Program-made: the position numbers and the translations under genes | Source: Phyllobacterium myrsinacearum | GTDB taxonomy: Bacteria; Pseudomonadota; Alphaproteobacteria; Rhizobiales; Rhizobiaceae | Direction of reading: 5' to 3' | DNA length: 64,000 nucleotides | Assembly (NCBI RefSeq): GCF_002980555.1 | Contig: NZ_PVBT01000001.1 | Location: 124,001 to 188,000 of the forward strand | Part shown: in pieces, positions 1-64,000 of the stretch | Layout: the number at the start of each line of letters is the position of its first letter | How positions within the stretch are numbered: position 1 is the stretch's first letter | The notes under the pieces: model-generated | What the model saw: only the letters and a program-made list of their open reading frames with translations | Databases searched by the model: none | What the model was told of the DNA's origin: nothing

Positions 1-138
1 TTCTGGATTGAACCAGTGGCCGTTTGATCGCCAATCTGCGACATAGTGTACAGGCACCCTACGTGTCGTCTTACGTAAATGCGATGTCGTTTCCGCACCT
101 ATTCTTTTTGGGTGGCGGATGCTTTTATCGGGGCACTT

Positions 139-306
139 GAGGTGCCGCTTTTCTAGGGAAGCGGAGAATTGGGAAGCCGGTCGGAAACCCGGCGCTGCCC
201 CCGCAACGGTAGTGGAGTGAAACACGGCATAACAGCCACTGGGCCACAATCCGGGAAGGCGTCGTGACAGCCGATACGGCAACTCCAGAGCCCGGAAACC
301 AGCCTC
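139..306 (+). promoter_or_regulatory. Cobalamin (B12) riboswitch aptamer
   Basis: The segment carries the conserved cobalamin-riboswitch landmarks in order: AGGGAAGCGG near 155, the GCCGG/CCGGC stem, GCTGCCCCCGCAACGGTA near 194-211, GCCACTGG near 235, CCGGGAAGGCG near 251, and a B12-box-like GAGCCCGGAAACCAGCCTC at the 3' end. GAGGT (139-143) can pair with GCCTC (302-306) to close P1. It lies 140 bases upstream of the gbcA start on the same strand, so gbcA-gbcB is the regulated transcript. The aptamer assignment is from conserved sequence; repression by adenosylcobalamin is the known behaviour of the class and is inferred here. Confidence 0.93.
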
Positions 307-324
307 GGGACATGAAAACCGACT

Positions 325-347
325 GATCGCGGTGGGCGATCAAGGAG
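325..347 (+). promoter_or_regulatory. Riboswitch expression-platform hairpin with ribosome-binding-like AAGGAG
   Basis: GATCGC (325-330) pairs with GCGATC (336-341) around loop GGTGG, and AAGGAG follows directly at 342-347. In cobalamin riboswitches a hairpin just after the aptamer often makes the kissing contact with loop L5 and controls access to a ribosome-binding site. The AAGGAG is only one base from an in-frame ATG at 349, too close for normal initiation, so this may be a sequestered site or a short leader start rather than the gbcA start. The role is inferred. Confidence 0.45.
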
Positions 348-447
348 CATGATTCTGCACGGGTATCGGCCGGTGGCCGGCCGCGCAGGCGTTCTTCCTC
401 CGTCACCACCAGTCAGTTCTTTCGCAACATCGAGGCGAGGACACGAC

Positions 448-1692
448 ATGGATATACGCAACGAACTGCTCCGGGACCTGAGAAACCGGAAACCGGGCTA
501 CGGCCTTGAACAGGCCTTCTACTCCGATCCGGATTATTTCCGGCTGGACATGGAGAACATCTTTTATCGCGACTGGCTGTTCATCGGCCATGATTGCGAA
601 GTCGCCAAGCCGGGCAATTTTTTCACGGTGCAGGTCGGCGACTATCCCGTTGTCATTGTGCGTGACCGCCAGGGCCAGATCCGGGCTTTCCACAATTCCT
701 GCCGCCATCGCGGCTCGCGCGTCTGTTCGGCCGAGCGCGGTACGTCGGCAAAGCTCGTCTGCCCCTATCACCAGTGGACCTACGAGCTTGACGGGCGCCT
801 GCTGTTCGCCCGCCAGATGGGCGATGATTTCGACGCCAGCCAGCACAGCTTGAAACCGGTGCCGTGCGAAAGCGTCGGCGGTTACATCTTCATCTGCCTG
901 GCGCAGAATCCTGTCGATTTCAGCGCGGCGCGCGCACTGATCGAACCCTATCTCGCACCGCACCACCTCACCGAAACCAAGGTCGCCTTTCAGAGCACCA
1001 TCGTCGAGAAGGGTAACTGGAAGCTGGTCTGGGAAAACAACCGCGAATGCTACCACTGCGTGGCCAATCATCCTGAACTGTGCAAGACCTTCCCGGAAGC
1101 GCCGAGCGTGAGCGGTGTCCAGGGCGCCGCCGACGATCCGGAAATCGCCGCCCATTGGCAGCGTTGCGAAGCGGCAGGCCTCCCAAGCGCGTTCCGCATG
1201 TCGGATGACGGCCAGTACCGCGCCACCCGCGTGCCGCTTCTGCGTGATGCGGAAAGCTATACGATGAGCGGGCGCCGCGCCGTCGGCCGTCAGCTCAGCA
1301 ACAGCGTCAACGAGAAGCAGATCGGCTCGCTGCTGCTGTTCCACTATCCGACCACATGGAACCATGTGCTCGGCGACCATGCCATTTCCTTCCGCGTGCT
1401 GCCGCTCAGCCCGGATGAAACGCAGGTCACCACCAAATGGCTGGTGCACAAGGATGCGGTCGAGGGTGTGGACTACACCATCGAAGAACTGACGCATGTC
1501 TGGCTTGAGACCAATGACCAGGACCGCCGCATCGTTGAGGAAAACGCCTTCGGCATCCGCTCGCCCGCCTATGAGCCCGGACCCTATTCGCCCGAGCATG
1601 AAGGCGGCGTGCTGCAATTCCTCGAATGGTACTGCAGGTTCATGGAAGAGCGTCTTTCCGGCGGCGATACGCGGCTCAGCAAGGTAGCATAG
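448..1692 (+). CDS. gbcA: Glycine betaine monooxygenase, Rieske oxygenase component
   Basis: Ring-hydroxylating-type oxygenase of the GbcA family (414 aa) that oxidatively N-demethylates glycine betaine to dimethylglycine, releasing formaldehyde; electrons come from GbcB, encoded next. The Rieske ligands are C85-x-H87 and C105-x2-H108 (CRHRGSR and CPYHQW), and the mononuclear iron site is marked by NNRECYHCVANH with H203 and H208. Start 448 is chosen because GAGG precedes it by seven bases and because family proteins begin near the LLRDLRNRKPGYGLEQAFY segment; an in-frame ATG at 349 would add 33 atypical residues. It lies under a cobalamin riboswitch. A related betaine such as stachydrine cannot be excluded as substrate, but the match around both metal sites is strongly GbcA-like. 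Confidence 0.88.
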   Translation: MDIRNELLRDLRNRKPGYGLEQAFYSDPDYFRLDMENIFYRDWLFIGHDCEVAKPGNFFTVQVGDYPVVIVRDRQGQIRAFHNSCRHRGSRVCSAERGTSAKLVCPYHQWTYELDGRLLFARQMGDDFDASQHSLKPVPCESVGGYIFICLAQNPVDFSAARALIEPYLAPHHLTETKVAFQSTIVEKGNWKLVWENNRECYHCVANHPELCKTFPEAPSVSGVQGAADDPEIAAHWQRCEAAGLPSAFRMSDDGQYRATRVPLLRDAESYTMSGRRAVGRQLSNSVNEKQIGSLLLFHYPTTWNHVLGDHAISFRVLPLSPDETQVTTKWLVHKDAVEGVDYTIEELTHVWLETNDQDRRIVEENAFGIRSPAYEPGPYSPEHEGGVLQFLEWYCRFMEERLSGGDTRLSKVA

Positions 1693-1699
1693 GTACACA

Positions 1700-2791
1700 A
1701 TGAACATGGGCGTTCCTCAGTCTTACCCGCACCTCGACCAGATGCAGCCGTGGAATGACCGGCTGCATCTGCTGGAGTGTCTGTCGATCATCGAGGAAGC
1801 GCCGAATGTGAAGACCTTCACATTCCGTTCCGACAATCAGAACTGGTTCCGCTACGAGCCGGGCCAGTTCATGACCTTCGAGCTGCCGGTGCAGCCCGAA
1901 GCCGTCCTGCGCACCTATACGCTGTCCTCCAGCCCGTCACGGCCCTTCACCATTGCCGTGACGGTCAAGGCGCAGGAGAACAGCATCGGCACCCGCTGGA
2001 TGCTGGATCATCTGACCCCGGGCATGCGGCTGAAAGCCTTCGGTCCGCTCGGCGATTTCTCCATGCGCAGGCATCCGGGAGAAAAGTACCTGTTCATCTC
2101 GGCCGGGTCCGGCATCACGCCGATGATGTCGATGACCCGCTGGATGCATGATTGCGCCCCGCAGAGCGATATCAGCTTCGTCACCTGCGCCCGCCGGCCC
2201 AGCGACATCATCTTCCGGCGGGAACTCGAATACCTCACCGGCTGCATGCCCAACCTGAAACTGTCGTTTCTGATCAAGGAACACGAGATGGGGCAGGTGT
2301 GGACCGGCATTCGCGGGCGGCTGGAAGCGCCCAAGCTGCCGCTGCTGTCGCCCGATTTCAAGGACAGGACGATCTTCTGCTGCGGTCCGGAGGGTTTCAT
2401 GCGCGATGTGCGCGACATGCTCGAAGCCGGCGGTTTCGACATGGCGCGGTATCATCAGGAAAGCTTCGGTCCGGCTGCAGAGCCGGTGCTGCCCGCATTT
2501 GACGTGATGTCCACCGACGCCGTGGAAGCATCGGCGACGATCACCTTTTCCATGTCGGGCATGGATGTGCCCTGCATGCCGGGGGATACGATCCTCAAGG
2601 CGGCGCGCGGCGCCGGTATCCGCATTGCGGCGGCCTGCGAATCCGGCCTGTGCGGCACGTGCAAGGTGATGAAACTGTCGGGGAAATCCGAAATGGATCA
2701 CAATGGCGGTATTCTCGATGAAGAAATCGACGAGGGATTTGTGCTCGCCTGCTGCACCAAGCCCCTCGGCAATGTGGAGATCGAGGCCTGA
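1700..2791 (+). CDS. gbcB: Glycine betaine monooxygenase reductase component
   Basis: Flavin reductase (363 aa) that passes electrons from NAD(P)H to the Rieske oxygenase. The order of domains is an FAD-binding barrel with RTYTLSS near residue 73, an NAD-binding domain with SAGSGITPMMSM near 135 and a FCCGPEGFM motif near 230, then a C-terminal plant-type [2Fe-2S] domain with CESGLCGTC and a later CC pair. It begins seven bases after the gbcA stop, so the two are one transcript under the riboswitch. GbcB proteins share this reductase-ferredoxin layout. No oddities were seen. Confidence 0.87.
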   Translation: MNMGVPQSYPHLDQMQPWNDRLHLLECLSIIEEAPNVKTFTFRSDNQNWFRYEPGQFMTFELPVQPEAVLRTYTLSSSPSRPFTIAVTVKAQENSIGTRWMLDHLTPGMRLKAFGPLGDFSMRRHPGEKYLFISAGSGITPMMSMTRWMHDCAPQSDISFVTCARRPSDIIFRRELEYLTGCMPNLKLSFLIKEHEMGQVWTGIRGRLEAPKLPLLSPDFKDRTIFCCGPEGFMRDVRDMLEAGGFDMARYHQESFGPAAEPVLPAFDVMSTDAVEASATITFSMSGMDVPCMPGDTILKAARGAGIRIAAACESGLCGTCKVMKLSGKSEMDHNGGILDEEIDEGFVLACCTKPLGNVEIEA

Positions 2792-2817
2792 GAGGCTGAT
2801 CGCATGCTGGCACTTAT

Positions 2818-2993
2818 CTCTCCCCTTGAGGGAGAGAACGGATTTTCTTGGATTTAGCCTCTTTGCTAAATCCTTAGAAAATCCAAGTGAGGGGATTAAT
2901 CCGCCTCATCATACTTGCCCCCTCTCTTGCGATTTCTGGCACTTAGCAAGGGCTAAGTGCCAGAAATCGCTTTCTCCCCCGCAAGGGGGGAGA
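2818..2993. repeat. Mosaic of palindromes (RIME/BIME-like intergenic element)
   Basis: Four inverted repeats stand one after another between gbcB and the end of purU. They are CTCTCCC/GGGAGAG (2818-2836); a two-part stem GATTTTC + GGATTTAGC with its complements (2841-2883); a perfect 19-bp stem at 2929-2947/2952-2970 with loop AAGG, whose core is TTTCTGGCACTTAGC; and TCTCCCCC/GGGGGAGA (2973-2993). TGGCACTTA also occurs at 2809, ahead of the first hairpin. This layout resembles the rhizobial intergenic mosaic elements. It probably also ends transcription from both convergent operons. Copy number elsewhere cannot be seen here. Confidence 0.75.
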
Positions 2994-3016
2994 TAGACAG
3001 GGCTCAATTCCCCTGC

Positions 3017-3913
3017 CTAAAACACCACGGTCTTGTGGCCGTTGAGCATGACGCGGGATTCAAGGTGCTTCTTGACGGCGCGGGCGAGCACCCGGCTCTC
3101 GATGTCGCGGCCGGTGGCAACGAAATCCTCCGCGCTCATGGCATGGCTGACCCGCTCGGTCTCCTGCTCGATGATCGGGCCCTCGTCGAGATCGGGCGTG
3201 ACATAATGCGCCGTCGCCCCGATCAGCTTCACCCCGCGCTCGAACGCCTGGTGATAGGGCTTTGCCCCCTTGAAGCTCGGCAGGAAGGAGTGGTGGATGT
3301 TGATCACCTTGCCGAACAGCCGCTTGGACAGGGTGTCCGACAGCACCTGCATGTAGCGGGCGAGGATGACGAGATCGGCGCCGGTGTCCTTGACGATCTT
3401 CAGCAGCGCCTCCTCCTGCGCCGTCTTGTTGTCCTTGGACACGGGCAGCACATGGTAGGGGATGCCCTCATGCTCGGCAAAGCGGCGGCTGTCCTCGTGG
3501 TTGGAGACGATGGCGGCGACCTCGGCATCGAGCCAGCCGACCTTGATCTGGTAGATCAGGTGCAACAGCGCATGGTCGAACTTCGACACCATGATGACGA
3601 TCTTCGGCTTCTTGGCCTGGTCGATGAGCGTGGTCTTCATGCCGAAGCGCTCGATGGCGGGCTTCAAGGCCCGCTCGACATCGTCCTTGGCGGTTTCTTC
3701 CGAGGCGGCAAAGGCAATGCGCATGAAGAAGCGGTTGGTCTGGCGGTCCCAGAACTGGTTGCTCTCGGCGATATTGGCATCCAGCCCCGCAAGCTCCGTC
3801 GTCACCGATGCCACGATCCCCGGCTTGTCTTCGCACGACAGGGTGAGGACGAAGCCGTGCGTATAGCCGGAGGACTGACGGGTAACGGGCGGGGTGGGGG
3901 ACTGATGATCCAT
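3017..3913 (-). CDS. purU: Formyltetrahydrofolate deformylase
   Basis: Hydrolyses 10-formyl-THF to formate and THF, keeping the folate pool balanced (298 aa, usual length). An N-terminal ACT domain (about residues 12-95, starting YTHGFVLTLSCEDKPGIVASV) is followed by a formyltransferase-like domain with VSKFDHALLHL, the catalytic-region motif INIHHSFLPSF and the late DEGPIIEQ with its aspartate. It is the last gene of a five-gene operon, four bases after the PanB-like gene. Start 3913 is in line with PurU proteins; the open frame runs on upstream but overlaps the previous gene. In this setting it probably disposes of one-carbon units generated by demethylation. Confidence 0.93.
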   Translation of the reverse strand: MDHQSPTPPVTRQSSGYTHGFVLTLSCEDKPGIVASVTTELAGLDANIAESNQFWDRQTNRFFMRIAFAASEETAKDDVERALKPAIERFGMKTTLIDQAKKPKIVIMVSKFDHALLHLIYQIKVGWLDAEVAAIVSNHEDSRRFAEHEGIPYHVLPVSKDNKTAQEEALLKIVKDTGADLVILARYMQVLSDTLSKRLFGKVINIHHSFLPSFKGAKPYHQAFERGVKLIGATAHYVTPDLDEGPIIEQETERVSHAMSAEDFVATGRDIESRVLARAVKKHLESRVMLNGHKTVVF

Positions 3914-3917
3914 CGGT

Positions 3918-4715
3918 TCAAACTCCAGGAAGCTCTTTGAGAAAACGGTCCAGTTCGTCATGCGCAATTCCAACCACATGTTCGGCTGCCGGATAGTTTT
4001 TTGCGTGCACGTCTGCGACAAACTCGGAAAAGGCTGCGACCCTTTCCTGCTGCAGGCGGTCATATTCGGCGGAAAAGTTGCGGTAGGTTTTGGCATGGCG
4101 CGGATAGTGGCCGCGGTTCGATCCAAGAATATCCTCGGCGAAAAGATATTGGGCGTCGCAACCGGCGCCAGCGCCCATGGAGATCATGAACAGGGACGTC
4201 CGCCCGGAAATGGCCGTGGCAACCGCCACCGGCACCACCTCGATTTCGGCGGCAAAGGCCCCGGCCTCTTCCAATGCCTTGGTCTGGCGCCAGATATCGA
4301 GCGCGCTTTGCGCCGTCTTGCCGACAGCTTTGAAGCCGCCGGTCCAGGTCGCCTGTGACGGGATCAGACCGACATGGCCGCAGACCGGAATGCCTTCATC
4401 GCGCATGCGCCGGACGGTTGACAGGCTGGCGGCGCAATAGACCGCATCGCCGCCTGCGCGCAGCGCGGCAAAGGCAGCGCGCAGGTAATCCTCTGCCGTG
4501 ACGAAATCGCCGTATTCAAGGCCGGGAATGGCAAAGCAGGATGGCGCCGCATCGCGGAAGGCGGGCGAGAGCAGCGCCGGCGGCACGGACAGCATATCGA
4601 CCCGCGCCCTTTCGGCGGCTTCCGCCTCCTCAAGCGTTTCGACCCGCAGCATGGTCAGCTGGCGGCGGCCCTTCATTGCGAGAATGTCCGCCACCGTGGG
4701 GCGTTTGCTGGTCAT
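3918..4715 (-). CDS. PanB-family (ketopantoate hydroxymethyltransferase-like) protein, divergent
   Basis: A 265-aa TIM-barrel protein of the PanB superfamily. The shared parts are the GHVGLIPSQATWTGGFKAVG block, like HLGLTPQ...GGYKVQG of PanB, then IEVVPVAVA, aligned with the E-V-P of the catalytic glutamate, and ISMGAGAGCDAQ, like IGIGAG. The N-terminal metal-binding GDSLG of true PanB is replaced by SVPPALL in RVDMLSVPPALLS, so one metal/substrate-binding aspartate is missing. True PanB transfers a hydroxymethyl group from 5,10-methylene-THF to 2-oxoisovalerate. This paralogue sits between a demethylase and purU, and no panC is present, so a different acceptor or another folate-linked C1 role is more likely than pantothenate synthesis. 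Function is inferred. Confidence 0.72.
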   Translation of the reverse strand: MTSKRPTVADILAMKGRRQLTMLRVETLEEAEAAERARVDMLSVPPALLSPAFRDAAPSCFAIPGLEYGDFVTAEDYLRAAFAALRAGGDAVYCAASLSTVRRMRDEGIPVCGHVGLIPSQATWTGGFKAVGKTAQSALDIWRQTKALEEAGAFAAEIEVVPVAVATAISGRTSLFMISMGAGAGCDAQYLFAEDILGSNRGHYPRHAKTYRNFSAEYDRLQQERVAAFSEFVADVHAKNYPAAEHVVGIAHDELDRFLKELPGV

Positions 4716-4731
4716 GGTGTCTCCGTCCGTT

Positions 4732-5964
4732 TCAGGCTGCGAGCAGCGATTTGAGTTTGACGTCCGGGGCAGCAAGACCGGCCGGATCGGGACAGGCACT
4801 GCGGGCAATCAGCATTTCCGCCAGCCTCATATCCCGGGCGATGCTGTTGCCGCGACCAATGCCGCTCGCGGCAACGAGGCGCCCGTCCGCCGCGAGGTGG
4901 AACAGGATGAACGCGCTCTCATCGAGATCGCGGCGGATGGTTTGGCTCGCCTCGTCGGCAAGCCCGGCCACCTGCAATCCCAGCTCATATTGATCGGACC
5001 AGAACCACGGAACGGCGCGATGCGGTTCCAAAAGCCCAAGCATGTTGCGGGCGGCGAGCGTGCCCTGTTCCTGCGCATTGCGCCACGCTTCCAGCCGCAC
5101 CCGCCGCCCGCCATAGAGGGCAAGTGGAAAGGCGCAGCAATCGCCCGCGGCAAAAATATCCGGGTCACTCGTCTGCAGATACGCATTGACGAGGATGCCA
5201 TTGGCGGTTTCAAGCCCGGCTGCCTCGGCGAGGGCCGTTGCCGGTATTGCGCCGATGCCGATGACGGCGAGGTCCGCCTCAAGCTTTTCACCACCGGCAA
5301 GCGTCATGGTGACGCCGGTGTCCCGGTCGGTGATCGCTGCAATGGCAATGCCGTAGCGGATGAGGACACCTTCCTGCCGGTGACGTTCCGCGATGACCGC
5401 GGCGATTTCCTCGGATACGCCGCGCATCAGAATCCGCGCCTGGGTTTCAAGCACGGTCACTGCGGCGCCGCGCTGGCGCGCGCTGGCCGCCAGTTCAAGC
5501 CCGATAAAGCCGCCGCCGACAATGACAATGCGCGCGCCCGACTGCAGGCGCGCCCGGATGGCCAGCGCATCGTCATAGCTGCGCAGATAGGTGCAATGCC
5601 TGCTTTGCGCCGCCAGCGGCAGCGGGCGGGGTACGGCACCCGTCGCGAGCAGCAGCTTGTCATAGGCGAGGCGATCGCCACCTGCAAAGATGATTTCTTT
5701 GGCTTTCCGGTCTATTCCAATGGCGGCCGTGCCGCCAAGGAAGCGGATATCCTGCTCGGCGAACCGGTCATTCCCGGCGATGGTTCTGGCAAGGGGGTGT
5801 TCCGGCGACGTCATCACGTCCTTGGACAGGGGCGGACGTTCGTAGGGAAGGTGCTTTTCCGCACCGATCAGCGTGACCGGCCCGTCATAGCCGTTCTCGC
5901 GCAAGGCGAAGGCGGCGCGGGCACCGCATTCGCCGCCGCCGACGATGACCATACCGGCGGCCAT
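4732..5964 (-). CDS. mocF: FAD-dependent ferredoxin reductase, MocF-like
   Basis: Pyridine-nucleotide-dependent flavoprotein (410 aa) of the ferredoxin-reductase type used by oxygenases. The FAD Rossmann motif VIVGGGECGARAA is at residues 5-17, YERPPLSKDVM near 47, and the NAD-binding motif IVIVGGGFIGLELAA near 145; GDCCAFP near 275 marks the second FAD-contact strand. The ATG at 5964 is two bases after the stop of the Rieske ferredoxin gene, so the pair is translated together. In rhizopine loci MocF, MocE and MocD form a three-component O-demethylase. The moc name rests on this context; sequence alone gives ferredoxin reductase. Confidence 0.78.
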   Translation of the reverse strand: MAAGMVIVGGGECGARAAFALRENGYDGPVTLIGAEKHLPYERPPLSKDVMTSPEHPLARTIAGNDRFAEQDIRFLGGTAAIGIDRKAKEIIFAGGDRLAYDKLLLATGAVPRPLPLAAQSRHCTYLRSYDDALAIRARLQSGARIVIVGGGFIGLELAASARQRGAAVTVLETQARILMRGVSEEIAAVIAERHRQEGVLIRYGIAIAAITDRDTGVTMTLAGGEKLEADLAVIGIGAIPATALAEAAGLETANGILVNAYLQTSDPDIFAAGDCCAFPLALYGGRRVRLEAWRNAQEQGTLAARNMLGLLEPHRAVPWFWSDQYELGLQVAGLADEASQTIRRDLDESAFILFHLAADGRLVAASGIGRGNSIARDMRLAEMLIARSACPDPAGLAAPDVKLKSLLAA

Positions 5965-5966
5965 CG

Positions 5967-6284
5967 TCAGGAAGCCAGCTGGATGAGGACCTTGCCGGCC
6001 TCGACTTTCACCGGATAGGTCTTCAGGTTGACGCAGACCGGCGCACCCTTGGCCTGGCCGGTCTTGTAGTTGAACCGGCCATTGTGCTTGGGGCACTCGA
6101 TGATGTCGTCCATGACCAGCCCGTCAGCCAGATGGATATGTTCGTGGGTGCAAAGCCCGTCTGTTGCGAAGAATTCGTCATCGGGGCTGCGATAGATCGC
6201 AAACGTCCGGCCTTCATGATCGAAACGCATGACATCCTCCTCATCGATAGCATCGGCCGTGCAGGCTTCAATCCAGTCGCTCAT
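5967..6284 (-). CDS. mocE: Rieske [2Fe-2S] ferredoxin, MocE-like
   Basis: A 105-aa soluble Rieske ferredoxin. Cluster ligands are C45-x-H47 (CTHEH) and C64-x2-H67 (CPKH), followed by NGRFNYKTGQAKGAP, the usual form in naphthalene-dioxygenase-type ferredoxins. The start at 6284 has an excellent AAGGGAGGAAAG upstream, which decides against the start seven codons earlier. It carries electrons between the reductase encoded two bases downstream and the membrane desaturase-type oxygenase encoded upstream. Length and neighbours match MocE of rhizopine catabolism. Confidence 0.82.
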   Translation of the reverse strand: MSDWIEACTADAIDEEDVMRFDHEGRTFAIYRSPDDEFFATDGLCTHEHIHLADGLVMDDIIECPKHNGRFNYKTGQAKGAPVCVNLKTYPVKVEAGKVLIQLAS

Positions 6285-6359
6285 GGTCTTTCCTCCCTTT
6301 GGCAAGAGCTGCGCAGGCCCTGCTCACTGGTCTTATTCGTAAGCCTGTTCTTACCAATT

Positions 6360-7454
6360 CTATTCCGCTGCGGCGCGGGCATCCTCGCCGTGGAATTCCT
6401 CGCGGTAGGGTTTCGCCGTCAGCGGCAATTCGCGCCTGAGGTAATAGTCTTCGTTGCGCAACTGGCGCAGAAAGGCGGGGATCATCTCGCGGTAGCCGTC
6501 GAGGATGGACGGATTGGGTGCGGGCAGGTCATGCCTGATCATGGCGTGCAGGCGCGGCAGCGCGTGGTAGGGCACCATGGGGAACATGTGATGCTCGACA
6601 TGATAATTCATGTTCCAGTAGATGAAGCGGCTGACAGGGTTCATCAGCACCGTGCGGCTGTTGAGCCGGTGATCGATGACATTGTCGGCAAGCCCGCCAT
6701 GCTGGAGCAAGCCGGTCAGGACATGGTGCCACGCGCCGTACAGACGGGGCAGGCCGACCAGCATCAGCGGCAGGAGCGAGCCGGTATAAACAGCAAGGGC
6801 GATGACAACGGCATAGATTGCGAGCCAGATGCGGGCGAAGCGCACGGCCTTGTGCTGCTCCTGCGCGGGAATGAAGCTCTTTTCCCCGGCGCTGACAAAC
6901 CCGGCGGCATTGCGCAACATATCCGCAACCGCATGCCAGACATCGAGAATGCCGAAGACATTCAGGATGAGGCGGACGAGATCAGGCGGACGCATGACGG
7001 CAATCTCCGGATCGCGGCCAACAATGACCGTGTCGGTGTGGTGACGCGCATGGCTCCAGCGCCACGTCACCGGATTGCGCATGATCATGAAGCAGGCGAT
7101 CTGATAGACCGCATCGTTCATCCAGCGGGTCTTGAAGGCGGTGCCGTGGCCGCATTCGTGCCAGCGCGAATCCGAGGCGGAGCCGTAGAGCACGCCATAG
7201 GCGAGAAAGACGGGGATGCACCAGACCGTGCCCCAAAGCAGAATGCCCAGCCCGGCAAGGACAACCATGCTGCCGAGCCAGATCGCCGTGTCGCGTATGG
7301 CAGGCCCGTCCTCGCGCTTCATCAGCTCCTTCATCGCCTTGCGCGGCACATCGGTGTGATACCATTCGGCGGCTGCCAACCCGGTCTCCACGGCGCGCTG
7401 TGAATCGCGGCCAACGAGGCTGTAATCGCGTGATGCCGGCAATGCTGCGTCCAT
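6360..7454 (-). CDS. mocD: Membrane fatty-acid-desaturase-type oxygenase, MocD-like
   Basis: Integral membrane di-iron oxygenase (364 aa). The three histidine boxes are HECGH at 99-103, HARHH at 135-139 and HVEHH at 285-289, with hydrophobic segments near 58-90 and 205-240. The start at 7454 has GGGAGGT upstream. It heads the operon mocD-mocE-mocF-panB*-purU, 75 bases before mocE. MocD of rhizobia, with MocE and MocF, removes the O-methyl group of 3-O-methyl-scyllo-inosamine. The neighbouring inositol genes make O-demethylation of a methylated cyclitol the best guess; lipid desaturation is the alternative, but no lipid genes are close. Confidence 0.76.
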   Translation of the reverse strand: MDAALPASRDYSLVGRDSQRAVETGLAAAEWYHTDVPRKAMKELMKREDGPAIRDTAIWLGSMVVLAGLGILLWGTVWCIPVFLAYGVLYGSASDSRWHECGHGTAFKTRWMNDAVYQIACFMIMRNPVTWRWSHARHHTDTVIVGRDPEIAVMRPPDLVRLILNVFGILDVWHAVADMLRNAAGFVSAGEKSFIPAQEQHKAVRFARIWLAIYAVVIALAVYTGSLLPLMLVGLPRLYGAWHHVLTGLLQHGGLADNVIDHRLNSRTVLMNPVSRFIYWNMNYHVEHHMFPMVPYHALPRLHAMIRHDLPAPNPSILDGYREMIPAFLRQLRNEDYYLRRELPLTAKPYREEFHGEDARAAAE

Positions 7455-7570
7455 GGCAGGACCTCCCAATCCTTCGGCACACACGGTTCAAACACCTGAG
7501 GCCGATGCGGGAAGTGTAGCGGCGGGGGAGGCCATGCTCAATTCGCGATGATGAAAACCTATCAATCTCC

Positions 7571-7608
7571 ATCATTGAATGATACGGTTTCATGATAGAA
7601 TCTATCAT
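7571..7608. promoter_or_regulatory. Cluster of dyads between mocD and lacI-type gene (putative operators)
   Basis: Three overlapping inverted repeats lie just before the regulator gene: ATCATTGAATGAT (7571-7583), the LacI-like ATGATACGGTTTCAT (7579-7593 region, 12 of 15 positions symmetric around the centre), and a perfect 17-mer ATGATAGAATCTATCAT (7592-7608). The last ends three bases before the GAGG ribosome-binding site, so binding there could block the regulator's own expression. A site for the adjacent LacI-family protein is the natural reading. Not tested. Confidence 0.6.
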
Positions 7609-7618
7609 TCGAGGCGAT

Positions 7619-8650
7619 ATGGCCAACAGACCGACAATTGCCGATCTTGCCCGGGTTTCCGGGGTCAGCGTGGCGACGGTGGACCGCGTGCTCAACAACC
7701 GCCTGCCCGTGCGCGAGGAAACGGCGCGGCGCGTCTATGACGCCGCCAACAGCATCGGCTATCACGCGGCGGGGCTGATCCGCCAGCGCATGCGGCAGGA
7801 ACTGCCGGAATACAGGCTTGGTTTTCTCCTGCAGAAATCTGGCCAGCATTTCTACCAGGATTTCGCCCGGGAAATCGATCAGGCGGTGCATGCGGCGCCG
7901 CATTTCCGCGGCGTGCCCGTTGTCGATTTCTGTCCGTCGCTGGCACCGGAGGATATCATCGTCAAGCTGCGGTCTCTGGCCGGGCGCACGCAGTCGGTCG
8001 CACTCGTCGCGCCCGATCATCCGTCGATCACCGCCGTGATCGAAGACCTGAAGGCGAGGGGCATTGCCGTTTTCTCCCTGTTGTCCGATTTTGCCGCCGG
8101 TGTGCGCGAGGGCTATGTCGGCCTGAACAACCGCAAGGCGGGGCGCACGGCGGCATGGATGATCGCCAAAACGGCGCGCCGTCCGGGCAAGGTGGCGATC
8201 TTTGTCGGCAGTCACCGGTTTCAGGGGCATGAGCTGCGGGAAATCGGCTTCCGCTCGTTTTTCCGCGAAGAAGCGCCCGAGTTTACCGTGCTTGATACGC
8301 TGATCAATCTGGAGACACGGCAGATCACGCACGAGGCGATGCTCAACCTTCTGAAACACCATCCGGATCTGGCGGGGTGTTATGTCGCCGGCGGCGGCAT
8401 GGAAGGGGCGATCGCAGCCCTGCGCGAGAGCATTCTGCCGGAACCGCCGGTGATGATCTGCAATGAAATCACGCCGGAATCGCGCGCGGCGCTGGCCGAT
8501 AAGGTCGTCACGATGGCCATTGCCACCCCGCTGCCGCGTCTCTGCCGCGAACTGGTGGAGCTGATGGGCCATGTCATCGAAACCGGCGCAGCCAACACGC
8601 CGGGGCAAACCTTTCTGCCCTTCGATATTTATCTGCCTGAAAACATCTGA
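7619..8650 (+). CDS. LacI-family transcriptional regulator
   Basis: A 343-aa repressor-type protein. The N-terminal helix-turn-helix reads TIADLARVSGVSVATVDRVLN, followed by the hinge and a periplasmic-binding-protein-like effector domain (YRLGFLLQK to the end). Start 7619 is preferred over 7592 because GAGG lies five bases upstream and LacI proteins start just before the HTH; the 7592 start would lie inside the perfect dyad. It is divergent from mocDEF-panB*-purU and upstream of the IolI-like gene, with dyads at both promoters, so it probably controls both. The inducer is unknown; a cyclitol or methyl-cyclitol is the context-based guess. Confidence 0.85.
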   Translation: MANRPTIADLARVSGVSVATVDRVLNNRLPVREETARRVYDAANSIGYHAAGLIRQRMRQELPEYRLGFLLQKSGQHFYQDFAREIDQAVHAAPHFRGVPVVDFCPSLAPEDIIVKLRSLAGRTQSVALVAPDHPSITAVIEDLKARGIAVFSLLSDFAAGVREGYVGLNNRKAGRTAAWMIAKTARRPGKVAIFVGSHRFQGHELREIGFRSFFREEAPEFTVLDTLINLETRQITHEAMLNLLKHHPDLAGCYVAGGGMEGAIAALRESILPEPPVMICNEITPESRAALADKVVTMAIATPLPRLCRELVELMGHVIETGAANTPGQTFLPFDIYLPENI

Positions 8651-8660
8651 CGGGACGAAT

Positions 8661-8676
8661 CTATCAGAAATGATAG
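8661..8676. promoter_or_regulatory. Dyad CTATCA-GAAA-TGATAG ahead of the IolI-like gene
   Basis: A perfect 6-bp inverted repeat in the 125-base gap between the LacI-type gene and the IolI-like gene. The half-sites CTATCA and TGATAG are those of the 7592 dyad but in the opposite arrangement, and GAATCTATCA is shared by both places. It may be a second operator of the same regulator. Confidence 0.45.
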
Positions 8677-8775
8677 TTTCTGCAGCGTTGGGGTGATTGA
8701 CTGGCGGCTGAATGGAACAGATGTTTCGCGCGGCGCTGGCATTGTGCTGGCATTTCATTCCTTGGAGGTTTTCCG

Positions 8776-9603
8776 ATGAGCGCGACGCGTTCCGCACCGG
8801 TTTTTGCAATCAATCATATGGTCACACCGGCATTGCGGCCGCAGGCATTTTTCGAACTGGCGCGCGCCATCGGTGTGCGGGACGTGGAAATCCGCAATGA
8901 TCTTACCGGCAACGCCATCATCGACGGAACGCCTGCGGCGGATATTGGCGCGCAGGCGGCGGCAGCCGGGGTGAAGATCGCGACGATCAATGCGTTGCAG
9001 CGCTTCAATGAATGGACGCCCGAGCGCGAAAAGGAAGCCATTGAACTCGCCGATTATGCGAGGGATGCGGGAGCGGCGGCTCTCGTTCTGGTGCCGGTCA
9101 ATGACGGGACCGGCCAGGAGGATGGTGCGCGGCAGGCCAATCTGCGTGCGGCGCTGACAGCGCTCAAGCCGATCCTGACGGCGCGGGGGCTTTTTGGATT
9201 TGTCGAACCGCTCGGCTTCGAAATCTGTTCATTGCGCTCAAAACGCGAAGCGGTGGAGGCCATCGAAGCGGTTGGCGGGGAGGACACGTTCCGCATCGTC
9301 CATGATACGTTTCATCACCATCTCGCCGGGGAACCGGCGCTCTTTCCGCAATGGACCGGGCTGGTGCACATCTCTGGTGTCACCGATGCCGCTGTCTCGT
9401 TAAGCGACATGCGCGATTCGCATCGTGTCCTCGTCGATGGGCAGGATCGCCTCGGCAATACAGCGCAGATCCGGGCCTTGCTTGCCGGTGGTTATGCCGG
9501 TGTGTTTTCGTTTGAACCCTTCGCCGAGGAAGTGCAGCAGCACGACGATCCGGCAGGGGCTTTGTCGCAGAGTATTGCGCTGATCAAATCCCAGCTGGCC
9601 TGA
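8776..9603 (+). CDS. Sugar-phosphate isomerase/epimerase-type TIM barrel, IolI-like
   Basis: A 275-aa AP-endonuclease-2-type TIM barrel. Segments matching 2-keto-myo-inositol isomerase IolI are ATINALQRFN (IolI: ALNALVFFN), FVEPLGFEIC with its metal glutamate, VHDTFHHHLAGE (IolI: LDSFHFHAMG), VHISGVTD and GVFSFEPFAEEV. The expected metal ligands (two Glu, one Asp, His) are present. IolI interconverts inosose isomers, which would let the pathway accept D-chiro- or scyllo-inositol. It lies between the LacI gene and the inositol ABC transporter; the terminator at 9623 makes it the end of a transcript. MocC-type inosose dehydratase is the alternative, less likely because iolE is also present. Confidence 0.68.
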   Translation: MSATRSAPVFAINHMVTPALRPQAFFELARAIGVRDVEIRNDLTGNAIIDGTPAADIGAQAAAAGVKIATINALQRFNEWTPEREKEAIELADYARDAGAAALVLVPVNDGTGQEDGARQANLRAALTALKPILTARGLFGFVEPLGFEICSLRSKREAVEAIEAVGGEDTFRIVHDTFHHHLAGEPALFPQWTGLVHISGVTDAAVSLSDMRDSHRVLVDGQDRLGNTAQIRALLAGGYAGVFSFEPFAEEVQQHDDPAGALSQSIALIKSQLA

Positions 9604-9622
9604 CAGATCGAATGGTTCCAGA

Positions 9623-9660
9623 CACCGGCGGCCGGGAGAAATCCCGTCTGCCGGTGATTT
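9623..9660 (+). terminator. Terminator after the IolI-like gene
   Basis: CACCGGC (9623-9629) pairs with GCCGGTG (9650-9656), with an inner GGGA/TCCC stem, followed by ATTTGTTGTTT. It is 20 bases after the stop codon. Confidence 0.72.
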
Positions 9661-9860
9661 GTTGTTTCCTGTCTCCAGCTGCGATTCTGCCGGACGATGG
9701 GAATATCGTATGCGCACCAAACGGATGCACAGCAGTGCAGTTTGTGCCCGCTCTATTCGTGGCGATGCCGTTGTGGCTTGATCGGCGGGAAACTTCCGCA
9801 TACGGGCCGCTTTTGTGATCCCCGCGGTTGGAATCTTGCTTGACGCCCTCTTGAGAAAAT
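9661..9860. other. Non-coding upstream part of the ibpA promoter region
   Basis: The gap between the IolI-like gene and ibpA is about 450 bases. In this part no convincing gene was seen; the short open frame at 9612-9818 has no ribosome-binding site and an unlikely composition. The rest of the gap carries the IolR-like boxes and the long ibpA leader. Confidence 0.5.
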
Positions 9861-9904
9861 GGAATAAATATTTCAGAAACTGGATGCGACGGTTTTTATA
9901 TTCC
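9861..9904. promoter_or_regulatory. Twin IolR-like boxes upstream of ibpA
   Basis: GGAATAAATATTTC (9861-9874) and GGTTTTTATATTCC (9891-9904) match the rhizobial IolR operator pattern GGAA-N6-TTCC, the first in seven of eight fixed positions and the second in its right half-site only. They start exactly 30 bases apart, as do the two boxes upstream of iolC. Binding by the IolR encoded at 16071 is inferred from known inositol regulation in Sinorhizobium. Confidence 0.65.
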
Positions 9905-10055
9905 GTATGACAAGTCCAGAAAAGTTTGCGCGGCGTTTCGCGCACTCTAGGGGCAGAGGCATCGCTGGCAGCAGGGGTTGCATGGCCACGATGCCGATGT
10001 TTGCGGAGCTTCCGGATCAGGACGGTGTGGCCGGGCACCATGTGGAGGAGACGAA

Positions 10056-10985
10056 ATGAAAAAACTGATATTGAGCGTGGCTGTTGCAGCCTTGATGAGC
10101 ACGTCGGCATTGGCCGCCAATATTGGCGTGTCGATGGCGCAGTTCGACGACAACTTCCTGACGGTCCTGCGCAATGGCATGCAGGACTATGCCAAGACGC
10201 TGGATGGCGTGAAGCTGCAGGTGGAAGACGCGCAGAACGACGTTGCCAAGCAGCAGAGCCAGATCCAGAACTTTATCGCCTCGAAGGTCGATGCCATCAT
10301 CGTCAACGCGGTGGATACGGACGCGACAGCCGCCATGTCGAAGCTGGCGACGGCTGCGGGCATTCCGCTGGTCTATGTCAACCGTGAACCGGTCAACGTC
10401 AACGAACTGCCGGCAAAACAGGCCTTTGTTGCATCCAACGAAGTCGAGTCCGGCACGCTGGAAACCAAGGAAGTCTGCAAGCTTCTGAAGGGCAAGGGCA
10501 AAATCGTCGTCATGATGGGTGAATTGTCCAACCAGGCAGCACGCCAGCGGACGAAGGACATTCATGACGTGATCGCCACGGATGAATGCAAGGGCCTTAC
10601 CATCGTCGAGGAGCAGACCGCCAACTGGTCGCGCACCCAGGGTGCCGACCTCATGACGAACTGGCTCTCCGCCGGTCTGGAATTCGATGCCGTCATTTCC
10701 AACAATGACGAAATGGCCATCGGCGCGATCCAGGCCCTCAAGGCTGCCGGACGCAAGATGGATACGGTTGTCGTGGCCGGCGTTGACGCCACACAGGATG
10801 CGCTTGCTGCCATGGCCGCCGGTGATCTCGACGTGACCGTGTTCCAGAATGCCGCCGGTCAGGGCAAGGGTGCGGTCGATGCCGCTCTGAAGCTGTCGAA
10901 GGGCGAAAAGGTTGAGACCAAGGTCTATATTCCTTTCGAGTTGGTGACGCCGGACAATCTGTCGAAGTACCAGTCCAAGAACTAA
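10056..10985 (+). CDS. ibpA: Inositol-type sugar ABC transporter, periplasmic binding protein
   Basis: A 309-aa periplasmic binding protein of the ribose/inositol class. Residues 1-20 are a signal peptide ending STSALA-A; the mature part opens with NIGVSMAQFDDNF and carries the typical DAIIVNAVDTDA and SNNDEMAIGAIQALK segments. GGAGGAG precedes the ATG by five bases. It is the first gene of ibpA-iatA-iatP-idhA and the IolR-like boxes are 150 bases upstream. A hairpin after its stop probably raises its level over that of the membrane parts. The symbols follow the Caulobacter/Sinorhizobium inositol transporter; MocB of rhizopine loci is the same family and remains possible. Confidence 0.82.
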   Translation: MKKLILSVAVAALMSTSALAANIGVSMAQFDDNFLTVLRNGMQDYAKTLDGVKLQVEDAQNDVAKQQSQIQNFIASKVDAIIVNAVDTDATAAMSKLATAAGIPLVYVNREPVNVNELPAKQAFVASNEVESGTLETKEVCKLLKGKGKIVVMMGELSNQAARQRTKDIHDVIATDECKGLTIVEEQTANWSRTQGADLMTNWLSAGLEFDAVISNNDEMAIGAIQALKAAGRKMDTVVVAGVDATQDALAAMAAGDLDVTVFQNAAGQGKGAVDAALKLSKGEKVETKVYIPFELVTPDNLSKYQSKN

Positions 10986-11001
10986 GGCGCCGCGCCTTGC
11001 A

Positions 11002-11029
11002 CCGGACCGCGCTTTTGGGCGCGTTCCGG
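11002..11029 (+). terminator. Intra-operon attenuating hairpin
   Basis: CCGGACCGCGC pairs with GCGCGTTCCGG with one mismatch around TTTTGG, followed by CCTTTGCT without a strong T-run. It lies between the binding-protein gene and the ATPase gene, where such hairpins protect or limit transcripts to favour the binding protein. Confidence 0.6.
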
Positions 11030-11060
11030 CCTTTGCTCAATGTCTCGGGAGGAGACGACT

Positions 11061-12602
11061 ATGGCAGTCAGCCCAACAACGATGGCTGCGGTTCGCGCCA
11101 GTGGTGCGGTGCCGAAGGCCGAATATCTCTTGAATGTTGAAGGTATCCGCAAGGAGTTTCCCGGCGTCCTGGCGCTGGACGATGTGTCGTTTCGCCTGAA
11201 GCGCGGGACAGTGCATGCGCTGATGGGCGAAAACGGTGCCGGCAAATCCACGCTGATGAAGATCCTGGCTGGAATATATGTTCCAGATCAGGGCGAGGTT
11301 TTCCTGAAGGGGCTGCCGATCCGGCTGAAATCGCCGCTCGATGCGCTGGAAAACGGCATTGCCATGATCCATCAGGAGCTGAACCTGATGCCTTTCATGA
11401 CGGTGGCCGAGAATATCTGGATCCGGCGCGAGCCGAAAAACATGTTCGGCTTTGTCGATCACGGCAAGATGTTTGCAATGACGGCCGAGCTGTTCAAGCG
11501 GCTGAACATCGCGCTTGATCCGGAAGCGCAGGTGCGGGATCTCAGCGTCGCCAACCGGCAGATGGTGGAGATCGCCAAGGCGGTCTCCTACGAATCCGAT
11601 GTGCTGATCATGGATGAGCCGACCTCGGCGCTGACCGAGCGCGAGGTGGCGCATCTGTTCGAGATCATCCGCAGCCTGCGCAGCCAGGGCATCGGCATCG
11701 TCTACATCACCCACAAGATGAACGAGCTGTTCGAGATCGCCGACGAATTCTCCGTTTTCCGCGATGGCCGTTATATCGGCACGCATGCATCCACCGACGT
11801 GACGCGCGACGACATCATCAAGATGATGGTCGGGCGCGAGATCACCCAGATGTTCCCGAAGGAGACAGTGCCGATCGGCGAGGTCGTGCTCTCGGTGAAA
11901 GACCTTGCGCTGAAGAATGTGTTCAGCGGTGTTTCCTTCGATGTGCGGGCGGGCGAAATTCTCGGTATTGCCGGGCTGGTCGGGTCGGGACGTTCCAATG
12001 TTGCCGAAACCATATTCGGCGTGACACCCGCCACGACGGGTTCGATTGCCGTCAACGGCAAGCCGGTTGCCATCGCTTCGCCGAACCAGGCGATCCAGCA
12101 TGGCATGGCCTTCATCACGGAAGACCGCAAGGAAACCGGCTGCCTGCTCATTCTCGACGTTCTGGAGAACATGCAGATCGCCGTGCTGCAGGACCGGTTC
12201 GTCACATTCGGCTTTGTTTCGGAAAAGGGTATTGCCGCGGCCTGCAAGGTGATGAGCGACAAGCTGCGGGTGAAGACGCCCAATCTGCAGGAGCGGGTCG
12301 AAAATCTTTCCGGCGGCAACCAGCAGAAGGTGCTGATCGGCCGCTGGCTTTTGACCAATCCGAAAATTCTCATTCTCGATGAACCGACGCGCGGCATCGA
12401 TGTTGGCGCCAAGGCGGAAATCCACCGCCTCGTTTCCGAACTCGCCAAGCAGGGCGTTGCCGTCATCATGATCTCGTCGGAAATGCCCGAGGTTCTCGGC
12501 ATGAGCGACCGCATCATGGTGATGCATGAGGGCCGCGTCACCGGTTTCCTGGATCGGGAAGAGGCAACCCAGGTAAAAGTCATGGAGCTGGCTTCCAAGT
12601 GA
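11061..12602 (+). CDS. iatA: Inositol-type sugar ABC transporter, ATP-binding protein
   Basis: A 513-aa double ATPase of the RbsA/MglA class energising sugar import. The first cassette has Walker [10 protein letters not shown] at 56-64 and Walker [12 protein letters not shown]; the second has the degenerate GLVGSGRSN in place of Walker A, the signature LSGGNQQK and [15 protein letters not shown] degenerate second Walker A is normal for this class. Start 11061 follows GGGAGGAGACGACT; the longer frame from 11040 has no such site. It is followed by the permease gene after 28 bases. Confidence 0.9.
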
Positions 12603-12630
12603 AGCCGCTGCCGGACGGGGAGGAACAACA

Positions 12631-13656
12631 ATGACAAGCGAACAAGCAACCGCGAAGGCAGCCGCACCGGCGATCTCGAAGCAGGGGCGGCGGCTGCCGC
12701 CCGAGGTCAGCATCCTCCTGGTCCTGATCGGCATCGCCCTGATCTATGAAGTGCTCGGCTGGATTTTCGTCGGGCAGAGCTTTCTGATGAACCAGCAGCG
12801 CCTGACCATCATCATCCTGCAGGTATCGGTCATCGGCATTATCGCCGTCGGCGTGACGCAGGTCATCATCACAGGCGGCATCGATCTGTCATCGGGCTCC
12901 GTCGTCGGCATGACGGCGATGATCGCCGCGAGTTTCGCGCAGGCCTCGACCTGGGCGAGGCCCGTTTATCCCGGCCTGACGGACCTGCCTTTCATCGTTC
13001 CATTGGCCATCGGTCTCGGAATCGGCCTGCTTGCCGGTATCGTCAATGGCGCGCTGATCGCGCAGACCAAGATTCCGCCGTTCATCGCGACGCTTGGCAT
13101 GATGGTGTCGGCGCGCGGCGTTGCCAAATGGTACACCAAGGGCTCGCCGGTTTCGGGGCTCACCGACCAGTTCAATTTCATCGGCACAGGCATCTGGCCG
13201 GTGGTGGTGTTCCTGGTCGTGGCCTTCATTTTCCACATCGCGCTGCGGTACACGCGCTACGGCAAATTCACCTATGCCATCGGCGCCAATGTGCAGGCGG
13301 CGCGCGTCTCCGGCATCAATGTCGAACGGCACCTGATCAAGGTCTATGCCATCGCCGGCGTGCTGGCCGGTCTTGCGGGTATCGTCACCGCGGCGCGTGC
13401 CCAGACGGCGCAGTCGGGCATGGGCGTGACCTATGAGCTGGATGCGATTGCGGCTGCCGTCATCGGCGGGACGTCGCTGACTGGCGGCGTCGGGCGCATC
13501 ACCGGCACGGTGATCGGCGCCATCATTCTCGGTGTGATGATTTCCGGGTTCACCTTCCTGCGGGTCGATGCCTATTACCAGGAAATCATTAAGGGCGTGA
13601 TTATCGTTGCGGCGGTCGTCGTGGACGTCTATCGCCAGAAGAAGAGAAAAGTCTGA
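12631..13656 (+). CDS. iatP: Inositol-type sugar ABC transporter, permease
   Basis: A 341-aa inner-membrane permease of the RbsC/AraH family with about nine or ten hydrophobic segments. Family marks are [20 protein letters not shown] near residue 75-94, [18 protein letters not shown] near 140 and [17 protein letters not shown] near 275. GGGGAGGAACAACA precedes the ATG. It completes a one-binding-protein, one-ATPase, one-permease importer. Substrate is judged from the neighbours and is most likely inositol or a close relative. Confidence 0.88.
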
Positions 13657-13670
13657 AACCAATCTGTAAT

Positions 13671-13696
13671 GCCCGGAACCCATCCGGGCTTCTTTC
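13671..13696 (+). terminator. Hairpin between iatP and idhA
   Basis: GCCCGG (13671-13676) pairs with CCGGGC (13684-13689) followed by TTCTTTCC. The stem is short, so some transcription into idhA is expected; it may only lower distal expression. Confidence 0.5.
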
Positions 13697-13710
13697 CAAG
13701 AGGTAATGAA

Positions 13711-14700
13711 ATGACTGTACGCTTTGGCCTGCTCGGTGCGGGCCGTATCGGCAAGGTTCACGCAAAGGCCGTGATGTCCAACCCGCAGGCGAAACTTGTA
13801 GCGGTGGCAGACGCGTTCGAACAGGCGGCAAAGGACCTTGCGGGCGCCTATGGCTGCGACATCCGCACCATCGATGAGATCGAAAAGGCCGGGGATATCG
13901 ATGCGGTCATCATCTGCACGCCAACTGATACACATGCGGATCTGATCGAGCGCTTTGCCCGCGCCGGCAAGGCGATTTTTTGCGAAAAGCCGATTGATCT
14001 CAATGTGAAGCGCGTCGAGGAATGCCTTGCCGTCGTCGATGAAACCAAGGCCGCCCTGATGGTCGGTTTCAACCGCCGCTTCGATCCGCATTTTGCCGCC
14101 GTGCGCAAAGCGATCGACGATGGCGCCATCGGTACGGTGGAAATGGTGACCATTACCTCGCGTGATCCGGGTGCGCCGCCCGCCGACTACATCACCCGTT
14201 CCGGTGGTATTTTCCGCGACATGACGATCCATGATTTCGACATGGCGCGCTTCCTGCTGGGCGAGGACCCGGTGGCCGTGACCGCTCATGCTTCGGTTCT
14301 GGTGGACAAGAAGATCGGTGAGCTCGGCGATTATGACAGTGTCAGCGTCATTCTCTCGACCGCCTCCGGCAAGCAGTGCGTCATCTCCAATTCGCGCCGC
14401 GCCACCTATGGCTATGACCAGCGCATCGAAGTGCATGGCTCCAAGGGCATGGTGGCGGCGGAGAACCAGCGTCCGGTGTCAATCGAAGTCGCCAATGGCA
14501 ATGGTTATACCCGTCCGCCGCTGCATGATTTCTTCATGACCCGCTACACGGAAGCCTATGCCAACGAGATCGCAGCTTTCATCGATGCGATTGCGACCGG
14601 CGCCAAGGCCGCGCCGAGCGGCAAGGATGGCCTGATCGCCCTGGCGCTGGCTGATGCTGCCCTGCGGTCGGTCAAGGAAGGCAAGACGATCAATCTCTAA
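13711..14700 (+). CDS. idhA: Inositol 2-dehydrogenase
   Basis: NAD-dependent dehydrogenase (329 aa) of the Gfo/Idh/MocA family that oxidises myo-inositol to scyllo-inosose, the first step of the iol pathway. The nucleotide motif FGLLGAGRIGKVHAKAV is at residues 4-20, and CEKPID near 92 supplies the conserved lysine. GFNRRFDPHF and the catalytic-region DMTIHDFDMARFLLG are as in rhizobial IdhA proteins. AAGAGGTAATGAA precedes the chosen ATG. A strong terminator follows the stop. Confidence 0.87.
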   Translation: MTVRFGLLGAGRIGKVHAKAVMSNPQAKLVAVADAFEQAAKDLAGAYGCDIRTIDEIEKAGDIDAVIICTPTDTHADLIERFARAGKAIFCEKPIDLNVKRVEECLAVVDETKAALMVGFNRRFDPHFAAVRKAIDDGAIGTVEMVTITSRDPGAPPADYITRSGGIFRDMTIHDFDMARFLLGEDPVAVTAHASVLVDKKIGELGDYDSVSVILSTASGKQCVISNSRRATYGYDQRIEVHGSKGMVAAENQRPVSIEVANGNGYTRPPLHDFFMTRYTEAYANEIAAFIDAIATGAKAAPSGKDGLIALALADAALRSVKEGKTINL

Positions 14701-14714
14701 GTTTCAATGAAAAA

Positions 14715-14744
14715 CGCCCTGCCGGTGCGGCCACCGGCAGGGCG
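14715..14744. terminator. Strong bidirectional terminator between idhA and convergent mocA-like gene
   Basis: A perfect 13-bp stem, CGCCCTGCCGGTG (14715-14727) with its complement 14732-14744 and loop CGGC, is preceded by AAAAA. It lies between two convergent genes and can serve both. Confidence 0.82.
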
Positions 14745-14776
14745 GTTCTATGCAGGGTGAAGAGGGAAATCCCCTC

Positions 14777-15910
14777 TCACCGCACGTCCACCCAGCGCTG
14801 TTCATTGAATGACCGGGCCATGGCGTGCACGGTGCGCTCGATCTCCAGACCATCCTCAAACCCGATCAGATGCGCCGTCTCACCATTGATGCGCTTGATC
14901 AGTTCATGGCATTCGATGATCTTGAGGTCGTTGAAGCCGAGACCGTGGCCGGGAGCCGGGATGAAGCGGCCATAGGGATCGTGATGCGGCGCGGTCAGGA
15001 TCGTGCGGTAGCCCTGTTCCGTCGGCCTGTCCGCCGTGACGTAGAGCTGGAATTCATTGGCGCGTTCCTGATCGAACAGGATCGAGCCTTTCGAGCCGAA
15101 AATCTGCAGGGCAATGCGTCCCTTGCGGCCCCAGGCGGAACGGTTGACCTGCAGTGTACCGGCCACGCCGTTTTCCATATGCAGCAGCACGCTGGCACTG
15201 TCATAGGTTTCAACCGCTTTCATGCCGCCGTCCTGCGTCCTGCGCTCGGCATAGGGTTTTGACATGTCGCACATGACCCGGCTGACCCGGCCGAACAGCG
15301 CCCAGAGCAGCGACAGGGGATGCACGGCAAAGTCGTCGAGCGCGCCATAGCCTGATGTCGCAGCATGCTTCCAGTAGAACAGCGCGTCGGGATCGGCCAT
15401 GAAATCCTCATCCATCTCGATGCGCAGATGATTGACGTCGCCGATGATCTTTTCCGCCAGCAGCTGGCGGATATGGCGGATGGCCGGACCCTGGATGTAA
15501 TTATAACCGAGCGCCGCAACCTTGCCGGACTGTTTCGCCGCAGCGGTCATGGCCTTGGCGTCGTCGAATGCCGGGGCCATGGGCTTTTCGCACCAGACAT
15601 GTTTGCCGGCCTGAAGCGCGGCCAGCGCCATCTCGGGGTGAAACTGGTTGGGCGTGGTGATGGAGACGATGTCGACATCGGGATCGCTGATGACGGCGCG
15701 CCAGTCGCCCGACGCCTTGGCAAAGCCGAACTCGGCGGCGCGCTGGCTGGCAAGCGCGGCATTGGCTTCGCCCAGATGCACGAGACGGACCGGAGGCACA
15801 TCGCCGAAAACCGCACGGACGGAATTCCAGGCCAGGGCATGGCATTTGCCCATGAAACCGGTTCCGATCAGCCCTACACCCAGTGCGCGCGCATTCTCCT
15901 GACCCGACAT
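14777..15910 (-). CDS. Gfo/Idh/MocA-family oxidoreductase
   Basis: A 377-aa NAD(P)-dependent dehydrogenase. The motif GVGLIGTGFMGKCHALAW lies at residues 11-28, WCEKPMAP near 105, and ALDDFAVHPLSLLWALFG near 200 replaces the D-x3-H region. It is one of the longer members (370-390 aa), which in inositol loci act on scyllo-inositol, chiro-inositol or inosamines; MocA of rhizopine catabolism is a relative. It is divergent from iolR, and two IolR-like boxes sit in the shared promoter, so it belongs to the inositol regulon. Exact substrate cannot be told from the sequence. Confidence 0.75.
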   Translation of the reverse strand: MSGQENARALGVGLIGTGFMGKCHALAWNSVRAVFGDVPPVRLVHLGEANAALASQRAAEFGFAKASGDWRAVISDPDVDIVSITTPNQFHPEMALAALQAGKHVWCEKPMAPAFDDAKAMTAAAKQSGKVAALGYNYIQGPAIRHIRQLLAEKIIGDVNHLRIEMDEDFMADPDALFYWKHAATSGYGALDDFAVHPLSLLWALFGRVSRVMCDMSKPYAERRTQDGGMKAVETYDSASVLLHMENGVAGTLQVNRSAWGRKGRIALQIFGSKGSILFDQERANEFQLYVTADRPTEQGYRTILTAPHHDPYGRFIPAPGHGLGFNDLKIIECHELIKRINGETAHLIGFEDGLEIERTVHAMARSFNEQRWVDVR

Positions 15911-15988
15911 GTCTTCACTCCCACGACATTTGAGGATGTCTGCATCTCTTGCAGATGTTGATTGAAGTAATCTATAACGGATGAAAAT

Positions 15989-16023
15989 GGAATAACTGAT
16001 CCGTTTTGCGGAATGGATTATTT
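15989..16023. promoter_or_regulatory. IolR-like boxes in the mocA-like/iolR divergent promoter
   Basis: GGAATAACTGATCC (15989-16002) and GGAATGGATTATTT (16010-16023) carry the GGAA half-site and a partial right half, 21 bases apart. The position between the dehydrogenase and iolR points to autoregulation. CGGAT/ATCCG also forms a dyad around the first box. Confidence 0.5.
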
Positions 16024-16070
16024 TGGTAGTCTCGCCATCCGTATCGCAAAACCAAGGGGAACGATTCGCA

Positions 16071-16913
16071 ATGGGCAGCACGGCCACAGAAGCAACTCTG
16101 CCGCAGGACTTCGATGCTTTGCGCACGCTGATCCTGGATCGCCGCCAGCTCCTGCCCAAGCGGCTGGCTCAGATCGCGGCCTATGCCCTCGGCAATCCCG
16201 ATGAAATCGCCTTCGGCACAGCGGCAAGCATTGCCCAGTCGGCCGGCGTGCAGCCCTCCACGCTTATCCGCTTTGCCCAGCATCTGGGTTTTGACGGGTT
16301 TACCAGCCTGCAATCCGTGTTCCGCGAGCGCCTGCGGGAACGCCAGGGCTCGTATGAAGAACGGCTGTCAGGCCTGCGCGGTGATACGCCCGGGCTTTCC
16401 AAGAACCGCGTCATTCTCAACGGTTTCCTGACGGCGGCCAGCCAATCCATCCAGACCATTTCCCGCAGTGCCGAGGAGGATGTGCTGGAGCGGGCGGTGG
16501 AGGTTTTGGCGCATGCGGACACGATCTATCTCATCGCCCGCCGCCGGTCCTATCCGATCTCCGCCTATATGGCCTATGCCTTTGGCAAACTGAAAATCCG
16601 CAATCAGCTGATTGAATCGACGGCCGGTATCGACCCGGAAATCCTGTCCTTTGCCCGGCCGCAGGATGCGGCCATTGCCATCAGCTTTTCGCCCTATGCC
16701 TCGGCAACAGTCGAGCATGCGGCAGCGCTGGCAGCGCGCGGCGTGCCTGTCGTTGCCATTACCGACAGCGCATTTTCCCCGCTGGCACAATCGGCCAGCG
16801 TCTGGTTCGAGGCGGCGGAAGGAGATTTCTCCGGTTTCCGGTCTCTCTCCGGGACAATGGCGCTCGCCATGGCGTTGACGGTCAGCGTGGCGGAACGGCG
16901 CCGCAGCCTGTAA
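16071..16913 (+). CDS. iolR: MurR/RpiR-family regulator of inositol catabolism
   Basis: A 280-aa regulator. The N-terminal RpiR helix-turn-helix covers ASIAQSAGVQPSTLIRFAQHLG (about residues 62-83) and the C-terminal part is a SIS sugar-isomerase fold (about 125-265, with IYLIARRRSYPISAYMAY). Rhizobial IolR is of this family and represses iol genes until inosose-derived intermediates appear. AAGGGGA lies ten bases ahead of the ATG at 16071; the TTG at 16023 lies within an operator-like box. It is directly upstream of iolC, separated by a promoter with two IolR-like boxes. Confidence 0.85.
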   Translation: MGSTATEATLPQDFDALRTLILDRRQLLPKRLAQIAAYALGNPDEIAFGTAASIAQSAGVQPSTLIRFAQHLGFDGFTSLQSVFRERLRERQGSYEERLSGLRGDTPGLSKNRVILNGFLTAASQSIQTISRSAEEDVLERAVEVLAHADTIYLIARRRSYPISAYMAYAFGKLKIRNQLIESTAGIDPEILSFARPQDAAIAISFSPYASATVEHAAALAARGVPVVAITDSAFSPLAQSASVWFEAAEGDFSGFRSLSGTMALAMALTVSVAERRRSL

Positions 16914-16944
16914 CAGCGCCAAATGAAATACGGGAAATCTAAAA

Positions 16945-16988
16945 AGAATATACATTCCATATTGACGATTTGATAGAATTATTATTTC
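16945..16988. promoter_or_regulatory. Twin IolR-like boxes upstream of iolC
   Basis: AGAATATACATTCC (16945-16958) and AGAATTATTATTTC (16975-16988) fit [AG]GAA-N6-TT[TC]C and start exactly 30 bases apart. GGGAAAT near 16932 and ATTCCCG near 16999 frame them symmetrically. The region is markedly AT-rich, as expected of the iolCDEB promoter. Confidence 0.68.
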
Positions 16989-17048
16989 ATATGCAAAAAT
17001 TCCCGGCCTGTTTTCAGCGGGATGGATCAGCATATCGGGAGGATCGTC

Positions 17049-18980
17049 ATGGGCAGCGCTGCAACAGGCAAAAAGCTTGATGTCATCACAATTGGCCGCT
17101 CGTCGGTGGATCTCTACGGCCAGCAGATCGGCTCCCGCCTCGAGGACATCGCATCCTTCGCCAAATCCGTTGGCGGCTGCCCGGCCAATATCGCCATCGG
17201 CACCGCTCGTCTCGGGCTGCGCTCAGCGCTTTTGAGCCGCGTCGGCGACGAGCAGATGGGCCGTTTCATCCGCGAGCAGATGCTGCGCGAAGGCGTGGCG
17301 GTCGATGGTGTCATCACCGATGCGGAACGGCTGTCGGCGCTGGTCATCCTGTCGGTTGAGAACGACAAGAGCTTTCCGCTGATTTTCTACCGCGAGAACT
17401 GCGCCGATATGGCGCTGAACGAGGACGACGTCGATCCGCAGTTCATCCGCTCGGCCCGCGCCGTGGTCGTCACCGGCACGCATTTTTCAAAACCCAATAC
17501 CGATGCCGCCCAGCGCAAGGCGATCCGCCTGATCAAGGAAGCGGGCGGCAAGGTGGTGTTCGACATCGACTACCGGCCGAACCTCTGGGGACTCGCCGGT
17601 CACGGGGCCGGCGACAGCCGCTATATCGCCTCCGATGCCGTATCGAGCCATTTGAAGACAGTGCTGGCCGACTGCGACCTGATCGTCGGCACGGAAGAGG
17701 AAGTGCTGATCGCCTCCGGTGAAGCTGATCTGCTCGCCGCTTTGAAGACCATCCGGGCGCTTTCCGCCCATGCGACCATCGTGCTCAAGCGCGGGCCGAT
17801 GGGCTGTATCGTCTATGAGGGCGCCATATCGGACGATCTTGAAGACGGCATTGTCGGCAAGGGATTTCCCATCGAGGTGTTCAATGTGCTGGGCGCGGGC
17901 GACGCCTTCATGTCCGGTTTCCTGCGCGGCTGGCTCGGCGGCGAAAGTCTTGCCACGGCGGCGACCTGGGCCAATGCCTGCGGCGCCTTTGCGGTATCGC
18001 GTCTCCTGTGTTCGCCGGAAATCCCGACATTCGAAGAGCTGCAATTCTTCCTTGAACACGGCAGCCCGCAGCATGCCCTGCGCAAGGACGAGGCGATCAA
18101 TCACGTGCACTGGGCAACCACGCGCCGCCATGACATCCCTTCCATGATGGCCTTTGCCATTGACCATCGCGTGCAGTTTGAGGACCTTTCCAAAAGGCTT
18201 GGCGCGGATATCGGCCGGGTGCAGGTATTCAAGGAACTGGCCGTCAAGGCCGCCGCGCTGGTTGCGGATGGCCGTAGCGGTTATGGCATGCTGCTCGATG
18301 AAAAGTTCGGGCGCGAGGCGATGTTCGAATTTGCCCGGCACAATTTCGACTGGCTCGGCCGCCCGGTCGAACTGCCGGGTTCGCGCCCGCTGCGTTTTGA
18401 ATTCTCGCAGGATATCGGGTCACAGCTGGCGGAATGGCCGGTAGATCATTGCATCAAATGCCTGTGCTTCTATCACCCGGACGATCCGGCCGACCTGAAG
18501 GCGGAGCAGCAGGCGAAGCTGCGCACCCTGTTCGAAGCGGCGCGCAAGGTCGGGCGTGAACTGCTGATCGAGATCATTGCCGGCAAGCACGGGGTGCTCG
18601 ACGACATGACCATTCCGCGGGCGCTAGAAGAGCTTTATGCGCTTGGCATCAAGCCCGATTGGTGGAAGCTCGAGCCGCAGGCTTCTGCCGCCACATGGAA
18701 GAAGATCGAGGCGGTGATCGAAAAGAACGATCCGTGGTGCCGCGGTGTCGTCCTGCTCGGGCTGGAAGCGCCGCAGGATGAGCTGGAAGCAGCGTTCGCT
18801 GCCACCGCCAACGCCCCTGTCGTCAAAGGCTTTGCCGTTGGCCGCACCATTTTCATGGACGCCGCCGAACAATGGCTGGCGGGGAAGATATCCGATGAGG
18901 CGGCCATTGCCGATATGGCCGATCGTTTCGAAAAATTGACCAGGGCGTGGCTTGCCAGCCGCAAGCAACAAGCGGCATAG
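17049..18980 (+). CDS. iolC: 5-dehydro-2-deoxygluconokinase fused to DUF2090 aldolase-like domain
   Basis: A 643-aa fusion. Residues 1-330 are a PfkB-type kinase (GGCPANIA at 42-49; NVLGAGDAFMSGF with the catalytic aspartate near 285) that phosphorylates 5-dehydro-2-deoxygluconate. Residues about 335-640 form a DUF2090 TIM-barrel domain (FAIDHRVQFEDL, GRSGYGMLLDEKFG, KPDWWKLEP) thought to cleave the phosphorylated product to DHAP and malonate semialdehyde, replacing IolJ. Such fusions are common in proteobacteria. GGGAGGA lies before the ATG at 17049. First gene of iolC-iolD-iolE-orf-iolB. Confidence 0.92.
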   Translation: MGSAATGKKLDVITIGRSSVDLYGQQIGSRLEDIASFAKSVGGCPANIAIGTARLGLRSALLSRVGDEQMGRFIREQMLREGVAVDGVITDAERLSALVILSVENDKSFPLIFYRENCADMALNEDDVDPQFIRSARAVVVTGTHFSKPNTDAAQRKAIRLIKEAGGKVVFDIDYRPNLWGLAGHGAGDSRYIASDAVSSHLKTVLADCDLIVGTEEEVLIASGEADLLAALKTIRALSAHATIVLKRGPMGCIVYEGAISDDLEDGIVGKGFPIEVFNVLGAGDAFMSGFLRGWLGGESLATAATWANACGAFAVSRLLCSPEIPTFEELQFFLEHGSPQHALRKDEAINHVHWATTRRHDIPSMMAFAIDHRVQFEDLSKRLGADIGRVQVFKELAVKAAALVADGRSGYGMLLDEKFGREAMFEFARHNFDWLGRPVELPGSRPLRFEFSQDIGSQLAEWPVDHCIKCLCFYHPDDPADLKAEQQAKLRTLFEAARKVGRELLIEIIAGKHGVLDDMTIPRALEELYALGIKPDWWKLEPQASAATWKKIEAVIEKNDPWCRGVVLLGLEAPQDELEAAFAATANAPVVKGFAVGRTIFMDAAEQWLAGKISDEAAIADMADRFEKLTRAWLASRKQQAA

Positions 18981-19003
18981 CATCAGGCCGGGAGGAGATT
19001 GAC

Positions 19004-20854
19004 ATGACCAAGACGATACGCCTGACGATGGCGCAGGCATTGACGCGGTTCCTTGCCAGCCAGATGACCGTGATCGACGGCCGGAAGGTGCCGGTGTTTG
19101 CCGGTGTCTGGGCGATTTTCGGCCACGGCAACGTGGCGGGTCTCGGCGAGGCGCTGTATCAGCTGCGCGATGAACTGCCGACCTACCGCGCCCACAACGA
19201 GCAGGCCATGGCGCATGCGGCCATCGCGTTTGCCAAGGCCAGTTTCCGCCGCCGCATGATGGCGGTGACGAGTTCCGTCGGGCCGGGCGCAACCAATATG
19301 GTGACCGCTGCGGCCCTTGCCCATGTCAACCGCCTGCCGCTGCTGCTTCTGCCTGGCGATGTCTTTGCCAACCGTATTCCCGATCCGGTTCTGCAGCAGG
19401 TGGAAAGCTTTGGCGACGGCACGGTTTCGGCCAATGACTGTTTTCGCCCCGTCTCGCGCTACTTCGACCGGATCACCCGGCCCGAACAGATCATTCCGGC
19501 GCTTGCCCGCACCATGGCGGTGCTGACCGATCCGGCCGAGTGCGGTCCGGTGACGCTGGCGCTGTGCCAGGATGTACAGGCGGAAGCCTATGACTATCCG
19601 GAAAGCTTTTTCGACGAGCGCGTGTGGACAACGCGCCGCCCGCGCCCGGACCGCGGGGAACTGGCTGCCGCCGTCGAACTGCTCAAATCGGCGAAAAAGC
19701 CGCTGGTCATTGCCGGCGGCGGTGTCATCTATTCGCAGGCATCGAACGAGCTGAAAGCTTTTGTGGAAGCGGCGGGTATTCCCGTCTGCGAAACGCAGGG
19801 CGGCAAGTCCTCATTGCCTGACAATCATCCCCTGAACATGGCAGCCATCGGCGTGACCGGCACATCGGCGGCCAACCGTCTGGCGGAAGAGGCGGATGTC
19901 ATTCTGGCCGTCGGCACGCGCCTGCAGGATTTCACCACCGGTTCCTGGGCGCTTTTCCGCAATAGCGGCAAGAAGTTCATCGGGCTCAACGTGCAGGCTT
20001 TCGATGCGGGCAAGCACCGGGCGGCGCCACTCGTCGCCGATGCGCGGGAAGGGTTGCTGGAGCTGGCTGCCGCAACCGCCGGTTACAAGGCGCCGGTAAG
20101 CTGGACCGAAAATGCCAAACAGGGCAAGGCTGAGTGGCAGAAGGCCGCTGCCGAGGTCACCGGACCGACCAATGCGGTGCTGCCATCGGATGCGCAGGTG
20201 ATCGGCGCCGTGCAGCGGGCCATGGGCAGCGCGGCGACAGTCCTGCATGCGGCGGGCGGATTGCCGGGTGAAATGCACAAGCTGTGGCAGGCAGGTGCAC
20301 CGGGCTCCTATCACGCCGAATACGGTTTTTCCTGCATGGGCTACGAGATCGCCGGCGGGCTCGGGGCGAAAATGGCCAAGCCGGACGACGAGGTGGTCGT
20401 GATGATCGGCGATGGCTCCTATCTGATGCTGAATTCGGAGATCGCCACCTCGGTGATGCTGGGCAAGAGGATCACGATCGTGCTTCTCGACAATCGCGGA
20501 TTCGGTTGTATCAACCGGCTCCAGATGGGCACGGGCGGGGCGAACTTCAACAACCTCCTGAAAGACTCGTACCACGCGGTTTTGCCCGACGTCGATTTTG
20601 TCGGCCATGCAAAAAGCCTCGGGGCGATTGCGGAAAAAGCGACCTCCATTGCCGAACTGGAAGCCGCGCTGACACGCGCCAGGCAGAATGACCGGACCAC
20701 GGTTGTCGTCATCGATACCGACCCGCTTGTTTCCACCGATGCCGGCGGCACCTGGTGGGATGTGGCCGTGCCCGAGGTCAGCCAGCGTCCGCAGGTCAAT
20801 GCCGCGCGCAAGGCCTATGAAGAGAAGCTGAAACTGCAGCGCGTCGGCGATTAA
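19004..20854 (+). CDS. iolD: 3D-(3,5/4)-trihydroxycyclohexane-1,2-dione hydrolase
   Basis: ThDP-dependent ring-opening hydrolase of the iol pathway (616 aa), giving 5-deoxy-D-glucuronate. The N-terminal pyrimidine-binding domain has the catalytic glutamate in RAHNEQAMAHAAI (near residue 65); the central domain contains KKPLVIAGGGVIYS; the C-terminal pyrophosphate domain has GDGSYLMLNSEIAT...LLDN, the GDG-x(about 26)-N ThDP signature near 468-498. GGGAGGAGATTGAC precedes the ATG. It starts 23 bases after iolC. Confidence 0.94.
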   Translation: MTKTIRLTMAQALTRFLASQMTVIDGRKVPVFAGVWAIFGHGNVAGLGEALYQLRDELPTYRAHNEQAMAHAAIAFAKASFRRRMMAVTSSVGPGATNMVTAAALAHVNRLPLLLLPGDVFANRIPDPVLQQVESFGDGTVSANDCFRPVSRYFDRITRPEQIIPALARTMAVLTDPAECGPVTLALCQDVQAEAYDYPESFFDERVWTTRRPRPDRGELAAAVELLKSAKKPLVIAGGGVIYSQASNELKAFVEAAGIPVCETQGGKSSLPDNHPLNMAAIGVTGTSAANRLAEEADVILAVGTRLQDFTTGSWALFRNSGKKFIGLNVQAFDAGKHRAAPLVADAREGLLELAAATAGYKAPVSWTENAKQGKAEWQKAAAEVTGPTNAVLPSDAQVIGAVQRAMGSAATVLHAAGGLPGEMHKLWQAGAPGSYHAEYGFSCMGYEIAGGLGAKMAKPDDEVVVMIGDGSYLMLNSEIATSVMLGKRITIVLLDNRGFGCINRLQMGTGGANFNNLLKDSYHAVLPDVDFVGHAKSLGAIAEKATSIAELEAALTRARQNDRTTVVVIDTDPLVSTDAGGTWWDVAVPEVSQRPQVNAARKAYEEKLKLQRVGD

Positions 20855-20902
20855 CACGATTTGTAGCTGAACCACGCACACAACAACTGAAGGAAGACAA
20901 GA

Positions 20903-21787
20903 ATGATCCGTATCGGGGCGAACCCAATCGGCTGGTCCAATGACGACATGCTGGAAATCGGTGGAGACATCCCGCTGGAAACCTGTCTGGAACAGGCGAA
21001 GGCGGCCGGGTTCACTGGCATGGAGCTGGGCAACAAGTTTCCGCGCACGGCGGACAAGCTGCGCCCGATCCTCGATGCGTTCGGCCATGACCTCGTCAGC
21101 GGCTGGTACTCGACCGAACTGCTCGTGCGCGATGTCGACGCCGAACTGAAGGCTGTTGTCGGCCACGCTACCCTCTTGAAGGAGATGGGCTGCAAAGTCC
21201 TCATCGCCGCCGAAACATCAAACGCGATCCACTCCAACAAGGAGGTGCCGCTGTCGGCCCGTCCGGTTCTGGAAAAGGCTGCGTGGGCCGAGTTCGGCAA
21301 GCGCTATACGGCCTTCGCCGAAGCGGTGAAACAGACCTATGGCCTGCAGGTGGTCTATCATCACCATATGGGCACCGTGGTGCAGACCGAGGCCGAGATC
21401 GACCGGTTCATGCAGGTGACGGGCGATGCTGTGCATCTGCTGCTCGACACCGGCCATGCCACCTGGGGCGGCGGCGATCCCGCACGTCTTGCCCGCCATC
21501 ACAAGGCGCGCATCAGCCATGTGCATTGCAAGGATATCCGCGAGGCCGTCATGTGGCAGTCCAACCGCGAAGACTGGTCCTTCCTCGATTCCGTCCTTGC
21601 CGGCGTTTACACGGTTCCCGGCGACGGCATGATCGACTATGTTCGTGTCCTCAAGGAACTCCAGGGCTATAGCGGCTGGGTGGTTGTCGAGGCAGAGCAG
21701 GACCCTGTGAAGGCTGATCCAGCCGTCTATTCCAAGCTTGGCCACGCCAATCTCAGCCGCTTCATCAAAGAGGCAGGATTGGTTTGA
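20903..21787 (+). CDS. iolE: 2-keto-myo-inositol (inosose) dehydratase
   Basis: TIM-barrel enzyme (294 aa) that dehydrates scyllo-inosose to the trihydroxycyclohexane-dione that IolD opens. IolE marks are the N-terminal IGANPIGWSNDDM, YHHHMGTVVQTEAEIDRF, the metal-binding LLLDTGHATWGG and HVHCKDIR, and GWVVVEAEQDP. GAAGGAAGACAAG precedes the ATG. The stop codon overlaps a TTG start of the next small gene, so translation is coupled. Confidence 0.94.
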   Translation: MIRIGANPIGWSNDDMLEIGGDIPLETCLEQAKAAGFTGMELGNKFPRTADKLRPILDAFGHDLVSGWYSTELLVRDVDAELKAVVGHATLLKEMGCKVLIAAETSNAIHSNKEVPLSARPVLEKAAWAEFGKRYTAFAEAVKQTYGLQVVYHHHMGTVVQTEAEIDRFMQVTGDAVHLLLDTGHATWGGGDPARLARHHKARISHVHCKDIREAVMWQSNREDWSFLDSVLAGVYTVPGDGMIDYVRVLKELQGYSGWVVVEAEQDPVKADPAVYSKLGHANLSRFIKEAGLV

Positions 21788-22005
21788 CCAGCGACTCCAA
21801 GCATCCGTTTTTTCGTCCCCTGTGGCGGCGTATTGCCGTCGTGGCCTTCTGCGTGGCATGGGCCATTTTCGAGTTCGTCACGGGCACGCCGTTCTGGGGG
21901 ACGATAGCGCTTGGCTTTGCCGGTTATGGCATCTGGCAGTTTTTCATCGCTTTTGACGCATCCGACCCGGCCAAGCCGGCGGATGTGGACGGGAAAGAGG
22001 AATAG
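21784..22005 (+). CDS. Small two-helix membrane protein within the iol operon
   Basis: A 73-aa protein not assigned to a family here. Hydrophobic helices cover about residues 16-34 (RIAVVAFCVAWAIFEFV) and 38-56 (FWGTIALGFAGYGIWQFF), with a basic N terminus and an acidic tail. It begins with TTG overlapping the iolE stop as TTGA and ends five bases before iolB, which argues that it is a real, translated gene. It could help membrane association or transport, but nothing in the sequence shows this. Confidence 0.7.
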   Translation: MTSDSKHPFFRPLWRRIAVVAFCVAWAIFEFVTGTPFWGTIALGFAGYGIWQFFIAFDASDPAKPADVDGKEE

Positions 22006-22009
22006 GACC

Positions 22010-22804
22010 ATGTCGAAATTGTTGCTCAAGGCGAAAACCGGCACCGGCCGCGTGGCGCATGTCACGCCGGAAACCGCCGGCTGGACCTATGTCGGCTTCG
22101 ACCTCAATCGCGCTGCGCCGGGGCAGACCATTGCCGGACGCAGCGGCGACACGGAAGTCTGTCTCGTTTTCGTGACGGGCAAGGGATTTGCCCAGGTGAA
22201 CGGCCACGATCTCGGTTTGTTGGGCGAGCGCATGTCGCCATTCGAGGGCAAGCCGTGGTCGGTCTACATGCCCGCCAATTGCGACTGGTCGGTGGTGGCC
22301 GATACGGCTGTCGAACTTGCCGTCTGCTCGGCGCCAAGCCTCGGCGGCGATCTGCCGGTCCGGGTGATTGCGCCCGACGATCTCGGCCAGGAAACGCGCG
22401 GCAAGGGCACCAATACGCGCTATGTCACCAACATCCTGCCGGAAAGCGAACCAGCCGATTCCCTGCTCGTGGTTGAAGTGATCACGCCGGGCGGACACAC
22501 GTCGAGCTATCCGCCGCACAAGCACGACCAGGACAACCTGCCGGCGGAATCCTACCTGGAAGAAACCTATTATCACCGGCTCAATCCGCGCCAAGGTTTT
22601 GCCTTCCAGCGGGTCTATACCGATGACCGGTCACTGGACGAGGCCATGGCGATCGAGGATGGCGATGTGGTCATGGTGCCCAAGGGTTATCATCCCTGTG
22701 CGGCCTGCCACGGCTATGACCTCTATTATCTCAATGTCATGGCTGGTCCCAAGCGCACGTGGAAATTCCACAATGCACCCGAGCATGAATGGCTGATGAA
22801 GTAG
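22010..22804 (+). CDS. iolB: 5-deoxy-glucuronate isomerase
   Basis: Bicupin isomerase (264 aa) converting 5-deoxy-glucuronate to 5-dehydro-2-deoxygluconate, the IolC substrate. The metal site is YPPHKHDQDN...ESYLEETYYHR in the C-terminal cupin, and YPLG-like CAACHGYDLYYLNVMAG closes the protein. The ATG at 22010 follows the small gene by four bases with AGAGGAATAGGACC upstream. It completes iolBCDE in this window; the last step (iolA/mmsA) is not present and must be elsewhere. Confidence 0.93.
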   Translation: MSKLLLKAKTGTGRVAHVTPETAGWTYVGFDLNRAAPGQTIAGRSGDTEVCLVFVTGKGFAQVNGHDLGLLGERMSPFEGKPWSVYMPANCDWSVVADTAVELAVCSAPSLGGDLPVRVIAPDDLGQETRGKGTNTRYVTNILPESEPADSLLVVEVITPGGHTSSYPPHKHDQDNLPAESYLEETYYHRLNPRQGFAFQRVYTDDRSLDEAMAIEDGDVVMVPKGYHPCAACHGYDLYYLNVMAGPKRTWKFHNAPEHEWLMK

Positions 22805-22819
22805 GCTCCACGCTACCAT

Positions 22820-23461
22820 CTACCACCGCAGAATGAAGCGGCCGGCAATCGCACCGATCAGCCCGGAAGAAATCACGCCCAGCGTGTACCAGATGGCGAT
22901 GAAGGGCATGGCGCTTTCATCGCAGTGGAAAGAATAGATCAGCGCGGCAATCGATCCCGCCGCAAGGCCCGCCGCAGTCCCGGCAACCGTGGGCCGCGTC
23001 GGCGCCAGGCCGCGCAGCACCCAGAAGGCGCCGAACAGGAGCGGCAGTGACAGCACCACGATGTTGAAGGTGCAGACCGTGATCGTGTGCCCCTTCATCA
23101 TGTTGGCGTAGTGATCGCGCGGCGACATGGCAAGCTGAGCGAAGGCAAGCATGCAGATGAGGGCAATGGCGACCGCCATCACGGCAAGGCTGACGCGGAT
23201 GCTGCCAAGCGGGTAGGCAATGCGTTTGACCGCCCAGGCGCCGCCCATGGCAAGCACGAGCGTATAGGTGAATTTGACCCAGAAGGCCATGGTTCCCGCC
23301 GCGGTCATCAGGTCCGGGCGCATGCCCAGCCACGACCACATGAGAATGGCGGAGGCGACCGAGCTGATGCCGAGGCCGATGCCGATCCGCCGCAGCACGG
23401 CTTTGCGCGATACCGGCTTCAATTCGCCGGCGAGACGCTCGATCAGATCATTTGTCGTCAT
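22820..23461 (-). CDS. nrsF: NrsF-family (DUF1109) membrane anti-sigma factor
   Basis: A 213-aa inner-membrane protein with about six transmembrane helices after a cytoplasmic N terminus, starting TTNDLIERLAGELKPV, the usual opening of NrsF/OsrA proteins. These hold the SigF-type ECF factor inactive and release it under oxidative or metal stress. It overlaps the end of the sigma gene by 14 bases, the standard sigma/anti-sigma layout. Conserved periplasmic and membrane cysteines of the family appear as ICMLAF, VCTFNI and FHCDES. Confidence 0.85.
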   Translation of the reverse strand: MTTNDLIERLAGELKPVSRKAVLRRIGIGLGISSVASAILMWSWLGMRPDLMTAAGTMAFWVKFTYTLVLAMGGAWAVKRIAYPLGSIRVSLAVMAVAIALICMLAFAQLAMSPRDHYANMMKGHTITVCTFNIVVLSLPLLFGAFWVLRGLAPTRPTVAGTAAGLAAGSIAALIYSFHCDESAMPFIAIWYTLGVISSGLIGAIAGRFILRW

Positions 23462-24005
23462 CGGCTGCCTGTCCTCTCAACTTCGCGGCTATGGCCTTCA
23501 ATCCCCTGTGAATGCTGACCTTCACAAGCGATTCGGAAAGGCCGGTACTTCGGGCCGCTTCCGCAATCGACTGCCCTTCTATCTTGGTCCGGTAAATCAG
23601 ATCCCGTGATTTCTCCGGTATGGTCTGCAACAGCCGGTCCACATCCATGCGGTCTGCGGCGGCATCTGAATTGTCCGGTGCAAACAGGTCTTGCGCGTCG
23701 TCCAGCGGCACGGTTGCCCGGATGCGGTTGCGCCGGAAATGATCGATCAGCTTGTAGCGCGCAATCGCATGCAGCCACGCGGTGAAGGGCCGATCCGGCT
23801 CGTAGGTCTGCCGCCGCGTGTGCAGGGCGAGCAGTGTTTCCTGCACCAGATCATCCGCGTCACCCCGGTGGGCATCGGCCAGACGGCGCAGAAAATACCG
23901 GCGCAAAAGCTTGGCCACCTCATCGAGCAGCACACGATAACTCTGCGCGTCACCCGCAAGGCTTGCGAGCATCAGTTCCTTCAAACGCGCTTCGACCGAA
24001 TGCAC
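23448..24005 (-). CDS. sigF: ECF RNA polymerase sigma factor, SigF type
   Basis: A 185-aa ECF sigma factor. Region 2 reads DADDLVQETLLALHTRRQTYEP...FTAWLHAIARYKLIDHFRR and region 4 is SRDLIYRTKIEGQSIAEAARSTGLSESLVKVSIHRGL. The start is a GTG at 24005 preceded by AAAGGAATG. It is co-transcribed with nrsF and its own upstream region carries TGTAACC-N15-CGAAT, matching the known SigF promoter, so it is probably autoregulated. Target genes are likely those on the other side of the divergent promoter. Confidence 0.87.
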   Translation of the reverse strand: MHSVEARLKELMLASLAGDAQSYRVLLDEVAKLLRRYFLRRLADAHRGDADDLVQETLLALHTRRQTYEPDRPFTAWLHAIARYKLIDHFRRNRIRATVPLDDAQDLFAPDNSDAAADRMDVDRLLQTIPEKSRDLIYRTKIEGQSIAEAARSTGLSESLVKVSIHRGLKAIAAKLRGQAADDDK

Positions 24006-24021
24006 CCTGGTTCATTCCTTT

Positions 24022-24048
24022 ATTCGCAGCGGCGGCGAAAAGGTTACA
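24022..24048 (-). promoter_or_regulatory. SigF-type promoter of sigF-nrsF
   Basis: Read on the minus strand: TGTAACC (24048-24042), 15-base spacer, CGAAT (24026-24022), ending 17 bases before the GTG start. It matches the Caulobacter-type SigF pattern TGTAACC-N16-CGAA. A second GTAACC occurs at 24077-24072. Confidence 0.7.
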
Positions 24049-24128
24049 GATGTGCCGATCATATCGACAGCGGTTACCGCATGCCAGTGGCCGATAGTCG
24101 AACTTTTCGATCACCAATCCGTGATCGG

Positions 24129-24156
24129 TGTAACCAAATTCCGTTGCCCGGCGAAT
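24129..24156 (+). promoter_or_regulatory. SigF-type promoter of the DUF1223 gene
   Basis: TGTAACC appears as GGTGTAACC with GTAACC at 24130-24135, then 16 bases and CGAAT at 24152-24156, 57 bases before the ATG. It is nearly identical to the divergent sigF promoter. A CGATCAC/GTGATCG dyad (24108-24127) lies just upstream. Confidence 0.75.
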
Positions 24157-24213
24157 TGCCTGATGTGACCGGCCGACAGTTCCGGTCGACGCCAGAAAAA
24201 TCAGGAGGCCATC

Positions 24214-24927
24214 ATGGGGTTGCGCAGTAAAGTTGGATATGTGTCCGCAGTGTCTGTGATTGCAGGATTGCTCAGCCTTGGCGCTGGCGCCGCCTTTGCC
24301 GGCAACGGCAAGCCGCTGACTGTCGTTGAACTCTTCACCAGCCAGGGCTGCTCGTCCTGCCCGCCCGCCAATGCCAATCTGATCGAGATCAGCAAGCGGC
24401 CCGATGTTCTGGCCCTCAGCTTCGGCGTGACCTATTGGGACCGGCTCGGCTGGAAGGATATCTTCGCCGCACCTGAATATACGGACCGGCAGGTCACCTA
24501 TGAAACCCCGCTCGGCCGCGACGGACCGTTCACCCCGCAGATGGTCGTCAACGGCCGCGCGGATGTCGTCGGCAACCGCATCGGCGAGATCGACCATCTG
24601 ATCGCCACCGCGCCAAAGCCCGATCCGTTGTCCGTTGTGATCAGCGACAATTCGCTCGCCATCGCTGCGGGCAAAGCCCCCGCAAACGGTGCCGATATCT
24701 GGCTGGTGACCTATGACGACAAGACCGTCAACGTTCCCGTCAGCCGGGGCGAAAATACCGGCCACACGCTGCCGCACAAGAATGTGGTCCACAGCCTGTC
24801 CAACCTTGGACACTGGGACGGCAAGGCGGTGACCCTGGACATTGCTCCGGCCAAGCCGGGCCTGCGCACGGCCGTCCTGATACAGGCGCCGCATGGCGGG
24901 CCGATCCTGGCTGCTGCCACCAACTGA
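24214..24927 (+). CDS. DUF1223 periplasmic thioredoxin-like protein
   Basis: A 237-aa exported protein. The signal peptide is about residues 1-29 (VIAGLLSLGAGAAFA), and the mature part opens LTVVELFTSQGCSSCPPANANL, where C46 and C49 form a CxxC. DUF1223 proteins have a thioredoxin fold and are members of SigF-type oxidative/metal stress regulons in alphaproteobacteria. AGGAGG lies ten bases before the ATG. Thiol-disulfide exchange is inferred from the CxxC. Confidence 0.85.
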   Translation: MGLRSKVGYVSAVSVIAGLLSLGAGAAFAGNGKPLTVVELFTSQGCSSCPPANANLIEISKRPDVLALSFGVTYWDRLGWKDIFAAPEYTDRQVTYETPLGRDGPFTPQMVVNGRADVVGNRIGEIDHLIATAPKPDPLSVVISDNSLAIAAGKAPANGADIWLVTYDDKTVNVPVSRGENTGHTLPHKNVVHSLSNLGHWDGKAVTLDIAPAKPGLRTAVLIQAPHGGPILAAATN

Positions 24928-25070
24928 ATTGCGCAGCTGCGGACAAAGAATTCCTGGCATGAACAGCTGTGAGACACGCAGCGCGATGCCCAGGAAGTGT
25001 GGATGACCGCATGGCATCCGAAACTCAACGGCACGCAGATACGTGTCTTATTCAAATCGAGGAGACCACC

Positions 25071-25358
25071 ATGAACATTCTTGCACGCCGCATTGCCCTC
25101 TCGGCCTTTGTTCTCGCTTCCGGTCTTGCCGGCATCAACAGCGCCCTTGCGCAAGATGCCATGAAGGCAGACCCTATGAAGATGAGCAGCAAAAAGGCTG
25201 ACTGCATGAAAAAGGCCGGCATGGAGAAAGACTCCATGAAGAAGGATGCCATGACCAAGGAATGCGACAAGCAGGCCATGGCCAAGGATGCGATGAAGCC
25301 CGATGCCATGAAGAAAGATGCGATGAAGCCGGACGCCATGGCGCCCAAGAAGAACTAA
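25071..25358 (+). CDS. Methionine-rich MKxD pentapeptide-repeat protein
   Basis: A 95-aa exported protein. Signal peptide residues 1-26 end NSALA-Q; the remaining 68 residues hold 12 methionines, two cysteines and many Lys/Asp in repeats of the form DAMKK, DAMKP, DSMKK. This matches the pentapeptide MXKDX repeat family of unknown function, which recurs next to SigF-type systems. GAGGAGACCACC precedes the ATG, and a hairpin follows the stop. Roles in metal (copper) binding or as an oxidisable methionine sink are suggestions from composition only. Confidence 0.82.
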   Translation: MNILARRIALSAFVLASGLAGINSALAQDAMKADPMKMSSKKADCMKKAGMEKDSMKKDAMTKECDKQAMAKDAMKPDAMKKDAMKPDAMAPKKN

Positions 25359-25365
25359 CAATCCT

Positions 25366-25399
25366 TCCGGTGCTGTCCCGCGAACGGGACGGCACCGGA
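25366..25399 (+). terminator. Hairpin after the MKxD repeat gene
   Basis: A 15-bp stem, TCCGGTGCTGTCCCG with its complement and one G-U pair, around loop CGAA, lies eight bases after the stop. There is no T-run, so it more likely stabilises the upstream mRNA or attenuates than stops all transcription into the cytochrome b gene. Confidence 0.6.
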
Positions 25400-25428
25400 T
25401 CCATTGCCCGACAGCCAAGGATAGCATC

Positions 25429-26289
25429 ATGACAAGTGCAACTGATCATGAACCGGCACGGCCCAGGAAAATTCTGTTCTACCGGCATTCGATTGCCGTG
25501 CGGCTCACTCATTGGCTCAATGTCCTGTGCCTGAGCTTTCTCCTGATGAGCGGTTTGCAAATCTTCAATGCTCATCCCGATCTCTATTGGGGACAGTACG
25601 GTGCCGATGCCGACCATTCCTTCATTTCGATCGGTGCCGTCAGCGACGGCGACACGATCAAGGGCATCACCCGCGTCGGCTCGATCTCGATCCCGACGAC
25701 AGGTGTTCTCGGCGCGTCGACGGTTGGCGGCGAACTGACGCCGCGCGCCTTTCCAAGCTGGATCACCATTCCGGGTTATCAGGACCTGGCAACTGGGCGG
25801 CGCTGGCATTTCTTTTTCGCCTGGTTCTTTGTCATCAACGGGTTCGTCTATCTGCTCTACGGGCTGATCGCCGGGCATTTCCGCCGGGATATCGTGCCGG
25901 CCAGGGATCAGTTGACGCCGCAGCATCTGGCGCATGAGATTGGCGAACATGCCCGCCTGCGCTTTCCCAAGGGCGAAGAGGCGCGGCGCTACAACAGCCT
26001 GCAGAAACTGACTTATATGGCCGTCATTTTCATCCTTCTGCCGCTGATGGTGCTGACCGGCCTCACCATGTCACCGGGCTTCAACGCCATTTTCCCATGG
26101 CTGCTCGATGTCTTCGGCGGACGCCAGTCGGCGCGCACCATTCACTTCATCACCGCATCGCTGCTTGTCGCCTTTGTCGTCGTGCACCTGGCGATGGTGC
26201 TGGTATCCGGCGTCTGGAACAATCTGCGCTCGATGATCACCGGCTATTACGGCCTGACGGTCGAAACCGGCAAGGAAACAGTGAAATGA
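25429..26289 (+). CDS. Cytochrome b/b561-type membrane electron carrier
   Basis: A 286-aa membrane protein of the cytochrome b/b6-like family with four or five helices. Probable haem histidines are H28 in VRLTHWLNVLCLSFLLMSG, one in GRRWHFFFAWFFVING, one in TIHFITASLL and one in VVHLAMVL. A larger soluble loop covers residues 45-110. Its stop overlaps the start of the molybdopterin gene as ATGA, so the two work together: the cytochrome links the periplasmic molybdoenzyme with the quinone pool. Confidence 0.83.
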   Translation: MTSATDHEPARPRKILFYRHSIAVRLTHWLNVLCLSFLLMSGLQIFNAHPDLYWGQYGADADHSFISIGAVSDGDTIKGITRVGSISIPTTGVLGASTVGGELTPRAFPSWITIPGYQDLATGRRWHFFFAWFFVINGFVYLLYGLIAGHFRRDIVPARDQLTPQHLAHEIGEHARLRFPKGEEARRYNSLQKLTYMAVIFILLPLMVLTGLTMSPGFNAIFPWLLDVFGGRQSARTIHFITASLLVAFVVVHLAMVLVSGVWNNLRSMITGYYGLTVETGKETVK

Positions 26290-27059
26290 AGTTGGAACTT
26301 ACCCGCCGCCGTTTCCTGATCGGCTCCAGCGTTGCCGCGACCGGACTTTTGACCGGGTGCGATGCGCTGGTGGAAAATGCCGGGGTCAACGATATCCTGC
26401 AGAAGGCCGAAGCGCTGACCATGGGCTCGCAGCGTCTCCTGCAGGCGCATGCGCCGCTGGCGCGCGAATTCACCGAAGCCGACCTGTCGCCCACATTCAA
26501 GGCCAATGGCACGCAGATGCCCGACAGCGAGGACTACGCCCGATTGATGGAGGGCAATTTTGCCGACTGGCGGCTGGTGGTCAACGGCATGGTGCGCACG
26601 CCGCTCAGCCTGTCGCTGGCCGACCTGAAGGCGATGCCGTCGCGCACGCAGATCACCCGGCACGATTGCGTTGAGGGGTGGAGCGCCATCGGCAAATGGA
26701 CCGGCGTTCCCCTCGGTCTTGTCCTGCAGAAGGCGGGTCTTGCCCCCGGCGCCCGCTATGCGGTGTTCTACTGCGCTGACGAATACGAGAAGTCACTCGA
26801 TGGCAGCGGCCAATATTACGAGAGCATCGATCTGATCGACGCCTTTCATCCGCAGACCATCCTGTCCTACAGCATGAACGGCAAAGACCTTGAGGTGGCG
26901 CATGGTGCACCCCTGCGGCTGCGCGTCGAACGGCAGCTCGGTTACAAGCATGCCAAATATCTCATGCGGATTGAACTGGTCGACAGTTTCAGGGGCCTGT
27001 GGGGCGGCAAGGGCGGCTTCTGGGAAGATCGCGGCTATGAATGGTATGCGGGTATCTGA
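26286..27059 (+). CDS. Tat-exported sulfite-oxidase-family molybdopterin oxidoreductase
   Basis: A 257-aa periplasmic molybdoenzyme. The N terminus TRRRFLIGSS is a twin-arginine signal and LLTGC puts a lipobox cysteine at C25, suggesting a lipid anchor. The molybdenum-ligand cysteine is C129 in ITRHDCVEGWSAIGKW, the sulfite-oxidase-family pattern; VAHGAPLRLRVERQLGYKHAKY is the family's C-terminal motif. It overlaps the cytochrome b gene by four bases. Substrate is not evident: sulfite oxidation or methionine-sulfoxide reduction (MsrP-like) are both possible, but the partner is not an MsrQ. Confidence 0.85.
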   Translation: MKLELTRRRFLIGSSVAATGLLTGCDALVENAGVNDILQKAEALTMGSQRLLQAHAPLAREFTEADLSPTFKANGTQMPDSEDYARLMEGNFADWRLVVNGMVRTPLSLSLADLKAMPSRTQITRHDCVEGWSAIGKWTGVPLGLVLQKAGLAPGARYAVFYCADEYEKSLDGSGQYYESIDLIDAFHPQTILSYSMNGKDLEVAHGAPLRLRVERQLGYKHAKYLMRIELVDSFRGLWGGKGGFWEDRGYEWYAGI

Positions 27060-27074
27060 GCGGTTCGTCTGGAG

Positions 27075-27461
27075 TCAGGCGGCGGCGATGACTTCGATTT
27101 CGACAAGCCAGGCTTCCGACAATGTCTGGGCGGCAATGGTTGTCGTGGGGATCGTGCGTCCGCCCAGCGCCGCCACCCGCGCATTCTGGTTGGCTTCGGC
27201 AAAGGCCGGATCGCGCAGGTAACTCGTCGTCCTGACGATATTGTCGACCGTCATCCCGGCGCTGGCAAGGATGGCCCGGATGTTGTTCCAGACGAGATCG
27301 AGCTGTTCTGCCAGGGTCGTGCCGGGTATGCCGTCCTGATCGAGGCCCATGGTGCCGCTGATATAGAGGAAGCGTTCCGGCTGCTGCACTTCCAAGGCAT
27401 GGAGATAGTCTGGCGTTGCCGGGTAAACGCCGTTGCGGGGATTGCGCGCAATCAGTTTCAT
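27075..27461 (-). CDS. RidA/YjgF-family protein
   Basis: A 128-aa member of the RidA family, whose canonical members hydrolyse reactive enamine/imine intermediates. FLYISGTMGLDQDG, LAEQLDLVWNNIRAILASAGMTVDNIVRTTSYL and a PTTTIAAQTL segment are family marks. The last replaces the canonical P-x-R-x-x, so the catalytic arginine of true RidA (R105) seems absent, placing it in a non-deaminase subgroup. GGAAGG precedes the ATG at 27461. It is convergent with the molybdoenzyme, 15 bases away. Confidence 0.8.
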   Translation of the reverse strand: MKLIARNPRNGVYPATPDYLHALEVQQPERFLYISGTMGLDQDGIPGTTLAEQLDLVWNNIRAILASAGMTVDNIVRTTSYLRDPAFAEANQNARVAALGGRTIPTTTIAAQTLSEAWLVEIEVIAAA

Positions 27462-27698
27462 GATCTCAATTCCTTCCGTGGAAAATGGGGGTGGCTGGAG
27501 AACCGGAGAGTTCCAATAGCTGTCGCTGGTGATGCGCAGCACGCTCAGAGGCGAGGCGGGTTCCTCGCTCTTTGACGGGCCGGGGAAAAACTAGCACGGC
27601 CGCACCCCTTCGAAAATGGGCTGTTCCATTGAAAGTGCTGACGGGTACCATCCCATCCGTGGTAGAACACGAGGTGGAGAAGACCGGAGGAAAACACC
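27462..27698. other. Intergenic region between RidA and aldehyde dehydrogenase genes
   Basis: Divergent promoter region of 237 bases. No RNA gene, repeat or clear operator was recognised; ACGAGGTGGAGAAGACCGGAGG near 27670 is the ribosome-binding area of the aldehyde dehydrogenase gene. Confidence 0.5.
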
Positions 27699-29120
27699 AT
27701 GGACATGAATGCCACACCTGCCGATGCATTGGTGCCAACCCTCCATCGTCTGCGCGCGTCCTGGCTGGCACACCGGCCGGATTACGCCCAGCGCCAGGAC
27801 GATCTGAAGCGCCTGCGCGCCGGGTTGAAGGACCGGCTCGAACCGATGGTCAAGGCGATCAGTGCCGATTTCGGCCATCGCTCGCGCCATGAAAGCATGC
27901 TGGGCGAAGGCATGACCGTCTTTGGCGAGATCGATCACATGCTCTCGCATCTGAAATCCTGGATGAAACCGCAACGCCGTTCGGCCGGATGGCGCATGTG
28001 GCCCGCCAGGGCGGAAGTCCGGTACGTGCCTCTTGGGGTGGTGGGGGTCATTGCCCCCTGGAACTATCCTGTCAATCTCGCCCTGACGCCGCTCGCCACA
28101 GCCATCGCTGCGGGCAACCATGTTTACCTGAAACCGTCCGAACACACGCCGCGCACCAGCGAATTCCTGCGGGAACTGCTGGCCGATGTCTTTCCGGAAG
28201 ACCGCGTTGCCGTGGCGCTCGGCGGTGCCGATGTGGGCGGTGCGTTTGCCGGTTTGCCCTTCGATCACCTGCTGTTCACCGGCTCCACCGCCGTCGGCCG
28301 CAAGGTCATGGCATCGGCCGCCCTGAACCTGACACCCGTGACATTGGAGCTCGGCGGAAAATCGCCCGTATTCATCGGTGAGGACGCGCCTTTCGCCAAG
28401 GCGGTGACGCGCATTGTTACCGGCAAGCTCTACAATGCCGGCCAGACCTGCATCGCGCCGGACTATGCGCTGGTGCCGCTGGCGCGGCGCGATGAATTTG
28501 TCGAGGCCGTGCGGACCGAGGTCAGATCGCGCTATGCGCAGCTCGATGCCAATCCCGACTATACCCATATCGTCAATGAGGGGCAGTATCGCCGCCTGCG
28601 CGGCCTGCTTGATGATGCACGGGAACGCGGGCTGGATGTGATGACGCTGGTCGAGCCGAAAGATGCGGCACGGGCGGAAACCGAGCGCCTGCTGGCGCCG
28701 GCGCTGGTGCTCGATCCCGGCGATGACAGCAAGATCATGCAGGAGGAAATTTTTGGCCCGATCCTGCCGGTCAAGACCTATGGCAGTGCCGATGAGGCCA
28801 TTGCTTATATTAACGGGCACGACCGGCCGCTGGCATTTTACTGCTTCAGCAATGACAAGGCCGAAACCGAAAAAATGCTGGCGAACATCGTGGCGGGCGG
28901 CGTTTGCGTGAACGAGACACTGTTCCACAATGTCTGTAACGATCTGCCGTTTGGCGGTGTCGGGGCCAGCGGCATGGGCCATTATCACGGGCGCGAGGGC
29001 TTTCTGACCTTCAGCAAGATCATGCCGGTGTTGCATCAGGCGAAGATGCCGCTGTCCGACCGGGTCAAGCCGCCCTACAGGGGATTGGCAAACCTGGTGG
29101 TCAGGCTTTTCGCGCGCTGA
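27699..29120 (+). CDS. calB: Coniferyl aldehyde dehydrogenase-type NAD(P)-dependent aldehyde dehydrogenase
   Basis: A 473-aa aldehyde dehydrogenase of the CalB class, oxidising coniferaldehyde or other aromatic and aliphatic aldehydes to acids. GVIAPWNYPVNL near 120, the catalytic glutamate in LELGGKSPVF near 215, the catalytic cysteine in NAGQTCIAPDY near 250 and EEIFGPILPV near 345 are present. The C-terminal membrane-leaning tail (KPPYRGLANLVVRLFAR) is typical for the class. CCGGAGG lies upstream. No lignin genes are close, so the physiological aldehyde is uncertain. Confidence 0.8.
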   Translation: MDMNATPADALVPTLHRLRASWLAHRPDYAQRQDDLKRLRAGLKDRLEPMVKAISADFGHRSRHESMLGEGMTVFGEIDHMLSHLKSWMKPQRRSAGWRMWPARAEVRYVPLGVVGVIAPWNYPVNLALTPLATAIAAGNHVYLKPSEHTPRTSEFLRELLADVFPEDRVAVALGGADVGGAFAGLPFDHLLFTGSTAVGRKVMASAALNLTPVTLELGGKSPVFIGEDAPFAKAVTRIVTGKLYNAGQTCIAPDYALVPLARRDEFVEAVRTEVRSRYAQLDANPDYTHIVNEGQYRRLRGLLDDARERGLDVMTLVEPKDAARAETERLLAPALVLDPGDDSKIMQEEIFGPILPVKTYGSADEAIAYINGHDRPLAFYCFSNDKAETEKMLANIVAGGVCVNETLFHNVCNDLPFGGVGASGMGHYHGREGFLTFSKIMPVLHQAKMPLSDRVKPPYRGLANLVVRLFAR

Positions 29121-29168
29121 AATTCACGAGAACGGCAGTGTCGATGTTCTTTCAGTCCGATGCCGGCT

Positions 29169-30716
29169 TCAAAGGTTCGCGGCGGTCACTTCGCTCAGGC
29201 GTTTCCCAGGCCCGAAGATCAGAAAGCTGATCACTGCGAGAAGCCAGACGCCCGCCCCGCCATAAAGCATGATCAGGCCAAAGCCGTGGATCAAGGCGCC
29301 ATGGACGAGCGTCCCGGCCGGGTCGAGAGCTGCGAGTTCGGGAAAAGTCTGCGGGAGGCTCGCAAAGTTTCCGGCTGCGATTTTCTCCGCCAGCAGGCGC
29401 AGCCGGGATGGGTCGAACGCCCCGGCAAAGGCGCTTCTCAGATAAGACAGGGTGCCTTCCAGCAGGATAAAGCCCATCAGCGCGATGTTGATGGCGAGCG
29501 TAATCAGCCGGGCACTCATGTCGATGCCCGACGCCATGCCGGCGCGGGCGCTCGAAACCGAGCCGGTGGTCGTGTTGGTGACCGGCGTGTTGGTCAAGCC
29601 CAGCCCGATACCCGCCAGCAGGCAGCCGGGCAGCATGGTCAGCCAGCTTGCATGGTCGGCGCTGCTGCCAAACCGCATCAGCATGAAGCCAAGGCCGATG
29701 GTGAACAGCCCGAGCGGAATAACAATGCCGGGCCGGTAGCGGAGCGATAAGCGCTCCGCCAATGGCGGGGTGACCAGGGTGGGCAGCGTATAGGCCAGCA
29801 GCGACAGTCCAGCCGCGACAATGTCGTAGCCAAGTCCGCTCTGAAAATAGATCGGCAGGTAGATCATCAGCGGCCAGAAGCTGAAATTCATGCCGATCGA
29901 GCCGAGAATTGCCCCGGAAAAGTTGCGGATGCGGAAGACGGAAAAGTCGAACATGGGATGCGGGCTGCGTTTTTCCGCGACGATGAAGGCGATGAAGCTC
30001 ACCGCCGATGCGCCGATGATGACCAAGGCGGTGACGCTGGTAAAGCCGAGATCGGGGCCTTGCGTGATGAAATAGGTGAGGCCGAAAACCGCCAGCGACA
30101 GGGTGGTGATGCCGAGGACATCCAGTTTCTTCGCTTCGGGATCGCTGGATTCCACGATACTGCCGAAGACGAGAATCAACGTCAGGATGGTCAAGGGAAC
30201 GTGCACCAGGAACACCCATTGCCAACTGGTGAGGGCAACGATGATGCCGCCGATAATCGGCCCGAAACCAAGGCCGATGCCGAAGATGATACCCCATATG
30301 CCGAAGGCCTTGCTGCGCTCACGCCCCGCCTGAAATTGATGCGACAGAATGGCAATCTGGCAGATCAGCATGGCACCGGCGGCAATACCCTGGAGAAAAC
30401 GGCTGACGATCAGGATGGCGGCATCCTGGGCAAGGCCGCATACGAAGGATGTGATGGCAAACAGCACCAGACTGATGACGAAGATGCGCTTGCGGCCATA
30501 GCGGTCGGCCAGCGTGCCGACGGCCATCAGCACCGTGGTGCAGGCAATGGTATAGGCGTTCATGATCCACTGCATGTCCTTCAGGGTGCCATGCAGAACT
30601 TTTTCCAGGGTTGGCAGAATCACCGGCACGCTCGAAATTTCGAGACCGAACATGAGGGACGACAAACATATGGCGGCCAGCGCCACCATGTTCCTGCGGG
30701 AGGAGGAGAGGGACAT
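29169..30716 (-). CDS. MFS multidrug-type transporter, DHA2 family
   Basis: A 515-aa proton-driven exporter with about 14 transmembrane segments. The family pattern LADRYGRKRIFVISLVLFAITSFVCGLA is at residues 62-90 and the antiporter motif C-like GIIFGIGLGFGPIIGGI near 140. Start 30716 begins SLSSSRRNMVALAAICLSS, just before the first helix. It is divergent from a LysR gene with an operator-like dyad between them, which suggests inducible expression. Substrate unknown. Confidence 0.87.
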   Translation of the reverse strand: MSLSSSRRNMVALAAICLSSLMFGLEISSVPVILPTLEKVLHGTLKDMQWIMNAYTIACTTVLMAVGTLADRYGRKRIFVISLVLFAITSFVCGLAQDAAILIVSRFLQGIAAGAMLICQIAILSHQFQAGRERSKAFGIWGIIFGIGLGFGPIIGGIIVALTSWQWVFLVHVPLTILTLILVFGSIVESSDPEAKKLDVLGITTLSLAVFGLTYFITQGPDLGFTSVTALVIIGASAVSFIAFIVAEKRSPHPMFDFSVFRIRNFSGAILGSIGMNFSFWPLMIYLPIYFQSGLGYDIVAAGLSLLAYTLPTLVTPPLAERLSLRYRPGIVIPLGLFTIGLGFMLMRFGSSADHASWLTMLPGCLLAGIGLGLTNTPVTNTTTGSVSSARAGMASGIDMSARLITLAINIALMGFILLEGTLSYLRSAFAGAFDPSRLRLLAEKIAAGNFASLPQTFPELAALDPAGTLVHGALIHGFGLIMLYGGAGVWLLAVISFLIFGPGKRLSEVTAANL

Positions 30717-30901
30717 GGATCGTTCTTTCCAAAGGTTGCACCTGGCAATAGAACGCACCTTCCCCGGCACGCATGCGGTGCCGGTGAGTTCCGGGCCAAG
30801 TCAGGACGAAAAAGCACCGGCCCGGCGGGATGACCGGTCCGATGGTCGCCGAAGCGGGTAATGCCCACTTTAGGTCAGTTCGTATCATGACAAAAATGAT
30901 T

Positions 30902-30921
30902 TAATTTACTAGAATAAATTA
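30902..30921. promoter_or_regulatory. LysR-type operator candidate
   Basis: TAATTTA-CTAGAA-TAAATTA is a perfect 7-bp inverted repeat in an AT-rich segment 24 bases before the LysR gene, in the divergent MFS/LysR promoter. It follows the T-N11-A layout of LysR sites. Confidence 0.6.
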
Positions 30922-30944
30922 GCAATTGTCATTAATCTACTGAC

Positions 30945-31823
30945 ATGGATTTGGACCCAACACTGTTACGCGCCTTCGTGGCTGTCAAAGAAGCTGGAAA
31001 CTTTACCCGGGCCGCCCGGCGGCTGAATCTGACGCAATCTGCTGTCAGCCATCAGATCCGGCGGCTGGAGGAGCAGGTTGGCCGGTCGCTGCTCTACCGC
31101 ACCACGCGCAGCGTCAGGTTGACGGAAGATGGCGACGATTTCCTGCGCTATGCCTGCCAGATCCTGCATTCGCTCGATGCCTTGAGCCGCCGCTTTCAGG
31201 CATCGCCCGTATCGGGCATTGTGCGCTTCGGCGTGCCGGAAAATTTCATCGGGGACCGGCTGCCGACATTGCTGTGCCAGTTTGCCCGCACCAATCCGGA
31301 GGTCCAGCTTGACGTGAATGTCAGCATGAGCCTTGATCTTCACGCGATGGTCAGAGCCAGCGAGCTCGATCTGGCCGTCGTGCTGACATTGCCGGAGGCG
31401 GCCAACGGTAAAGTTCTCAAGCAGACGCAATTTGTCTGGGTGGCGGCTGAAACGTTCAAAGTGCCGCCGGGCACGTCATTGCCTTTCGCGTTTATCCCTG
31501 CTCCATGCCTCAACCGCAAGGTCGGCGTCGAAGCGCTGGACCGGACCTCGATCGATTGGCACGTCGTTTTCACGTCGGCGAGCATGCAGGGGATCCGCGC
31601 CGCTGTGCTGTCAGGGCTGGCAATGACCGTGATGACCCGCGATGATCTTGAACCGGGAATGAAGATTCTTGACGGCCAGTATGGCCTGCCATCGCTGCCG
31701 ACGGCGGTTTTCAGCCTAATCTGGAGCGAAGAGGGGCAGACACCCGCCACCCGCGAATTCGGCCAGCTCGTTGTCGACATGCCGGAACAGGCGGCAGCGG
31801 CAAAACTGGCGAGAGCGGGCTGA
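30945..31823 (+). CDS. LysR-family transcriptional regulator
   Basis: A 292-aa LysR-type regulator. The winged HTH covers residues 1-60 (LLRAFVAVKEAGNFTRAARRLNLTQSAVSHQIRRLEEQVG) and the effector domain follows from about 90. It is divergent from the MFS exporter and probably regulates it in response to an exported compound. The start at 30945 is the only ATG ahead of the HTH. Confidence 0.88.
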   Translation: MDLDPTLLRAFVAVKEAGNFTRAARRLNLTQSAVSHQIRRLEEQVGRSLLYRTTRSVRLTEDGDDFLRYACQILHSLDALSRRFQASPVSGIVRFGVPENFIGDRLPTLLCQFARTNPEVQLDVNVSMSLDLHAMVRASELDLAVVLTLPEAANGKVLKQTQFVWVAAETFKVPPGTSLPFAFIPAPCLNRKVGVEALDRTSIDWHVVFTSASMQGIRAAVLSGLAMTVMTRDDLEPGMKILDGQYGLPSLPTAVFSLIWSEEGQTPATREFGQLVVDMPEQAAAAKLARAG

Positions 31824-31833
31824 GGCGCCGCGT

Positions 31834-32445
31834 TCATTTTGCCGCCATCAGACCAGCGGCAACGAGGAGCAGCCCGCCGGCACCCCCTTCGACCATCCTC
31901 CGGCGCCGGTCGTTGAATCCGCCGCGCCCGGCCAACTGCCCGATGGCGAAGCTGAGAATCACGTAGACGACGGCGCACCAGAGGACAAGGACAGCCGACA
32001 GGATCGCCGCCTGCAGCGCAATGCTGCTGCCGGGCTGGATGAACTGGGGCAGGATCGCGAAGTAGATCATCATGCCCTTGGGATTGAGAAAGGCGGTGAG
32101 GAAGCCGCGCTGGAGTTGCCGCTTGGCCGGCCTGGCAGCAACGGGCATCCGTCCGGCCCGCAATGCCGACGCGATGAGCTTGCAGGCGAGGTACAGGAGA
32201 TAGGTGATGCCGATCCAGCGCAGCGCTTCGAACAGCAGCGGCGATGCCGCCACGATAGCCGCAAGGCCGAGGGCAACAAGGGTGGAGTGGACGAGGTAGC
32301 CAAGGCACACACCGGCTGTCGCACGCAGGCCCGCGCTGCGTCCGCCTGCAATCGCCTGCGATGCAACGAACAGCATGTCCGGCCCCGGCGTACAGATCAG
32401 CGGCAGTACGGTTGCTGTGAACAGCAATAGTGTGTGTATTTCCAT
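31834..32445 (-). CDS. LysE/RhtB-family amino-acid exporter
   Basis: A 203-aa membrane exporter with about six helices. The family N-terminal motif LPLICTPGPDMLFVASQAI is at residues 14-32 and GFLTAFLNPKGMMIYFAILPQF near 116-137. Start 32445 matches family length; the open frame extends 32 codons further but without reason. It is divergent from an Lrp-type regulator, the classic exporter/regulator pair. Confidence 0.87.
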   Translation of the reverse strand: MEIHTLLLFTATVLPLICTPGPDMLFVASQAIAGGRSAGLRATAGVCLGYLVHSTLVALGLAAIVAASPLLFEALRWIGITYLLYLACKLIASALRAGRMPVAARPAKRQLQRGFLTAFLNPKGMMIYFAILPQFIQPGSSIALQAAILSAVLVLWCAVVYVILSFAIGQLAGRGGFNDRRRRMVEGGAGGLLLVAAGLMAAK

Positions 32446-32556
32446 GACTGGAACTGTAGCGCACACTGCGCGCAATGGGATTGCAAAGATTTCACGATAT
32501 GATGTTTTCCTGGCATAATTATTATATTCCATCTGAAACATTGGCAGGAAATTTCA

Positions 32557-33018
32557 ATGATGCTGGATGAGATCGACAAGCGTATCCTTCGCGCGCTTCA
32601 GAAGGACGGGCGCATGCAGAATGTGGAGCTTGCCAGAGAGGCTGGCCTGTCGCCATCGCCCTGCCTGCGCCGCGTGCGGCTGCTCGAGGAGGCCGGTGTC
32701 ATCGACCGCTATGTCGCCGTGCTCAATCCGGCCAAGGTCAATTTATCGCTCTCGCTGTTCGCGCGGGTGTGGCTGACGGCGCAGGATGCCGAAACGATCG
32801 ATCATTTCATGGATGCGATGAAGAGGCTGCCCCAGGTGGTGGAATGCTACATCATGCTGGGGGAGAGCGACGCGCTGCTGCGGGTTGTGGTCGCCGATCT
32901 TGACGAATACCGGCGTTTTCAGGCCTCTCATCTGACGCGGGTCAATGGCATCCAGAACGTCAAAACCGACGTGCCGAGCCAGATTGTGAAGCAAACCTAT
33001 GCCCTTCCGCTGGATTGA
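32557..33018 (+). CDS. Lrp/AsnC-family transcriptional regulator
   Basis: A 153-aa regulator with an N-terminal HTH (LDEIDKRILRALQKDGRMQNVELAREAGLSPSPCLRRVRLLEEAGVI) and a C-terminal RAM effector domain (about 65-150). GGCAGGAA lies before the ATG pair at 32557/32560. It faces the LysE exporter across a 111-base promoter that includes ATTATTATATTCCATC, and probably activates it on sensing an amino acid. Confidence 0.88.
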   Translation: MMLDEIDKRILRALQKDGRMQNVELAREAGLSPSPCLRRVRLLEEAGVIDRYVAVLNPAKVNLSLSLFARVWLTAQDAETIDHFMDAMKRLPQVVECYIMLGESDALLRVVVADLDEYRRFQASHLTRVNGIQNVKTDVPSQIVKQTYALPLD

Positions 33019-33097
33019 CCGGCAAAAAACCGAAAGCCAGCGGCAAACCGCAATTTGCGCAGCGCCGATCTGAAAACCGCCTTCTTTGGAAAGACAA

Positions 33098-33174
33098 TGG
33101 TAGCGAAGGAGGGATTCGAACCCCCGACACAAGGATTATGATTCCTCTGCTCTAACCTACTGAGCTACTTCGCC
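33098..33174 (-). tRNA. tRNA-Met (anticodon CAT)
   Basis: A 77-base cloverleaf on the minus strand. It runs from GGCGAAG to CTTCGCTACCA, with D-arm GCTCAGTAGGTTAGAGC, anticodon stem GAGGA/TCCTT with loop ATCATAA (anticodon CAT), T-arm GGGGGTTCGAATCCCTC and an encoded CCA. The acceptor begins with a paired G, so it is not the initiator. Elongator Met is the best call; tRNA-Ile with modified CAT is less likely. Confidence 0.95.
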
Positions 33175-33331
33175 CCATATGTCATGCGACCCGTGAACGG
33201 CTAGCCTGCAAATGAGGACCGGGGGACGCGCTGTCAATTGACAGGGACGGGGCGGATATATGTGGGGAGCAACGGCCTGTCAAGCAATCTTCTCCGTATC
33301 CAAGACTTGTGTTCGTTTCTTCCTGCGGATA

Positions 33332-34324
33332 ATGGATGCCGATATGAAAAAGGCTGAAAAGATGGCTCCACGGATTGCAGTGCTGGGTTGCGGCTATTGG
33401 GGCAGCAATCATATCCGGACATTGAAGAGTCTCGGGGCGCTGTTTGCAGTCTCCGACCAGAACACCGATCGCGCCGCCGGCTTCGCCGCGGAGCAGAATG
33501 TTCTGCATATTGAAGTCGACGATCTTTTCACCCATCCGGAGGTCGATGCCATCGTCATGGCCCTGCCGCCGCAATTTCATGCGGCTGCGGCGATTCGCGC
33601 CGTCACCAATGGCAAGGACGTCCTCGTCGAAAAGCCGATTGCCCTGACCGTTCCCGATGCGGAAGCCGCCGTGAAGGCCGCGCGCGACAATGGACGCATT
33701 TTCATGGTCGGACATGTCCTGCGTTTTCATCCGGCATTCGAACGGCTTCTGGAGCTGATCAAGGCTGGCGATCTCGGCGATGTGCGCTACATCCATTCCC
33801 ACCGTCTCGGCCTTGGAAAATTCCACACGGAAAACGATGCTCTCTGGGACCTGGCACCGCATGACCTGTCGATGATCCTGGCCATCACCGGCACCGAACC
33901 TTTGGAAGTGCGCGGCGAGGGCGCGGCGGTGCTCGATCACCTCAGCGATTTCGCCCATCTGCACATGCGCTTTCCCAATAATATTCGCGGGCATCTTTTC
34001 GCCTCGCGGCTCAACCCCTATCGTGAGCGCAGGCTTACGGTGGTGGGAACCAAGGCCATGGCCGTCTTCGACGACATGGAGCAGTGGGACAAGAAGCTGG
34101 CCGTCTACAAGCATTCGATCTGGCAGGACAACGGCCAGTGGGCATCGACGACGGAAGAGCCGACCTATGTCAAGATCGCGCAGGGCATGCCGCTGACCAG
34201 GGAATGCCAGAATTTCATCGACAGTATCAACACACGCACCGAGCCGGTCACCGACGGCGAAGAAGCGATTCGCGTCCTGCGGATTCTGACCGCCGGCACG
34301 GTTGCACACGACAAGGCAAGCTGA
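33332..34324 (+). CDS. gnnA: Gfo/Idh-type UDP-sugar 3-dehydrogenase, GnnA-like
   Basis: A 330-aa NAD-dependent oxidoreductase. The motif IAVLGCGYWGSNHIRTLKSLGAL is the WlbA/GnnA-type Rossmann start and VEKPIALT supplies the lysine. It is followed by a DegT-type aminotransferase; such pairs oxidise and then aminate the 3-position of UDP-GlcNAc. In this bacterial group 2,3-diamino-2,3-dideoxyglucose replaces glucosamine in lipid A, and GnnA-GnnB make its precursor. An O-antigen role is possible. The start is uncertain: 33332, 33344 and 33362 are all in frame, none with a strong ribosome-binding site. Confidence 0.75.
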   Translation: MDADMKKAEKMAPRIAVLGCGYWGSNHIRTLKSLGALFAVSDQNTDRAAGFAAEQNVLHIEVDDLFTHPEVDAIVMALPPQFHAAAAIRAVTNGKDVLVEKPIALTVPDAEAAVKAARDNGRIFMVGHVLRFHPAFERLLELIKAGDLGDVRYIHSHRLGLGKFHTENDALWDLAPHDLSMILAITGTEPLEVRGEGAAVLDHLSDFAHLHMRFPNNIRGHLFASRLNPYRERRLTVVGTKAMAVFDDMEQWDKKLAVYKHSIWQDNGQWASTTEEPTYVKIAQGMPLTRECQNFIDSINTRTEPVTDGEEAIRVLRILTAGTVAHDKAS

Positions 34325-34496
34325 TCCGTCCGGCAGTCCCAAAAGTGCTGCAAGATTGCGCTCGGTGTAAAGCGTTGTTACAAGACCGGACAAACTTTGA
34401 ACGACAACGTCTGGCAGACCTCCCGCGGCCCTTCTAAAGAGTTGTCTTGACCGTTTTTCGCGACGGATTCGCGGAGCAATTGATATTGGAGCAATG

Positions 34497-35624
34497 ATGC
34501 AGTTCATCGATCTCGGCGCACAGCGTGAACGGATCAGCAGCAAGCTTGATGCGGCAATCGCCAAAGTGGTGCGTGAAGGCAAGTATATTCTCGGACCGGA
34601 AGTTGCCGAGTTCGAAAAGCGTCTTGGCGAATATCTCGGTGTCGAACATGTGGTTGCCTGTGCCAATGGCACGGATGCCTTGCAGATTCCGCTGATGGCG
34701 CGCGGCATCGGCCCGGGCGATGCGGTGTTCTGCCCGAGCTTCACTTTCGCTGCCACCGCCGAAGTTGTGGCGCTTGTCGGAGCGGAACCGGTTTTCATCG
34801 ATGTCGACGCCGATACCTACAACATCAATGTCGAGCAGCTGGAAGCGGCGATCAAGGCTGTGCTTGCCGAGGGACGCCTGCAGCCAAAGGCCATCATCCC
34901 TGTTGATCTCTTCGGTCTTGCTGCCAATTACACCTCGGTATCGGCAATTGCCGACCGGTATGGCCTGTTCGTGATTGAAGATGCGGCGCAGTCGATCGGC
35001 GGCAAGCGCGACAATGCGATGTGCGGTGCATTCGGCCATGTCGGCGCGACCAGTTTCTATCCGGCAAAACCTTTGGGCTGCTATGGCGACGGCGGTGCCA
35101 TGTTCACCAATGACGCGGCGCTTGCCGACCTGTTGCGCTCCATCCTGTTCCACGGCAAGGGCGAGACGCAGTACGACAATGTACGCGTCGGCATGAATTC
35201 ACGCCTCGATACGATCCAGGCGGCGGTCCTCATTGAAAAGCTCGCCATTCTCGAAGACGAGATGGAAGCGCGGCAGATCGTGGCCAAGCGCTATGCCAAC
35301 GGCCTCAAGGACGTGGTCAAGGTCGCCCTGATGCCGGAGGGCTCCCGTTCGGCCTGGGCGCAATATGCCATCGAGACCGATAACCGCGACGCACTCAAGG
35401 CACATCTGCAGGCCAATGGCATTCCTTCGGTGATCTATTATGTCAAGCCGCTGCATCTGCAGGAAGCCTATGCGCATTACATGCGCGCACCGGGCGGCCT
35501 TGCGGTATCAGAAACGCTGCCAAAGAATATCCTGTGCCTGCCGATGCATGCCTATCTGAGCGAGGCTGATCAGGACCGCATCATCGGGACCATTCGCGAG
35601 TTCAAGACCAAAAGCGCTGCCTAA
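34497..35624 (+). CDS. gnnB: DegT/DnrJ/EryC1-type sugar aminotransferase, GnnB-like
   Basis: A PLP-dependent aminotransferase (375 aa). It opens with MQFIDLGAQRERI; GTDALQIPLMA and FTFAATAEVV bind cofactor, and the lysine of TSFYPAKPLGCYGDGG forms the Schiff base. It would aminate the 3-keto sugar made by the preceding dehydrogenase. ATG 34497 is preferred over 34494 because GGAG is five bases ahead. A 12-bp hairpin covers its stop codon. The 172-base gap before it contains no recognisable gene, so its promoter may be separate. Confidence 0.8.
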   Translation: MQFIDLGAQRERISSKLDAAIAKVVREGKYILGPEVAEFEKRLGEYLGVEHVVACANGTDALQIPLMARGIGPGDAVFCPSFTFAATAEVVALVGAEPVFIDVDADTYNINVEQLEAAIKAVLAEGRLQPKAIIPVDLFGLAANYTSVSAIADRYGLFVIEDAAQSIGGKRDNAMCGAFGHVGATSFYPAKPLGCYGDGGAMFTNDAALADLLRSILFHGKGETQYDNVRVGMNSRLDTIQAAVLIEKLAILEDEMEARQIVAKRYANGLKDVVKVALMPEGSRSAWAQYAIETDNRDALKAHLQANGIPSVIYYVKPLHLQEAYAHYMRAPGGLAVSETLPKNILCLPMHAYLSEADQDRIIGTIREFKTKSAA

Positions 35625-35635
35625 GCGCTTTTGGT
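35607..35635. terminator. Bidirectional terminator overlapping the gnnB stop codon
   Basis: ACCAAAAGCGCT (35607-35618) pairs perfectly with AGCGCTTTTGGT (35624-35635) around GCCTA. The TAA stop lies at 35622-35624. A-rich and T-rich arms suit both gnnB and the convergent mnmA. Confidence 0.75.
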
Positions 35636-35663
35636 GCTGCATCACTGACAGATATTTGTGTGA

Positions 35664-36854
35664 TCAGGCGACGGCCTGGCCCTGTTGTGCCAGGCGCTTG
35701 AGCATGGCTTCCGCCTGCGGAGCCCGTTCGGAGCGGCCGATGAAGCCGCCGCCATAAACACGGGCGGTGTTGCTGTCATCGGAATAGAGAACGCAGGCCT
35801 GGCCGGGGGCGATGCCGCTTTCACCATCGACCAGCTCGACCCAGGTCTCGCCATCGCGATGATGCAGGACAGCCGGGCGCGGCGGACGCGTCGAACGGAC
35901 CTTGGCATAGACTTCAACGCCGCCTTCCGGAATGCCAGCAAGCGCGTCATCACCGAGCCAATTGACGTTGCGCAGAAAAACCTTGCGGGTTTCCAGCGCT
36001 TCGCGCGGACCAACGACCACACGTGCATTGGCCGCGTCGAGATGGACAACGTAGAGCGGGTCGCCCGTCGCCACGCCAATACCGCGGCGCTGGCCAATGG
36101 TATAGTGCACGATGCCCTCGTGGCGGCCAAGGACGCGTCCATCGATGTGGACGATGTCGCCGGGATTGGCAGCCTCGGGCTTCAGCTTGGAAATAATGTC
36201 GGAATATTTTCCCTGCGGAACAAAGCAGATGTCCTGGCTGTCCTGCTTGTTGGCAACGGACAGGCCAAGCTCTTCGGCTATGGCGCGGGTTTCCGGCTTG
36301 GTCAGGGACCCCAGCGGAAAGCGCAGGTAGTCGATCTGTTCCTGCGTGGTTGCGAACAGGAAATAGCTCTGGTCCTTGTCCGTATCGACCGGACGGTAGA
36401 GCGCGCGGTGTGCGCCATTCGCGTGGCTGCGGATATAGTGACCCGTGGCGAGTGCATCGGCGCCGAGATCCCTGGCGGTCTGCAGAAGATCGGCAAACTT
36501 GACCGTCTGGTTGCAGGAGACGCAGGGGATAGGCGTTTCGCCGCTGACATAGCTGTTGGCAAAGGGATCGATCACGGCCTCGCGGAAGCGCGCTTCGTAA
36601 TCCAGCACATAATGCGGAATGCCAAGGCGTTCGGACACGCGGCGCGCGTCTTCGATATCCTGGCCGGCGCAGCAGGAGCCTGCGCGGTGCGTCGATGCGC
36701 CATGATCATAGAGCTGCAATGTAACGCCGACGACATCGTAACCCTGACGTTTGAGAATGCCCGCCACAACAGAAGAATCCACGCCGCCCGACATGGCGAC
36801 GACGATACGTGTGTCTTCCGGCTTGCCCGGCAGATCGAGATTATTCAGTGTCAT
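35664..36854 (-). CDS. mnmA: tRNA 2-thiouridine(34) synthase MnmA
   Basis: ATP-dependent tRNA thiolase (396 aa) making s2U34 in tRNA-Lys, -Glu and -Gln. The PP-loop [12 protein letters not shown] is near residue 20, the catalytic cysteines lie in [11 protein letters not shown] and in [15 protein letters not shown], and the C-terminal barrel has [11 protein letters not shown]. Start 36854 ([15 protein letters not shown]) matches close relatives; longer starts at 36881 and beyond are in frame. It is convergent with gnnB and divergent from sciP. Confidence 0.95.
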
Positions 36855-37158
36855 AAGCGGATCCGGTTCTTGCAGCGACATAACGGCGCAGGGATATTCA
36901 AGGCCCTTATATAGGTCAATTGACTCGATCTTGCCAACAGGAAGTGGCAGGCGGTGCATTTTTCTCACGCAAAGGTGAGTGCTGTGTCGCTGCGGCAACG
37001 GCCGCAGACATGGGTGAAAGCCGGCAAAATGGCGATTTTCAACAATCTCCTGGAATTCGCAGAAGTTACCAGAGAATGACTCGCTGTTTAGGCAATTATT
37101 AAAGCCCTGCCTGTAATGTCAGCTGCGATAGGTCTTGAAGTTTAGTGTAGAGAGTACA
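36855..37158. other. Divergent mnmA/sciP promoter region
   Basis: A 304-base gap. It holds GACTC sites (GANTC, CcrM target) near 36923 and 37078, and CGGCAACGGCCG-type short inverted repeats, but no gene. CcrM sites fit the cell-cycle-dependent expression known for sciP. Confidence 0.5.
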
Positions 37159-37434
37159 ATGACCGATCTTGTTCGACCGAGAGTAAAATACGTAATCGGC
37201 CCGGATGGCAGCCCGCTGACCATCGCCGATCTTCCACCCGCCAATACGCGGCGCTGGGTTATTCGCCGCAAGGCTGAGGTGGTTGCCGCTGTGCGCGGTG
37301 GTCTTCTTAGTCTTGAGGAGGCTTGCCATCGCTATACGTTGACGGTGGAAGAGTTCCTGTCCTGGCAGTCCTCGATCTCCGATCATGGCCTGGCTGGACT
37401 AAGAACAACCCGGATACAGCAATATCGTCATTAG
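37159..37434 (+). CDS. sciP: Small CtrA-inhibitory protein SciP (DUF1153)
   Basis: A 91-aa DNA-associated protein with the DUF1153 pattern RVKYVIGPDGSPLTIADLPP, TRRWVIRRKAEVVAAV and LSLEEACHRYTLTVEEFLSWQ, a helix-turn-helix resembling transposase HTHs. In Caulobacter it represses CtrA-activated genes late in the cell cycle. A promoter with GANTC sites lies upstream and a clear terminator downstream. Length equals that of known SciP proteins. ctrA lies 1.3 kb downstream. Confidence 0.92.
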   Translation: MTDLVRPRVKYVIGPDGSPLTIADLPPANTRRWVIRRKAEVVAAVRGGLLSLEEACHRYTLTVEEFLSWQSSISDHGLAGLRTTRIQQYRH

Positions 37435-37460
37435 ATGATGTCGCCTTTGAGTTTGGCTGA

Positions 37461-37491
37461 GGCTGGTCGTTGAGACCAGCCTTTTCCTTTT
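37461..37491 (+). terminator. Rho-independent terminator after sciP
   Basis: GGCTGGTC (37461-37468) and GACCAGCC (37474-37481) form a perfect stem around GTTGA, followed by TTTTCCTTTT. Confidence 0.9.
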
Positions 37492-37584
37492 CATGGGGAT
37501 CAGAATTGCCGTCGCTGCCATGCTGTTCCGCTCCAGCCGGAAACCTGATCTAACAGATCACGGATGACGGCAAGGAGACGTTGA

Positions 37585-37881
37585 ATGGCAGACGATATCA
37601 AAATTACCAAGGAAGAAACCGCAAAGGGCGGGCGCTATGTGACCGTCGTCTCGGGGCACGAGGCGGAGATGACGTTTTCCCGGGTGAATCCCGAACTGAT
37701 CATCGTTGATCACACGGGTGTGCCGGATGCGCTGCGCGGCCAGGGCGTGGGGCAGGCGCTGGCGCTGCACGCGGTTGATGATGCGCGGGCCGGGGGATGG
37801 AAGATCATTCCCCTGTGCCCGTTCATGCGCGCCCAATCCCTGCGGCACAAGGATTGGGCCGATGTGGTGCGGCAGAGCTGA
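37585..37881 (+). CDS. YjdJ-type GNAT acetyltransferase-like protein
   Basis: A 98-aa protein of the short GNAT (N-acetyltransferase-related) group. It keeps the acetyl-CoA-loop pattern RGQGVGQALALHAVDDAR and the final IIPLCPFM motif typical of the YjdJ/GTLF3B class. AAGGAGACGTTGA lies before the ATG. Substrate is unknown. It is convergent with the FliJ-like gene. Confidence 0.82.
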   Translation: MADDIKITKEETAKGGRYVTVVSGHEAEMTFSRVNPELIIVDHTGVPDALRGQGVGQALALHAVDDARAGGWKIIPLCPFMRAQSLRHKDWADVVRQS

Positions 37882-37905
37882 AACAGACCCGGCTGCCGTT
37901 CCTGG

Positions 37906-38292
37906 TCAGCCGATCATGGCGCGTTTGTCGGCGACCGGCATGTCGTCGATGTCGCGGACCTTGCCGTCGCGCTGTTCCAGCGCCTCGGCCTTGGCCAGCT
38001 CGGCTTCTGATTCGGCCAGTGCCGCCTCGGCATCGTCCTTCTGAGCCTTCAGGTCACGGATCGAATCAAACAGATTGTCGCGGCGCTGGCGCGCGGCCTT
38101 GGCGAATGTCGGGTAGGCAAAATGCGACGTGTCGGTAATGCCCGCCTTCTTTTCCTCGGACATAATCTGCGCGTCCAACTCAGCAGCCATGCGTTCGAAT
38201 TCGCCCATCATGAGATCAAGCTGGCCGAGCTGGCGGCGCTTTTCCTTGACCTGAAACAGCTTCAATCGAACCAAACCTTCATGCGACTTCAT
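37906..38292 (-). CDS. fliJ: FliJ-like coiled-coil protein
   Basis: A 128-aa helical protein, mostly coiled coil (KSHEGLVRLKLFQVKEKRRQLGQLDLMMGEF; later LKAQKDDAEAALAESEAELAKAEAL). FliJ-type proteins are flagellar export chaperones, and a FliJ annotation next to ctrA is usual in this group. The N-terminal RLKLFQVKEKRRQL supports it, but coiled coils match each other loosely. Start 38292 follows GGGGGTAGTG. It is divergent from ctrA and shares its promoter region. Confidence 0.65.
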   Translation of the reverse strand: MKSHEGLVRLKLFQVKEKRRQLGQLDLMMGEFERMAAELDAQIMSEEKKAGITDTSHFAYPTFAKAARQRRDNLFDSIRDLKAQKDDAEAALAESEAELAKAEALEQRDGKVRDIDDMPVADKRAMIG

Positions 38293-38747
38293 ACTCACTA
38301 CCCCCACAAAGCCGGTACGCAGACTCATCAACAGGAGTCATCCGGCTGGCGTTTCACCCCGAATCACTTCGGGAAAATGAAACAAAAACTTAAAGGTTGC
38401 CGCGTCTGGTAACCTTTCCTTTACGTTCAGCATTAATCATACGCCTTAAGACTTAAAGCTCGGTAAATCGAAGTCGGCTGTGTCCGGCTAAAAATTTATT
38501 GAGTCGAATGAATCGCTTAGGCGCAGAACCTGAAGCTTTGGCTTACGGTTTTTTGCCGGGTGACTCACCTTATGAATCAACGCAGTGTCTGCGATTTTTA
38601 ACTTATGAGTCAAAGACACTTGCAAAGCGGAATTAGATTTTGTTAACCATTCGGTGGCAATCTTAACGTTATGGAAACGGCTTGTTTCGCGACCTGACTT
38701 CGGGATTGCACGGCAACCCATTTCAGCGGCGGGAAAAGGGGAATGAT
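38293..38747. promoter_or_regulatory. ctrA promoter region with GANTC (CcrM) cluster and TTAA half-sites
   Basis: A 455-base non-coding region. GANTC sites lie at 38322, 38335, 38361, 38501, 38510, 38562, 38574 and 38607, five of them in 111 bases. CtrA-type half-sites include TTAACCAT (38643-38650), TTAACG (38663) and TTAA at 38433, 38446 and 38453. The pattern fits methylation-dependent and self-regulated expression of ctrA as known in Caulobacter and Brucella. Confidence 0.75.
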
Positions 38748-39449
38748 ATGCGGGTTCTTTTAATCGAAGACGATAGTGCGACGGCCCAGAGCATCGAGTT
38801 GATGCTCAAGTCGGAAAGCTTCAATGTTTATACGACGGATCTGGGCGAAGAGGGTGTCGATCTCGGCAAGCTCTACGACTATGATATCATCCTCCTCGAC
38901 CTCAACCTGCCGGATATGTCCGGTTATGAAGTCCTGAGGACCCTGCGTCTGTCCAAGGTCAAGACGCCTATCCTCATCCTCTCCGGCATGGCCGGCATCG
39001 AGGACAAGGTGCGCGGCCTCGGTTTCGGCGCCGACGACTACATGACCAAGCCTTTCCACAAGGACGAACTGGTCGCCCGCATCCATGCGATCGTTCGCCG
39101 TTCGAAGGGCCATGCCCAGTCGGTCATCACCACGGGCGACCTGATCGTGAACCTCGATGCCAAGACCGTTGAAGTCAGCGGCCAGCGTGTTCACCTCACT
39201 GGCAAGGAATACCAGATGCTGGAGCTGCTTTCGCTCCGCAAGGGAACGACGCTCACCAAGGAAATGTTCCTCAACCACCTTTATGGCGGTATGGACGAGC
39301 CGGAACTCAAGATCATCGACGTTTTCATCTGCAAGCTGCGCAAGAAGCTCGATTCCGCCTCGGATGGCGTCAACTACATCGAGACCGTCTGGGGCCGCGG
39401 CTATGTGCTGCGTGAGCCGGATGCGTCGGACATGCGCGAAATCGCCTGA
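38748..39449 (+). CDS. ctrA: Cell cycle response regulator CtrA
   Basis: Master regulator of the alphaproteobacterial cell cycle (233 aa). The receiver domain has the acidic pair in LLIEDDS, phosphoacceptor D51 in [11 protein letters not shown] and lysine in [11 protein letters not shown]; the C-terminal winged helix contains [54 protein letters not shown]. Phosphorylated CtrA binds TTAA-N7-TTAA. AAAAGGGGAATGAT precedes the ATG. ChpT, its phosphotransferase, is 4 kb downstream and its inhibitor SciP 1.3 kb upstream. Confidence 0.97.
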
Positions 39450-39470
39450 TCTTTGTAGGATCAATCAAGC

Positions 39471-39499
39471 AAAAGGCTCCGTCATCGACGGAGCCTTTT
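39471..39499. terminator. Bidirectional terminator after ctrA
   Basis: AAAAGGCTCCGTC (39471-39483) pairs perfectly with 39487-39499 around ATC. It serves ctrA and the convergent phosphatase gene. Confidence 0.92.
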
Positions 39500-39504
39500 G
39501 TATT

Positions 39505-40083
39505 TCAGACGGCCATTTCCAGCTCGCGGCTGCGGCCGATGCGGGCCATCCATTCGAGATAGTTGGGCTCGCGCTTGATCTGCCAGCCATAGTGGCGGCG
39601 CAGTTCGTCGACAAGCCTGCCGTTGCGGCCGAGGAGATCATCCGCATACTGGATCATCAGGGAATTCGGCCAGGCCTGCGGGCGTATCTGCCGCAGGCGC
39701 TCGAACAGCCGGTCCTCCGATTCGTCCGGATGGGATTGGGCGAGGAGGGAGAGCATGGCCGCCGTCGAACGGGATATGCCCATGTGGCAATGGATCAGCA
39801 GGTGGCCCTTGGTGTCTTCGGCTTCGGATTCAGCCAGCGTCTTGCCGAAATTGAGGATTTCCGCAACGTGTTGCGGCTGCGGCAGGATCTTGCCCGCGTC
39901 AGCATCGATGATGTCGTGAAAGTTCAGCGTCGTGCGGTGATGGGTACCATAGGCCTGGAATGCCTCGAGCTCCGGCCAGTTCGGATCGAGAATGGACAGG
40001 ACGTGGGTGACGGTGCGTCCGCTCTGGGCCGGCAATTCGTCAATGCCGCAAATGGTCAGCGTGGAAATGGAAAGAGGTTTCAT
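39505..40083 (-). CDS. Tyrosine-phosphatase-like protein
   Basis: A 192-aa protein with the phosphatase signature HCHMGISRS, giving catalytic C99 and R105 in the C-x5-R loop. This form is found in small alphaproteobacterial proteins of the dual-specificity fold; the preceding FHDIIDADAG can supply the general-acid aspartate. The substrate is not evident. It is convergent with ctrA across a perfect terminator. Start 40083 (KPLSISTLTICGIDEL) is chosen as the first ATG before the conserved region. Confidence 0.82.
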   Translation of the reverse strand: MKPLSISTLTICGIDELPAQSGRTVTHVLSILDPNWPELEAFQAYGTHHRTTLNFHDIIDADAGKILPQPQHVAEILNFGKTLAESEAEDTKGHLLIHCHMGISRSTAAMLSLLAQSHPDESEDRLFERLRQIRPQAWPNSLMIQYADDLLGRNGRLVDELRRHYGWQIKREPNYLEWMARIGRSRELEMAV

Positions 40084-40214
40084 GGGGAATCGGTCATCCT
40101 GGTGCTTGTGTGGGGCCAATCGCATTGTGGGAGCGTTCCGCCGCGATAGCAAAGATTATCCCGGATTCTTCGGCTATTTGCGACGCGGACCGGCTGAATC
40201 CGGTGGCGTCGGTT

Positions 40215-40577
40215 TCATCGGGGCTGCATCAGTTCGATGCGGTTGCCGAAGGGATCGTGGACGAAGCGCCGGTCATATTTTTCCAGCGGCTGGTCCTCGG
40301 TAATCGCATAGCCTGCCGCTTCCAATGCACTGACCAGGGCGACAAGGCTGTCTGTCAACAGGGCGGGGTGGGCCTTTCTCGCCGGGGAAAAATTCTGCTC
40401 GACACCAAGATGGATGCGCACGCTGCCGGTTTCAAACCAGCATCCGCCGCGCCCGGCAAGCGATGCCGGCTTGGGGACTTCGGGAATGCCGAGAAGGCCG
40501 TCATAAAATGCCCGTGCGGCCTGTTCTTCACCCGCAGGCATGGCCAGCTGGATGTGTTCAATTCCGGTTATCGCCAT
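40215..40577 (-). CDS. VOC-family (glyoxalase/dioxygenase fold) protein
   Basis: A 120-aa single vicinal-oxygen-chelate domain: GIEHIQLAMPAGEEQAARAFYDGLLG at the start and RRFVHDPFGNRIELMQP at the end. The likely metal ligands are H8, H57 and E115, as in small VOC proteins. No neighbour tells its substrate. AGGGCAGAAGAAA lies before the ATG. Confidence 0.83.
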   Translation of the reverse strand: MAITGIEHIQLAMPAGEEQAARAFYDGLLGIPEVPKPASLAGRGGCWFETGSVRIHLGVEQNFSPARKAHPALLTDSLVALVSALEAAGYAITEDQPLEKYDRRFVHDPFGNRIELMQPR

Positions 40578-40653
40578 TTTCTTCTGCCCTGGGATCGCTG
40601 GCTTTCATTCTGTCAGCCTAGCGGTCCGGCGGCGGCCCGGCAATGGGAGATGA

Positions 40654-41619
40654 CTACGTGGTCAGAATGACACTGCCCGTTGTTTTGCCCGCCTCCAGAT
40701 CCGCCTGCGCCTTTGCCGCATCGCGCAGGGCATATTGCGCGCCTATCGGACTGCTCAAGCCATGCTCCAGGGCAGCGAGGAGGGCTTTTGACCCGCGCTG
40801 GTAGAACTCCGGGTTGTTGACGGCGGCAATGATGCTGGGGCGCATCACCGCGATGTTGCCCAGGTCTTCGAGCCGGACCGGCGGCACGGCGCCTGCCGGC
40901 TGGCCGATGGAGCCAAGAATGCCGAAGGGCCGTACGGTCTTCAAGGTTTCCATGAAGACCGGGCCGCCAATCCCGTCTATCGCGAGATGAACACCCTTGT
41001 TGCCGGAGATACGGCGCACGTCACTGGCCCAATTCTCTGATGTGTGCAGCAGCACCTCATCGGCGCCTGCCGCCTTTGCCACTGCAATCTTGCCTTCAGA
41101 CCCGACAGTGCCGATGACATTGGCCCCCAGGCGCTTTGCCCAACGGGTAACCAGCTGGCCGACGCCGCCTGCAGCCGCGTGAACCAGCACCCATTCGCCC
41201 GGCCTGACAGAGCGAACCTCATGCAAAAGCATATAGGCCGTCAGGCCACGCAACAATGTACTTGCGGCGACGCGGTCCGAAACCGTATCCGGCAGCTTGA
41301 TCAGGCGCGATTGCGGGATCAGCCGCACCTCGGCATAGCCGCCGAGCGGCATGCCGGCATAGGCAATCCGGTCTCCGGGTTTGAGATTGGTGACGCCATT
41401 CCCGATGGCGTCGACAATGCCCGCCCCCTCGAGCCCAAGCACGGCCGGCAGGCTTGGCGGCGAATAGAGACCGCTGCGGAAATAGATATCGACAAAATTG
41501 ACGCCGATGGCCGTTTGGCGGATGCGCACCTCATCCGGTCCCGGATCGCCGGCGACAGTGTCTCTTGCCCGCAATACGTCAGGGCCGCCGGGGCCGGTCA
41601 TTTCGATGATCAGTGCCAT
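40654..41619 (-). CDS. qor: NADPH:quinone reductase, zinc-independent MDR family
   Basis: A 321-aa quinone oxidoreductase of the Qor/zeta-crystallin type. GPDEVRIRQTAIGVNFVDIYFRSGLY is the N-terminal signature, and VLVHAAAGGVGQLVTRWAKRLGANVIGTVG binds NADPH. No structural zinc cysteines are seen, as usual. Start 41619 has AAGGAGAACATC upstream. It is divergent from a LysR gene across a 92-base promoter with a dyad, so it is probably controlled by it. Confidence 0.88.
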   Translation of the reverse strand: MALIIEMTGPGGPDVLRARDTVAGDPGPDEVRIRQTAIGVNFVDIYFRSGLYSPPSLPAVLGLEGAGIVDAIGNGVTNLKPGDRIAYAGMPLGGYAEVRLIPQSRLIKLPDTVSDRVAASTLLRGLTAYMLLHEVRSVRPGEWVLVHAAAGGVGQLVTRWAKRLGANVIGTVGSEGKIAVAKAAGADEVLLHTSENWASDVRRISGNKGVHLAIDGIGGPVFMETLKTVRPFGILGSIGQPAGAVPPVRLEDLGNIAVMRPSIIAAVNNPEFYQRGSKALLAALEHGLSSPIGAQYALRDAAKAQADLEAGKTTGSVILTT

Positions 41620-41649
41620 GATGTTCTCCTTTGGAAGGAGACCATTCGA

Positions 41650-41665
41650 ACACAGTGCGCTGTGT
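41650..41665. promoter_or_regulatory. Dyad in the qor/LysR divergent promoter
   Basis: ACACAG-TGCG-CTGTGT, a perfect 6-bp inverted repeat midway between the two divergent starts; a candidate LysR operator. Confidence 0.5.
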
Positions 41666-41711
41666 GAGGAAATTCCGTGTTTTATCTCACTATATGTGCG
41701 ATAATTCACCG

Positions 41712-42578
41712 ATGATTGACTGGCAGGATTTGCACTATTTTTCGGTTCTGGCGCGGACGGGATCGCTGTCCGCCGCGGCCCGCACGCTTGGCGTCGACCA
41801 TGCCACCGTCGGGCGGCGGGTGGCATCGCTGGAACAGGCGCTCGCGCTGCGTCTCATCGACCGCTTGCCGCGCCGCTCCCCTTTGACGGCTGAGGGAAAG
41901 GCGATCGCGGAATTGGCTGACGACATGACGCAGCTGACGCATGCCATTGAACGGCGCGCGCGAGGCTTGTCGCTGTCGGCGGTGACGACGGTGCGTATCA
42001 GCGCGCCGCCAGCGGTTGCGGCAAGGCTGATTGCGCCGCACGTGGTGGAGTTTCACCGCGAACACCCTGACATAACGCTGGCGCTTGCCGGGGCGACGCA
42101 GAACGCGGCGCTCGATCGCAGCGAGGCCGATCTCGCCGTCCGGATGGCCGAGCCGGCGGAGAAGGATTTGCTCATCCGGCGCATCGGTGCCATGCGTTTC
42201 GGGCTCTATGCCACGCGCGAGCAGGCGGCCCTGCCGCGGCAAGCGCTGGCGTTCATCGCGTATGATGCGACGCTGGATCACGTGGCCCAGCAGGTGTGGC
42301 TGCGTTCAATCCTCGCCGGACGCCCGGTCATCTTTCAGGCCAGCGATCTCTTCGGTCAGCAGGAAGCGGCCCGTGCCGGGTTGGGAGCGGCCGTGCTTCC
42401 CTGTTTCATGGGAGACAATGATGCGCTGCTGGTCAAATTGCCGGTCAAGGAGCCGCCGCCGGTGCGTGATCTGTGGCTGACGGCCTATCCCGATATCGGC
42501 CGTTCGCCCGTGATGCGCATGGTGATGACCTTCCTCGCCGATATCATCGGCCGGGAATGCCCGATCAGGATCGCTTGA
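41712..42578 (+). CDS. LysR-family transcriptional regulator
   Basis: A 288-aa LysR regulator whose HTH reads WQDLHYFSVLARTGSLSAAARTLGVDHATVGRRVASLEQ. Effector domain from about 90 to 285. Start 41712 fits the family; the frame upstream overlaps the promoter. It probably regulates qor. It ends ten bases from the convergent receiver gene. Confidence 0.87.
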   Translation: MIDWQDLHYFSVLARTGSLSAAARTLGVDHATVGRRVASLEQALALRLIDRLPRRSPLTAEGKAIAELADDMTQLTHAIERRARGLSLSAVTTVRISAPPAVAARLIAPHVVEFHREHPDITLALAGATQNAALDRSEADLAVRMAEPAEKDLLIRRIGAMRFGLYATREQAALPRQALAFIAYDATLDHVAQQVWLRSILAGRPVIFQASDLFGQQEAARAGLGAAVLPCFMGDNDALLVKLPVKEPPPVRDLWLTAYPDIGRSPVMRMVMTFLADIIGRECPIRIA

Positions 42579-42588
42579 CCATAGGATT

Positions 42589-42954
42589 TCACCCGACGGA
42601 AGGCGCCGGCAGGATTTCCGAGATCGATTCCCGGTTGAAGGGCTTCAGGAGATAACCATAAGCGCCGGCCCGTTTGGCCCGCATGATCTTGGTCACATCG
42701 ATTTCGGCAAGGCAGAGGTAAATCCGGCTTTCCTTGCCGCCGGGCAGGGCTCTGATCTGGCTGATGATATCGACCGACGGCATGTCCGGCAGCGCGCAAT
42801 CCAGGATGATGATGTCAGGCATCTCCACGCTGCAGGCGGAAACCGTCTGAAAGCCGGTGTCGGCCGTCGTCACGACGACGCTGTCGCTCGCGAGCAGGCG
42901 CGTTGCAACTTTCCTGACCACCGGCGCTCCATCAACGACCATACAACGTAACAC
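42589..42954 (-). CDS. Stand-alone receiver-domain protein, atypical
   Basis: A 121-aa single receiver domain. It has phosphoacceptor D52 in IIILDCALPDM and K104 in YLLKPF, but the acidic pair near the N terminus is D8-G9 (MVVDGAPVVRK) instead of two acids, and the switch Thr/Ser position is occupied by Cys (IYLCLAE). It therefore may bind magnesium poorly or signal without phosphorylation. The GTG at 42954 is chosen since GGGGGGAG precedes it by seven bases; the longer ATG frame at 42999 has none. It lies just downstream of chpT on the same strand, 105 bases apart, suggesting a link to the CtrA phosphorelay. Confidence 0.78.
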   Translation of the reverse strand: MLRCMVVDGAPVVRKVATRLLASDSVVVTTADTGFQTVSACSVEMPDIIILDCALPDMPSVDIISQIRALPGGKESRIYLCLAEIDVTKIMRAKRAGAYGYLLKPFNRESISEILPAPSVG

Positions 42955-43059
42955 GTGCCAACTCCCCCCGGAATCACTGCGACATTGCAGCTGCTTCAAG
43001 GGAGAGTATCAGGCCGATTGTGAAGAAATGGCCAAGGCGGATGGTAAATTTTTACCGGC

Positions 43060-43689
43060 TCACGCCGCCGAAAACACGATCTCTTCCGGCGTGGCGTGGA
43101 TGGAGATGGTCATTCCGGCCTCCTGCGCCAGCAACAGGGTGTAATAGGGCTGCACCGCATGGGCGTCGATCGGCTCTTCCGGGGTCTTGCCGCTGTGCAG
43201 TTCAAGGAATTTCGGCGGAACCCGCAGCATCGGTCCGCGCGATGTCAGGACGAAGCGCGGTTCGGTTTCCGGTGTCTCCAGTGCAACGTTCAGCGTGCCG
43301 CCGCGCGGCAGGGCCGCATTGGCGATCAGCACCAGGTTGAGCAGCAGCTTGACCTTGTTCTTGGGCAGCAGGACGCGGTTGCCGGTCCAGGTGAACTCGG
43401 CTTTCTCGCCCTTCATATATTCATTGGCCACGTTCTGGGCATCGCCTGTATCGATCTGGACACCGGCCGATCCGGCGGCGCCGAAGGCAATACGGGCAAA
43501 CTGCAGGCGGGCAGAGGCGCTGCGCGCGCTCGATTTGATGAGGTTCATCGCATCTTCGTCGGCGCCGCCTTCTTCCAGAAGTTCCAGCCCGTTGTTGATC
43601 GCACCCACCGGCGAAATGATATCATGGCAGATGCGGCTGCTCAGGAGGGCTCCGAGGTCCGTTGCCGAGAGAATAACGGGCAATGTCAT
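43060..43689 (-). CDS. chpT: Histidine phosphotransferase ChpT
   Basis: A 209-aa dimeric phosphotransferase relaying phosphate from CckA to CtrA and CpdR. The N-terminal DHp-like helix has LLSSRICHDIISPVGAINNGLELLEE with phospho-accepting H22; the C-terminal pseudo-ATPase domain lacks ATP-binding motifs, as normal. AGGAGTTTCTCTC precedes the ATG at 43689. It is in the same cell-cycle neighbourhood as ctrA, sciP and eipA, as in Brucella. Confidence 0.93.
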   Translation of the reverse strand: MTLPVILSATDLGALLSSRICHDIISPVGAINNGLELLEEGGADEDAMNLIKSSARSASARLQFARIAFGAAGSAGVQIDTGDAQNVANEYMKGEKAEFTWTGNRVLLPKNKVKLLLNLVLIANAALPRGGTLNVALETPETEPRFVLTSRGPMLRVPPKFLELHSGKTPEEPIDAHAVQPYYTLLLAQEAGMTISIHATPEEIVFSAA

Positions 43690-44010
43690 GAGAGAAACTC
43701 CTAAGGATTTGGCTGACAATTGGAATCTGCGTATTGGGGTTATGCCGAATCAGATGTTCAGGCCGAATCACTCTGATTGCTGTTGCATTTGGATACATAG
43801 CTCGGTCCGGATCGGCAAGAACGACGTCGACGATACCGGGAGATGCTGAATTCCTTATCTTTTTCCCGTCCCCGGCAAGCCATTGAAATGCCAAGATCGA
43901 TTCATAAACTTTTATACAAGGTTTAGACCTTTAAATGGTGCTTCAATTACAAGGCGAACACAAGATTCGCATCTGGCGTCGGACAAAGAAGCGAACAGCC
44001 AAAAGGAATT
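43690..44010. promoter_or_regulatory. Divergent chpT/eipA region with GANTC sites
   Basis: A 321-base gap without a gene. GANTC sites lie at 43723, 43747, 43765, 43899 and 43964, the first three within 47 bases of one another near the chpT start. TTTAAATGG near 43930 is TTAA-bearing. CcrM and CtrA control of chpT and eipA is plausible; eipA is CtrA-regulated in Brucella. Confidence 0.55.
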
Positions 44011-44595
44011 ATGATGGCGTCTCTATTCTTGTCTATGAACCGTTTTTTTCTCCTGATCCTGACGATGGTGTCCCTGGCTGTTGTAGAGCCGCATGCGGCC
44101 AATGCGGCGCAGGACCAGTTCTCGATGGATGAGATCGTCAATTCGGGGCAGAGATTTTTCGGATCGACATCCGGTGGTTTGGCATCGGCGGTCGAGAAGA
44201 TTTTCCAGAGCTATGGTCTGCCGAACGGCTATATCCTGGGTGAAGAGGGATCGGGCGCCATCATCGGGGGCCTCACCTATGGCGAGGGCACGCTTTATAC
44301 AAAGAATGCCGGGGATCACAAAAGTTTCTGGCAGGGCCCATCCATCGGATGGGACTTCGGCGGCCAGGGTTCCCGTGTCATGATGCTCGTCTACAATCTT
44401 GACGATATACAGAATCTCTACGGCCGTTTTGTCGGCGTGGCGGGCTCGGCCTATCTCTTTGCCGGTGTCGGTTTCAATGTCCTCAAGCGCAATCAGGTCC
44501 TGCTGGTCCCCATACGCACCGGCGTTGGCGCACGGCTTGGCGTGAATGTCGGTTATCTCAAGATCACCCAGTCTCCGACCTGGAACCCGTTTTGA
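44011..44595 (+). CDS. eipA: Envelope integrity protein EipA (DUF1134)
   Basis: A 194-aa secreted protein. Signal peptide residues 1-33 end EPHAANA-A; the mature DUF1134 domain is a small beta-barrel with EIVNSGQRFFGSTSGGLA, GLTYGEGTLYTKNAG and VGARLGVNVGYLKI. In Brucella EipA keeps the envelope intact and is needed for virulence. AAAAGGAATT lies just before ATGATG. It faces chpT, as in Brucella. A terminator follows. Confidence 0.92.
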   Translation: MMASLFLSMNRFFLLILTMVSLAVVEPHAANAAQDQFSMDEIVNSGQRFFGSTSGGLASAVEKIFQSYGLPNGYILGEEGSGAIIGGLTYGEGTLYTKNAGDHKSFWQGPSIGWDFGGQGSRVMMLVYNLDDIQNLYGRFVGVAGSAYLFAGVGFNVLKRNQVLLVPIRTGVGARLGVNVGYLKITQSPTWNPF

Positions 44596-44623
44596 TCGCC
44601 CGCCTTTCCTGATGCATGAGCAA

Positions 44624-44648
44624 GACGCGGAAACCGTTCCGCGTCTTT
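44624..44648 (+). terminator. Terminator after eipA
   Basis: GACGCGGAA (44624-44632) and TTCCGCGTC (44637-44645) form a 9-bp stem around ACCG, followed by TTTG. Confidence 0.72.
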
Positions 44649-44739
44649 GCCGTTTGATGGCGGACCGGCATTGTGCCAGATTTGAAGCGGGGGATATTCC
44701 GTTCTATCCTCCGCCTGACCTTCTAACAGGACCCTTATC

Positions 44740-45801
44740 GTGATCCAGACCGCACTTTATTTTGCCCTCGGATTTTTGAGTGCCGTCTTGTTGGCGCTGA
44801 TCTTTGCGCCTCCGGTCTGGCGCCGCGCCATGCTGCTGACCCGCAGGCGCGTCGAAGCGGAAACACCGCTGACGCTCAATGAAATCCAGGCGCAGCGCGA
44901 TGGATTGCGGGCAGAACACGCCGTGAGCGAACGCAAGCTGGAAATGACCCTGGCGGGCATCAAGGAAAAATCAGCGCAGCAACTGGCTGTGTTCAGCGAG
45001 AAGGAGCGGCAGGTCCGCCTGCTTTCGGCCGACGTTGCCGCCCGTGATGCAACGATCGCCGAATTGCAGGCATCCCTTGCGCAACGCGATCAGGCACTGG
45101 AAAAATCGGCGGAAGAGCTTGCCGGTACGGTGCAAACTCTGGAGCAGCGTTCCGCGGAGCTTGAACTCCTGCATCGCCGCCTGAACAGCACGGAGACGAA
45201 AGCCGACAGCCTGCAGATCGATGTGGCGGCACAGACCACCCGCATCGAGAACCTTTCGGACGAGCTGAAGGAAGCGCGCCGGGCCAAGCGGGACGGCGAA
45301 GAGCAGAAACACAAGCTGGAAACCGAGCTCAAGGCATTGCAACATTCGCTCGGACAGGAAACAAAGCGCGGCGATGGTGCGGAAACACGGGCAAGCGAAC
45401 TGATGACGAAACTGTCGGACAACGAGGCCAAGCTTTTGCGGCGGGAAAAGGAAGTCGAGCGTCTCAACGAGCGCCTGCGCGCCATCATTGCCGAAGGCCG
45501 CAAGCAGGGTGTCGCTGCGGACCATGCGCCACGCGGCAAGCAGGCGCTTGTGCAGGCCGAGGAAAGCAAACGGTTGCGTGAAGAGATGAACGCACTGGCG
45601 TCCCAGGTGGTTGCCATGGTTGCCCGGCTTGAGGGCCCGTCGTCTCCGGTGAACAAGCTCCTGGCAAGCGCAGGCGGCGAGGTCCCTGTGGCCTATGACG
45701 AAAACGGCGAAACGATCACCAGTTTGGCAGATCGCATCCGCGCCCTGCAAAAAGCCGCTTCCGCGGTGGCGTCAAATGCCGGAGAACCGGCTAAACCGTG
45801 A
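44740..45801 (+). CDS. Membrane-anchored coiled-coil protein
   Basis: A 353-aa protein of no family recognised here. One N-terminal membrane helix (residues 4-24, ALYFALGFLSAVLLALIFAP) is followed by long heptad-rich helices (about 50-280; for example LEQRSAELELLHRRLNSTETKADSL and LLRREKEVERLNERLRAII) and a globular-looking tail. It starts with GTG at 44740. Its 3' end overlaps the convergent methyltransferase gene by 30 bases. The layout recalls scaffold or division-linked proteins, but nothing proves this. Confidence 0.75.
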   Translation: MIQTALYFALGFLSAVLLALIFAPPVWRRAMLLTRRRVEAETPLTLNEIQAQRDGLRAEHAVSERKLEMTLAGIKEKSAQQLAVFSEKERQVRLLSADVAARDATIAELQASLAQRDQALEKSAEELAGTVQTLEQRSAELELLHRRLNSTETKADSLQIDVAAQTTRIENLSDELKEARRAKRDGEEQKHKLETELKALQHSLGQETKRGDGAETRASELMTKLSDNEAKLLRREKEVERLNERLRAIIAEGRKQGVAADHAPRGKQALVQAEESKRLREEMNALASQVVAMVARLEGPSSPVNKLLASAGGEVPVAYDENGETITSLADRIRALQKAASAVASNAGEPAKP

Positions 45802-46608
45802 CAGCGCGATGCCGGAGGCCGTGGCGACGTTCAGGCTGTCGAACGCTTCGGACATCGGAATTCTCACCGTCTTGAGCGTCTGCATCAGGGCTTTCGGCAG
45901 GCCTTCGCCCTCGGTTCCCAGCAGCAGCGCCGTGCGTGATCCCGGTTGTGCGGTGTAAAGGCTTTCCATGCCCGACGGACTGAGCGCGTAAATATCGAAT
46001 TTCGCCTGCTGCAATATGCTGACGAGATCGTCAATCGAGCCTTCGCGCGCGAACGGAACCTTGAGTGCCGCACCCACGGACACGCGGATCGCCTTGCGGT
46101 AGAGCGGATCGCAGCTGGTTTCATCCATCAGGATGCAGTCAGCCTCGAATGCCGCGGCATTGCGAAAGATCGATCCCATATTGTCATGGTTGGATATGCC
46201 GCACAGCACCACGACAAGCGAGGCGGACGGCAGGGCACCGATCAGCTGGCCGGCTGAACGGGGTGCGCTGCGGCGGCCGACGGCAAGTATGCCGCGATGC
46301 ATGGGGAAACCGGCAATCGCATCCATGATGGCGCGCGATACGCAATAGACCGGAACGTCGAGCGGACAGAGGGCTATTTGCGCCGCAAGGCCGGCAAGCC
46401 GGTTTTCCAGGACCAGAAGCGACTCGACCGCGAAAGCCGCATTGGCAAGCAGCACGTTGAGCACAACCTTGCCCTCGGCAATGAAACGGCCTTCCCGTCC
46501 AACCAGATCGCGCTCGCGGACATTGCGATAGGGGCTGAGCCGCGCATCCTCTGCGTCATCGATGCGCGTGATGCGGTGTTCCAGCCAGCCTTCATCCTGT
46601 CGCGGCAT
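45772..46608 (-). CDS. SpoU/TrmH-family RNA 2'-O-methyltransferase
   Basis: A 278-aa SPOUT-fold methyltransferase. The N-terminal domain resembles RNA 2'-O-ribose methyltransferase substrate-binding domains (LVGREGRFIAEGKVVLNVLLA), and the C-terminal knot carries VVLCGISNHDNMGSIFRNAAAF, LLLGTEGEGLPKAL and IPMSEAFDSLNVATASGIAL, the three SpoU motifs. Target (23S rRNA or tRNA) cannot be told. It starts four bases after the HugZ-like gene stop and overlaps the convergent coiled-coil gene by 30 bases. Confidence 0.88.
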   Translation of the reverse strand: MPRQDEGWLEHRITRIDDAEDARLSPYRNVRERDLVGREGRFIAEGKVVLNVLLANAAFAVESLLVLENRLAGLAAQIALCPLDVPVYCVSRAIMDAIAGFPMHRGILAVGRRSAPRSAGQLIGALPSASLVVVLCGISNHDNMGSIFRNAAAFEADCILMDETSCDPLYRKAIRVSVGAALKVPFAREGSIDDLVSILQQAKFDIYALSPSGMESLYTAQPGSRTALLLGTEGEGLPKALMQTLKTVRIPMSEAFDSLNVATASGIALSRFSRFSGI

Positions 46609-46612
46609 CGTG

Positions 46613-47392
46613 TCAGACCGTTTCGCCTGCGGCGGCCAGGCCCGCCCGCGCTTCACCTGCCATGCGCACGAGGCTCTTATGCATGTCCCCGGCTGACGTC
46701 AGCGGTGCCGGAAACCAGATCCGCTGGACGTCGTCGCCATCGGCGATATCGAACCCATCGGCGTCAATTCCGGTCATGCGCCAGTTGCCTGCGGGTGCCT
46801 TTGCAAAGAAGCGGGCGTAGAGCGAAATGGCGTTGGCGTGATCCGCGTTCATATGTTCGACAGCGGATTTTTCCGCCGCCGCCAGCTCGTCATTGGCGGG
46901 ATTGCCGGTGAGCAGATCCTCGGCCGTCAACTGATAGGCCTTGCCAAAACCGCCATTGAGGCTGGCGCCCGTGGGTTCCAGCCGGAAGAAGCGGAAATCA
47001 CCCAACCCGGCGTAGAGTTTTGCCTTGGGCTGGTGCGAGATATAGCGCCATTCAATACGGGCATGGTCCGCCGTATCGCGGGCAATTTCCCTTGCCCTGG
47101 CGAACACCGTCACGCGCGGATGGGCAAGAGGATCGCCCTTGCCGGTCTCGCCGGCAAGCAGGGAGCAGCGCGGATCGGCGAGCAGGGCTGGCGTATGGGC
47201 GGAAAGGGCGGAGACCAGAATGACCGGCGTTCCATCATGGTCGGTGGAGAGACCGACGCGGGTTGCGATCGGACCGCCTGTCGCGGGATCGAGCGTTGCG
47301 ATGACGGCATGGCGCGCCTTGCGAATCAGTGTCCGGGCGAGCCTGACGGCTTCGGCATCTGTCTCGCGCAGCACATCTTTTTTCTGGGTCAC
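46613..47392 (-). CDS. HugZ-family haem-associated/PNPOx-like protein
   Basis: A 259-aa protein combining a split-barrel flavin/haem-binding domain (ARTLIRKARHAVIATLDPATGGPIATRVGLSTDHDG) with a C-terminal DUF2470-like domain (SAVEHMNADHANAISLYARFFA), the HugZ layout. HugZ members degrade haem; others bind FMN. The H-x-N/D-H pattern MNADHANA is the haem-contact region. Co-transcribed with the RNA methyltransferase gene. Function beyond family is not certain. Confidence 0.83.
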   Translation of the reverse strand: MTQKKDVLRETDAEAVRLARTLIRKARHAVIATLDPATGGPIATRVGLSTDHDGTPVILVSALSAHTPALLADPRCSLLAGETGKGDPLAHPRVTVFARAREIARDTADHARIEWRYISHQPKAKLYAGLGDFRFFRLEPTGASLNGGFGKAYQLTAEDLLTGNPANDELAAAEKSAVEHMNADHANAISLYARFFAKAPAGNWRMTGIDADGFDIADGDDVQRIWFPAPLTSAGDMHKSLVRMAGEARAGLAAAGETV

Positions 47393-47468
47393 GGCTCATC
47401 CCTCGCATTGCTGGGCGAGAGATAATGGCTTGGCAGGCCCCCGGCAAGCCATTTTCACCGGGGAGGAA

Positions 47469-47660
47469 TTATGCAGCGATCGGCCGGTTGTCGTTGAGGC
47501 CAACGTCGTTCATGCAATCGGCAAGCAGGTCGAGATCGACCGGTCCGATCGTGCACAGGACGGGCGCAAATTCTTCGGCTGGCACCTCGAGCGCCATCAA
47601 CTCGACGAGCGCTTCCATCAGTGCTTCACGCGTGTCATACCTTGCAGAATAGTGGGGCAT
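47469..47660 (-). CDS. Small hypothetical protein
   Basis: A 63-aa acidic protein, HYSARYDTREALMEALVELM... with an LDLLADCMNDVGL tail and normal codon use for this genome. No family recognised. GAAAGACAG is a weak ribosome-binding site. The 194 bases beyond it, up to 47854, are AT-rich and contain no other gene. The opposite-strand frame is a shadow. Confidence 0.5.
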   Translation of the reverse strand: MPHYSARYDTREALMEALVELMALEVPAEEFAPVLCTIGPVDLDLLADCMNDVGLNDNRPIAA

Positions 47661-47854
47661 GATTCTGTCTTTCGAGCCGGATCAGTTGCATTAATCTTAC
47701 TGCAAATACGGTAAACAAATTCTTAATTTTGCCATTTTTGGAAATTTTTTGCTTCTTTTATGAAGAAAATAACGCCATGATTTCAAATAGATGGTAAATT
47801 GTGATCACCCGTTAGCTCCATCTGCCATTGTTTGGCCCCAAATGACCTCAATCT

Positions 47855-48850
47855 GTGGGCAACTTCACCAGCAGGAAAAACAGCGATGAGAATTGCTTCG
47901 TGATCGGCGCAAGGAAGTGGAAAACCCCCTCGATCGTGGGTGTTATTGCCGCCATTGGCCTCGTCAGTGGTTGCACCACACAGAATGCCCAGCATGCCGG
48001 TAAGGTGAAGGCAAATCTGACAAGCAGCAATACGACCGTCTCCAAGACGTCCACCTATGCCTATACGCCGAAGGACAAGGAATGCCTGGAACGGGCGATG
48101 TTCTTCGAGTCCAACCGTTCGAGCAAGGATGGTCTGCTTGCGGTGGGCACCGTGGTGATGAACCGTCTCGATTCGGGCAAATATGCCAATACGATCTGCG
48201 GCGTGGTGGGCGAGAAGGGGCAGTTTGCTCCCGGCGTCCTGTCGCGGCCCATGCAATCGGCAGCGCTTCCCGACGTACAGCAGGCGGCTGATGCCGTGCT
48301 CAAGGGCCAGCGCCATCCCAAGGTCAAGGACGCGATGTTCTTCCACACGGCCGGCCTGCGCTTCCCCTACCGCAACATGCACTATACGGTCGTTGCCGGT
48401 GGCAATGCTTTTTACGAGAAGCGTGACAGGTACAACTCGCCGGATTTGGGCAACAAGGTGGCCAGTGTTGCCATTGCCAATGCCTATATTGCCAGCATGA
48501 GAAATACGAACCCGGCCTCGGTTAGCAACATCATGGTTGCCAGCGCGCAGCCGACGACGACAACCGCGACATCCGGTCGTGTGACCAATCAGCCATTTGC
48601 CGTGGCGCAGGCCCAACCGATGCGTGGGGAAGCTCCGCAGCAGCTTGCTTTTGCCAATACCGCTGTGCCGGTTGATCCGCCCGCACCAGCCATGGTCTTC
48701 ACGGCGCCCGCACCCGCCCCGGCAAAGACGGCGGCCATGCCGCAGAATGCCGAGCAGGCAGTCCTTGCTTTTGAGGCACCGAAGAGCAAATCGGTCGATG
48801 CGATCGGGCAGATGCTGCTCGCGCAAGATCGTCCGGGCTTCACAAACTAG
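47855..48850 (+). CDS. SleB/CwlJ-type cell wall hydrolase, lipoprotein
   Basis: A 331-aa Hydrolase_2-family protein, similar to spore-cortex amidases/transglycosylases but common in alphaproteobacteria for wall remodelling. The domain spans about residues 70-200: ECLERAMFFESNRSSKDGLLAVGTVVMNRL with the catalytic-region glutamate, GVVGEKGQFAPGV, and DAMFFHTAGLRFPY. GLVSGC gives lipobox C40, and a low-complexity Pro/Ala region follows (220-310). Start GTG 47855 leaves a long N-terminal region; GTG 47900 would give a cleaner signal peptide and may be the true start. Confidence 0.8.
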   Translation: MGNFTSRKNSDENCFVIGARKWKTPSIVGVIAAIGLVSGCTTQNAQHAGKVKANLTSSNTTVSKTSTYAYTPKDKECLERAMFFESNRSSKDGLLAVGTVVMNRLDSGKYANTICGVVGEKGQFAPGVLSRPMQSAALPDVQQAADAVLKGQRHPKVKDAMFFHTAGLRFPYRNMHYTVVAGGNAFYEKRDRYNSPDLGNKVASVAIANAYIASMRNTNPASVSNIMVASAQPTTTTATSGRVTNQPFAVAQAQPMRGEAPQQLAFANTAVPVDPPAPAMVFTAPAPAPAKTAAMPQNAEQAVLAFEAPKSKSVDAIGQMLLAQDRPGFTN

Positions 48851-48869
48851 ACAAGCAAAAGATCAGGCT

Positions 48870-48893
48870 CCAGCGTCGCCCAGGCGGCGCTGG
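48870..48893. terminator. Hairpin between convergent genes
   Basis: CCAGCGTCGCC and GGCGGCGCTGG form a tight stem with one G-U pair, between the hydrolase and the DUF930 gene. The loop would be very short, so the inner pairs must open. No T-run. Confidence 0.5.
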
Positions 48894-48904
48894 TCAATAT
48901 CCGT

Positions 48905-49294
48905 CTACGGCACGAGATAGTGCTGCGCCCACTCGTTGTGGGGAACCATCTGTCCAATCGCGTATTGAAATGTCAGAACGGTCATGTGATCGGGCGACGT
49001 CGTGCAGGTATAGGAGAGGTGGTACCATTCACCCTTGCTGCGAAAGGCGGCACCGGTCGACTGGATTTTGTCGCCGGTCACCAGCGGTTCCTTGAAGGCA
49101 TAGGCGACCAGTTCGTCAGGCACCAGCTTGACCGGATCGTGGTGAATACGCTCCATGGCTTCCAGATCGCAGCGCTGTTCCAGCCGGGTCTCGGGACTCA
49201 ATCCCTCCAGCTCTTCCGCTTCGGTTGAATCCATGGCTTTGGCTGAGCCCATCACGGCGGCCGTCGCCAAAAGCATGGCCAGAACTGATTTCAT
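48905..49294 (-). CDS. DUF930 exported protein
   Basis: A 129-aa protein with a signal peptide (residues 1-20, VLAMLLATAAVMGSAKA) and a DUF930 domain: LEQRCDLEAMERI, DELVAYAF, GAAFRSKGEWYHLSYTCTTSPDHMTVLTFQYAIG. C-x-n-C (RCDLEA and SYTCTT) may form a disulfide. Role unknown; the family is restricted to alphaproteobacteria as far as I know. The start at 49294 directly precedes the signal peptide. Confidence 0.78.
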   Translation of the reverse strand: MKSVLAMLLATAAVMGSAKAMDSTEAEELEGLSPETRLEQRCDLEAMERIHHDPVKLVPDELVAYAFKEPLVTGDKIQSTGAAFRSKGEWYHLSYTCTTSPDHMTVLTFQYAIGQMVPHNEWAQHYLVP

Positions 49295-49396
49295 CAATGC
49301 CGCGCTCTCCGAAAATGGGCGGAAGGACAAGGGTCCGGGTCCGGATGCCGGAAAGGCTCCAATGTCTCCCGGATTGGGACCAAATTATGAAAAGCT

Positions 49397-50080
49397 CTAC
49401 GACTGCTTGCGGGCGACCGGTTTCTTGTCGCCATTGGCTTCGATATAGGCGTAGATATAGGCAAATGACGGCAGGGCGGTGTTCGACGGCTCGACGAGAC
49501 CGGCAACGCTGCCGAGAGAAGCCGCGTAATTGTTGCAGTTGAAACCGAACATCGTCCATTTCGGCGGGTTGGCCAGATTGGCGCGTACCTTGCCGAGAAG
49601 GCTCTGATACTGCGTTTCCGTCAAGGATACACGATAGGCCGCACCTGTGGCGAAATGGCAGTCGGCGTAACTGGGCTTCAGTTCCGCGGGCATGGGAATG
49701 AGGGCGCCGCCGTAAAGGCCCAGCAGACTGCCCTTGGGGAAGAGGCCGTTATACTGGCGCGTGAGGGGATTGCCATTGGCATCGAGCCTGCCGAAAACCA
49801 CATACATGTGGCCGCTTGGAATGCCGGGCGACAGGCGCTGGCGGAATTCGATGTAGGCGGGGTCGCCGGGCTTGGTCCGGTTGGCCGTCAGCTTGACCGC
49901 GGATCCGCTGGCGCTGCCATGGGCGGCGCAGGTCAGTTCCGGCATTTCCGCAGCATAGGCCGACGGGGCAACGGACACGCTGGATGGCGGTGTCGACTGG
50001 CAGGCCGCGAGGGTGAGGGCAAAGGCCGGTGCGAGGAACATCTTGAACGAGGTTGATGCGTTTGAAGCGGTGTTCAGCAA
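49397..50080 (-). CDS. Hypothetical lipoprotein
   Basis: A 227-aa lipoprotein with lipobox LTLAAC at C27 and a mature part carrying SPGIPSGHMYVVFGRLD and WTMFGFNCNNYAASLGSVAGL. The Cys-Asn-Asn-Tyr after FGFN and the earlier GHMY recall NlpC/P60-like or DUF4105-type folds, but I cannot place it. The start is TTG 50080; ATG 50041 would also give a short signal peptide. Preceded by the methyltransferase gene on the same strand. Confidence 0.72.
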   Translation of the reverse strand: MLNTASNASTSFKMFLAPAFALTLAACQSTPPSSVSVAPSAYAAEMPELTCAAHGSASGSAVKLTANRTKPGDPAYIEFRQRLSPGIPSGHMYVVFGRLDANGNPLTRQYNGLFPKGSLLGLYGGALIPMPAELKPSYADCHFATGAAYRVSLTETQYQSLLGKVRANLANPPKWTMFGFNCNNYAASLGSVAGLVEPSNTALPSFAYIYAYIEANGDKKPVARKQS

Positions 50081-50134
50081 GACAATTCTCTTTTCAATCC
50101 TGTGATGGCTTTGCCGCTGAAAACGGCACAGCTT

Positions 50135-50725
50135 TCAATAGACCAATGGCAATACGCGCCATGTCCTGGCGCGATATTGGCGATACTCTTCCCCGAAGGC
50201 CTCTTCCATCATCTGTTCTTCCGCCCCAATTCTGGAGAAGAACAGGAAACCGAACCCCGCCAGACCCGATAGACCGGCGATATAATTGGGCAAAAGCAAG
50301 GCCTGGGTCAATGCCATGAGCCAGAAGGCTGTGTACATGGGATGCCGCAGGCGTTTGTAGATGCCCGTGGTAATAAGTTTGTGATCCTGCTTCAGTTGCA
50401 GGGAGACCGACCACATCTGCCCCAGGGCCTTGTGCGTGAGCCGGAACAGCAGCAGTGCGGCGATGCCGGTCAGGATACCCAGGGCGAAGAGGACGGGGCT
50501 TGGCGCATAGGAGGCGAATCCCGGCTGGCTGGTGGCGGCATAGACGGCCGGAATGATGCCGAGGCCGGTCAGGGATATGGCGAGCCGCAGCGTGTCGGCG
50601 CCCTTGCGGCGGTCAACGGTCAGTTTCGCGCGGCGCGCACGCCTGTCGAACGGGCGGCGCAAGAGATACCAGGCGACGATAAGAACGACCCACAGGGCCT
50701 TTCCGGCAACGGCAAGTGACATCAT
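50135..50725 (-). CDS. Isoprenylcysteine-carboxyl-methyltransferase-like membrane protein
   Basis: A 196-aa membrane methyltransferase-like protein of the ICMT/Ste14/PEMT superfamily with four or five helices. The SAM-binding C-terminal part is intact: LITTGIYKRLRHPMYTAFW near 110-128 and EEQMMEEAFGEEYRQYRART near the end (the RHPMY and E-x-Y motifs). In bacteria the substrate is seldom known. Its ATG overlaps the stop of the hydrolase gene (ATGA), so the pair is coupled. Confidence 0.8.
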   Translation of the reverse strand: MMSLAVAGKALWVVLIVAWYLLRRPFDRRARRAKLTVDRRKGADTLRLAISLTGLGIIPAVYAATSQPGFASYAPSPVLFALGILTGIAALLLFRLTHKALGQMWSVSLQLKQDHKLITTGIYKRLRHPMYTAFWLMALTQALLLPNYIAGLSGLAGFGFLFFSRIGAEEQMMEEAFGEEYRQYRARTWRVLPLVY

Positions 50726-51915
50726 ATGGTGGCAGTTTCGGCTATTTTCATGGGTGAGGCGGACTGGGCGGCGCATTCGCATGGCAGCCCGCCGCGTGCG
50801 GCGACATCGGCAAAGGTTTCCGGCCCGCAGAGGATCGCATGCCAGGAATAGGCCGAGCGCTTTTCGACGCCATAGACGAATTGCCGGTGCACACGGAAGA
50901 AATTCCGGCGGATGGACCTGTAGGTTTCGTCGCACAATTGGCTGCGGAAGCGGACCTTGACCAGGACGGGCGATTCCGCATCCGCGATATTCAGATCACG
51001 GACGGGATTGGATTTGTAGAAATTCATCGGGTCGGTCAGCGATTGGGCGTCGATCCAAATGGCGCGGCTGCGCGCGACGGCTTCGACGCTTGCCCGCAGG
51101 GCTTTGGCGGCGGGATGCAATGCCAGCTTGAGCAGGCTCGAACCCACGGTGAGCAGGCCATAGCGCCGGGAATCATTCTGCTGCAGGGCGGCATCGAGAA
51201 TGTGCAGGGCGCAGATCGCGCCCATGCTGTGCGCGGCAACGACGACCTCGGTCGCGGGCGCCGCTTGGCTGATCCGGGCTGCGGCATCGCTGATGACATG
51301 GTGCAGTTTCGCCGTGATGTCGGGACGGTTGTCGCGTGCCATGTCGCGCGCGAATGTCCAGTCGTCCATGATCAGGAGAAAGTGCATTTTCCGCGCTGCC
51401 ACGGCAAGCAGGGCCAGGGCCGCCCCCAGGCCGACGGCAACGGCAACCGCCGCCTGCTGCGTCATCGCCAAGGCGAGGCGTCCGGCACCGATGGACAGCA
51501 CGGCAACGGCACCCATGATGACGAGAGGATAAAGGAAGAAAAGCGCATAGCGCCAGCTTGTCGACAAGAAGCGGAAGAACGTGCCGCTGACGATGAAATC
51601 GACCAGAGCAACGATGCCGCTGAGGATGCGGACGGCAGGATTGCGTGCGGCATAGAAATGGTTGATGTCACCGAGGCCATAGAGGACAAAATCGGTCCTG
51701 GCGGACCAGTTCGCACCGGCGGTTACAAGCGTAAACTCCCCCACGCCGACGCCGCCCTCGGCGGACGATACTTTCAACGCGCCATCTTCCTGCAACGACA
51801 TGTCGTAAACAGGCGCTGTCTTGGTTGCTTCCCGCAGGAAGCGCCGATGATGGGCCTCGACCGGCATATGTTCAAAGCCTGGCAAGAGAACAACCAGGCG
51901 ATTGATAACGGACAT
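50722..51915 (-). CDS. Membrane alpha/beta-hydrolase-like protein
   Basis: A 397-aa protein with LVVLLPGFEHMPVEAH at the N terminus, two to three membrane helices between about 95 and 165, and a nucleophile elbow VVVAAHSMGAICAL near 230, giving Ser in A-H-S-M-G. A catalytic Asp and His cannot be placed with certainty. This split arrangement, a hydrolase fold interrupted by helices, is unusual. Four-base overlap with the downstream ICMT-like gene suggests a common membrane-lipid or envelope task. Confidence 0.68.
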   Translation of the reverse strand: MSVINRLVVLLPGFEHMPVEAHHRRFLREATKTAPVYDMSLQEDGALKVSSAEGGVGVGEFTLVTAGANWSARTDFVLYGLGDINHFYAARNPAVRILSGIVALVDFIVSGTFFRFLSTSWRYALFFLYPLVIMGAVAVLSIGAGRLALAMTQQAAVAVAVGLGAALALLAVAARKMHFLLIMDDWTFARDMARDNRPDITAKLHHVISDAAARISQAAPATEVVVAAHSMGAICALHILDAALQQNDSRRYGLLTVGSSLLKLALHPAAKALRASVEAVARSRAIWIDAQSLTDPMNFYKSNPVRDLNIADAESPVLVKVRFRSQLCDETYRSIRRNFFRVHRQFVYGVEKRSAYSWHAILCGPETFADVAARGGLPCECAAQSASPMKIAETATI

Positions 51916-52094
51916 CTGCCACCTTTCCAGGTTCCGATTGCGACGGTGTCAGCGCTCTCAGCTGAATCGAGCCAAAAAGGAATTTAGATGACCGACGTTA
52001 ACAGAACGTCGTCAAAGGCAAAGAGTTGCAATGGTTGGTGCCATCGCAGCCTTTTGGCGTATCCGCCTTTCAGCCCAAACCTGTCCAATCGTTA

Positions 52095-52856
52095 TTATTT
52101 AGGCGCCATGCGTATCGCGCCGTCAAGACGAATCGTTTCGCCGTTCAACATGGGGTTGTCGATGATGTGCAGGGCCAAGGCTGCATATTCCTCGGGTTTG
52201 CCGAGGCGGGAAGGGAACGGAATGGAGGCCGCCAGAGAATCCTGAACCTCCTGCGGCATGGCCAGAAGCATGGGCGTGCCGAATATGCCGGGTGCAATGG
52301 CCATGACCCTGATGCCGAAACGCGCGAGTTCGCGGGCGGCGGGCAGTGTCAGACCGGCAATGCCTGCCTTCGATGAAGCATAGGCCGCCTGGCCGATCTG
52401 GCCATCGAAGGCGGCAACCGAGGCGGTTGAAATGATCACGCCGCGCTCACCCGTGTCCAGCGGCTCGAGTTTGGCGGCCGCATCGCTGACCAGCCGCAGC
52501 ATGTTGAACGAACCGATGAGATTGACCTCGATGACCCGGCGGTACAGTTCCAGATCATGCGGGCCGTCTCGGCCGACAATCCGCCCGGCATTGGCGATAC
52601 CGGCGCAGTTCACCAGGATTCGTGCGGTGCCAAGCTTGTTTGCGACATGGGCGACTGCCCGCTCGGCGTCGTCCGCGCTCGATACGTTGCAGGCGACGGC
52701 CAGGCCGCCTATGTCATCGGCAACTTTTTGCGCCGCATCGGCATTGATGTCGAAAAGGGCGACTTTTGCGCCTTTCTCTGCCAGCGCGCGCGCCGTCGCC
52801 GCGCCCAGGCCCGATCCGCCGCCCGTAACAATCGCTGTTTGGCCCTGAACGTTCAC
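52095..52856 (-). CDS. Short-chain dehydrogenase, 3-hydroxyacyl-CoA dehydrogenase type II-like
   Basis: A 253-aa SDR. The coenzyme motif TGGGSGLGAATARAL is at residues 11-25, NCAGIAN near 85 and the catalytic S-x12-Y-x3-K in STASVAAFDGQIGQAAYASSKAG near 145-167. The overall pattern, with a D for NAD at FDINAD, is that of HSD10-type 3-hydroxy-(2-methyl)acyl-CoA dehydrogenases of branched-chain degradation. No other beta-oxidation gene is near. GGAGATGCATTGTGAACG lies upstream. Confidence 0.82.
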   Translation of the reverse strand: MNVQGQTAIVTGGGSGLGAATARALAEKGAKVALFDINADAAQKVADDIGGLAVACNVSSADDAERAVAHVANKLGTARILVNCAGIANAGRIVGRDGPHDLELYRRVIEVNLIGSFNMLRLVSDAAAKLEPLDTGERGVIISTASVAAFDGQIGQAAYASSKAGIAGLTLPAARELARFGIRVMAIAPGIFGTPMLLAMPQEVQDSLAASIPFPSRLGKPEEYAALALHIIDNPMLNGETIRLDGAIRMAPK

Positions 52857-53189
52857 AATGCATCTCCTCGTTGATTTTCATGGGTTCTGGCACGAGTTTG
52901 GGTGCTGATCCAGTCGTTATTTGCGGGCGCAGATGGTGAAAAGCATGTCCAGGCCCGGATTATGCCGATTTAAAAACGCTGCTTAGCAAAAGTTCGAGGC
53001 GTCTCATTTAGTGAATTTCGCTATTTTTACGGCTTTGTTAAAAAGTTTCCCCAGAATCTTCGTTTCTTCATGAGGTGGTAGGTTGACTGCGAATAAATCT
53101 GCTTGCATTGCGACATTGCAAAGGCTTCCATGCAACCTCGGTTGCGGGCATGGGGGCCGGCAACACAAAAAACCTCTGAAGGTGGAAAA
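52857..53189 (+). promoter_or_regulatory. dppA promoter region
   Basis: A 333-base gap without a gene. TTGACT (53082-53087) with an AT-rich CGAATAAATC segment downstream is a possible sigma-70-type promoter, and GAATC (53053) is a CcrM site. GAAGGTGGAAAA is the dppA ribosome-binding site. The exact start of transcription is not clear. Confidence 0.45.
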
Positions 53190-54794
53190 ATGAAGACCTA
53201 CAAGAAACTCCTTGCGGCGACAGCGCTTGCAATGTTGACGGGTGGGCTGATGGCAGGTGGAGCCTCGGCTAAATCTCTCGTGTTCTGCTCTGAAGCTGCT
53301 CCCGGCGGTTTCGACCCTGCGCTCTATACCGGCGGTGAAACGCTTGACGCGACCGGACAGGCTGTTTTCAACAAGCTTGTTGAATTCAAGCTTGGTACAT
53401 CCGAAGTCGAGCCGAGCCTGGCAACAAGCTGGACGATTTCCGATGACGGCCTTGAATACACATTCAAGCTTCGTCCGGGCGTCAAGTTCCAGACAACCAG
53501 CTATTTCACGCCAACGCGCGATCTGAATGCCGATGACGTTGTTTTCTCCTTCGAACGTCAGAAGGAAGGCAGCAAGTGGGCCAAGTATGTCGAAGGCGCG
53601 ACCTACGAATATTTTGAAAGCATGGACTTCCCCAAGCTGATCAAGGAAGTCAAGAAGGTCGATGACCTGACGGTCAAGATCGTGCTGAACAAGCCAAGCG
53701 CCCCGATGCTTGCCGGTCTTGCAATGGACTTTTCCTCGATCGTCTCGAAGGAATATGCCGATAAGCTTCAGGCTGACGGCACACCGCAGAAGTTCAACGA
53801 GCAGCCCGTCGGATCAGGCCCATATCAGTTCGTTGATTACCAGCTGAACACTGCCATCCGTTATGAAGCCAACCCCGGCTATTGGAAGGGCAAGGTAAAG
53901 ATCGACAACCTGATTTTCGCTATAACGACCGATGCTGCTGTACGCGTACAGAAGATCAAGGCGGGCGAATGCAATATCACCATCTATCCTGATCCGGCTG
54001 ACGTGGCGGGCCTCAAGGCTGATACCAATCTGAAGGTTATTCAGAAGCCAGGCCTGAATATTGCTTATCTTGGTTACAACACGACCCAGGCCCCCTTCGA
54101 CAAGCCGGAAGTGCGCAAGGCGCTCAATATGGCCATCGACAAGAAGGCAATCGTTGATGCCGTCTATCTCGGTCAGGGCACACCGGCGGTCAACCCGATC
54201 CCGCCGACAATGTGGTCCTATGACAAGGCAATCAAGGATGACGAATACAATCCTGAAGCAGCCAAGAAGGCTCTCGAAAAGGCTGGCGTCAAGAATCTGT
54301 CGATGAAGATCTGGGCGATGCCGGTTGCGCGCCCCTACATGCCGAACGGCCGCCGTACGGCTGAACTGCTGCAGTCCGACTTTGCCAAGGTCGGCGTGAA
54401 GGTCGAGATCGTCAGCTATGACTGGCAGGAATACCTGAAGCGCGCTTCCGATCCGAAGCATGACGGTGCGGTCATCCTCGGCTGGACCGGTGACAATGGT
54501 GATCCGGACAACTTCCTTGCCGTGCTGCTGTCGTGTCAGGCCGTTGGCCAGGCCAACCGTACCGCATGGTGCAACAAGGAGTTCACTGCGCTCATCGACA
54601 AGGCTGCTGTGACTGCCGATCAGGCCGAACGCACCAAGCTTTACGAACAGGCTCAGGTCATCTTCAAGCGTGAAGCACCATGGGCCACTTTGGCGCACTC
54701 GTTGGTAACCGATGTGACGACGAAGAATGTGACCGGTTACGTGCAAAGCGCGTTCGGTGTTCACAACTTCGCCGATGTTGACATCACCGAGTAA
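53190..54794 (+). CDS. dppA: Dipeptide ABC transporter, periplasmic binding protein
   Basis: A 534-aa family-5 extracellular solute-binding protein, taking up dipeptides (and haem in some bacteria). Signal peptide residues 1-27 end GGASA-K; LVFCSEAAPGGFDPALYTGGETLDAT and NEQPVGSGPYQFV are the DppA pattern, and GWTGDNGDPDNFLAVLLSCQ the peptide-binding segment. First of dppABCDF. A UUCG hairpin follows the stop. Codon use is slightly less GC-rich than in neighbours, as in highly expressed genes. Confidence 0.92.
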   Translation: MKTYKKLLAATALAMLTGGLMAGGASAKSLVFCSEAAPGGFDPALYTGGETLDATGQAVFNKLVEFKLGTSEVEPSLATSWTISDDGLEYTFKLRPGVKFQTTSYFTPTRDLNADDVVFSFERQKEGSKWAKYVEGATYEYFESMDFPKLIKEVKKVDDLTVKIVLNKPSAPMLAGLAMDFSSIVSKEYADKLQADGTPQKFNEQPVGSGPYQFVDYQLNTAIRYEANPGYWKGKVKIDNLIFAITTDAAVRVQKIKAGECNITIYPDPADVAGLKADTNLKVIQKPGLNIAYLGYNTTQAPFDKPEVRKALNMAIDKKAIVDAVYLGQGTPAVNPIPPTMWSYDKAIKDDEYNPEAAKKALEKAGVKNLSMKIWAMPVARPYMPNGRRTAELLQSDFAKVGVKVEIVSYDWQEYLKRASDPKHDGAVILGWTGDNGDPDNFLAVLLSCQAVGQANRTAWCNKEFTALIDKAAVTADQAERTKLYEQAQVIFKREAPWATLAHSLVTDVTTKNVTGYVQSAFGVHNFADVDITE

Positions 54795-54804
54795 TTGACT
54801 CCTC

Positions 54805-54835
54805 GCGGTACCGGCTTCGGCCGGTACCGCCTTTT
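54805..54835 (+). terminator. UUCG-tetraloop hairpin between dppA and dppB
   Basis: An 11-bp perfect stem, GCGGTACCGGC and its complement, with loop TTCG, followed by CTTTTATT. The C(UUCG)G loop is unusually stable. It can act as a partial terminator, keeping binding protein in excess over the membrane parts, or protect the dppA mRNA. Confidence 0.85.
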
Positions 54836-54846
54836 ATTGGGTTACC

Positions 54847-55854
54847 ATGTTCCGATACATCGCTTCACGAGTGCTGCTGCTGATTCCGACCTTTATCGGC
54901 ATCAGCTTTGTGGCTTTTATGTTTATCCGCCTGCTGCCGGGCGATCCTGTCATTGCGCTCGCAGGCGAGCGCGGCATGACGCCGGAGCGTCACCAGATGC
55001 TGCTTGAGCAGTTCGGCTTCAACAGACCGATCTGGGAGCAGTACTTCTCGTTCCTTTGGAATATTTTCCATGGGGATTTTGGGACGTCGATCGCCAGCAA
55101 ACGCGCGGTCCTTGCGGATTTCCTCTCCCTGTTCCCAGCTACGCTTGAGCTCAGTCTCTGCGCCATGCTGTTTGCCGTCATCATTGGCATTCCCGCCGGC
55201 ATTTTTGCCGCGGTCAAGCGCGGTTCGATCTTCGACCAGCTGAGCATGGGAATTGCATTGGTTGGTTATTCCATGCCGATTTTCTGGTGGGGTATCCTGC
55301 TGATCATCCTGTTCGCCGGTATTCTGCACTGGACGCCGGTCTCGGGCCGCATGGATCTGATCTATTTCTTCAAGCCCACAACCGGCTTCATGCTGATTGA
55401 CAGTCTCATTTCCGGGCCGAAAGGTGCGTTCAAATCCGCATTCTCGCACCTGATCCTGCCGACGATTGTGCTTGGAACCATTCCGCTCGCGGTCATCGCC
55501 CGCCAGACACGTTCAGCCATGCTGGAAGTGCTGGGTGAGGATTATGTGCGCACGGCGCGTGCCAAGGGTCTTGCGCCCAAGCGGGTCATCGGCATCCATG
55601 CCCTGCGCAATGCCATGATCCCTGTCATCACGACCATTGGCCTGCAGATGGGCCTGCTGATGGCAGGCGCCATCCTCACGGAGACGATTTTCTCCTGGCC
55701 AGGCATCGGCAAGTGGATGATCGACGCCATCGCCAAGCGCGATTATGTCGTCGTTCAAGGCGGCCTGATGCTGGTCGCGCTGATCGTCATGACCGTCAAT
55801 TTGATTGTCGATCTGCTCTATGCGGTCGTCAACCCGCGTATCCGCGTAAAGTGA
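54847..55854 (+). CDS. dppB: Dipeptide ABC transporter, permease
   Basis: A 335-aa inner-membrane permease with six helices; the first LLLIPTFIGISFVAFMFIRLLPGDPV is the DppB pattern. The EAA loop that meets the ATPases is EVLGEDYVRTARAKGLAPKRVIGIHALRNAMIPVI (about 223-258). Seven bases separate it from dppC. All conserved elements are present. Confidence 0.93.
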   Translation: MFRYIASRVLLLIPTFIGISFVAFMFIRLLPGDPVIALAGERGMTPERHQMLLEQFGFNRPIWEQYFSFLWNIFHGDFGTSIASKRAVLADFLSLFPATLELSLCAMLFAVIIGIPAGIFAAVKRGSIFDQLSMGIALVGYSMPIFWWGILLIILFAGILHWTPVSGRMDLIYFFKPTTGFMLIDSLISGPKGAFKSAFSHLILPTIVLGTIPLAVIARQTRSAMLEVLGEDYVRTARAKGLAPKRVIGIHALRNAMIPVITTIGLQMGLLMAGAILTETIFSWPGIGKWMIDAIAKRDYVVVQGGLMLVALIVMTVNLIVDLLYAVVNPRIRVK

Positions 55855-55860
55855 GGAACC

Positions 55861-56778
55861 GTGACTAACGAAGTTTCCCCTCCCGCACCGCTCGCCGCCG
55901 CCCCGTCAACGGGCCGCATGGGCAGGTTCACGGAATTCTGGTTCTATTTCAGCGTCAACAAGGGCGCTGTCATCGGGCTTGCCACTCTGATTTTTCTGGT
56001 ACTTGTTGCCATTCTCGGACCGTTCATTGCGCCGCATGCGCCCTATGAGCAATATCGTGAAGCGCTGTTGACGCCGCCAGCCTGGCAGGAGGGCGGCAAT
56101 TCGTCGTTCCTGCTGGGAACGGATGCCGTCGGCCGCGATCTGCTGTCCCGCCTGATCTATGGCGCGCGCTTCTCGCTGTTCATCGGTTTGATTGTCGTTG
56201 CTATTTCCATGGTCACGGGCGTCATTCTCGGTGTTCTCGCCGGCTATTTCCGCGGTTGGGTCGATGCGCTGATCATGCGCATCATGGACATCATTCTCGC
56301 CTTTCCGCCGCTGTTGCTGGCGCTGGTGCTCGTCGCCATTCTGGGACCTGGGCTGTTCAATGCGATGATCGCCATTGCGCTGGTTCTGCAGCCGCACTTC
56401 GCCCGTCTGACACGCGCAGCGGTCATGAGCGAAAAGAACCGTGAATATGTGACTGCCGCCAAGCTTGCCGGCGCGGGTCACATACGGCTGATGTTCAAGA
56501 CGATCCTGCCGAACTGTCTGGCACCGCTGATCGTTCAGGGCACGCTGTCCTTCTCGAACGCGATTCTTGAAGCGGCGGCTCTGGGCTTCCTCGGCATGGG
56601 TGCGCAGCCGCCCACACCGGAATGGGGCACCATGCTTGCCGAAGCGCGCGAATTCATCCTGCGTGCCTGGTGGGTTGTGACTTTCCCCGGTCTGGCCATC
56701 CTGATTACCGTGCTTGCGATCAATCTCGTCGGCGACGGTCTGCGCGATGCCCTCGATCCCAAGCTGAAGAGGAGCTGA
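55861..56778 (+). CDS. dppC: Dipeptide ABC transporter, permease
   Basis: A 305-aa permease starting with GTG at 55861 six bases after the dppB stop. The N-terminal OppC-type segment (FYFSVNKGAVIGLATLIFLVLVAILGPFIAPHAPY), GTDAVGRDLLSRLIYGARFSL, the EAA-like loop YVTAAKLAGAGHIRLMFKTILPN and GAQPPTPEWGTML are all as expected. It forms the channel with DppB. Confidence 0.93.
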   Translation: MTNEVSPPAPLAAAPSTGRMGRFTEFWFYFSVNKGAVIGLATLIFLVLVAILGPFIAPHAPYEQYREALLTPPAWQEGGNSSFLLGTDAVGRDLLSRLIYGARFSLFIGLIVVAISMVTGVILGVLAGYFRGWVDALIMRIMDIILAFPPLLLALVLVAILGPGLFNAMIAIALVLQPHFARLTRAAVMSEKNREYVTAAKLAGAGHIRLMFKTILPNCLAPLIVQGTLSFSNAILEAAALGFLGMGAQPPTPEWGTMLAEAREFILRAWWVVTFPGLAILITVLAINLVGDGLRDALDPKLKRS

Positions 56779-56782
56779 GATC

Positions 56783-57637
56783 ATGGCGCTGCTTGAAATC
56801 AAGAATCTCTCGGTCGGATTTGACACGAGCTCTGGCCAGTTCATGGCCGTGCAGGGGATCGACCTGCATGTCGATGCGCGCGAAGTGCTGGCCATTGTCG
56901 GTGAGTCCGGCTCCGGCAAATCGGTTGCCATGCTTGCAGTGATGGGGCTTTTGCCGAAGACGGCCACCGTCACCGCCGACACCATGACCTTCAATGGCCA
57001 TGACATGCTGACGATGACGACCAAACAGCGGCGGGAGATCGTCGGCCGCGACGTGGCGATGATCTTTCAGGAGCCGATGGCAAGCCTCAATCCGTGCTTT
57101 ACGGTTGGCTTCCAGCTGGAAGAAGTTTTGCGCTTCCATATGAAAATGGATGCCAGGACCCGGCGCACGCGGGCAATCGAATTGCTGCAGCAGGTCGGTA
57201 TTCCCACGCCGGAGGAACGGCTTAACTCGTTCCCGCACCAGATGTCGGGCGGCCAGTGCCAGCGCGTCATGATTGCCATCGCCATTGCCTGCAATCCCAA
57301 GCTGCTGATTGCCGACGAACCGACGACGGCGCTCGACGTGACTATTCAGAAGCAGATTCTCGATCTGCTGGTCAGCCTGCAGGCCAAGCATGGCATGGGG
57401 TTGATCATGATTACCCATGACATGGGCGTCGTCGCGGAAACGGCTGATCGCGTGATTGTCCAGTACAAAGGCCGCAAGATGGAGGAAGCCGACGTGCTGT
57501 CTCTGTTTGAAACGCCGAAGAGTCCCTATACGCGTGCCCTTCTTTCGGCCTTGCCGGAAAATGCGACGGGTGACCGCCTGTCCACTGTCGCAGACTTCAT
57601 GAAGAACGAAGCCGCCAATGCAGGAGCAGCAACATGA
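56783..57637 (+). CDS. dppD: Dipeptide ABC transporter, ATP-binding protein
   Basis: A 284-aa ATPase. Walker A GESGSGKS near 38-45, signature MSGGQCQRV near 155 and Walker B LLIADEPTTALDV near 177. The cysteine in SGGQCQR replaces the usual R but the LSGGQ core is intact. It is shorter than E. coli DppD because the C-terminal oligopeptide domain is reduced; an iron-sulfur C-cluster is not seen. It overlaps dppF by four bases. Confidence 0.9.
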   Translation: MALLEIKNLSVGFDTSSGQFMAVQGIDLHVDAREVLAIVGESGSGKSVAMLAVMGLLPKTATVTADTMTFNGHDMLTMTTKQRREIVGRDVAMIFQEPMASLNPCFTVGFQLEEVLRFHMKMDARTRRTRAIELLQQVGIPTPEERLNSFPHQMSGGQCQRVMIAIAIACNPKLLIADEPTTALDVTIQKQILDLLVSLQAKHGMGLIMITHDMGVVAETADRVIVQYKGRKMEEADVLSLFETPKSPYTRALLSALPENATGDRLSTVADFMKNEAANAGAAT

Positions 57638-58467
57638 GCGAGATCGTTCTTGAAGGGCGCAATATCGTCCGCGATTACCACGTCAGCGGCGGCCTGTTCG
57701 GCAAGCCGAAGACAGTGCGTGCGGTCAAGGGTGTCAGTTTCACGCTGGAGAAAGGCAAGACCCTTGCCATTGTCGGCGAAAGCGGATGCGGAAAGTCGAC
57801 GCTCGGCCGCATCCTGACGCTGATTGATCCGCAGTCGGAAGGCGAGCTGCTGATTGACGGCAAACCCATCAATATTGCCAGGGATAGGGTGACGCCGGAA
57901 ATGCGCCGCAAGGTGCAGATCATTTTCCAGAATCCCTATGGCTCGCTCAACCCGCGCCAGAAGATCGGCGAGGTTCTCGGCGAACCGCTGCTGCTCAACA
58001 CCAACAAGTCCGCCGCCGAGCGGCGGGACCTTGCCATGCAGATGCTGGTGAAAGTTGGCCTCGGTCCAGAGCATTACAACCGCTATCCGCACATGTTCTC
58101 CGGCGGGCAGCGCCAGCGTATCGCCATTGCCCGTGCATTGATGATGAGCCCAAGCCTGCTTGTCCTTGACGAGCCGGTCTCCGCGCTTGATCTTTCGGTG
58201 CAGGCACAGGTCCTCAATCTGCTGGCCGACCTTCAGGATGAATTCAACCTGACCTATGTGTTCATCAGCCATGACCTGTCGGTCGTGCGCTACATCGCCG
58301 ATGAGGTGATGGTGATGTATTACGGCGAAGTGGTTGAGTACGGAACGCGGGACGAGGTATTTTCGAACCCGCAGCACAGCTATACAAAGACCTTGTTTGC
58401 GGCGACGCCGAAATCCGATGTCGCCAGCATCCGTGCCCGTCTGGAGAAGAAAAAAGCTGCCGCTTGA
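57634..58467 (+). CDS. dppF: Dipeptide ABC transporter, ATP-binding protein
   Basis: A 277-aa ATPase with Walker A GESGCGKST near 49-57, Q-loop QNPYGSLNPR, signature FSGGQRQRI and Walker B LLVLDEPVSALDLSVQAQ. ATGA overlap with dppD couples the two. With DppD it forms the heterodimeric motor. Slightly shorter than E. coli DppF, C-terminal tail only. Last gene of the operon. Confidence 0.91.
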   Translation: MSEIVLEGRNIVRDYHVSGGLFGKPKTVRAVKGVSFTLEKGKTLAIVGESGCGKSTLGRILTLIDPQSEGELLIDGKPINIARDRVTPEMRRKVQIIFQNPYGSLNPRQKIGEVLGEPLLLNTNKSAAERRDLAMQMLVKVGLGPEHYNRYPHMFSGGQRQRIAIARALMMSPSLLVLDEPVSALDLSVQAQVLNLLADLQDEFNLTYVFISHDLSVVRYIADEVMVMYYGEVVEYGTRDEVFSNPQHSYTKTLFAATPKSDVASIRARLEKKKAAA

Positions 58468-58504
58468 TTTTAGCGCGCGGTTCGTCCGTTAATGGCAGAC
58501 CCGT

Positions 58505-58526
58505 TGTGCGTGGTTAACCACGCACA
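58505..58526. promoter_or_regulatory. 22-bp perfect palindrome upstream of small ORF
   Basis: TGTGCGTGGTT and its exact complement, centred on GTTAAC, with no spacer. It lies 38 bases after dppF and 24 bases before the next start codon. A spacer-free palindrome of this length is typical of an operator; as RNA it can make a 9-bp hairpin with loop TTAA, but there is no T-run. The centre contains TTAAC, a CtrA-type half-site. Confidence 0.6.
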
Positions 58527-58550
58527 GCACGATTTGCAGGAGGAACTGTT

Positions 58551-58817
58551 ATGAGCGGACGTCAGCCGATTGCAACTGCCCCGAAGGACGGCAGCAAGGT
58601 CCAGGTCTTCTGGACGGACGAGGACGGGCAGGAGAACGAATCCCTGGCGCAATACCGGTCGCTGGACCGCCTGAAGGCAACTGGCGGCCAGTGGGATGAA
58701 ACCGACGCGGGCTGGTGGATATTCACCGATTCAAACACGCAGAAGAAAGTCACGCCGCATGCATGGCAACCGGCCGGTAAAAGCGGCGACGACGATGAGG
58801 ACGGCGACGACAAGTAG
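58551..58817 (+). CDS. Small hypothetical acidic protein
   Basis: An 88-aa protein with an N-terminal SGRQPIATAPKDGSKVQVFW, aromatic residues in GGQWDETDAGWWIFTDS and an acidic tail (GDDDEDGDDK). The PIATAPKDG motif and the Trp pair resemble small DUF551-like phage/bacterial proteins (IDTAPKDG, GWW), but I am not certain. AGGAGGAACTGTT precedes the ATG, so it is translated. No function is shown. Confidence 0.75.
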   Translation: MSGRQPIATAPKDGSKVQVFWTDEDGQENESLAQYRSLDRLKATGGQWDETDAGWWIFTDSNTQKKVTPHAWQPAGKSGDDDEDGDDK

Positions 58818-58830
58818 ACCTGTCCGCGCT

Positions 58831-59181
58831 TCAAGCCGCCGCTGAAATCTCGAAATCGACGTGGATTTTGTCGTAAGGGAAGATCATCTTGCCAGTCCCG
58901 GTTTTGGTGATCACCCCCGCATTCAGAAGCAGCGTAACATCCGCATGAACGCCCTTGAAATCGCGCTCGACCCGGCGTGCGATTTCGCGGATGCTCAGAG
59001 GGCCTGCTCCGGCCATTGCGGTCACGATCTCCAATCGCTTGGGCGACAGAATTTTGTGCATGACCTCCCAGGTGACAAAACTGAACTGGGGTGTCGTCTC
59101 GGCCTCACCTGTTTTCCAGGCGATCTCAACATCATCGAGAGCGGACGCCAGTGTCTGAACCTTAAAGGTGATTGTTTTCAT
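58831..59181 (-). CDS. HTH antitoxin of a TumE-type toxin-antitoxin pair
   Basis: A 116-aa winged-helix protein of the HVO_A0114-like group: MHKILSPKRLEIVTAMAGAGPLSIREIARRV, then VHADVTLLLNAGVITKTGTG and PYDKIHVDFEI at the end. It follows the DUF6516-type gene and overlaps it by 20 bases, the layout of TumE/TumA systems, where it serves as antitoxin and autorepressor. Start 59181 is chosen over 59199 because it begins the conserved part. Related to chromosomal modules; activity unknown. Confidence 0.75.
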   Translation of the reverse strand: MKTITFKVQTLASALDDVEIAWKTGEAETTPQFSFVTWEVMHKILSPKRLEIVTAMAGAGPLSIREIARRVERDFKGVHADVTLLLNAGVITKTGTGKMIFPYDKIHVDFEISAAA

Positions 59182-59461
59182 GGAGCCATCTTTCAACATC
59201 GCCTTTGAAATCCGCCAGAAGCGCTTCTATCGTCGAAAACGCATAGGGAATTTCCGCTTCTCCAATATGCCTGTGATCGCCCTTGCCAGCTTCATTGTCG
59301 TACCGTAACACGCAGACATTGTTGGCAACCAAAGCAAAACGATATTTGTACGTGTGGCTGCTGCCTTTCAATGGCGCCGGAATACGCCAGACCACAATCT
59401 CCGTGAATATGTTCTGGCCCACGAAGACCCGCCGGGAAACAAGGCTTTCTGCCTGCGCCAT
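59162..59461 (-). CDS. TumE-family (DUF6516) toxin
   Basis: A 99-aa protein with the DUF6516 pattern: YKYRFALVANNVCVLRYDNEAGKGDHRHIGEAEIPYAF followed by IEALLADFKGDVERW. The invariant RYDN-x4-GDHRH supplies probable catalytic residues. TumE proteins are toxins paired with an HTH antitoxin, here overlapping the 3' end. The ribosome-binding site is weak. Toxin-first order is the norm for this class. Confidence 0.8.
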   Translation of the reverse strand: MAQAESLVSRRVFVGQNIFTEIVVWRIPAPLKGSSHTYKYRFALVANNVCVLRYDNEAGKGDHRHIGEAEIPYAFSTIEALLADFKGDVERWLHENNHL

Positions 59462-59534
59462 GACTGTACCATCATCAAAAAACGATGTAAATCACACCAT
59501 CAACATGGGGTGAACCGTCGCATGATAGGGATGT

Positions 59535-60584
59535 TCACGGCTGGTTTCTCTGATGCTTTAGTAGTCCCCGCACGATGTCGTCGGCCGAGATCATGCCGAG
59601 AATGGCGCCGTTCTCGACAATGCCGACATCGCCGCCATTTTTCGACACCGCCTGCATGATCTGGCGCACGGGGGTGGCCAGCCGTGCCGTTGCGGCGAAG
59701 GGACGGTTGGCGGACCGGCTGCGGTCAAGCGGCACCATGATGTCGCCGGCCGTCAGCACACCCAGCGGATTCATGTTGGCCACGAAGTCAGCGACATAAT
59801 CATTGGCCGGGTTGAGCAGGATATCCTGCGCCGTGCCGCACTGGATGATGCGGCCGCCCTCCATGATGGCGATGCGGTTGCCGATCTTCATTGCTTCGTC
59901 GAGATCGTGGCTGACGAAAACGATGGTCTTCTTCAGCCGTTCCTGCAGGCTGAGCAGTTCGTCCTGAAGGCGGGTGCGAATGAGCGGATCGAGCGCCGAA
60001 AACGGCTCGTCCATCAGCAGGATCGGTGCGCCGGTGGCAAAGGCGCGGGCAAGACCGACACGCTGCTGCATGCCGCCGGAGAGTTCGCCGACCTTGCGCT
60101 TGGCCCAGTCCTTGAGATTGACCAGCGCCAATTGCTGTTCCACGGCTTCCGCCCGGTCTTCCTTGGACACCCCCGACAATTCGAGGCCGAAGCCGACATT
60201 TTCTTCGACCGTGCGCCAGGGCAAAAGGCCGAACTGCTGGAAGACCATGGAGACAAGATGCTTGCGCAAATCGCGCAGCGTATTCTTGTCCGCCTTGCCG
60301 ACATCGACCGAGCGGCCGCCATGATGCACGACGACGGAGCCGCGCGAAATCGGGTTGAGGCGGTTGATGGCGCGCAGGAGCGTGGATTTGCCCGAGCCGG
60401 ACAGGCCCATGAGCACGAGGATTTCACCTTCGGCAATGGTGATTGAGCAATTGTGGACGCCGAGCACATGGCCGGTTTCCGCCTGGATGTCCGACCGGCT
60501 CTTGCCCTGGTCGGCAAGCGCCAGCGCGCCGTCTGTCTTCTTGCCGAAAATGATACAGACGTTTTCAAGGGTGATCGCGGTCAT
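59535..60584 (-). CDS. choV: Choline ABC transporter, ATP-binding protein
   Basis: A 349-aa ATPase of the quaternary-amine transporter class. Walker A GLSGSGKST near 60, signature LSGGMQQRVGLARA near 168, Walker B ILLMDEPFSALDPLIRTRLQ near 188; a C-terminal regulatory region (about 270-345, CBS-like) ends GMISADDIVRGLL. The N-terminal extension GKSRSDIQAETGHVLGV is characteristic of ChoV proteins. It overlaps choW by four bases. Confidence 0.92.
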   Translation of the reverse strand: MTAITLENVCIIFGKKTDGALALADQGKSRSDIQAETGHVLGVHNCSITIAEGEILVLMGLSGSGKSTLLRAINRLNPISRGSVVVHHGGRSVDVGKADKNTLRDLRKHLVSMVFQQFGLLPWRTVEENVGFGLELSGVSKEDRAEAVEQQLALVNLKDWAKRKVGELSGGMQQRVGLARAFATGAPILLMDEPFSALDPLIRTRLQDELLSLQERLKKTIVFVSHDLDEAMKIGNRIAIMEGGRIIQCGTAQDILLNPANDYVADFVANMNPLGVLTAGDIMVPLDRSRSANRPFAATARLATPVRQIMQAVSKNGGDVGIVENGAILGMISADDIVRGLLKHQRNQP

Positions 60585-61423
60585 TCACCAGGCTCCTTGC
60601 CGGGACGGAAGATACGGTCAAGCACGATGGCGACGACCACGATGACAAGGCCTGCCTCGAAGCCCAATGCCGTGTTGACCGAATTGAGCGCGCGGACAAC
60701 CGGAACGCCGAGCCCATCGGCACCGACCAGGGCGGCAATGACCACCATGGACAGGGACAGCATGATGGTCTGGGTCAGGCCCGCCAGAATTTGCGGCATG
60801 GCATAGGGCAGTTCGATCTTCCACAGAAGCTGGCGCGACGATGCGCCAAAGGCTTCACCTGCCTCAACCAGATGCTGCGGGGTGGAGGACACGCCCAGAT
60901 GCGTCAGCCGGATCGGAGCAGGCAGAACGAAGATCGCCGTTGCGATCAGGCCGGGCACCATGCCGATGCCGAAGAAGACGATGGCCGGGATGAGATAGAC
61001 GAAGGTCGGCAATGTCTGCATTAGATCAAGCACGGGCCGGATGGCCGCGTAGAAGCGGGGGCGGTGGGCGGCGATGATGCCGACGGGGACACCGATGCCC
61101 ATGCACAGGATGCAGGAGGAGAGCACCAGCGTCAGTGTCTCCATCGTTTCCTTCCAGTAGCCCTGATTGAGAATGAACAGGAAGCCGAAGAGAGTGAGCA
61201 GGGTGACCGCAATCGAACGGCGCAGCGCATAGGCAACCGCTGAAAAGATGGCGACCATGATCAGCGGATGCGGATATTTCAGGACGAACATGAGGCCGTC
61301 GATGAACGACTGCATGACGAAGGCGAGCCCATCGAAAAACCCGGCGAAATTGTTCGTGAGCCAGTCGACGACGGCCTTGGCCGTCTTGCCTACCGGAATC
61401 TTGTCTTGTGTCAGCCAGTCCAA
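60581..61423 (-). CDS. choW: Choline ABC transporter, permease
   Basis: A 280-aa permease of the ProW/OpuAB type with seven or so helices. It starts DWLTQDKIPVGKTAKAVVDWLTNNFAGFFDGL, and the EAA loop is HLVEAGEAFGASSRQLLWKIELPYAMPQILAGLTQTIM. Downstream of choX after a 79-base gap with a hairpin; overlaps choV. Sequence and order match rhizobial choXWV. Confidence 0.92.
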   Translation of the reverse strand: MDWLTQDKIPVGKTAKAVVDWLTNNFAGFFDGLAFVMQSFIDGLMFVLKYPHPLIMVAIFSAVAYALRRSIAVTLLTLFGFLFILNQGYWKETMETLTLVLSSCILCMGIGVPVGIIAAHRPRFYAAIRPVLDLMQTLPTFVYLIPAIVFFGIGMVPGLIATAIFVLPAPIRLTHLGVSSTPQHLVEAGEAFGASSRQLLWKIELPYAMPQILAGLTQTIMLSLSMVVIAALVGADGLGVPVVRALNSVNTALGFEAGLVIVVVAIVLDRIFRPGKEPGE

Positions 61424-61463
61424 GCGAAAATTCCTCTGTCGGTTGCAGTATCAGGCGAAAGAA

Positions 61464-61487
61464 TCGCCCGGCGCAGGCGCCGGGCGA
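61464..61487 (-). terminator. Attenuating hairpin between choX and choW
   Basis: TCGCCCGGCG and its complement form a perfect 10-bp stem around CAGG; on the minus strand it is followed by TTCTTTCGCC. It probably keeps the binding protein in excess. Confidence 0.68.
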
Positions 61488-61502
61488 CAATATCGGCAGG
61501 CC

Positions 61503-62444
61503 TTAAAGACCGAGAGACTTTTTGACGGCTGGCAGACCGTCCTTGCCGTCAACCGTGGTCACACCGGCAAGCCAGGTGTCGAGAATGGCAGGATTGGCCT
61601 TCAGCCATTCGGAGGCGGCCTTCGGGCCGTCTTCGCCGTCATCCAGAATCTTGCCCATGATCTCGTTTTCCATTTTCAGGTCGAATTTGAGATTGGCCAG
61701 AAGTTTGCCAACATTCGGGCATTCGGTCGTATAGCCGGCGCGAACATTGGTGTGAACGGTTGCACCGCCAAAGTCGGGGCCGAAGAAATCATCGCCGCCG
61801 GAAAGGTACTGAATCTTGAAGTTGGTGTTCATCGGATGCGGCGCCCAGCCGAGGAAGACGATGGGCCCCTTGGTTTTCGTCTGCTTGGCAACCTGCGCCA
61901 GCATTCCCTGCTCGGATGATTCGGCAACCTCGAAGCCCTTTAGGCCGAAAGCATTCTTGGAGATCATGTCGAGGATCAGGCGGTTGCCGTCATTGCCCGG
62001 CTCGATGCCATAGATCTTGCCGCCGAGCTCGTCCTTGAACGTGACGATATCCTTGAAGTCTTTCAAACCCTTGTCATAAAGGTACTGCGGTACTGCCAGC
62101 GTATATTTTGCGCCGGTGAGATTCACACCGAGATCCTCAACCGTCTTGTTGTCGAGATAGGGTTTGAGATCGGCGGCCATGCTGGGCGTCCAGTTGCCCA
62201 GGAATACGTCGATGTCTTTCTTGCCGAGGGACGCATAGGTCACGGGAACCGACAGGACTTTCGTATCGGTGGAATATCCCAGCCCCTTGAGCACGGCGCT
62301 TGCCGCTGCCGTGGTCGAGGTAATGTCGGTCCAGCCGACATCGGCGAATCGAACGGCCTTGCAACTCGCGGGTTCCGCGGCGAAGGCGGTGCCGGCGGTC
62401 AGCGTGAGAGCCAGTGAAATGGTCAGTTTGGTCAACATTTTCAT
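61503..62444 (-). CDS. choX: Choline ABC transporter, periplasmic binding protein
   Basis: A 313-aa binding protein. Signal peptide residues 1-22 end TAGTAFA-A. The aromatic ligand box of ChoX is visible: FADVGWTDI, FLGNWTPSM, AKYTLAVPQY and FLGWAPHPMN, giving three Trp and a Tyr that cage the trimethylammonium group. First gene of choX-choW-choV. GAGGGAGAACAATCG precedes the ATG. Choline taken up here can be turned to betaine and then demethylated by GbcAB, 60 kb away. Confidence 0.93.
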   Translation of the reverse strand: MKMLTKLTISLALTLTAGTAFAAEPASCKAVRFADVGWTDITSTTAAASAVLKGLGYSTDTKVLSVPVTYASLGKKDIDVFLGNWTPSMAADLKPYLDNKTVEDLGVNLTGAKYTLAVPQYLYDKGLKDFKDIVTFKDELGGKIYGIEPGNDGNRLILDMISKNAFGLKGFEVAESSEQGMLAQVAKQTKTKGPIVFLGWAPHPMNTNFKIQYLSGGDDFFGPDFGGATVHTNVRAGYTTECPNVGKLLANLKFDLKMENEIMGKILDDGEDGPKAASEWLKANPAILDTWLAGVTTVDGKDGLPAVKKSLGL

Positions 62445-62634
62445 CGATTGTTCTCCCTCTCCGGTTTTCTACCGGCTGTTAAGGGCATGAACCAAGCACC
62501 AATTTCGCAGGGGTTCAAGCATAGCCGCGCATAAATCCGGTCAATTCGCGACAGTTGTTGATATTCCGGCAAAAGTTGCACCCTCTGCGCCGGAGAGGCT
62601 TCAAGCGCGGCCACGAGTCTGATTAAACGCCCCT

Positions 62635-63225
62635 ATGGCAAAACTCTATTTCAGCTACTCCACAATGAACGCCGGCAAGTCCACCATGCTCCTGCAGGCG
62701 TCCTACAATTATCAGGAACGCGGCATGCGGACGATGATGTTCACGGCTGCGCACTATGCGGAAAATGGCGCCGGCGTCATTTCCTCCCGTCTTGGCGTGA
62801 CCGCTGCGGCCGAGCTTTACCGCGAGGAGGACAATCTTTTCGACCGGATTGCATCGGCGCATGGCGAGAATGCATTGAGCTGCGTTTTCGTTGATGAGGC
62901 GCAGTTCCTCACCCGGGACCAGGTCTGGCAACTGGCACGCGTTGCCGACCGGCTGCATCTGCCCGTGATGTGTTTCGGGCTTCGCACAGACTTTCAGGGC
63001 AAGCTCTTTCCCGGTTCGGCCGAATTGCTGGCCATCGCCGATACGCTGCGGGAGATCAGGACCATCTGCCATTGCGGCTCGAAGGCGACCATGGTGGTCC
63101 GGCACGATTCGACGGGCAAGGCGATCACTGAAGGAGACCAGGTATCCATCGAAAAATCCGTGTATGTCTCGCTTTGCCGCAAGCATTGGGAAGAAGAAAC
63201 CGGGCGGATTGCTTTGGACCCTTAG
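62635..63225 (+). CDS. tdk: Thymidine kinase
   Basis: A 196-aa type-II thymidine kinase phosphorylating thymidine with ATP. The P-loop YSTMNAGKST is at residues 8-17, the catalytic-region FVDEAQFL near 85-92, and the zinc-lasso begins ICHCGSKATMV with the second pair as SLCRKHW (Cys, His). The final YVSLCRKH is typical. It overlaps nothing. A terminator with a T7 tail follows. Confidence 0.95.
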   Translation: MAKLYFSYSTMNAGKSTMLLQASYNYQERGMRTMMFTAAHYAENGAGVISSRLGVTAAAELYREEDNLFDRIASAHGENALSCVFVDEAQFLTRDQVWQLARVADRLHLPVMCFGLRTDFQGKLFPGSAELLAIADTLREIRTICHCGSKATMVVRHDSTGKAITEGDQVSIEKSVYVSLCRKHWEEETGRIALDP

Positions 63226-63246
63226 AGCCGGCTCCGGCCCAATATC

Positions 63247-63274
63247 GCCTGTCATTTTTCTACAGGCTTTTTTT
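63247..63274 (+). terminator. Rho-independent terminator after tdk
   Basis: GCCTGT (63247-63252) pairs with ACAGGC (63262-63267), followed by TTTTTTT (63268-63274). Confidence 0.9.
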
Positions 63275-63348
63275 CGTTAAATGCCGTGTCTATATTCGGG
63301 CGGCAGATAAATTTATGATTTTATCTTGGGCATCTAGGGGAGACACCA

Positions 63349-64000
63349 ATGGCGAGCTTGCAGAGCTTTGATACCGAGATCGAAAAGACCCGGAACATGG
63401 TCAATGAGATGCGGACGAAAATAGACCAGTCCAGCGTCGTGCTCGACAAGTTCGCCAAGGCGGATACCGCGATTGGAAATCCTGACTTCGACATTGAAAA
63501 TGCCCGCATCGACGATGTCCTGCGCCAGCAGAAAGTGATGGAAGGCAATATTGCCGACCTGATCATCGGACTGGAAGATGCGACCAATGTCTTCGGTTCC
63601 GAATTTGAAAGCATGAAAAGTTATTCCGGCTGGGAAAAGCTGGTCGGCGTTTTCTCCAAGGACAAGATGCAGCGTCTGCGCACGGATCGCGTGCGCAACA
63701 TGTCGCTGGCCGGCAATCTGCAGGAACTGCTGTCGAAGTCCGACCGCATTGTTGGCATTCTCAAAGAGCAGAAGACCATTCTCGATGCGCGCTACAAGAC
63801 GTCGGAAGCCAGCCTTGCCAATGTGATCGAGCGCCGCAAGACAACAGTGGCGACGCTCGAAGCCACGCAGAAGCGCATCGAAGAGCTGAACCCGCTGCTG
63901 CTCGATATTGAAAACCGGATTGCCGCCTCCACCGATCAGGGCACCCGCGCCACGCTGGAAGGCGACCGCTCGAAACTGGCGACGGAATACAATGAGCGTC
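63349..64000 (+). CDS. Coiled-coil protein, 3' end beyond the window
   Basis: At least 217 codons, open to the window edge with no stop. ASLQSFDTEIEKTRNMVNEM starts a mostly helical protein with heptads (NLQELLSKSDRIVGILKEQKTIL, TVATLEATQKRIEELNPLLLDIENRI). TAGGGGAGACACCA precedes the ATG, so the start is good. It resembles proteins often found beside TelA-type genes, but I do not recognise a family. No signal peptide. Confidence 0.72.
   Translation, partial: MASLQSFDTEIEKTRNMVNEMRTKIDQSSVVLDKFAKADTAIGNPDFDIENARIDDVLRQQKVMEGNIADLIIGLEDATNVFGSEFESMKSYSGWEKLVGVFSKDKMQRLRTDRVRNMSLAGNLQELLSKSDRIVGILKEQKTILDARYKTSEASLANVIERRKTTVATLEATQKRIEELNPLLLDIENRIAASTDQGTRATLEGDRSKLATEYNER

Follow-up and report, generated by a model that had tools for sequence, protein, structure and literature searches.

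The five-gene run mocD-mocE-mocF-panBx-purU of Phyllobacterium myrsinacearum may encode a module that demethylates O-methylated cyclitols oxidatively, in which the PanB-like protein PanBx would take the one-carbon (C1) unit to folate and PurU would return the folate. The probability of this reading is put at slightly under one half (about 0.48).

The five-gene run and its flanks

All five genes are located on the (-) strand of the window, referring to the whole 64-kb stretch of DNA analysed, with gaps of 75, 2, 16 and 4 bases; the coordinates and spacing of the first-pass annotation were reproduced exactly, and we infer that the genes are co-transcribed. The first gene, mocD (6360..7454), encodes a di-iron membrane oxygenase of the FA_desaturase family (PF00487, 120.5 bits in the Pfam profile scan, cut-off 29.7) with the histidine boxes HECGH, HARHH and HVEHH, and is the proposed O-demethylase. 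It is followed by mocE (5967..6284) for a Rieske [2Fe-2S] ferredoxin bearing the C-x-H...C-x2-H motif (TIGR02377 'MocE family', 188 bits, cut-off 136.15), and by mocF (4732..5964) for an FAD-dependent ferredoxin reductase with Pyr_redox_2 (PF07992) and Reductase_C (PF14759) domains, which makes the MocDEF set of oxygenase, MocE-family ferredoxin and FAD reductase complete in one run. Then come panBx (3918..4715), encoding a divergent PanB-fold protein proposed as C1 acceptor or transfer enzyme, and purU (3017..3913), encoding a 10-formyl-THF deformylase over the equivalog cut-off of TIGR00655 (332.1 vs 285.95 bits). Demethylases of the MABO and sarcosine oxidase type carry a folate-binding (GcvT-type) domain of their own; no such domain was found on the five operon proteins in a Pfam scan at E 1e-3.

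In the proposed route, electrons would pass from NAD(P)H through MocF and MocE to MocD, which would hydroxylate the O-methyl group of a methylated cyclitol (ononitol, pinitol and the like) to give R-O-CH2OH, a formaldehyde hemiacetal. PanBx would transfer to tetrahydrofolate (THF) either this hydroxymethyl group or free formaldehyde, forming 5,10-methylene-THF, which FolD, encoded elsewhere in the genome, would oxidise to 10-formyl-THF. Hydrolysis of the latter by PurU to formate and THF would regenerate free folate, and the inositol left over would enter the adjoining iol pathway. The substrate, the demethylation and every step assigned to PanBx are proposals.

Divergent from mocD lies a LacI-family regulator gene on the (+) strand (7619..8650; PF00356 and PF13407), whose open reading frame opens at 7592 with 7619 as the more likely start. 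The palindrome TGATAGAATCTATCA between lacI and mocD (7593..7607), a proposed operator, is the sole match in the window at up to 3 mismatches, a tolerance at which 0.59 matches are expected by chance, and in the whole genome it is perfect at 7593-7607 only; TGATAG(N2-4)TATCA was found in 30/60 lacI-mocD regions of relatives. Further along the (+) strand are a sugar/inosose isomerase-like TIM barrel (8776..9603; PF01261, 89.4 bits), a sugar ABC transporter (10050..13656, with the binding protein at 10050-10985, the ATPase at 11040-12602 and the permease at 12631-13656) whose best NCBIfam matches are of RbsB/MglA/MglC type with none of them above cut-off, and the inositol 2-dehydrogenase gene iolG (13669..14700; TIGR04380, 424.2 bits, cut-off 355). 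The same strand continues with a regulator gene, labelled RpiR-type from MurR/RpiR matches below cut-off, and iolC, iolD, iolE and iolB (16023..22804), where the iol genes pass the cut-offs of NF047869, TIGR04382, TIGR04377, TIGR04379 and TIGR04378. Directly 3' of purU, a 19-bp inverted repeat with both arms perfect (2929..2970) is spanned by a region of strong predicted folding (z = -7.4 for 2880-3020), and one near copy of an arm occurs elsewhere in the genome; this repeat, which is followed by no T run, is a possible end of the transcript.

PanBx and the C1 routes of the host

PanBx scores 135.4 bits against PF02548 (cut-off 28.7) over profile positions 76-258 only, and the PanB fold is predicted to be retained. 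It differs from ketopantoate hydroxymethyltransferase PanB (1m3u, 3vav) in falling far under both NCBIfam PanB cut-offs (PRK00311.1, 123.7 vs 272; TIGR00222, 104.5 vs 207.55), in lacking a segment of ~20 residues after the GDS motif, absent in 55/56 aligned rows with a true PanB as the remaining row, and in four key positions: E. coli PanB Asp45, Asp84, Lys112 and Glu114, which we take to be the Mg2+/2-oxo-acid ligands, align with P46, G65, Y93 and A95 of the window PanBx. Because these presumed site residues are lost, the 2-oxo-acid chemistry of PanB type that the first-pass annotation had in mind for this paralogue is unlikely. Other residues are strongly kept, including H114 and E159, the counterparts of PanB His136 and Glu181; H114, E149, E157, E159, D195, H207 and R225 are invariant in 44 rows, and E30, R54, D90, W124, K133 and T134 are conserved in at least 90% of them. 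PanBx is a coherent family, and no residue diagnostic of a folate site was found in the PanBx sequence.

PanBx could instead be an aldolase adding formaldehyde to a 2-oxo acid such as pyruvate, a direct C1 assimilation that would suit its fold and family and the ability of some PanB variants, given in the available text of PMC7073904, to condense free formaldehyde with 3-methyl-2-oxobutanoate. With P, G, Y and A at the four ligand positions and the segment after GDS missing, such an activity seems quite unlikely. An ordinary PanB (pantothenate) role as the main role was rejected, as a true PanB is encoded elsewhere in the host genome (G000:C6), the PanB models are missed and genomes lacking true PanB do not have PanBx more often: true PanB (E 1e-60) is present in 20/35 PanBx genomes vs 59/116 others, and absent in 15/35 vs 57/116.

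The uncatalysed condensation of formaldehyde with THF is too slow to support growth, according to the available portion of PMC7073904, so an enzyme for this reaction would have a purpose; in the same portion, PanB is mentioned as considered by He et al. a possible promiscuous catalyst of the condensation in E. coli. The formaldehyde-activating enzyme Fae shares the job proposed for PanBx, namely enzymatic formaldehyde capture by a reduced pterin, but belongs to another Pfam family (PF08714) and uses tetrahydromethanopterin (H4MPT), as stated in the part of PMC7073904 at hand. The host genome has two matches to Fae and one to FolD (PF02882), and the two Fae genes make another formaldehyde route available. 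By reading, the genes beside the host Fae resemble methanopterin-synthesis genes. Across genomes, Fae is absent in 28/35 of those with PanBx, the host being among the seven that have it, and since it is present in 7/35 PanBx genomes vs 18/116 others, H4MPT is not favoured as the C1 acceptor.

PanBx, oxygenases and PurU across genomes

Of the 151 family genomes, 35 have PanBx (at an E value of 1e-30 or lower) and 35 have MocD (at least 40% identity), with both in 30 and one only in 5 and 5 (Fisher p 2e-21, a rough guide because the genomes are related). The count leaves out 20 MocD rows at 31-36% identity, with which MocD would be present in 44 genomes. For gene context, 79 PanBx clusters were reduced to 71 non-redundant loci by excluding eight under the 11-kb flank limit (L061, L073, L079, L084, L088, L127, L150 and L153); L096 and L105 were included as partial matches. 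Two loci in Desulfocapsaceae and Desulfobulbaceae MAGs, L108 and L109, keep the GDS motif and were removed from the counts as true PanB. A candidate oxygenase lies within 9 kb at 65 of the 71 loci, while none was found at L058, L126 and L156.

These oxygenases come from three unrelated families, the MocD-type FA_desaturase, FA_hydroxylase and PhyH (2-oxoglutarate type). At the five PhyH-only loci among the 65, a ribokinase is present and MocE and MocF are absent within 9 kb, so that PanBx is the component common to all three types. On a PanBx tree of 70 labelled rows, the oxygenase label needs 8 changes and FA_hydroxylase alone needs 7, of which 6 are forced; the PhyH loci form a single clade, so the PhyH-PanBx association may have arisen once. 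An earlier tree had given 18 label changes with 8 'none' rows and the outgroup included, and was redone with the 70 rows. Labels were set by hand for L120 (MocD, both trees) and L131 (PhyH, 70-row tree), and the long branches of L127, L105, L107, L159 and L140 make some tree positions unsure. The pattern was at first seen as a feature of mocDEF, which is borne out by one tight gene run conserved across genera and proves too narrow in that PanBx also accompanies FA_hydroxylase and PhyH. Its place beside oxygenases of three unrelated kinds suggests that PanBx may be a dedicated catch for the released C1 unit.

Two other roles for PanBx were weighed against this context. The protein might act on the sugar or cyclitol part, as an isomerase, lyase or hydrolase, rather than on C1, as a TIM barrel mostly found in sugar/cyclitol clusters could do; a precedent is given by the alcohol dehydrogenases (ADHs) beside a P450 sugar demethylase, which have a non-C1 role, as described in the accessible text of PMC10033563. 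PanBx, however, stays constant while the sugar modules vary from locus to locus (iol genes; ribokinase/RbsD/DeoC-like; GH31-like), and many loci already have an isomerase-like TIM barrel of their own, which leaves this role unlikely. The loss of the presumed PanB ligands and the frequent position beside unrelated oxygenases would also fit a partner without enzymatic activity (a scaffold, a chaperone or a buffer for formaldehyde), for which we see very little likelihood, as the many polar residues invariant or at least 90% conserved look like an active site and one contact shared by unrelated oxygenase folds is improbable.

PurU is an optional part of the module. It lies within 3 kb of panBx in 17/71 non-redundant loci, and is missing at 5/12 PanBx loci closest to the window (L033-L044) and at all PhyH loci counted. 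The PurU tree forces at least 7 label changes, and PurU joined panBx operons from several PurU lineages; the window PurU is 94.6% identical to a second PurU of the same genome (G000:C3). Conserved co-occurrence of the PanB-like gene and purU with mocDEF, the check put forward in the first-pass annotation, is seen for PanBx, a near-constant oxygenase partner, whereas purU is present at part of the loci.

With PurU often absent, 5/35 MocD genomes without PanBx at E 1e-30 and two Fae genes in the host, panBx and purU might be passengers of an ordinary mocDEF operon, its formaldehyde being cleared by Fae/H4MPT or glutathione routes. PanBx was also absent from the fetched stretches around MocD on Paenibacillus, Caballeronia and Paraburkholderia plasmids (L169-L171), and demethylation can evidently do without PanBx, given these stretches and the five genomes. 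An association far beyond chance, kept through 8 oxygenase-type changes on the PanBx tree and across different sugar modules, nevertheless makes passengers highly improbable.

Rhizopine clusters and known demethylation operons

The rhizopine 3-O-methyl-scyllo-inosamine belongs to the O-methyl cyclitols, and rhizopine induces the mocD promoter, according to the parts of PMC10107442 available. Its main text, as far as available, calls mocDEF the transcriptional unit and holds no mention of purU or a hydroxymethyltransferase. Rhizopine mocDEF of Rhizobium and Sinorhizobium plasmids resembles the window in gene order and families, and in the moc clusters L166-L168 on rhizobial plasmids PanBx and PurU follow mocDEF as in the window, giving the same five-gene order. 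This order was read at L167 together with a MocR over the equivalog cut-off of NF052281 (739 vs 650), and two further such stretches were found by tblastn. The window ABC binding protein is 75-78% identical to the binding protein of L166-L168.

The rhizopine clusters carry MocR, whereas the window has LacI and an adjoining iol operon; NF052281 had no match among the 19 window proteins scanned, among the best 25 matches listed per protein (E 1e-3 / 1e-10). With LacI in the place of MocR, the window is not favoured as a rhizopine moc cluster itself. Against the rhizopine binding protein model NF052284 (cut-off 420), the window binding protein scored 54.9, the host genome had no match at E 1e-60, and of the L167 binding proteins one had no row and one scored 138. 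In the three genomes with an NF052284 match over the cut-off, no MocD or PanBx was found in the fetched stretches around it (L161-L163).

Folate C1 genes dedicated to a demethylase have been described before. In purU-mabO-folD of pAO1, a nicotine N-demethylase is co-transcribed with folate C1 genes including PurU (PMC3891541, available text); its oxidase makes methylene-THF itself, in contrast to the proposed O-demethylase of the window, and no PanB-like gene is named there, while the window run has PanBx. The same text explains panB of Pseudomonas putida J5 in nicotine catabolism via pantothenate. In the sarcosine oxidase operons glyA-soxBDAG-purU, PurU is co-located with demethylation as in the window, although the reaction is an N-demethylation and, with THF present, the oxidase itself releases methylene-THF (PMC3691474, sections available). 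The P450 6-O-methyl-D-galactose demethylase of marine Flavobacteriia carries out an oxidative O-demethylation with formaldehyde release and conserved auxiliary genes, as proposed here, with a P450 in place of a MocD-like enzyme and an auxiliary ADH that is not a formaldehyde enzyme; the conserved ADH genes do not serve formaldehyde detoxification, though one is needed for growth (PMC10033563, as available), so that conservation of a neighbouring gene does not by itself imply a C1 function. The first-pass view that a demethylase with C1 handling had not been described as a unit therefore appears to hold in a narrower form, limited to an O-demethylase-type oxygenase with a PanB-like protein. No publication on the combination of PanB-like protein, MocE, PurU and inositol was found in the literature searched, mostly non-subscription papers.

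More tentatively, and as less likely than not, PanBx may be the folate counterpart of Fae, an enzyme handing to THF either formaldehyde or the hydroxymethyl group of the demethylase product before any formaldehyde is lost from it. It would then be a portable module for three unrelated oxygenase classes acting on methylated cyclitols and sugars, and would have been overlooked in rhizopine catabolism. Were PanBx to catalyse C1 transfer to THF, it would fill a gap treated as spontaneous chemistry, complete the rhizopine pathway, explain how methylated inositols could be used by plant-associated bacteria and offer a natural enzyme for synthetic formaldehyde assimilation. Even if its chemistry differs, the PanBx family is a gene-context handle for finding sugar O-demethylases.

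The five-gene run and its surroundings

The arrangement proposed in the first-pass annotation, with mocD, mocE, mocF, panBx and purU on one strand and gaps of 75, 2, 16 and 4 bases, was matched exactly by the gene coordinates (minus strand; 6360-7454, 5967-6284, 4732-5964, 3918-4715 and 3017-3913, respectively). In family scans of the products, MocD was assigned to FA_desaturase, MocE exceeded the MocE-family cut-off, MocF was recognized as a ferredoxin reductase and PurU exceeded its equivalog cut-off, while the PanB-fold paralogue PanBx scored above the broad Pfam cut-off and below both PanB cut-offs. The closest named relatives of PanBx in the genome-collection scan belong to Phyllobacterium (84-96% identity).

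Divergently from mocD, family scans located genes for a LacI regulator, an isomerase-like TIM barrel protein and a sugar ABC transporter, then iolG, an RpiR-type regulator gene and iolC, iolD, iolE and iolB. The perfect palindrome TGATAGAATCTATCA (7593-7607) lies between lacI and mocD, and a search of the host genome (5.4 Mb assembly) returned no second perfect copy and a single further site with one mismatch, while TGATAG(N2-4)TATCA is present in 30/60 lacI-mocD regions of relatives. The divergent lacI, the unique palindrome and the motif kept in relatives make it probable that the run is served by a dedicated regulator and a single promoter region. A perfect inverted repeat with 19-bp arms (2929-2970), located downstream of purU in the interval where purU and the gbcB-like gene converge, forms a very strong hairpin that is nearly unique, with a single near copy of one arm elsewhere in the genome, and may mark the transcript end. 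The GbcA/GbcB-like Rieske oxygenase and reductase genes (448-2791), convergent with the operon, scored under the glycine-betaine equivalog cut-offs (522.9 vs 670 and 378.9 vs 500). By reading of locus L122, this pair adjoins apparent fuconate-pathway genes upstream.

PanBx and its changing oxygenase partners

A PanB-like scan of the genome collection gave 77 loci, from which L108 and L109 were rejected as true PanB. Among the other 75, MocD at 40% identity or more was found in 61 and FA_hydroxylase in 10; the last four comprise L058 without a visible oxygenase and L060, L084 and L088, which are truncated by contig ends. The co-occurrence of panB-like and purU genes with mocDEF raised by the first-pass annotation held for PanBx and MocD, while PurU is optional. 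Across 151 genomes of the family, PanBx (E 1e-30 or better) and MocD (at least 40% identity, 20 weaker rows excluded) were each detected in 35, together in 30 and alone in five each (Fisher p 2e-21). In the PanBx-only genomes, the PanBx locus carries PhyH in three (L130, L132, L133) and FA_hydroxylase in one (L123), and the fifth (genome G027, L141) has a partial PanBx match and no recognisable oxygenase in the locus.

PanBx copies away from MocD adjoin FA_hydroxylase (PF04116) or PhyH (PF05721), the latter a 2-oxoglutarate/Fe(II)-type dioxygenase family. The 117 PanBx genes, collected mainly with PanBx rather than oxygenase queries (a few plasmid loci, e.g. L165-L168, came from a MocD search), were collapsed at 90% identity into 79 clusters, and 71 of these had at least 11 kb of total flank. 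An oxygenase, labelled by similarity to a small hand-chosen example set, lies within 9 kb of PanBx in 65/71: MocD only in 48, FA_hydroxylase in 11, PhyH in five and MocD plus PhyH in one, with the counted MocD of L155 and L159 at a mere 34-35% identity. Outside this range, L120 has MocD ~14 kb off beyond an iol operon, L137 has MocE and MocF on a contig that stops 8 kb further, and L158 has MocE 7.4 kb off at the edge of the stretch examined; no oxygenase was seen within 9 kb in L058, L126 and L156. On a tree of 70 labelled PanBx sequences, the three-way oxygenase label required 8 changes and FA_hydroxylase 7 (6 forced by supported branches), gains and losses being indistinguishable, and PhyH formed a single clade. 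These changes indicate that MocD and FA_hydroxylase were swapped around PanBx several times, and PhyH perhaps once.

The sugar genes vary as well. MocD and FA_hydroxylase loci contain iol genes and IolG-like dehydrogenases, and PhyH loci contain ribokinase and RbsD, at times with a DeoC-like gene. A GH31-like glycosidase gene adjoining MocD/PanBx by sequence reading in L139 (9456-11300) and L140 (10089-12209) suggests a methylated glycoside as substrate there. Loci L128-L134 (e.g. L132:7611-14990) share a conserved run of PhyH dioxygenase, sugar ABC transporter, ribokinase, RbsD and PanBx, with a DeoC-like gene added in L132-L134 and MocE/MocF absent save in L131, possibly for O-methylated pentose catabolism. 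A Bacillota plasmid (L169, Paenibacillus cellulosilyticus, 9001-11789) encodes MocD-MocE-MocF at 53-68% identity, with no PanBx in the stretch examined.

Rhizopine moc clusters on plasmids of Rhizobium indicum (L167), R. leguminosarum (L166) and S. meliloti KH46 (pSymA, L168) carry mocDEF followed by PanBx and PurU, as annotated in L167 and by tblastn in L166 and L168, where the PanBx match is split in two pieces and the gene may be broken. The adjoining regulator gene in L167 exceeds the rhizopine MocR cut-off (739 vs 650). In the accessible text of PMC10107442, mocDEF is reported among four units and the mocD promoter is described as inducible by rhizopine; the main text of that paper makes no mention of purU or a hydroxymethyltransferase.

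PurU as an optional partner

PurU was detected in 29/77 loci at E 1e-10 (30/77 at E 1e-8). Among the 71 clusters, 17 have it no more than 3 kb from PanBx and 18 no more than 9 kb; in L058 it is within 3 kb on the opposite strand. It is missing from 5/12 of the closest loci (L033-L044) and from all PhyH loci among the PanBx clusters. Since genomes among the rows listed hold at most five PurU-model matches, PurN-like ones included, chance proximity would be expected in fewer than one. In a tree of 55 PurU sequences, which contains the window gene twice and 21 hand-picked non-operon copies, operon copies fall in several separate lineages, and the operon/elsewhere label required 12 changes, of which supported branches force at least 7. 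In Sinorhizobium and beta-proteobacteria, the operon-borne PurU shares just 51-54% identity with that of the window. Such repeated attachment from several lineages argues for a working link between PurU and the operon.

The window PurU shares 94.6% identity with a second host copy (L121:5347-6201), beside cobalamin-type genes by reading. The two pair in the tree, as do those of L035 and L172, a pattern resembling gene conversion or recurrent copying inside genomes.

Proposed fate of the C1 unit

Across loci, PanBx recurs with an oxygenase and, in most cases, a sugar module. Because oxygenase families and sugar parts vary while PanBx stays, we infer, as the main argument, that PanBx handles the product common to all loci, the C1 unit. 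The operon most likely performs O-demethylation with the C1 unit passed to THF by PanBx, then to FolD and PurU. Electrons would flow from MocF through MocE to MocD, which would hydroxylate the O-methyl group; PanBx would move the hydroxymethyl group, or formaldehyde, onto THF, FolD (a single match in the host genome, on a different contig) would oxidise the bound unit, and PurU would free formate and THF. According to the accessible text of He et al. (PMC7073904), formaldehyde and THF condense far too slowly without a catalyst to support growth; an E. coli panB deletion was without effect in their strain, a result that concerns true PanB. In the part of Thiaville et al. available, PanB itself is presented as an enzyme that uses methylene-THF and may have a side reaction on folate.

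Several observations count against this reading. Two Fae genes in the host (G000:C4:234489-234962 and G000:C2:302936-303391), near apparent methanopterin synthesis genes by reading of the neighbours, point to a second formaldehyde route there, although Fae is missing from 28/35 PanBx genomes. Some MocDEF loci lack PanBx, and the ADH genes beside a P450 6-O-methyl-galactose demethylase (PMC10033563, accessible text) indicate that genes conserved beside such a demethylase need not act on formaldehyde.

The suggestion that a demethylase with a dedicated C1 operon is undescribed stood only in narrower form, since demethylases with dedicated folate genes are already known for N-methyl compounds (accessible text of PMC3891541 and PMC3691474), whereas the literature searched, which covered few subscription papers, yielded no account of a PanB-like protein partnering an O-demethylase-type oxygenase. 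What appears new is thus limited to this O-demethylase-type/PanB-like version, with a fair chance of a new activity for PanBx.
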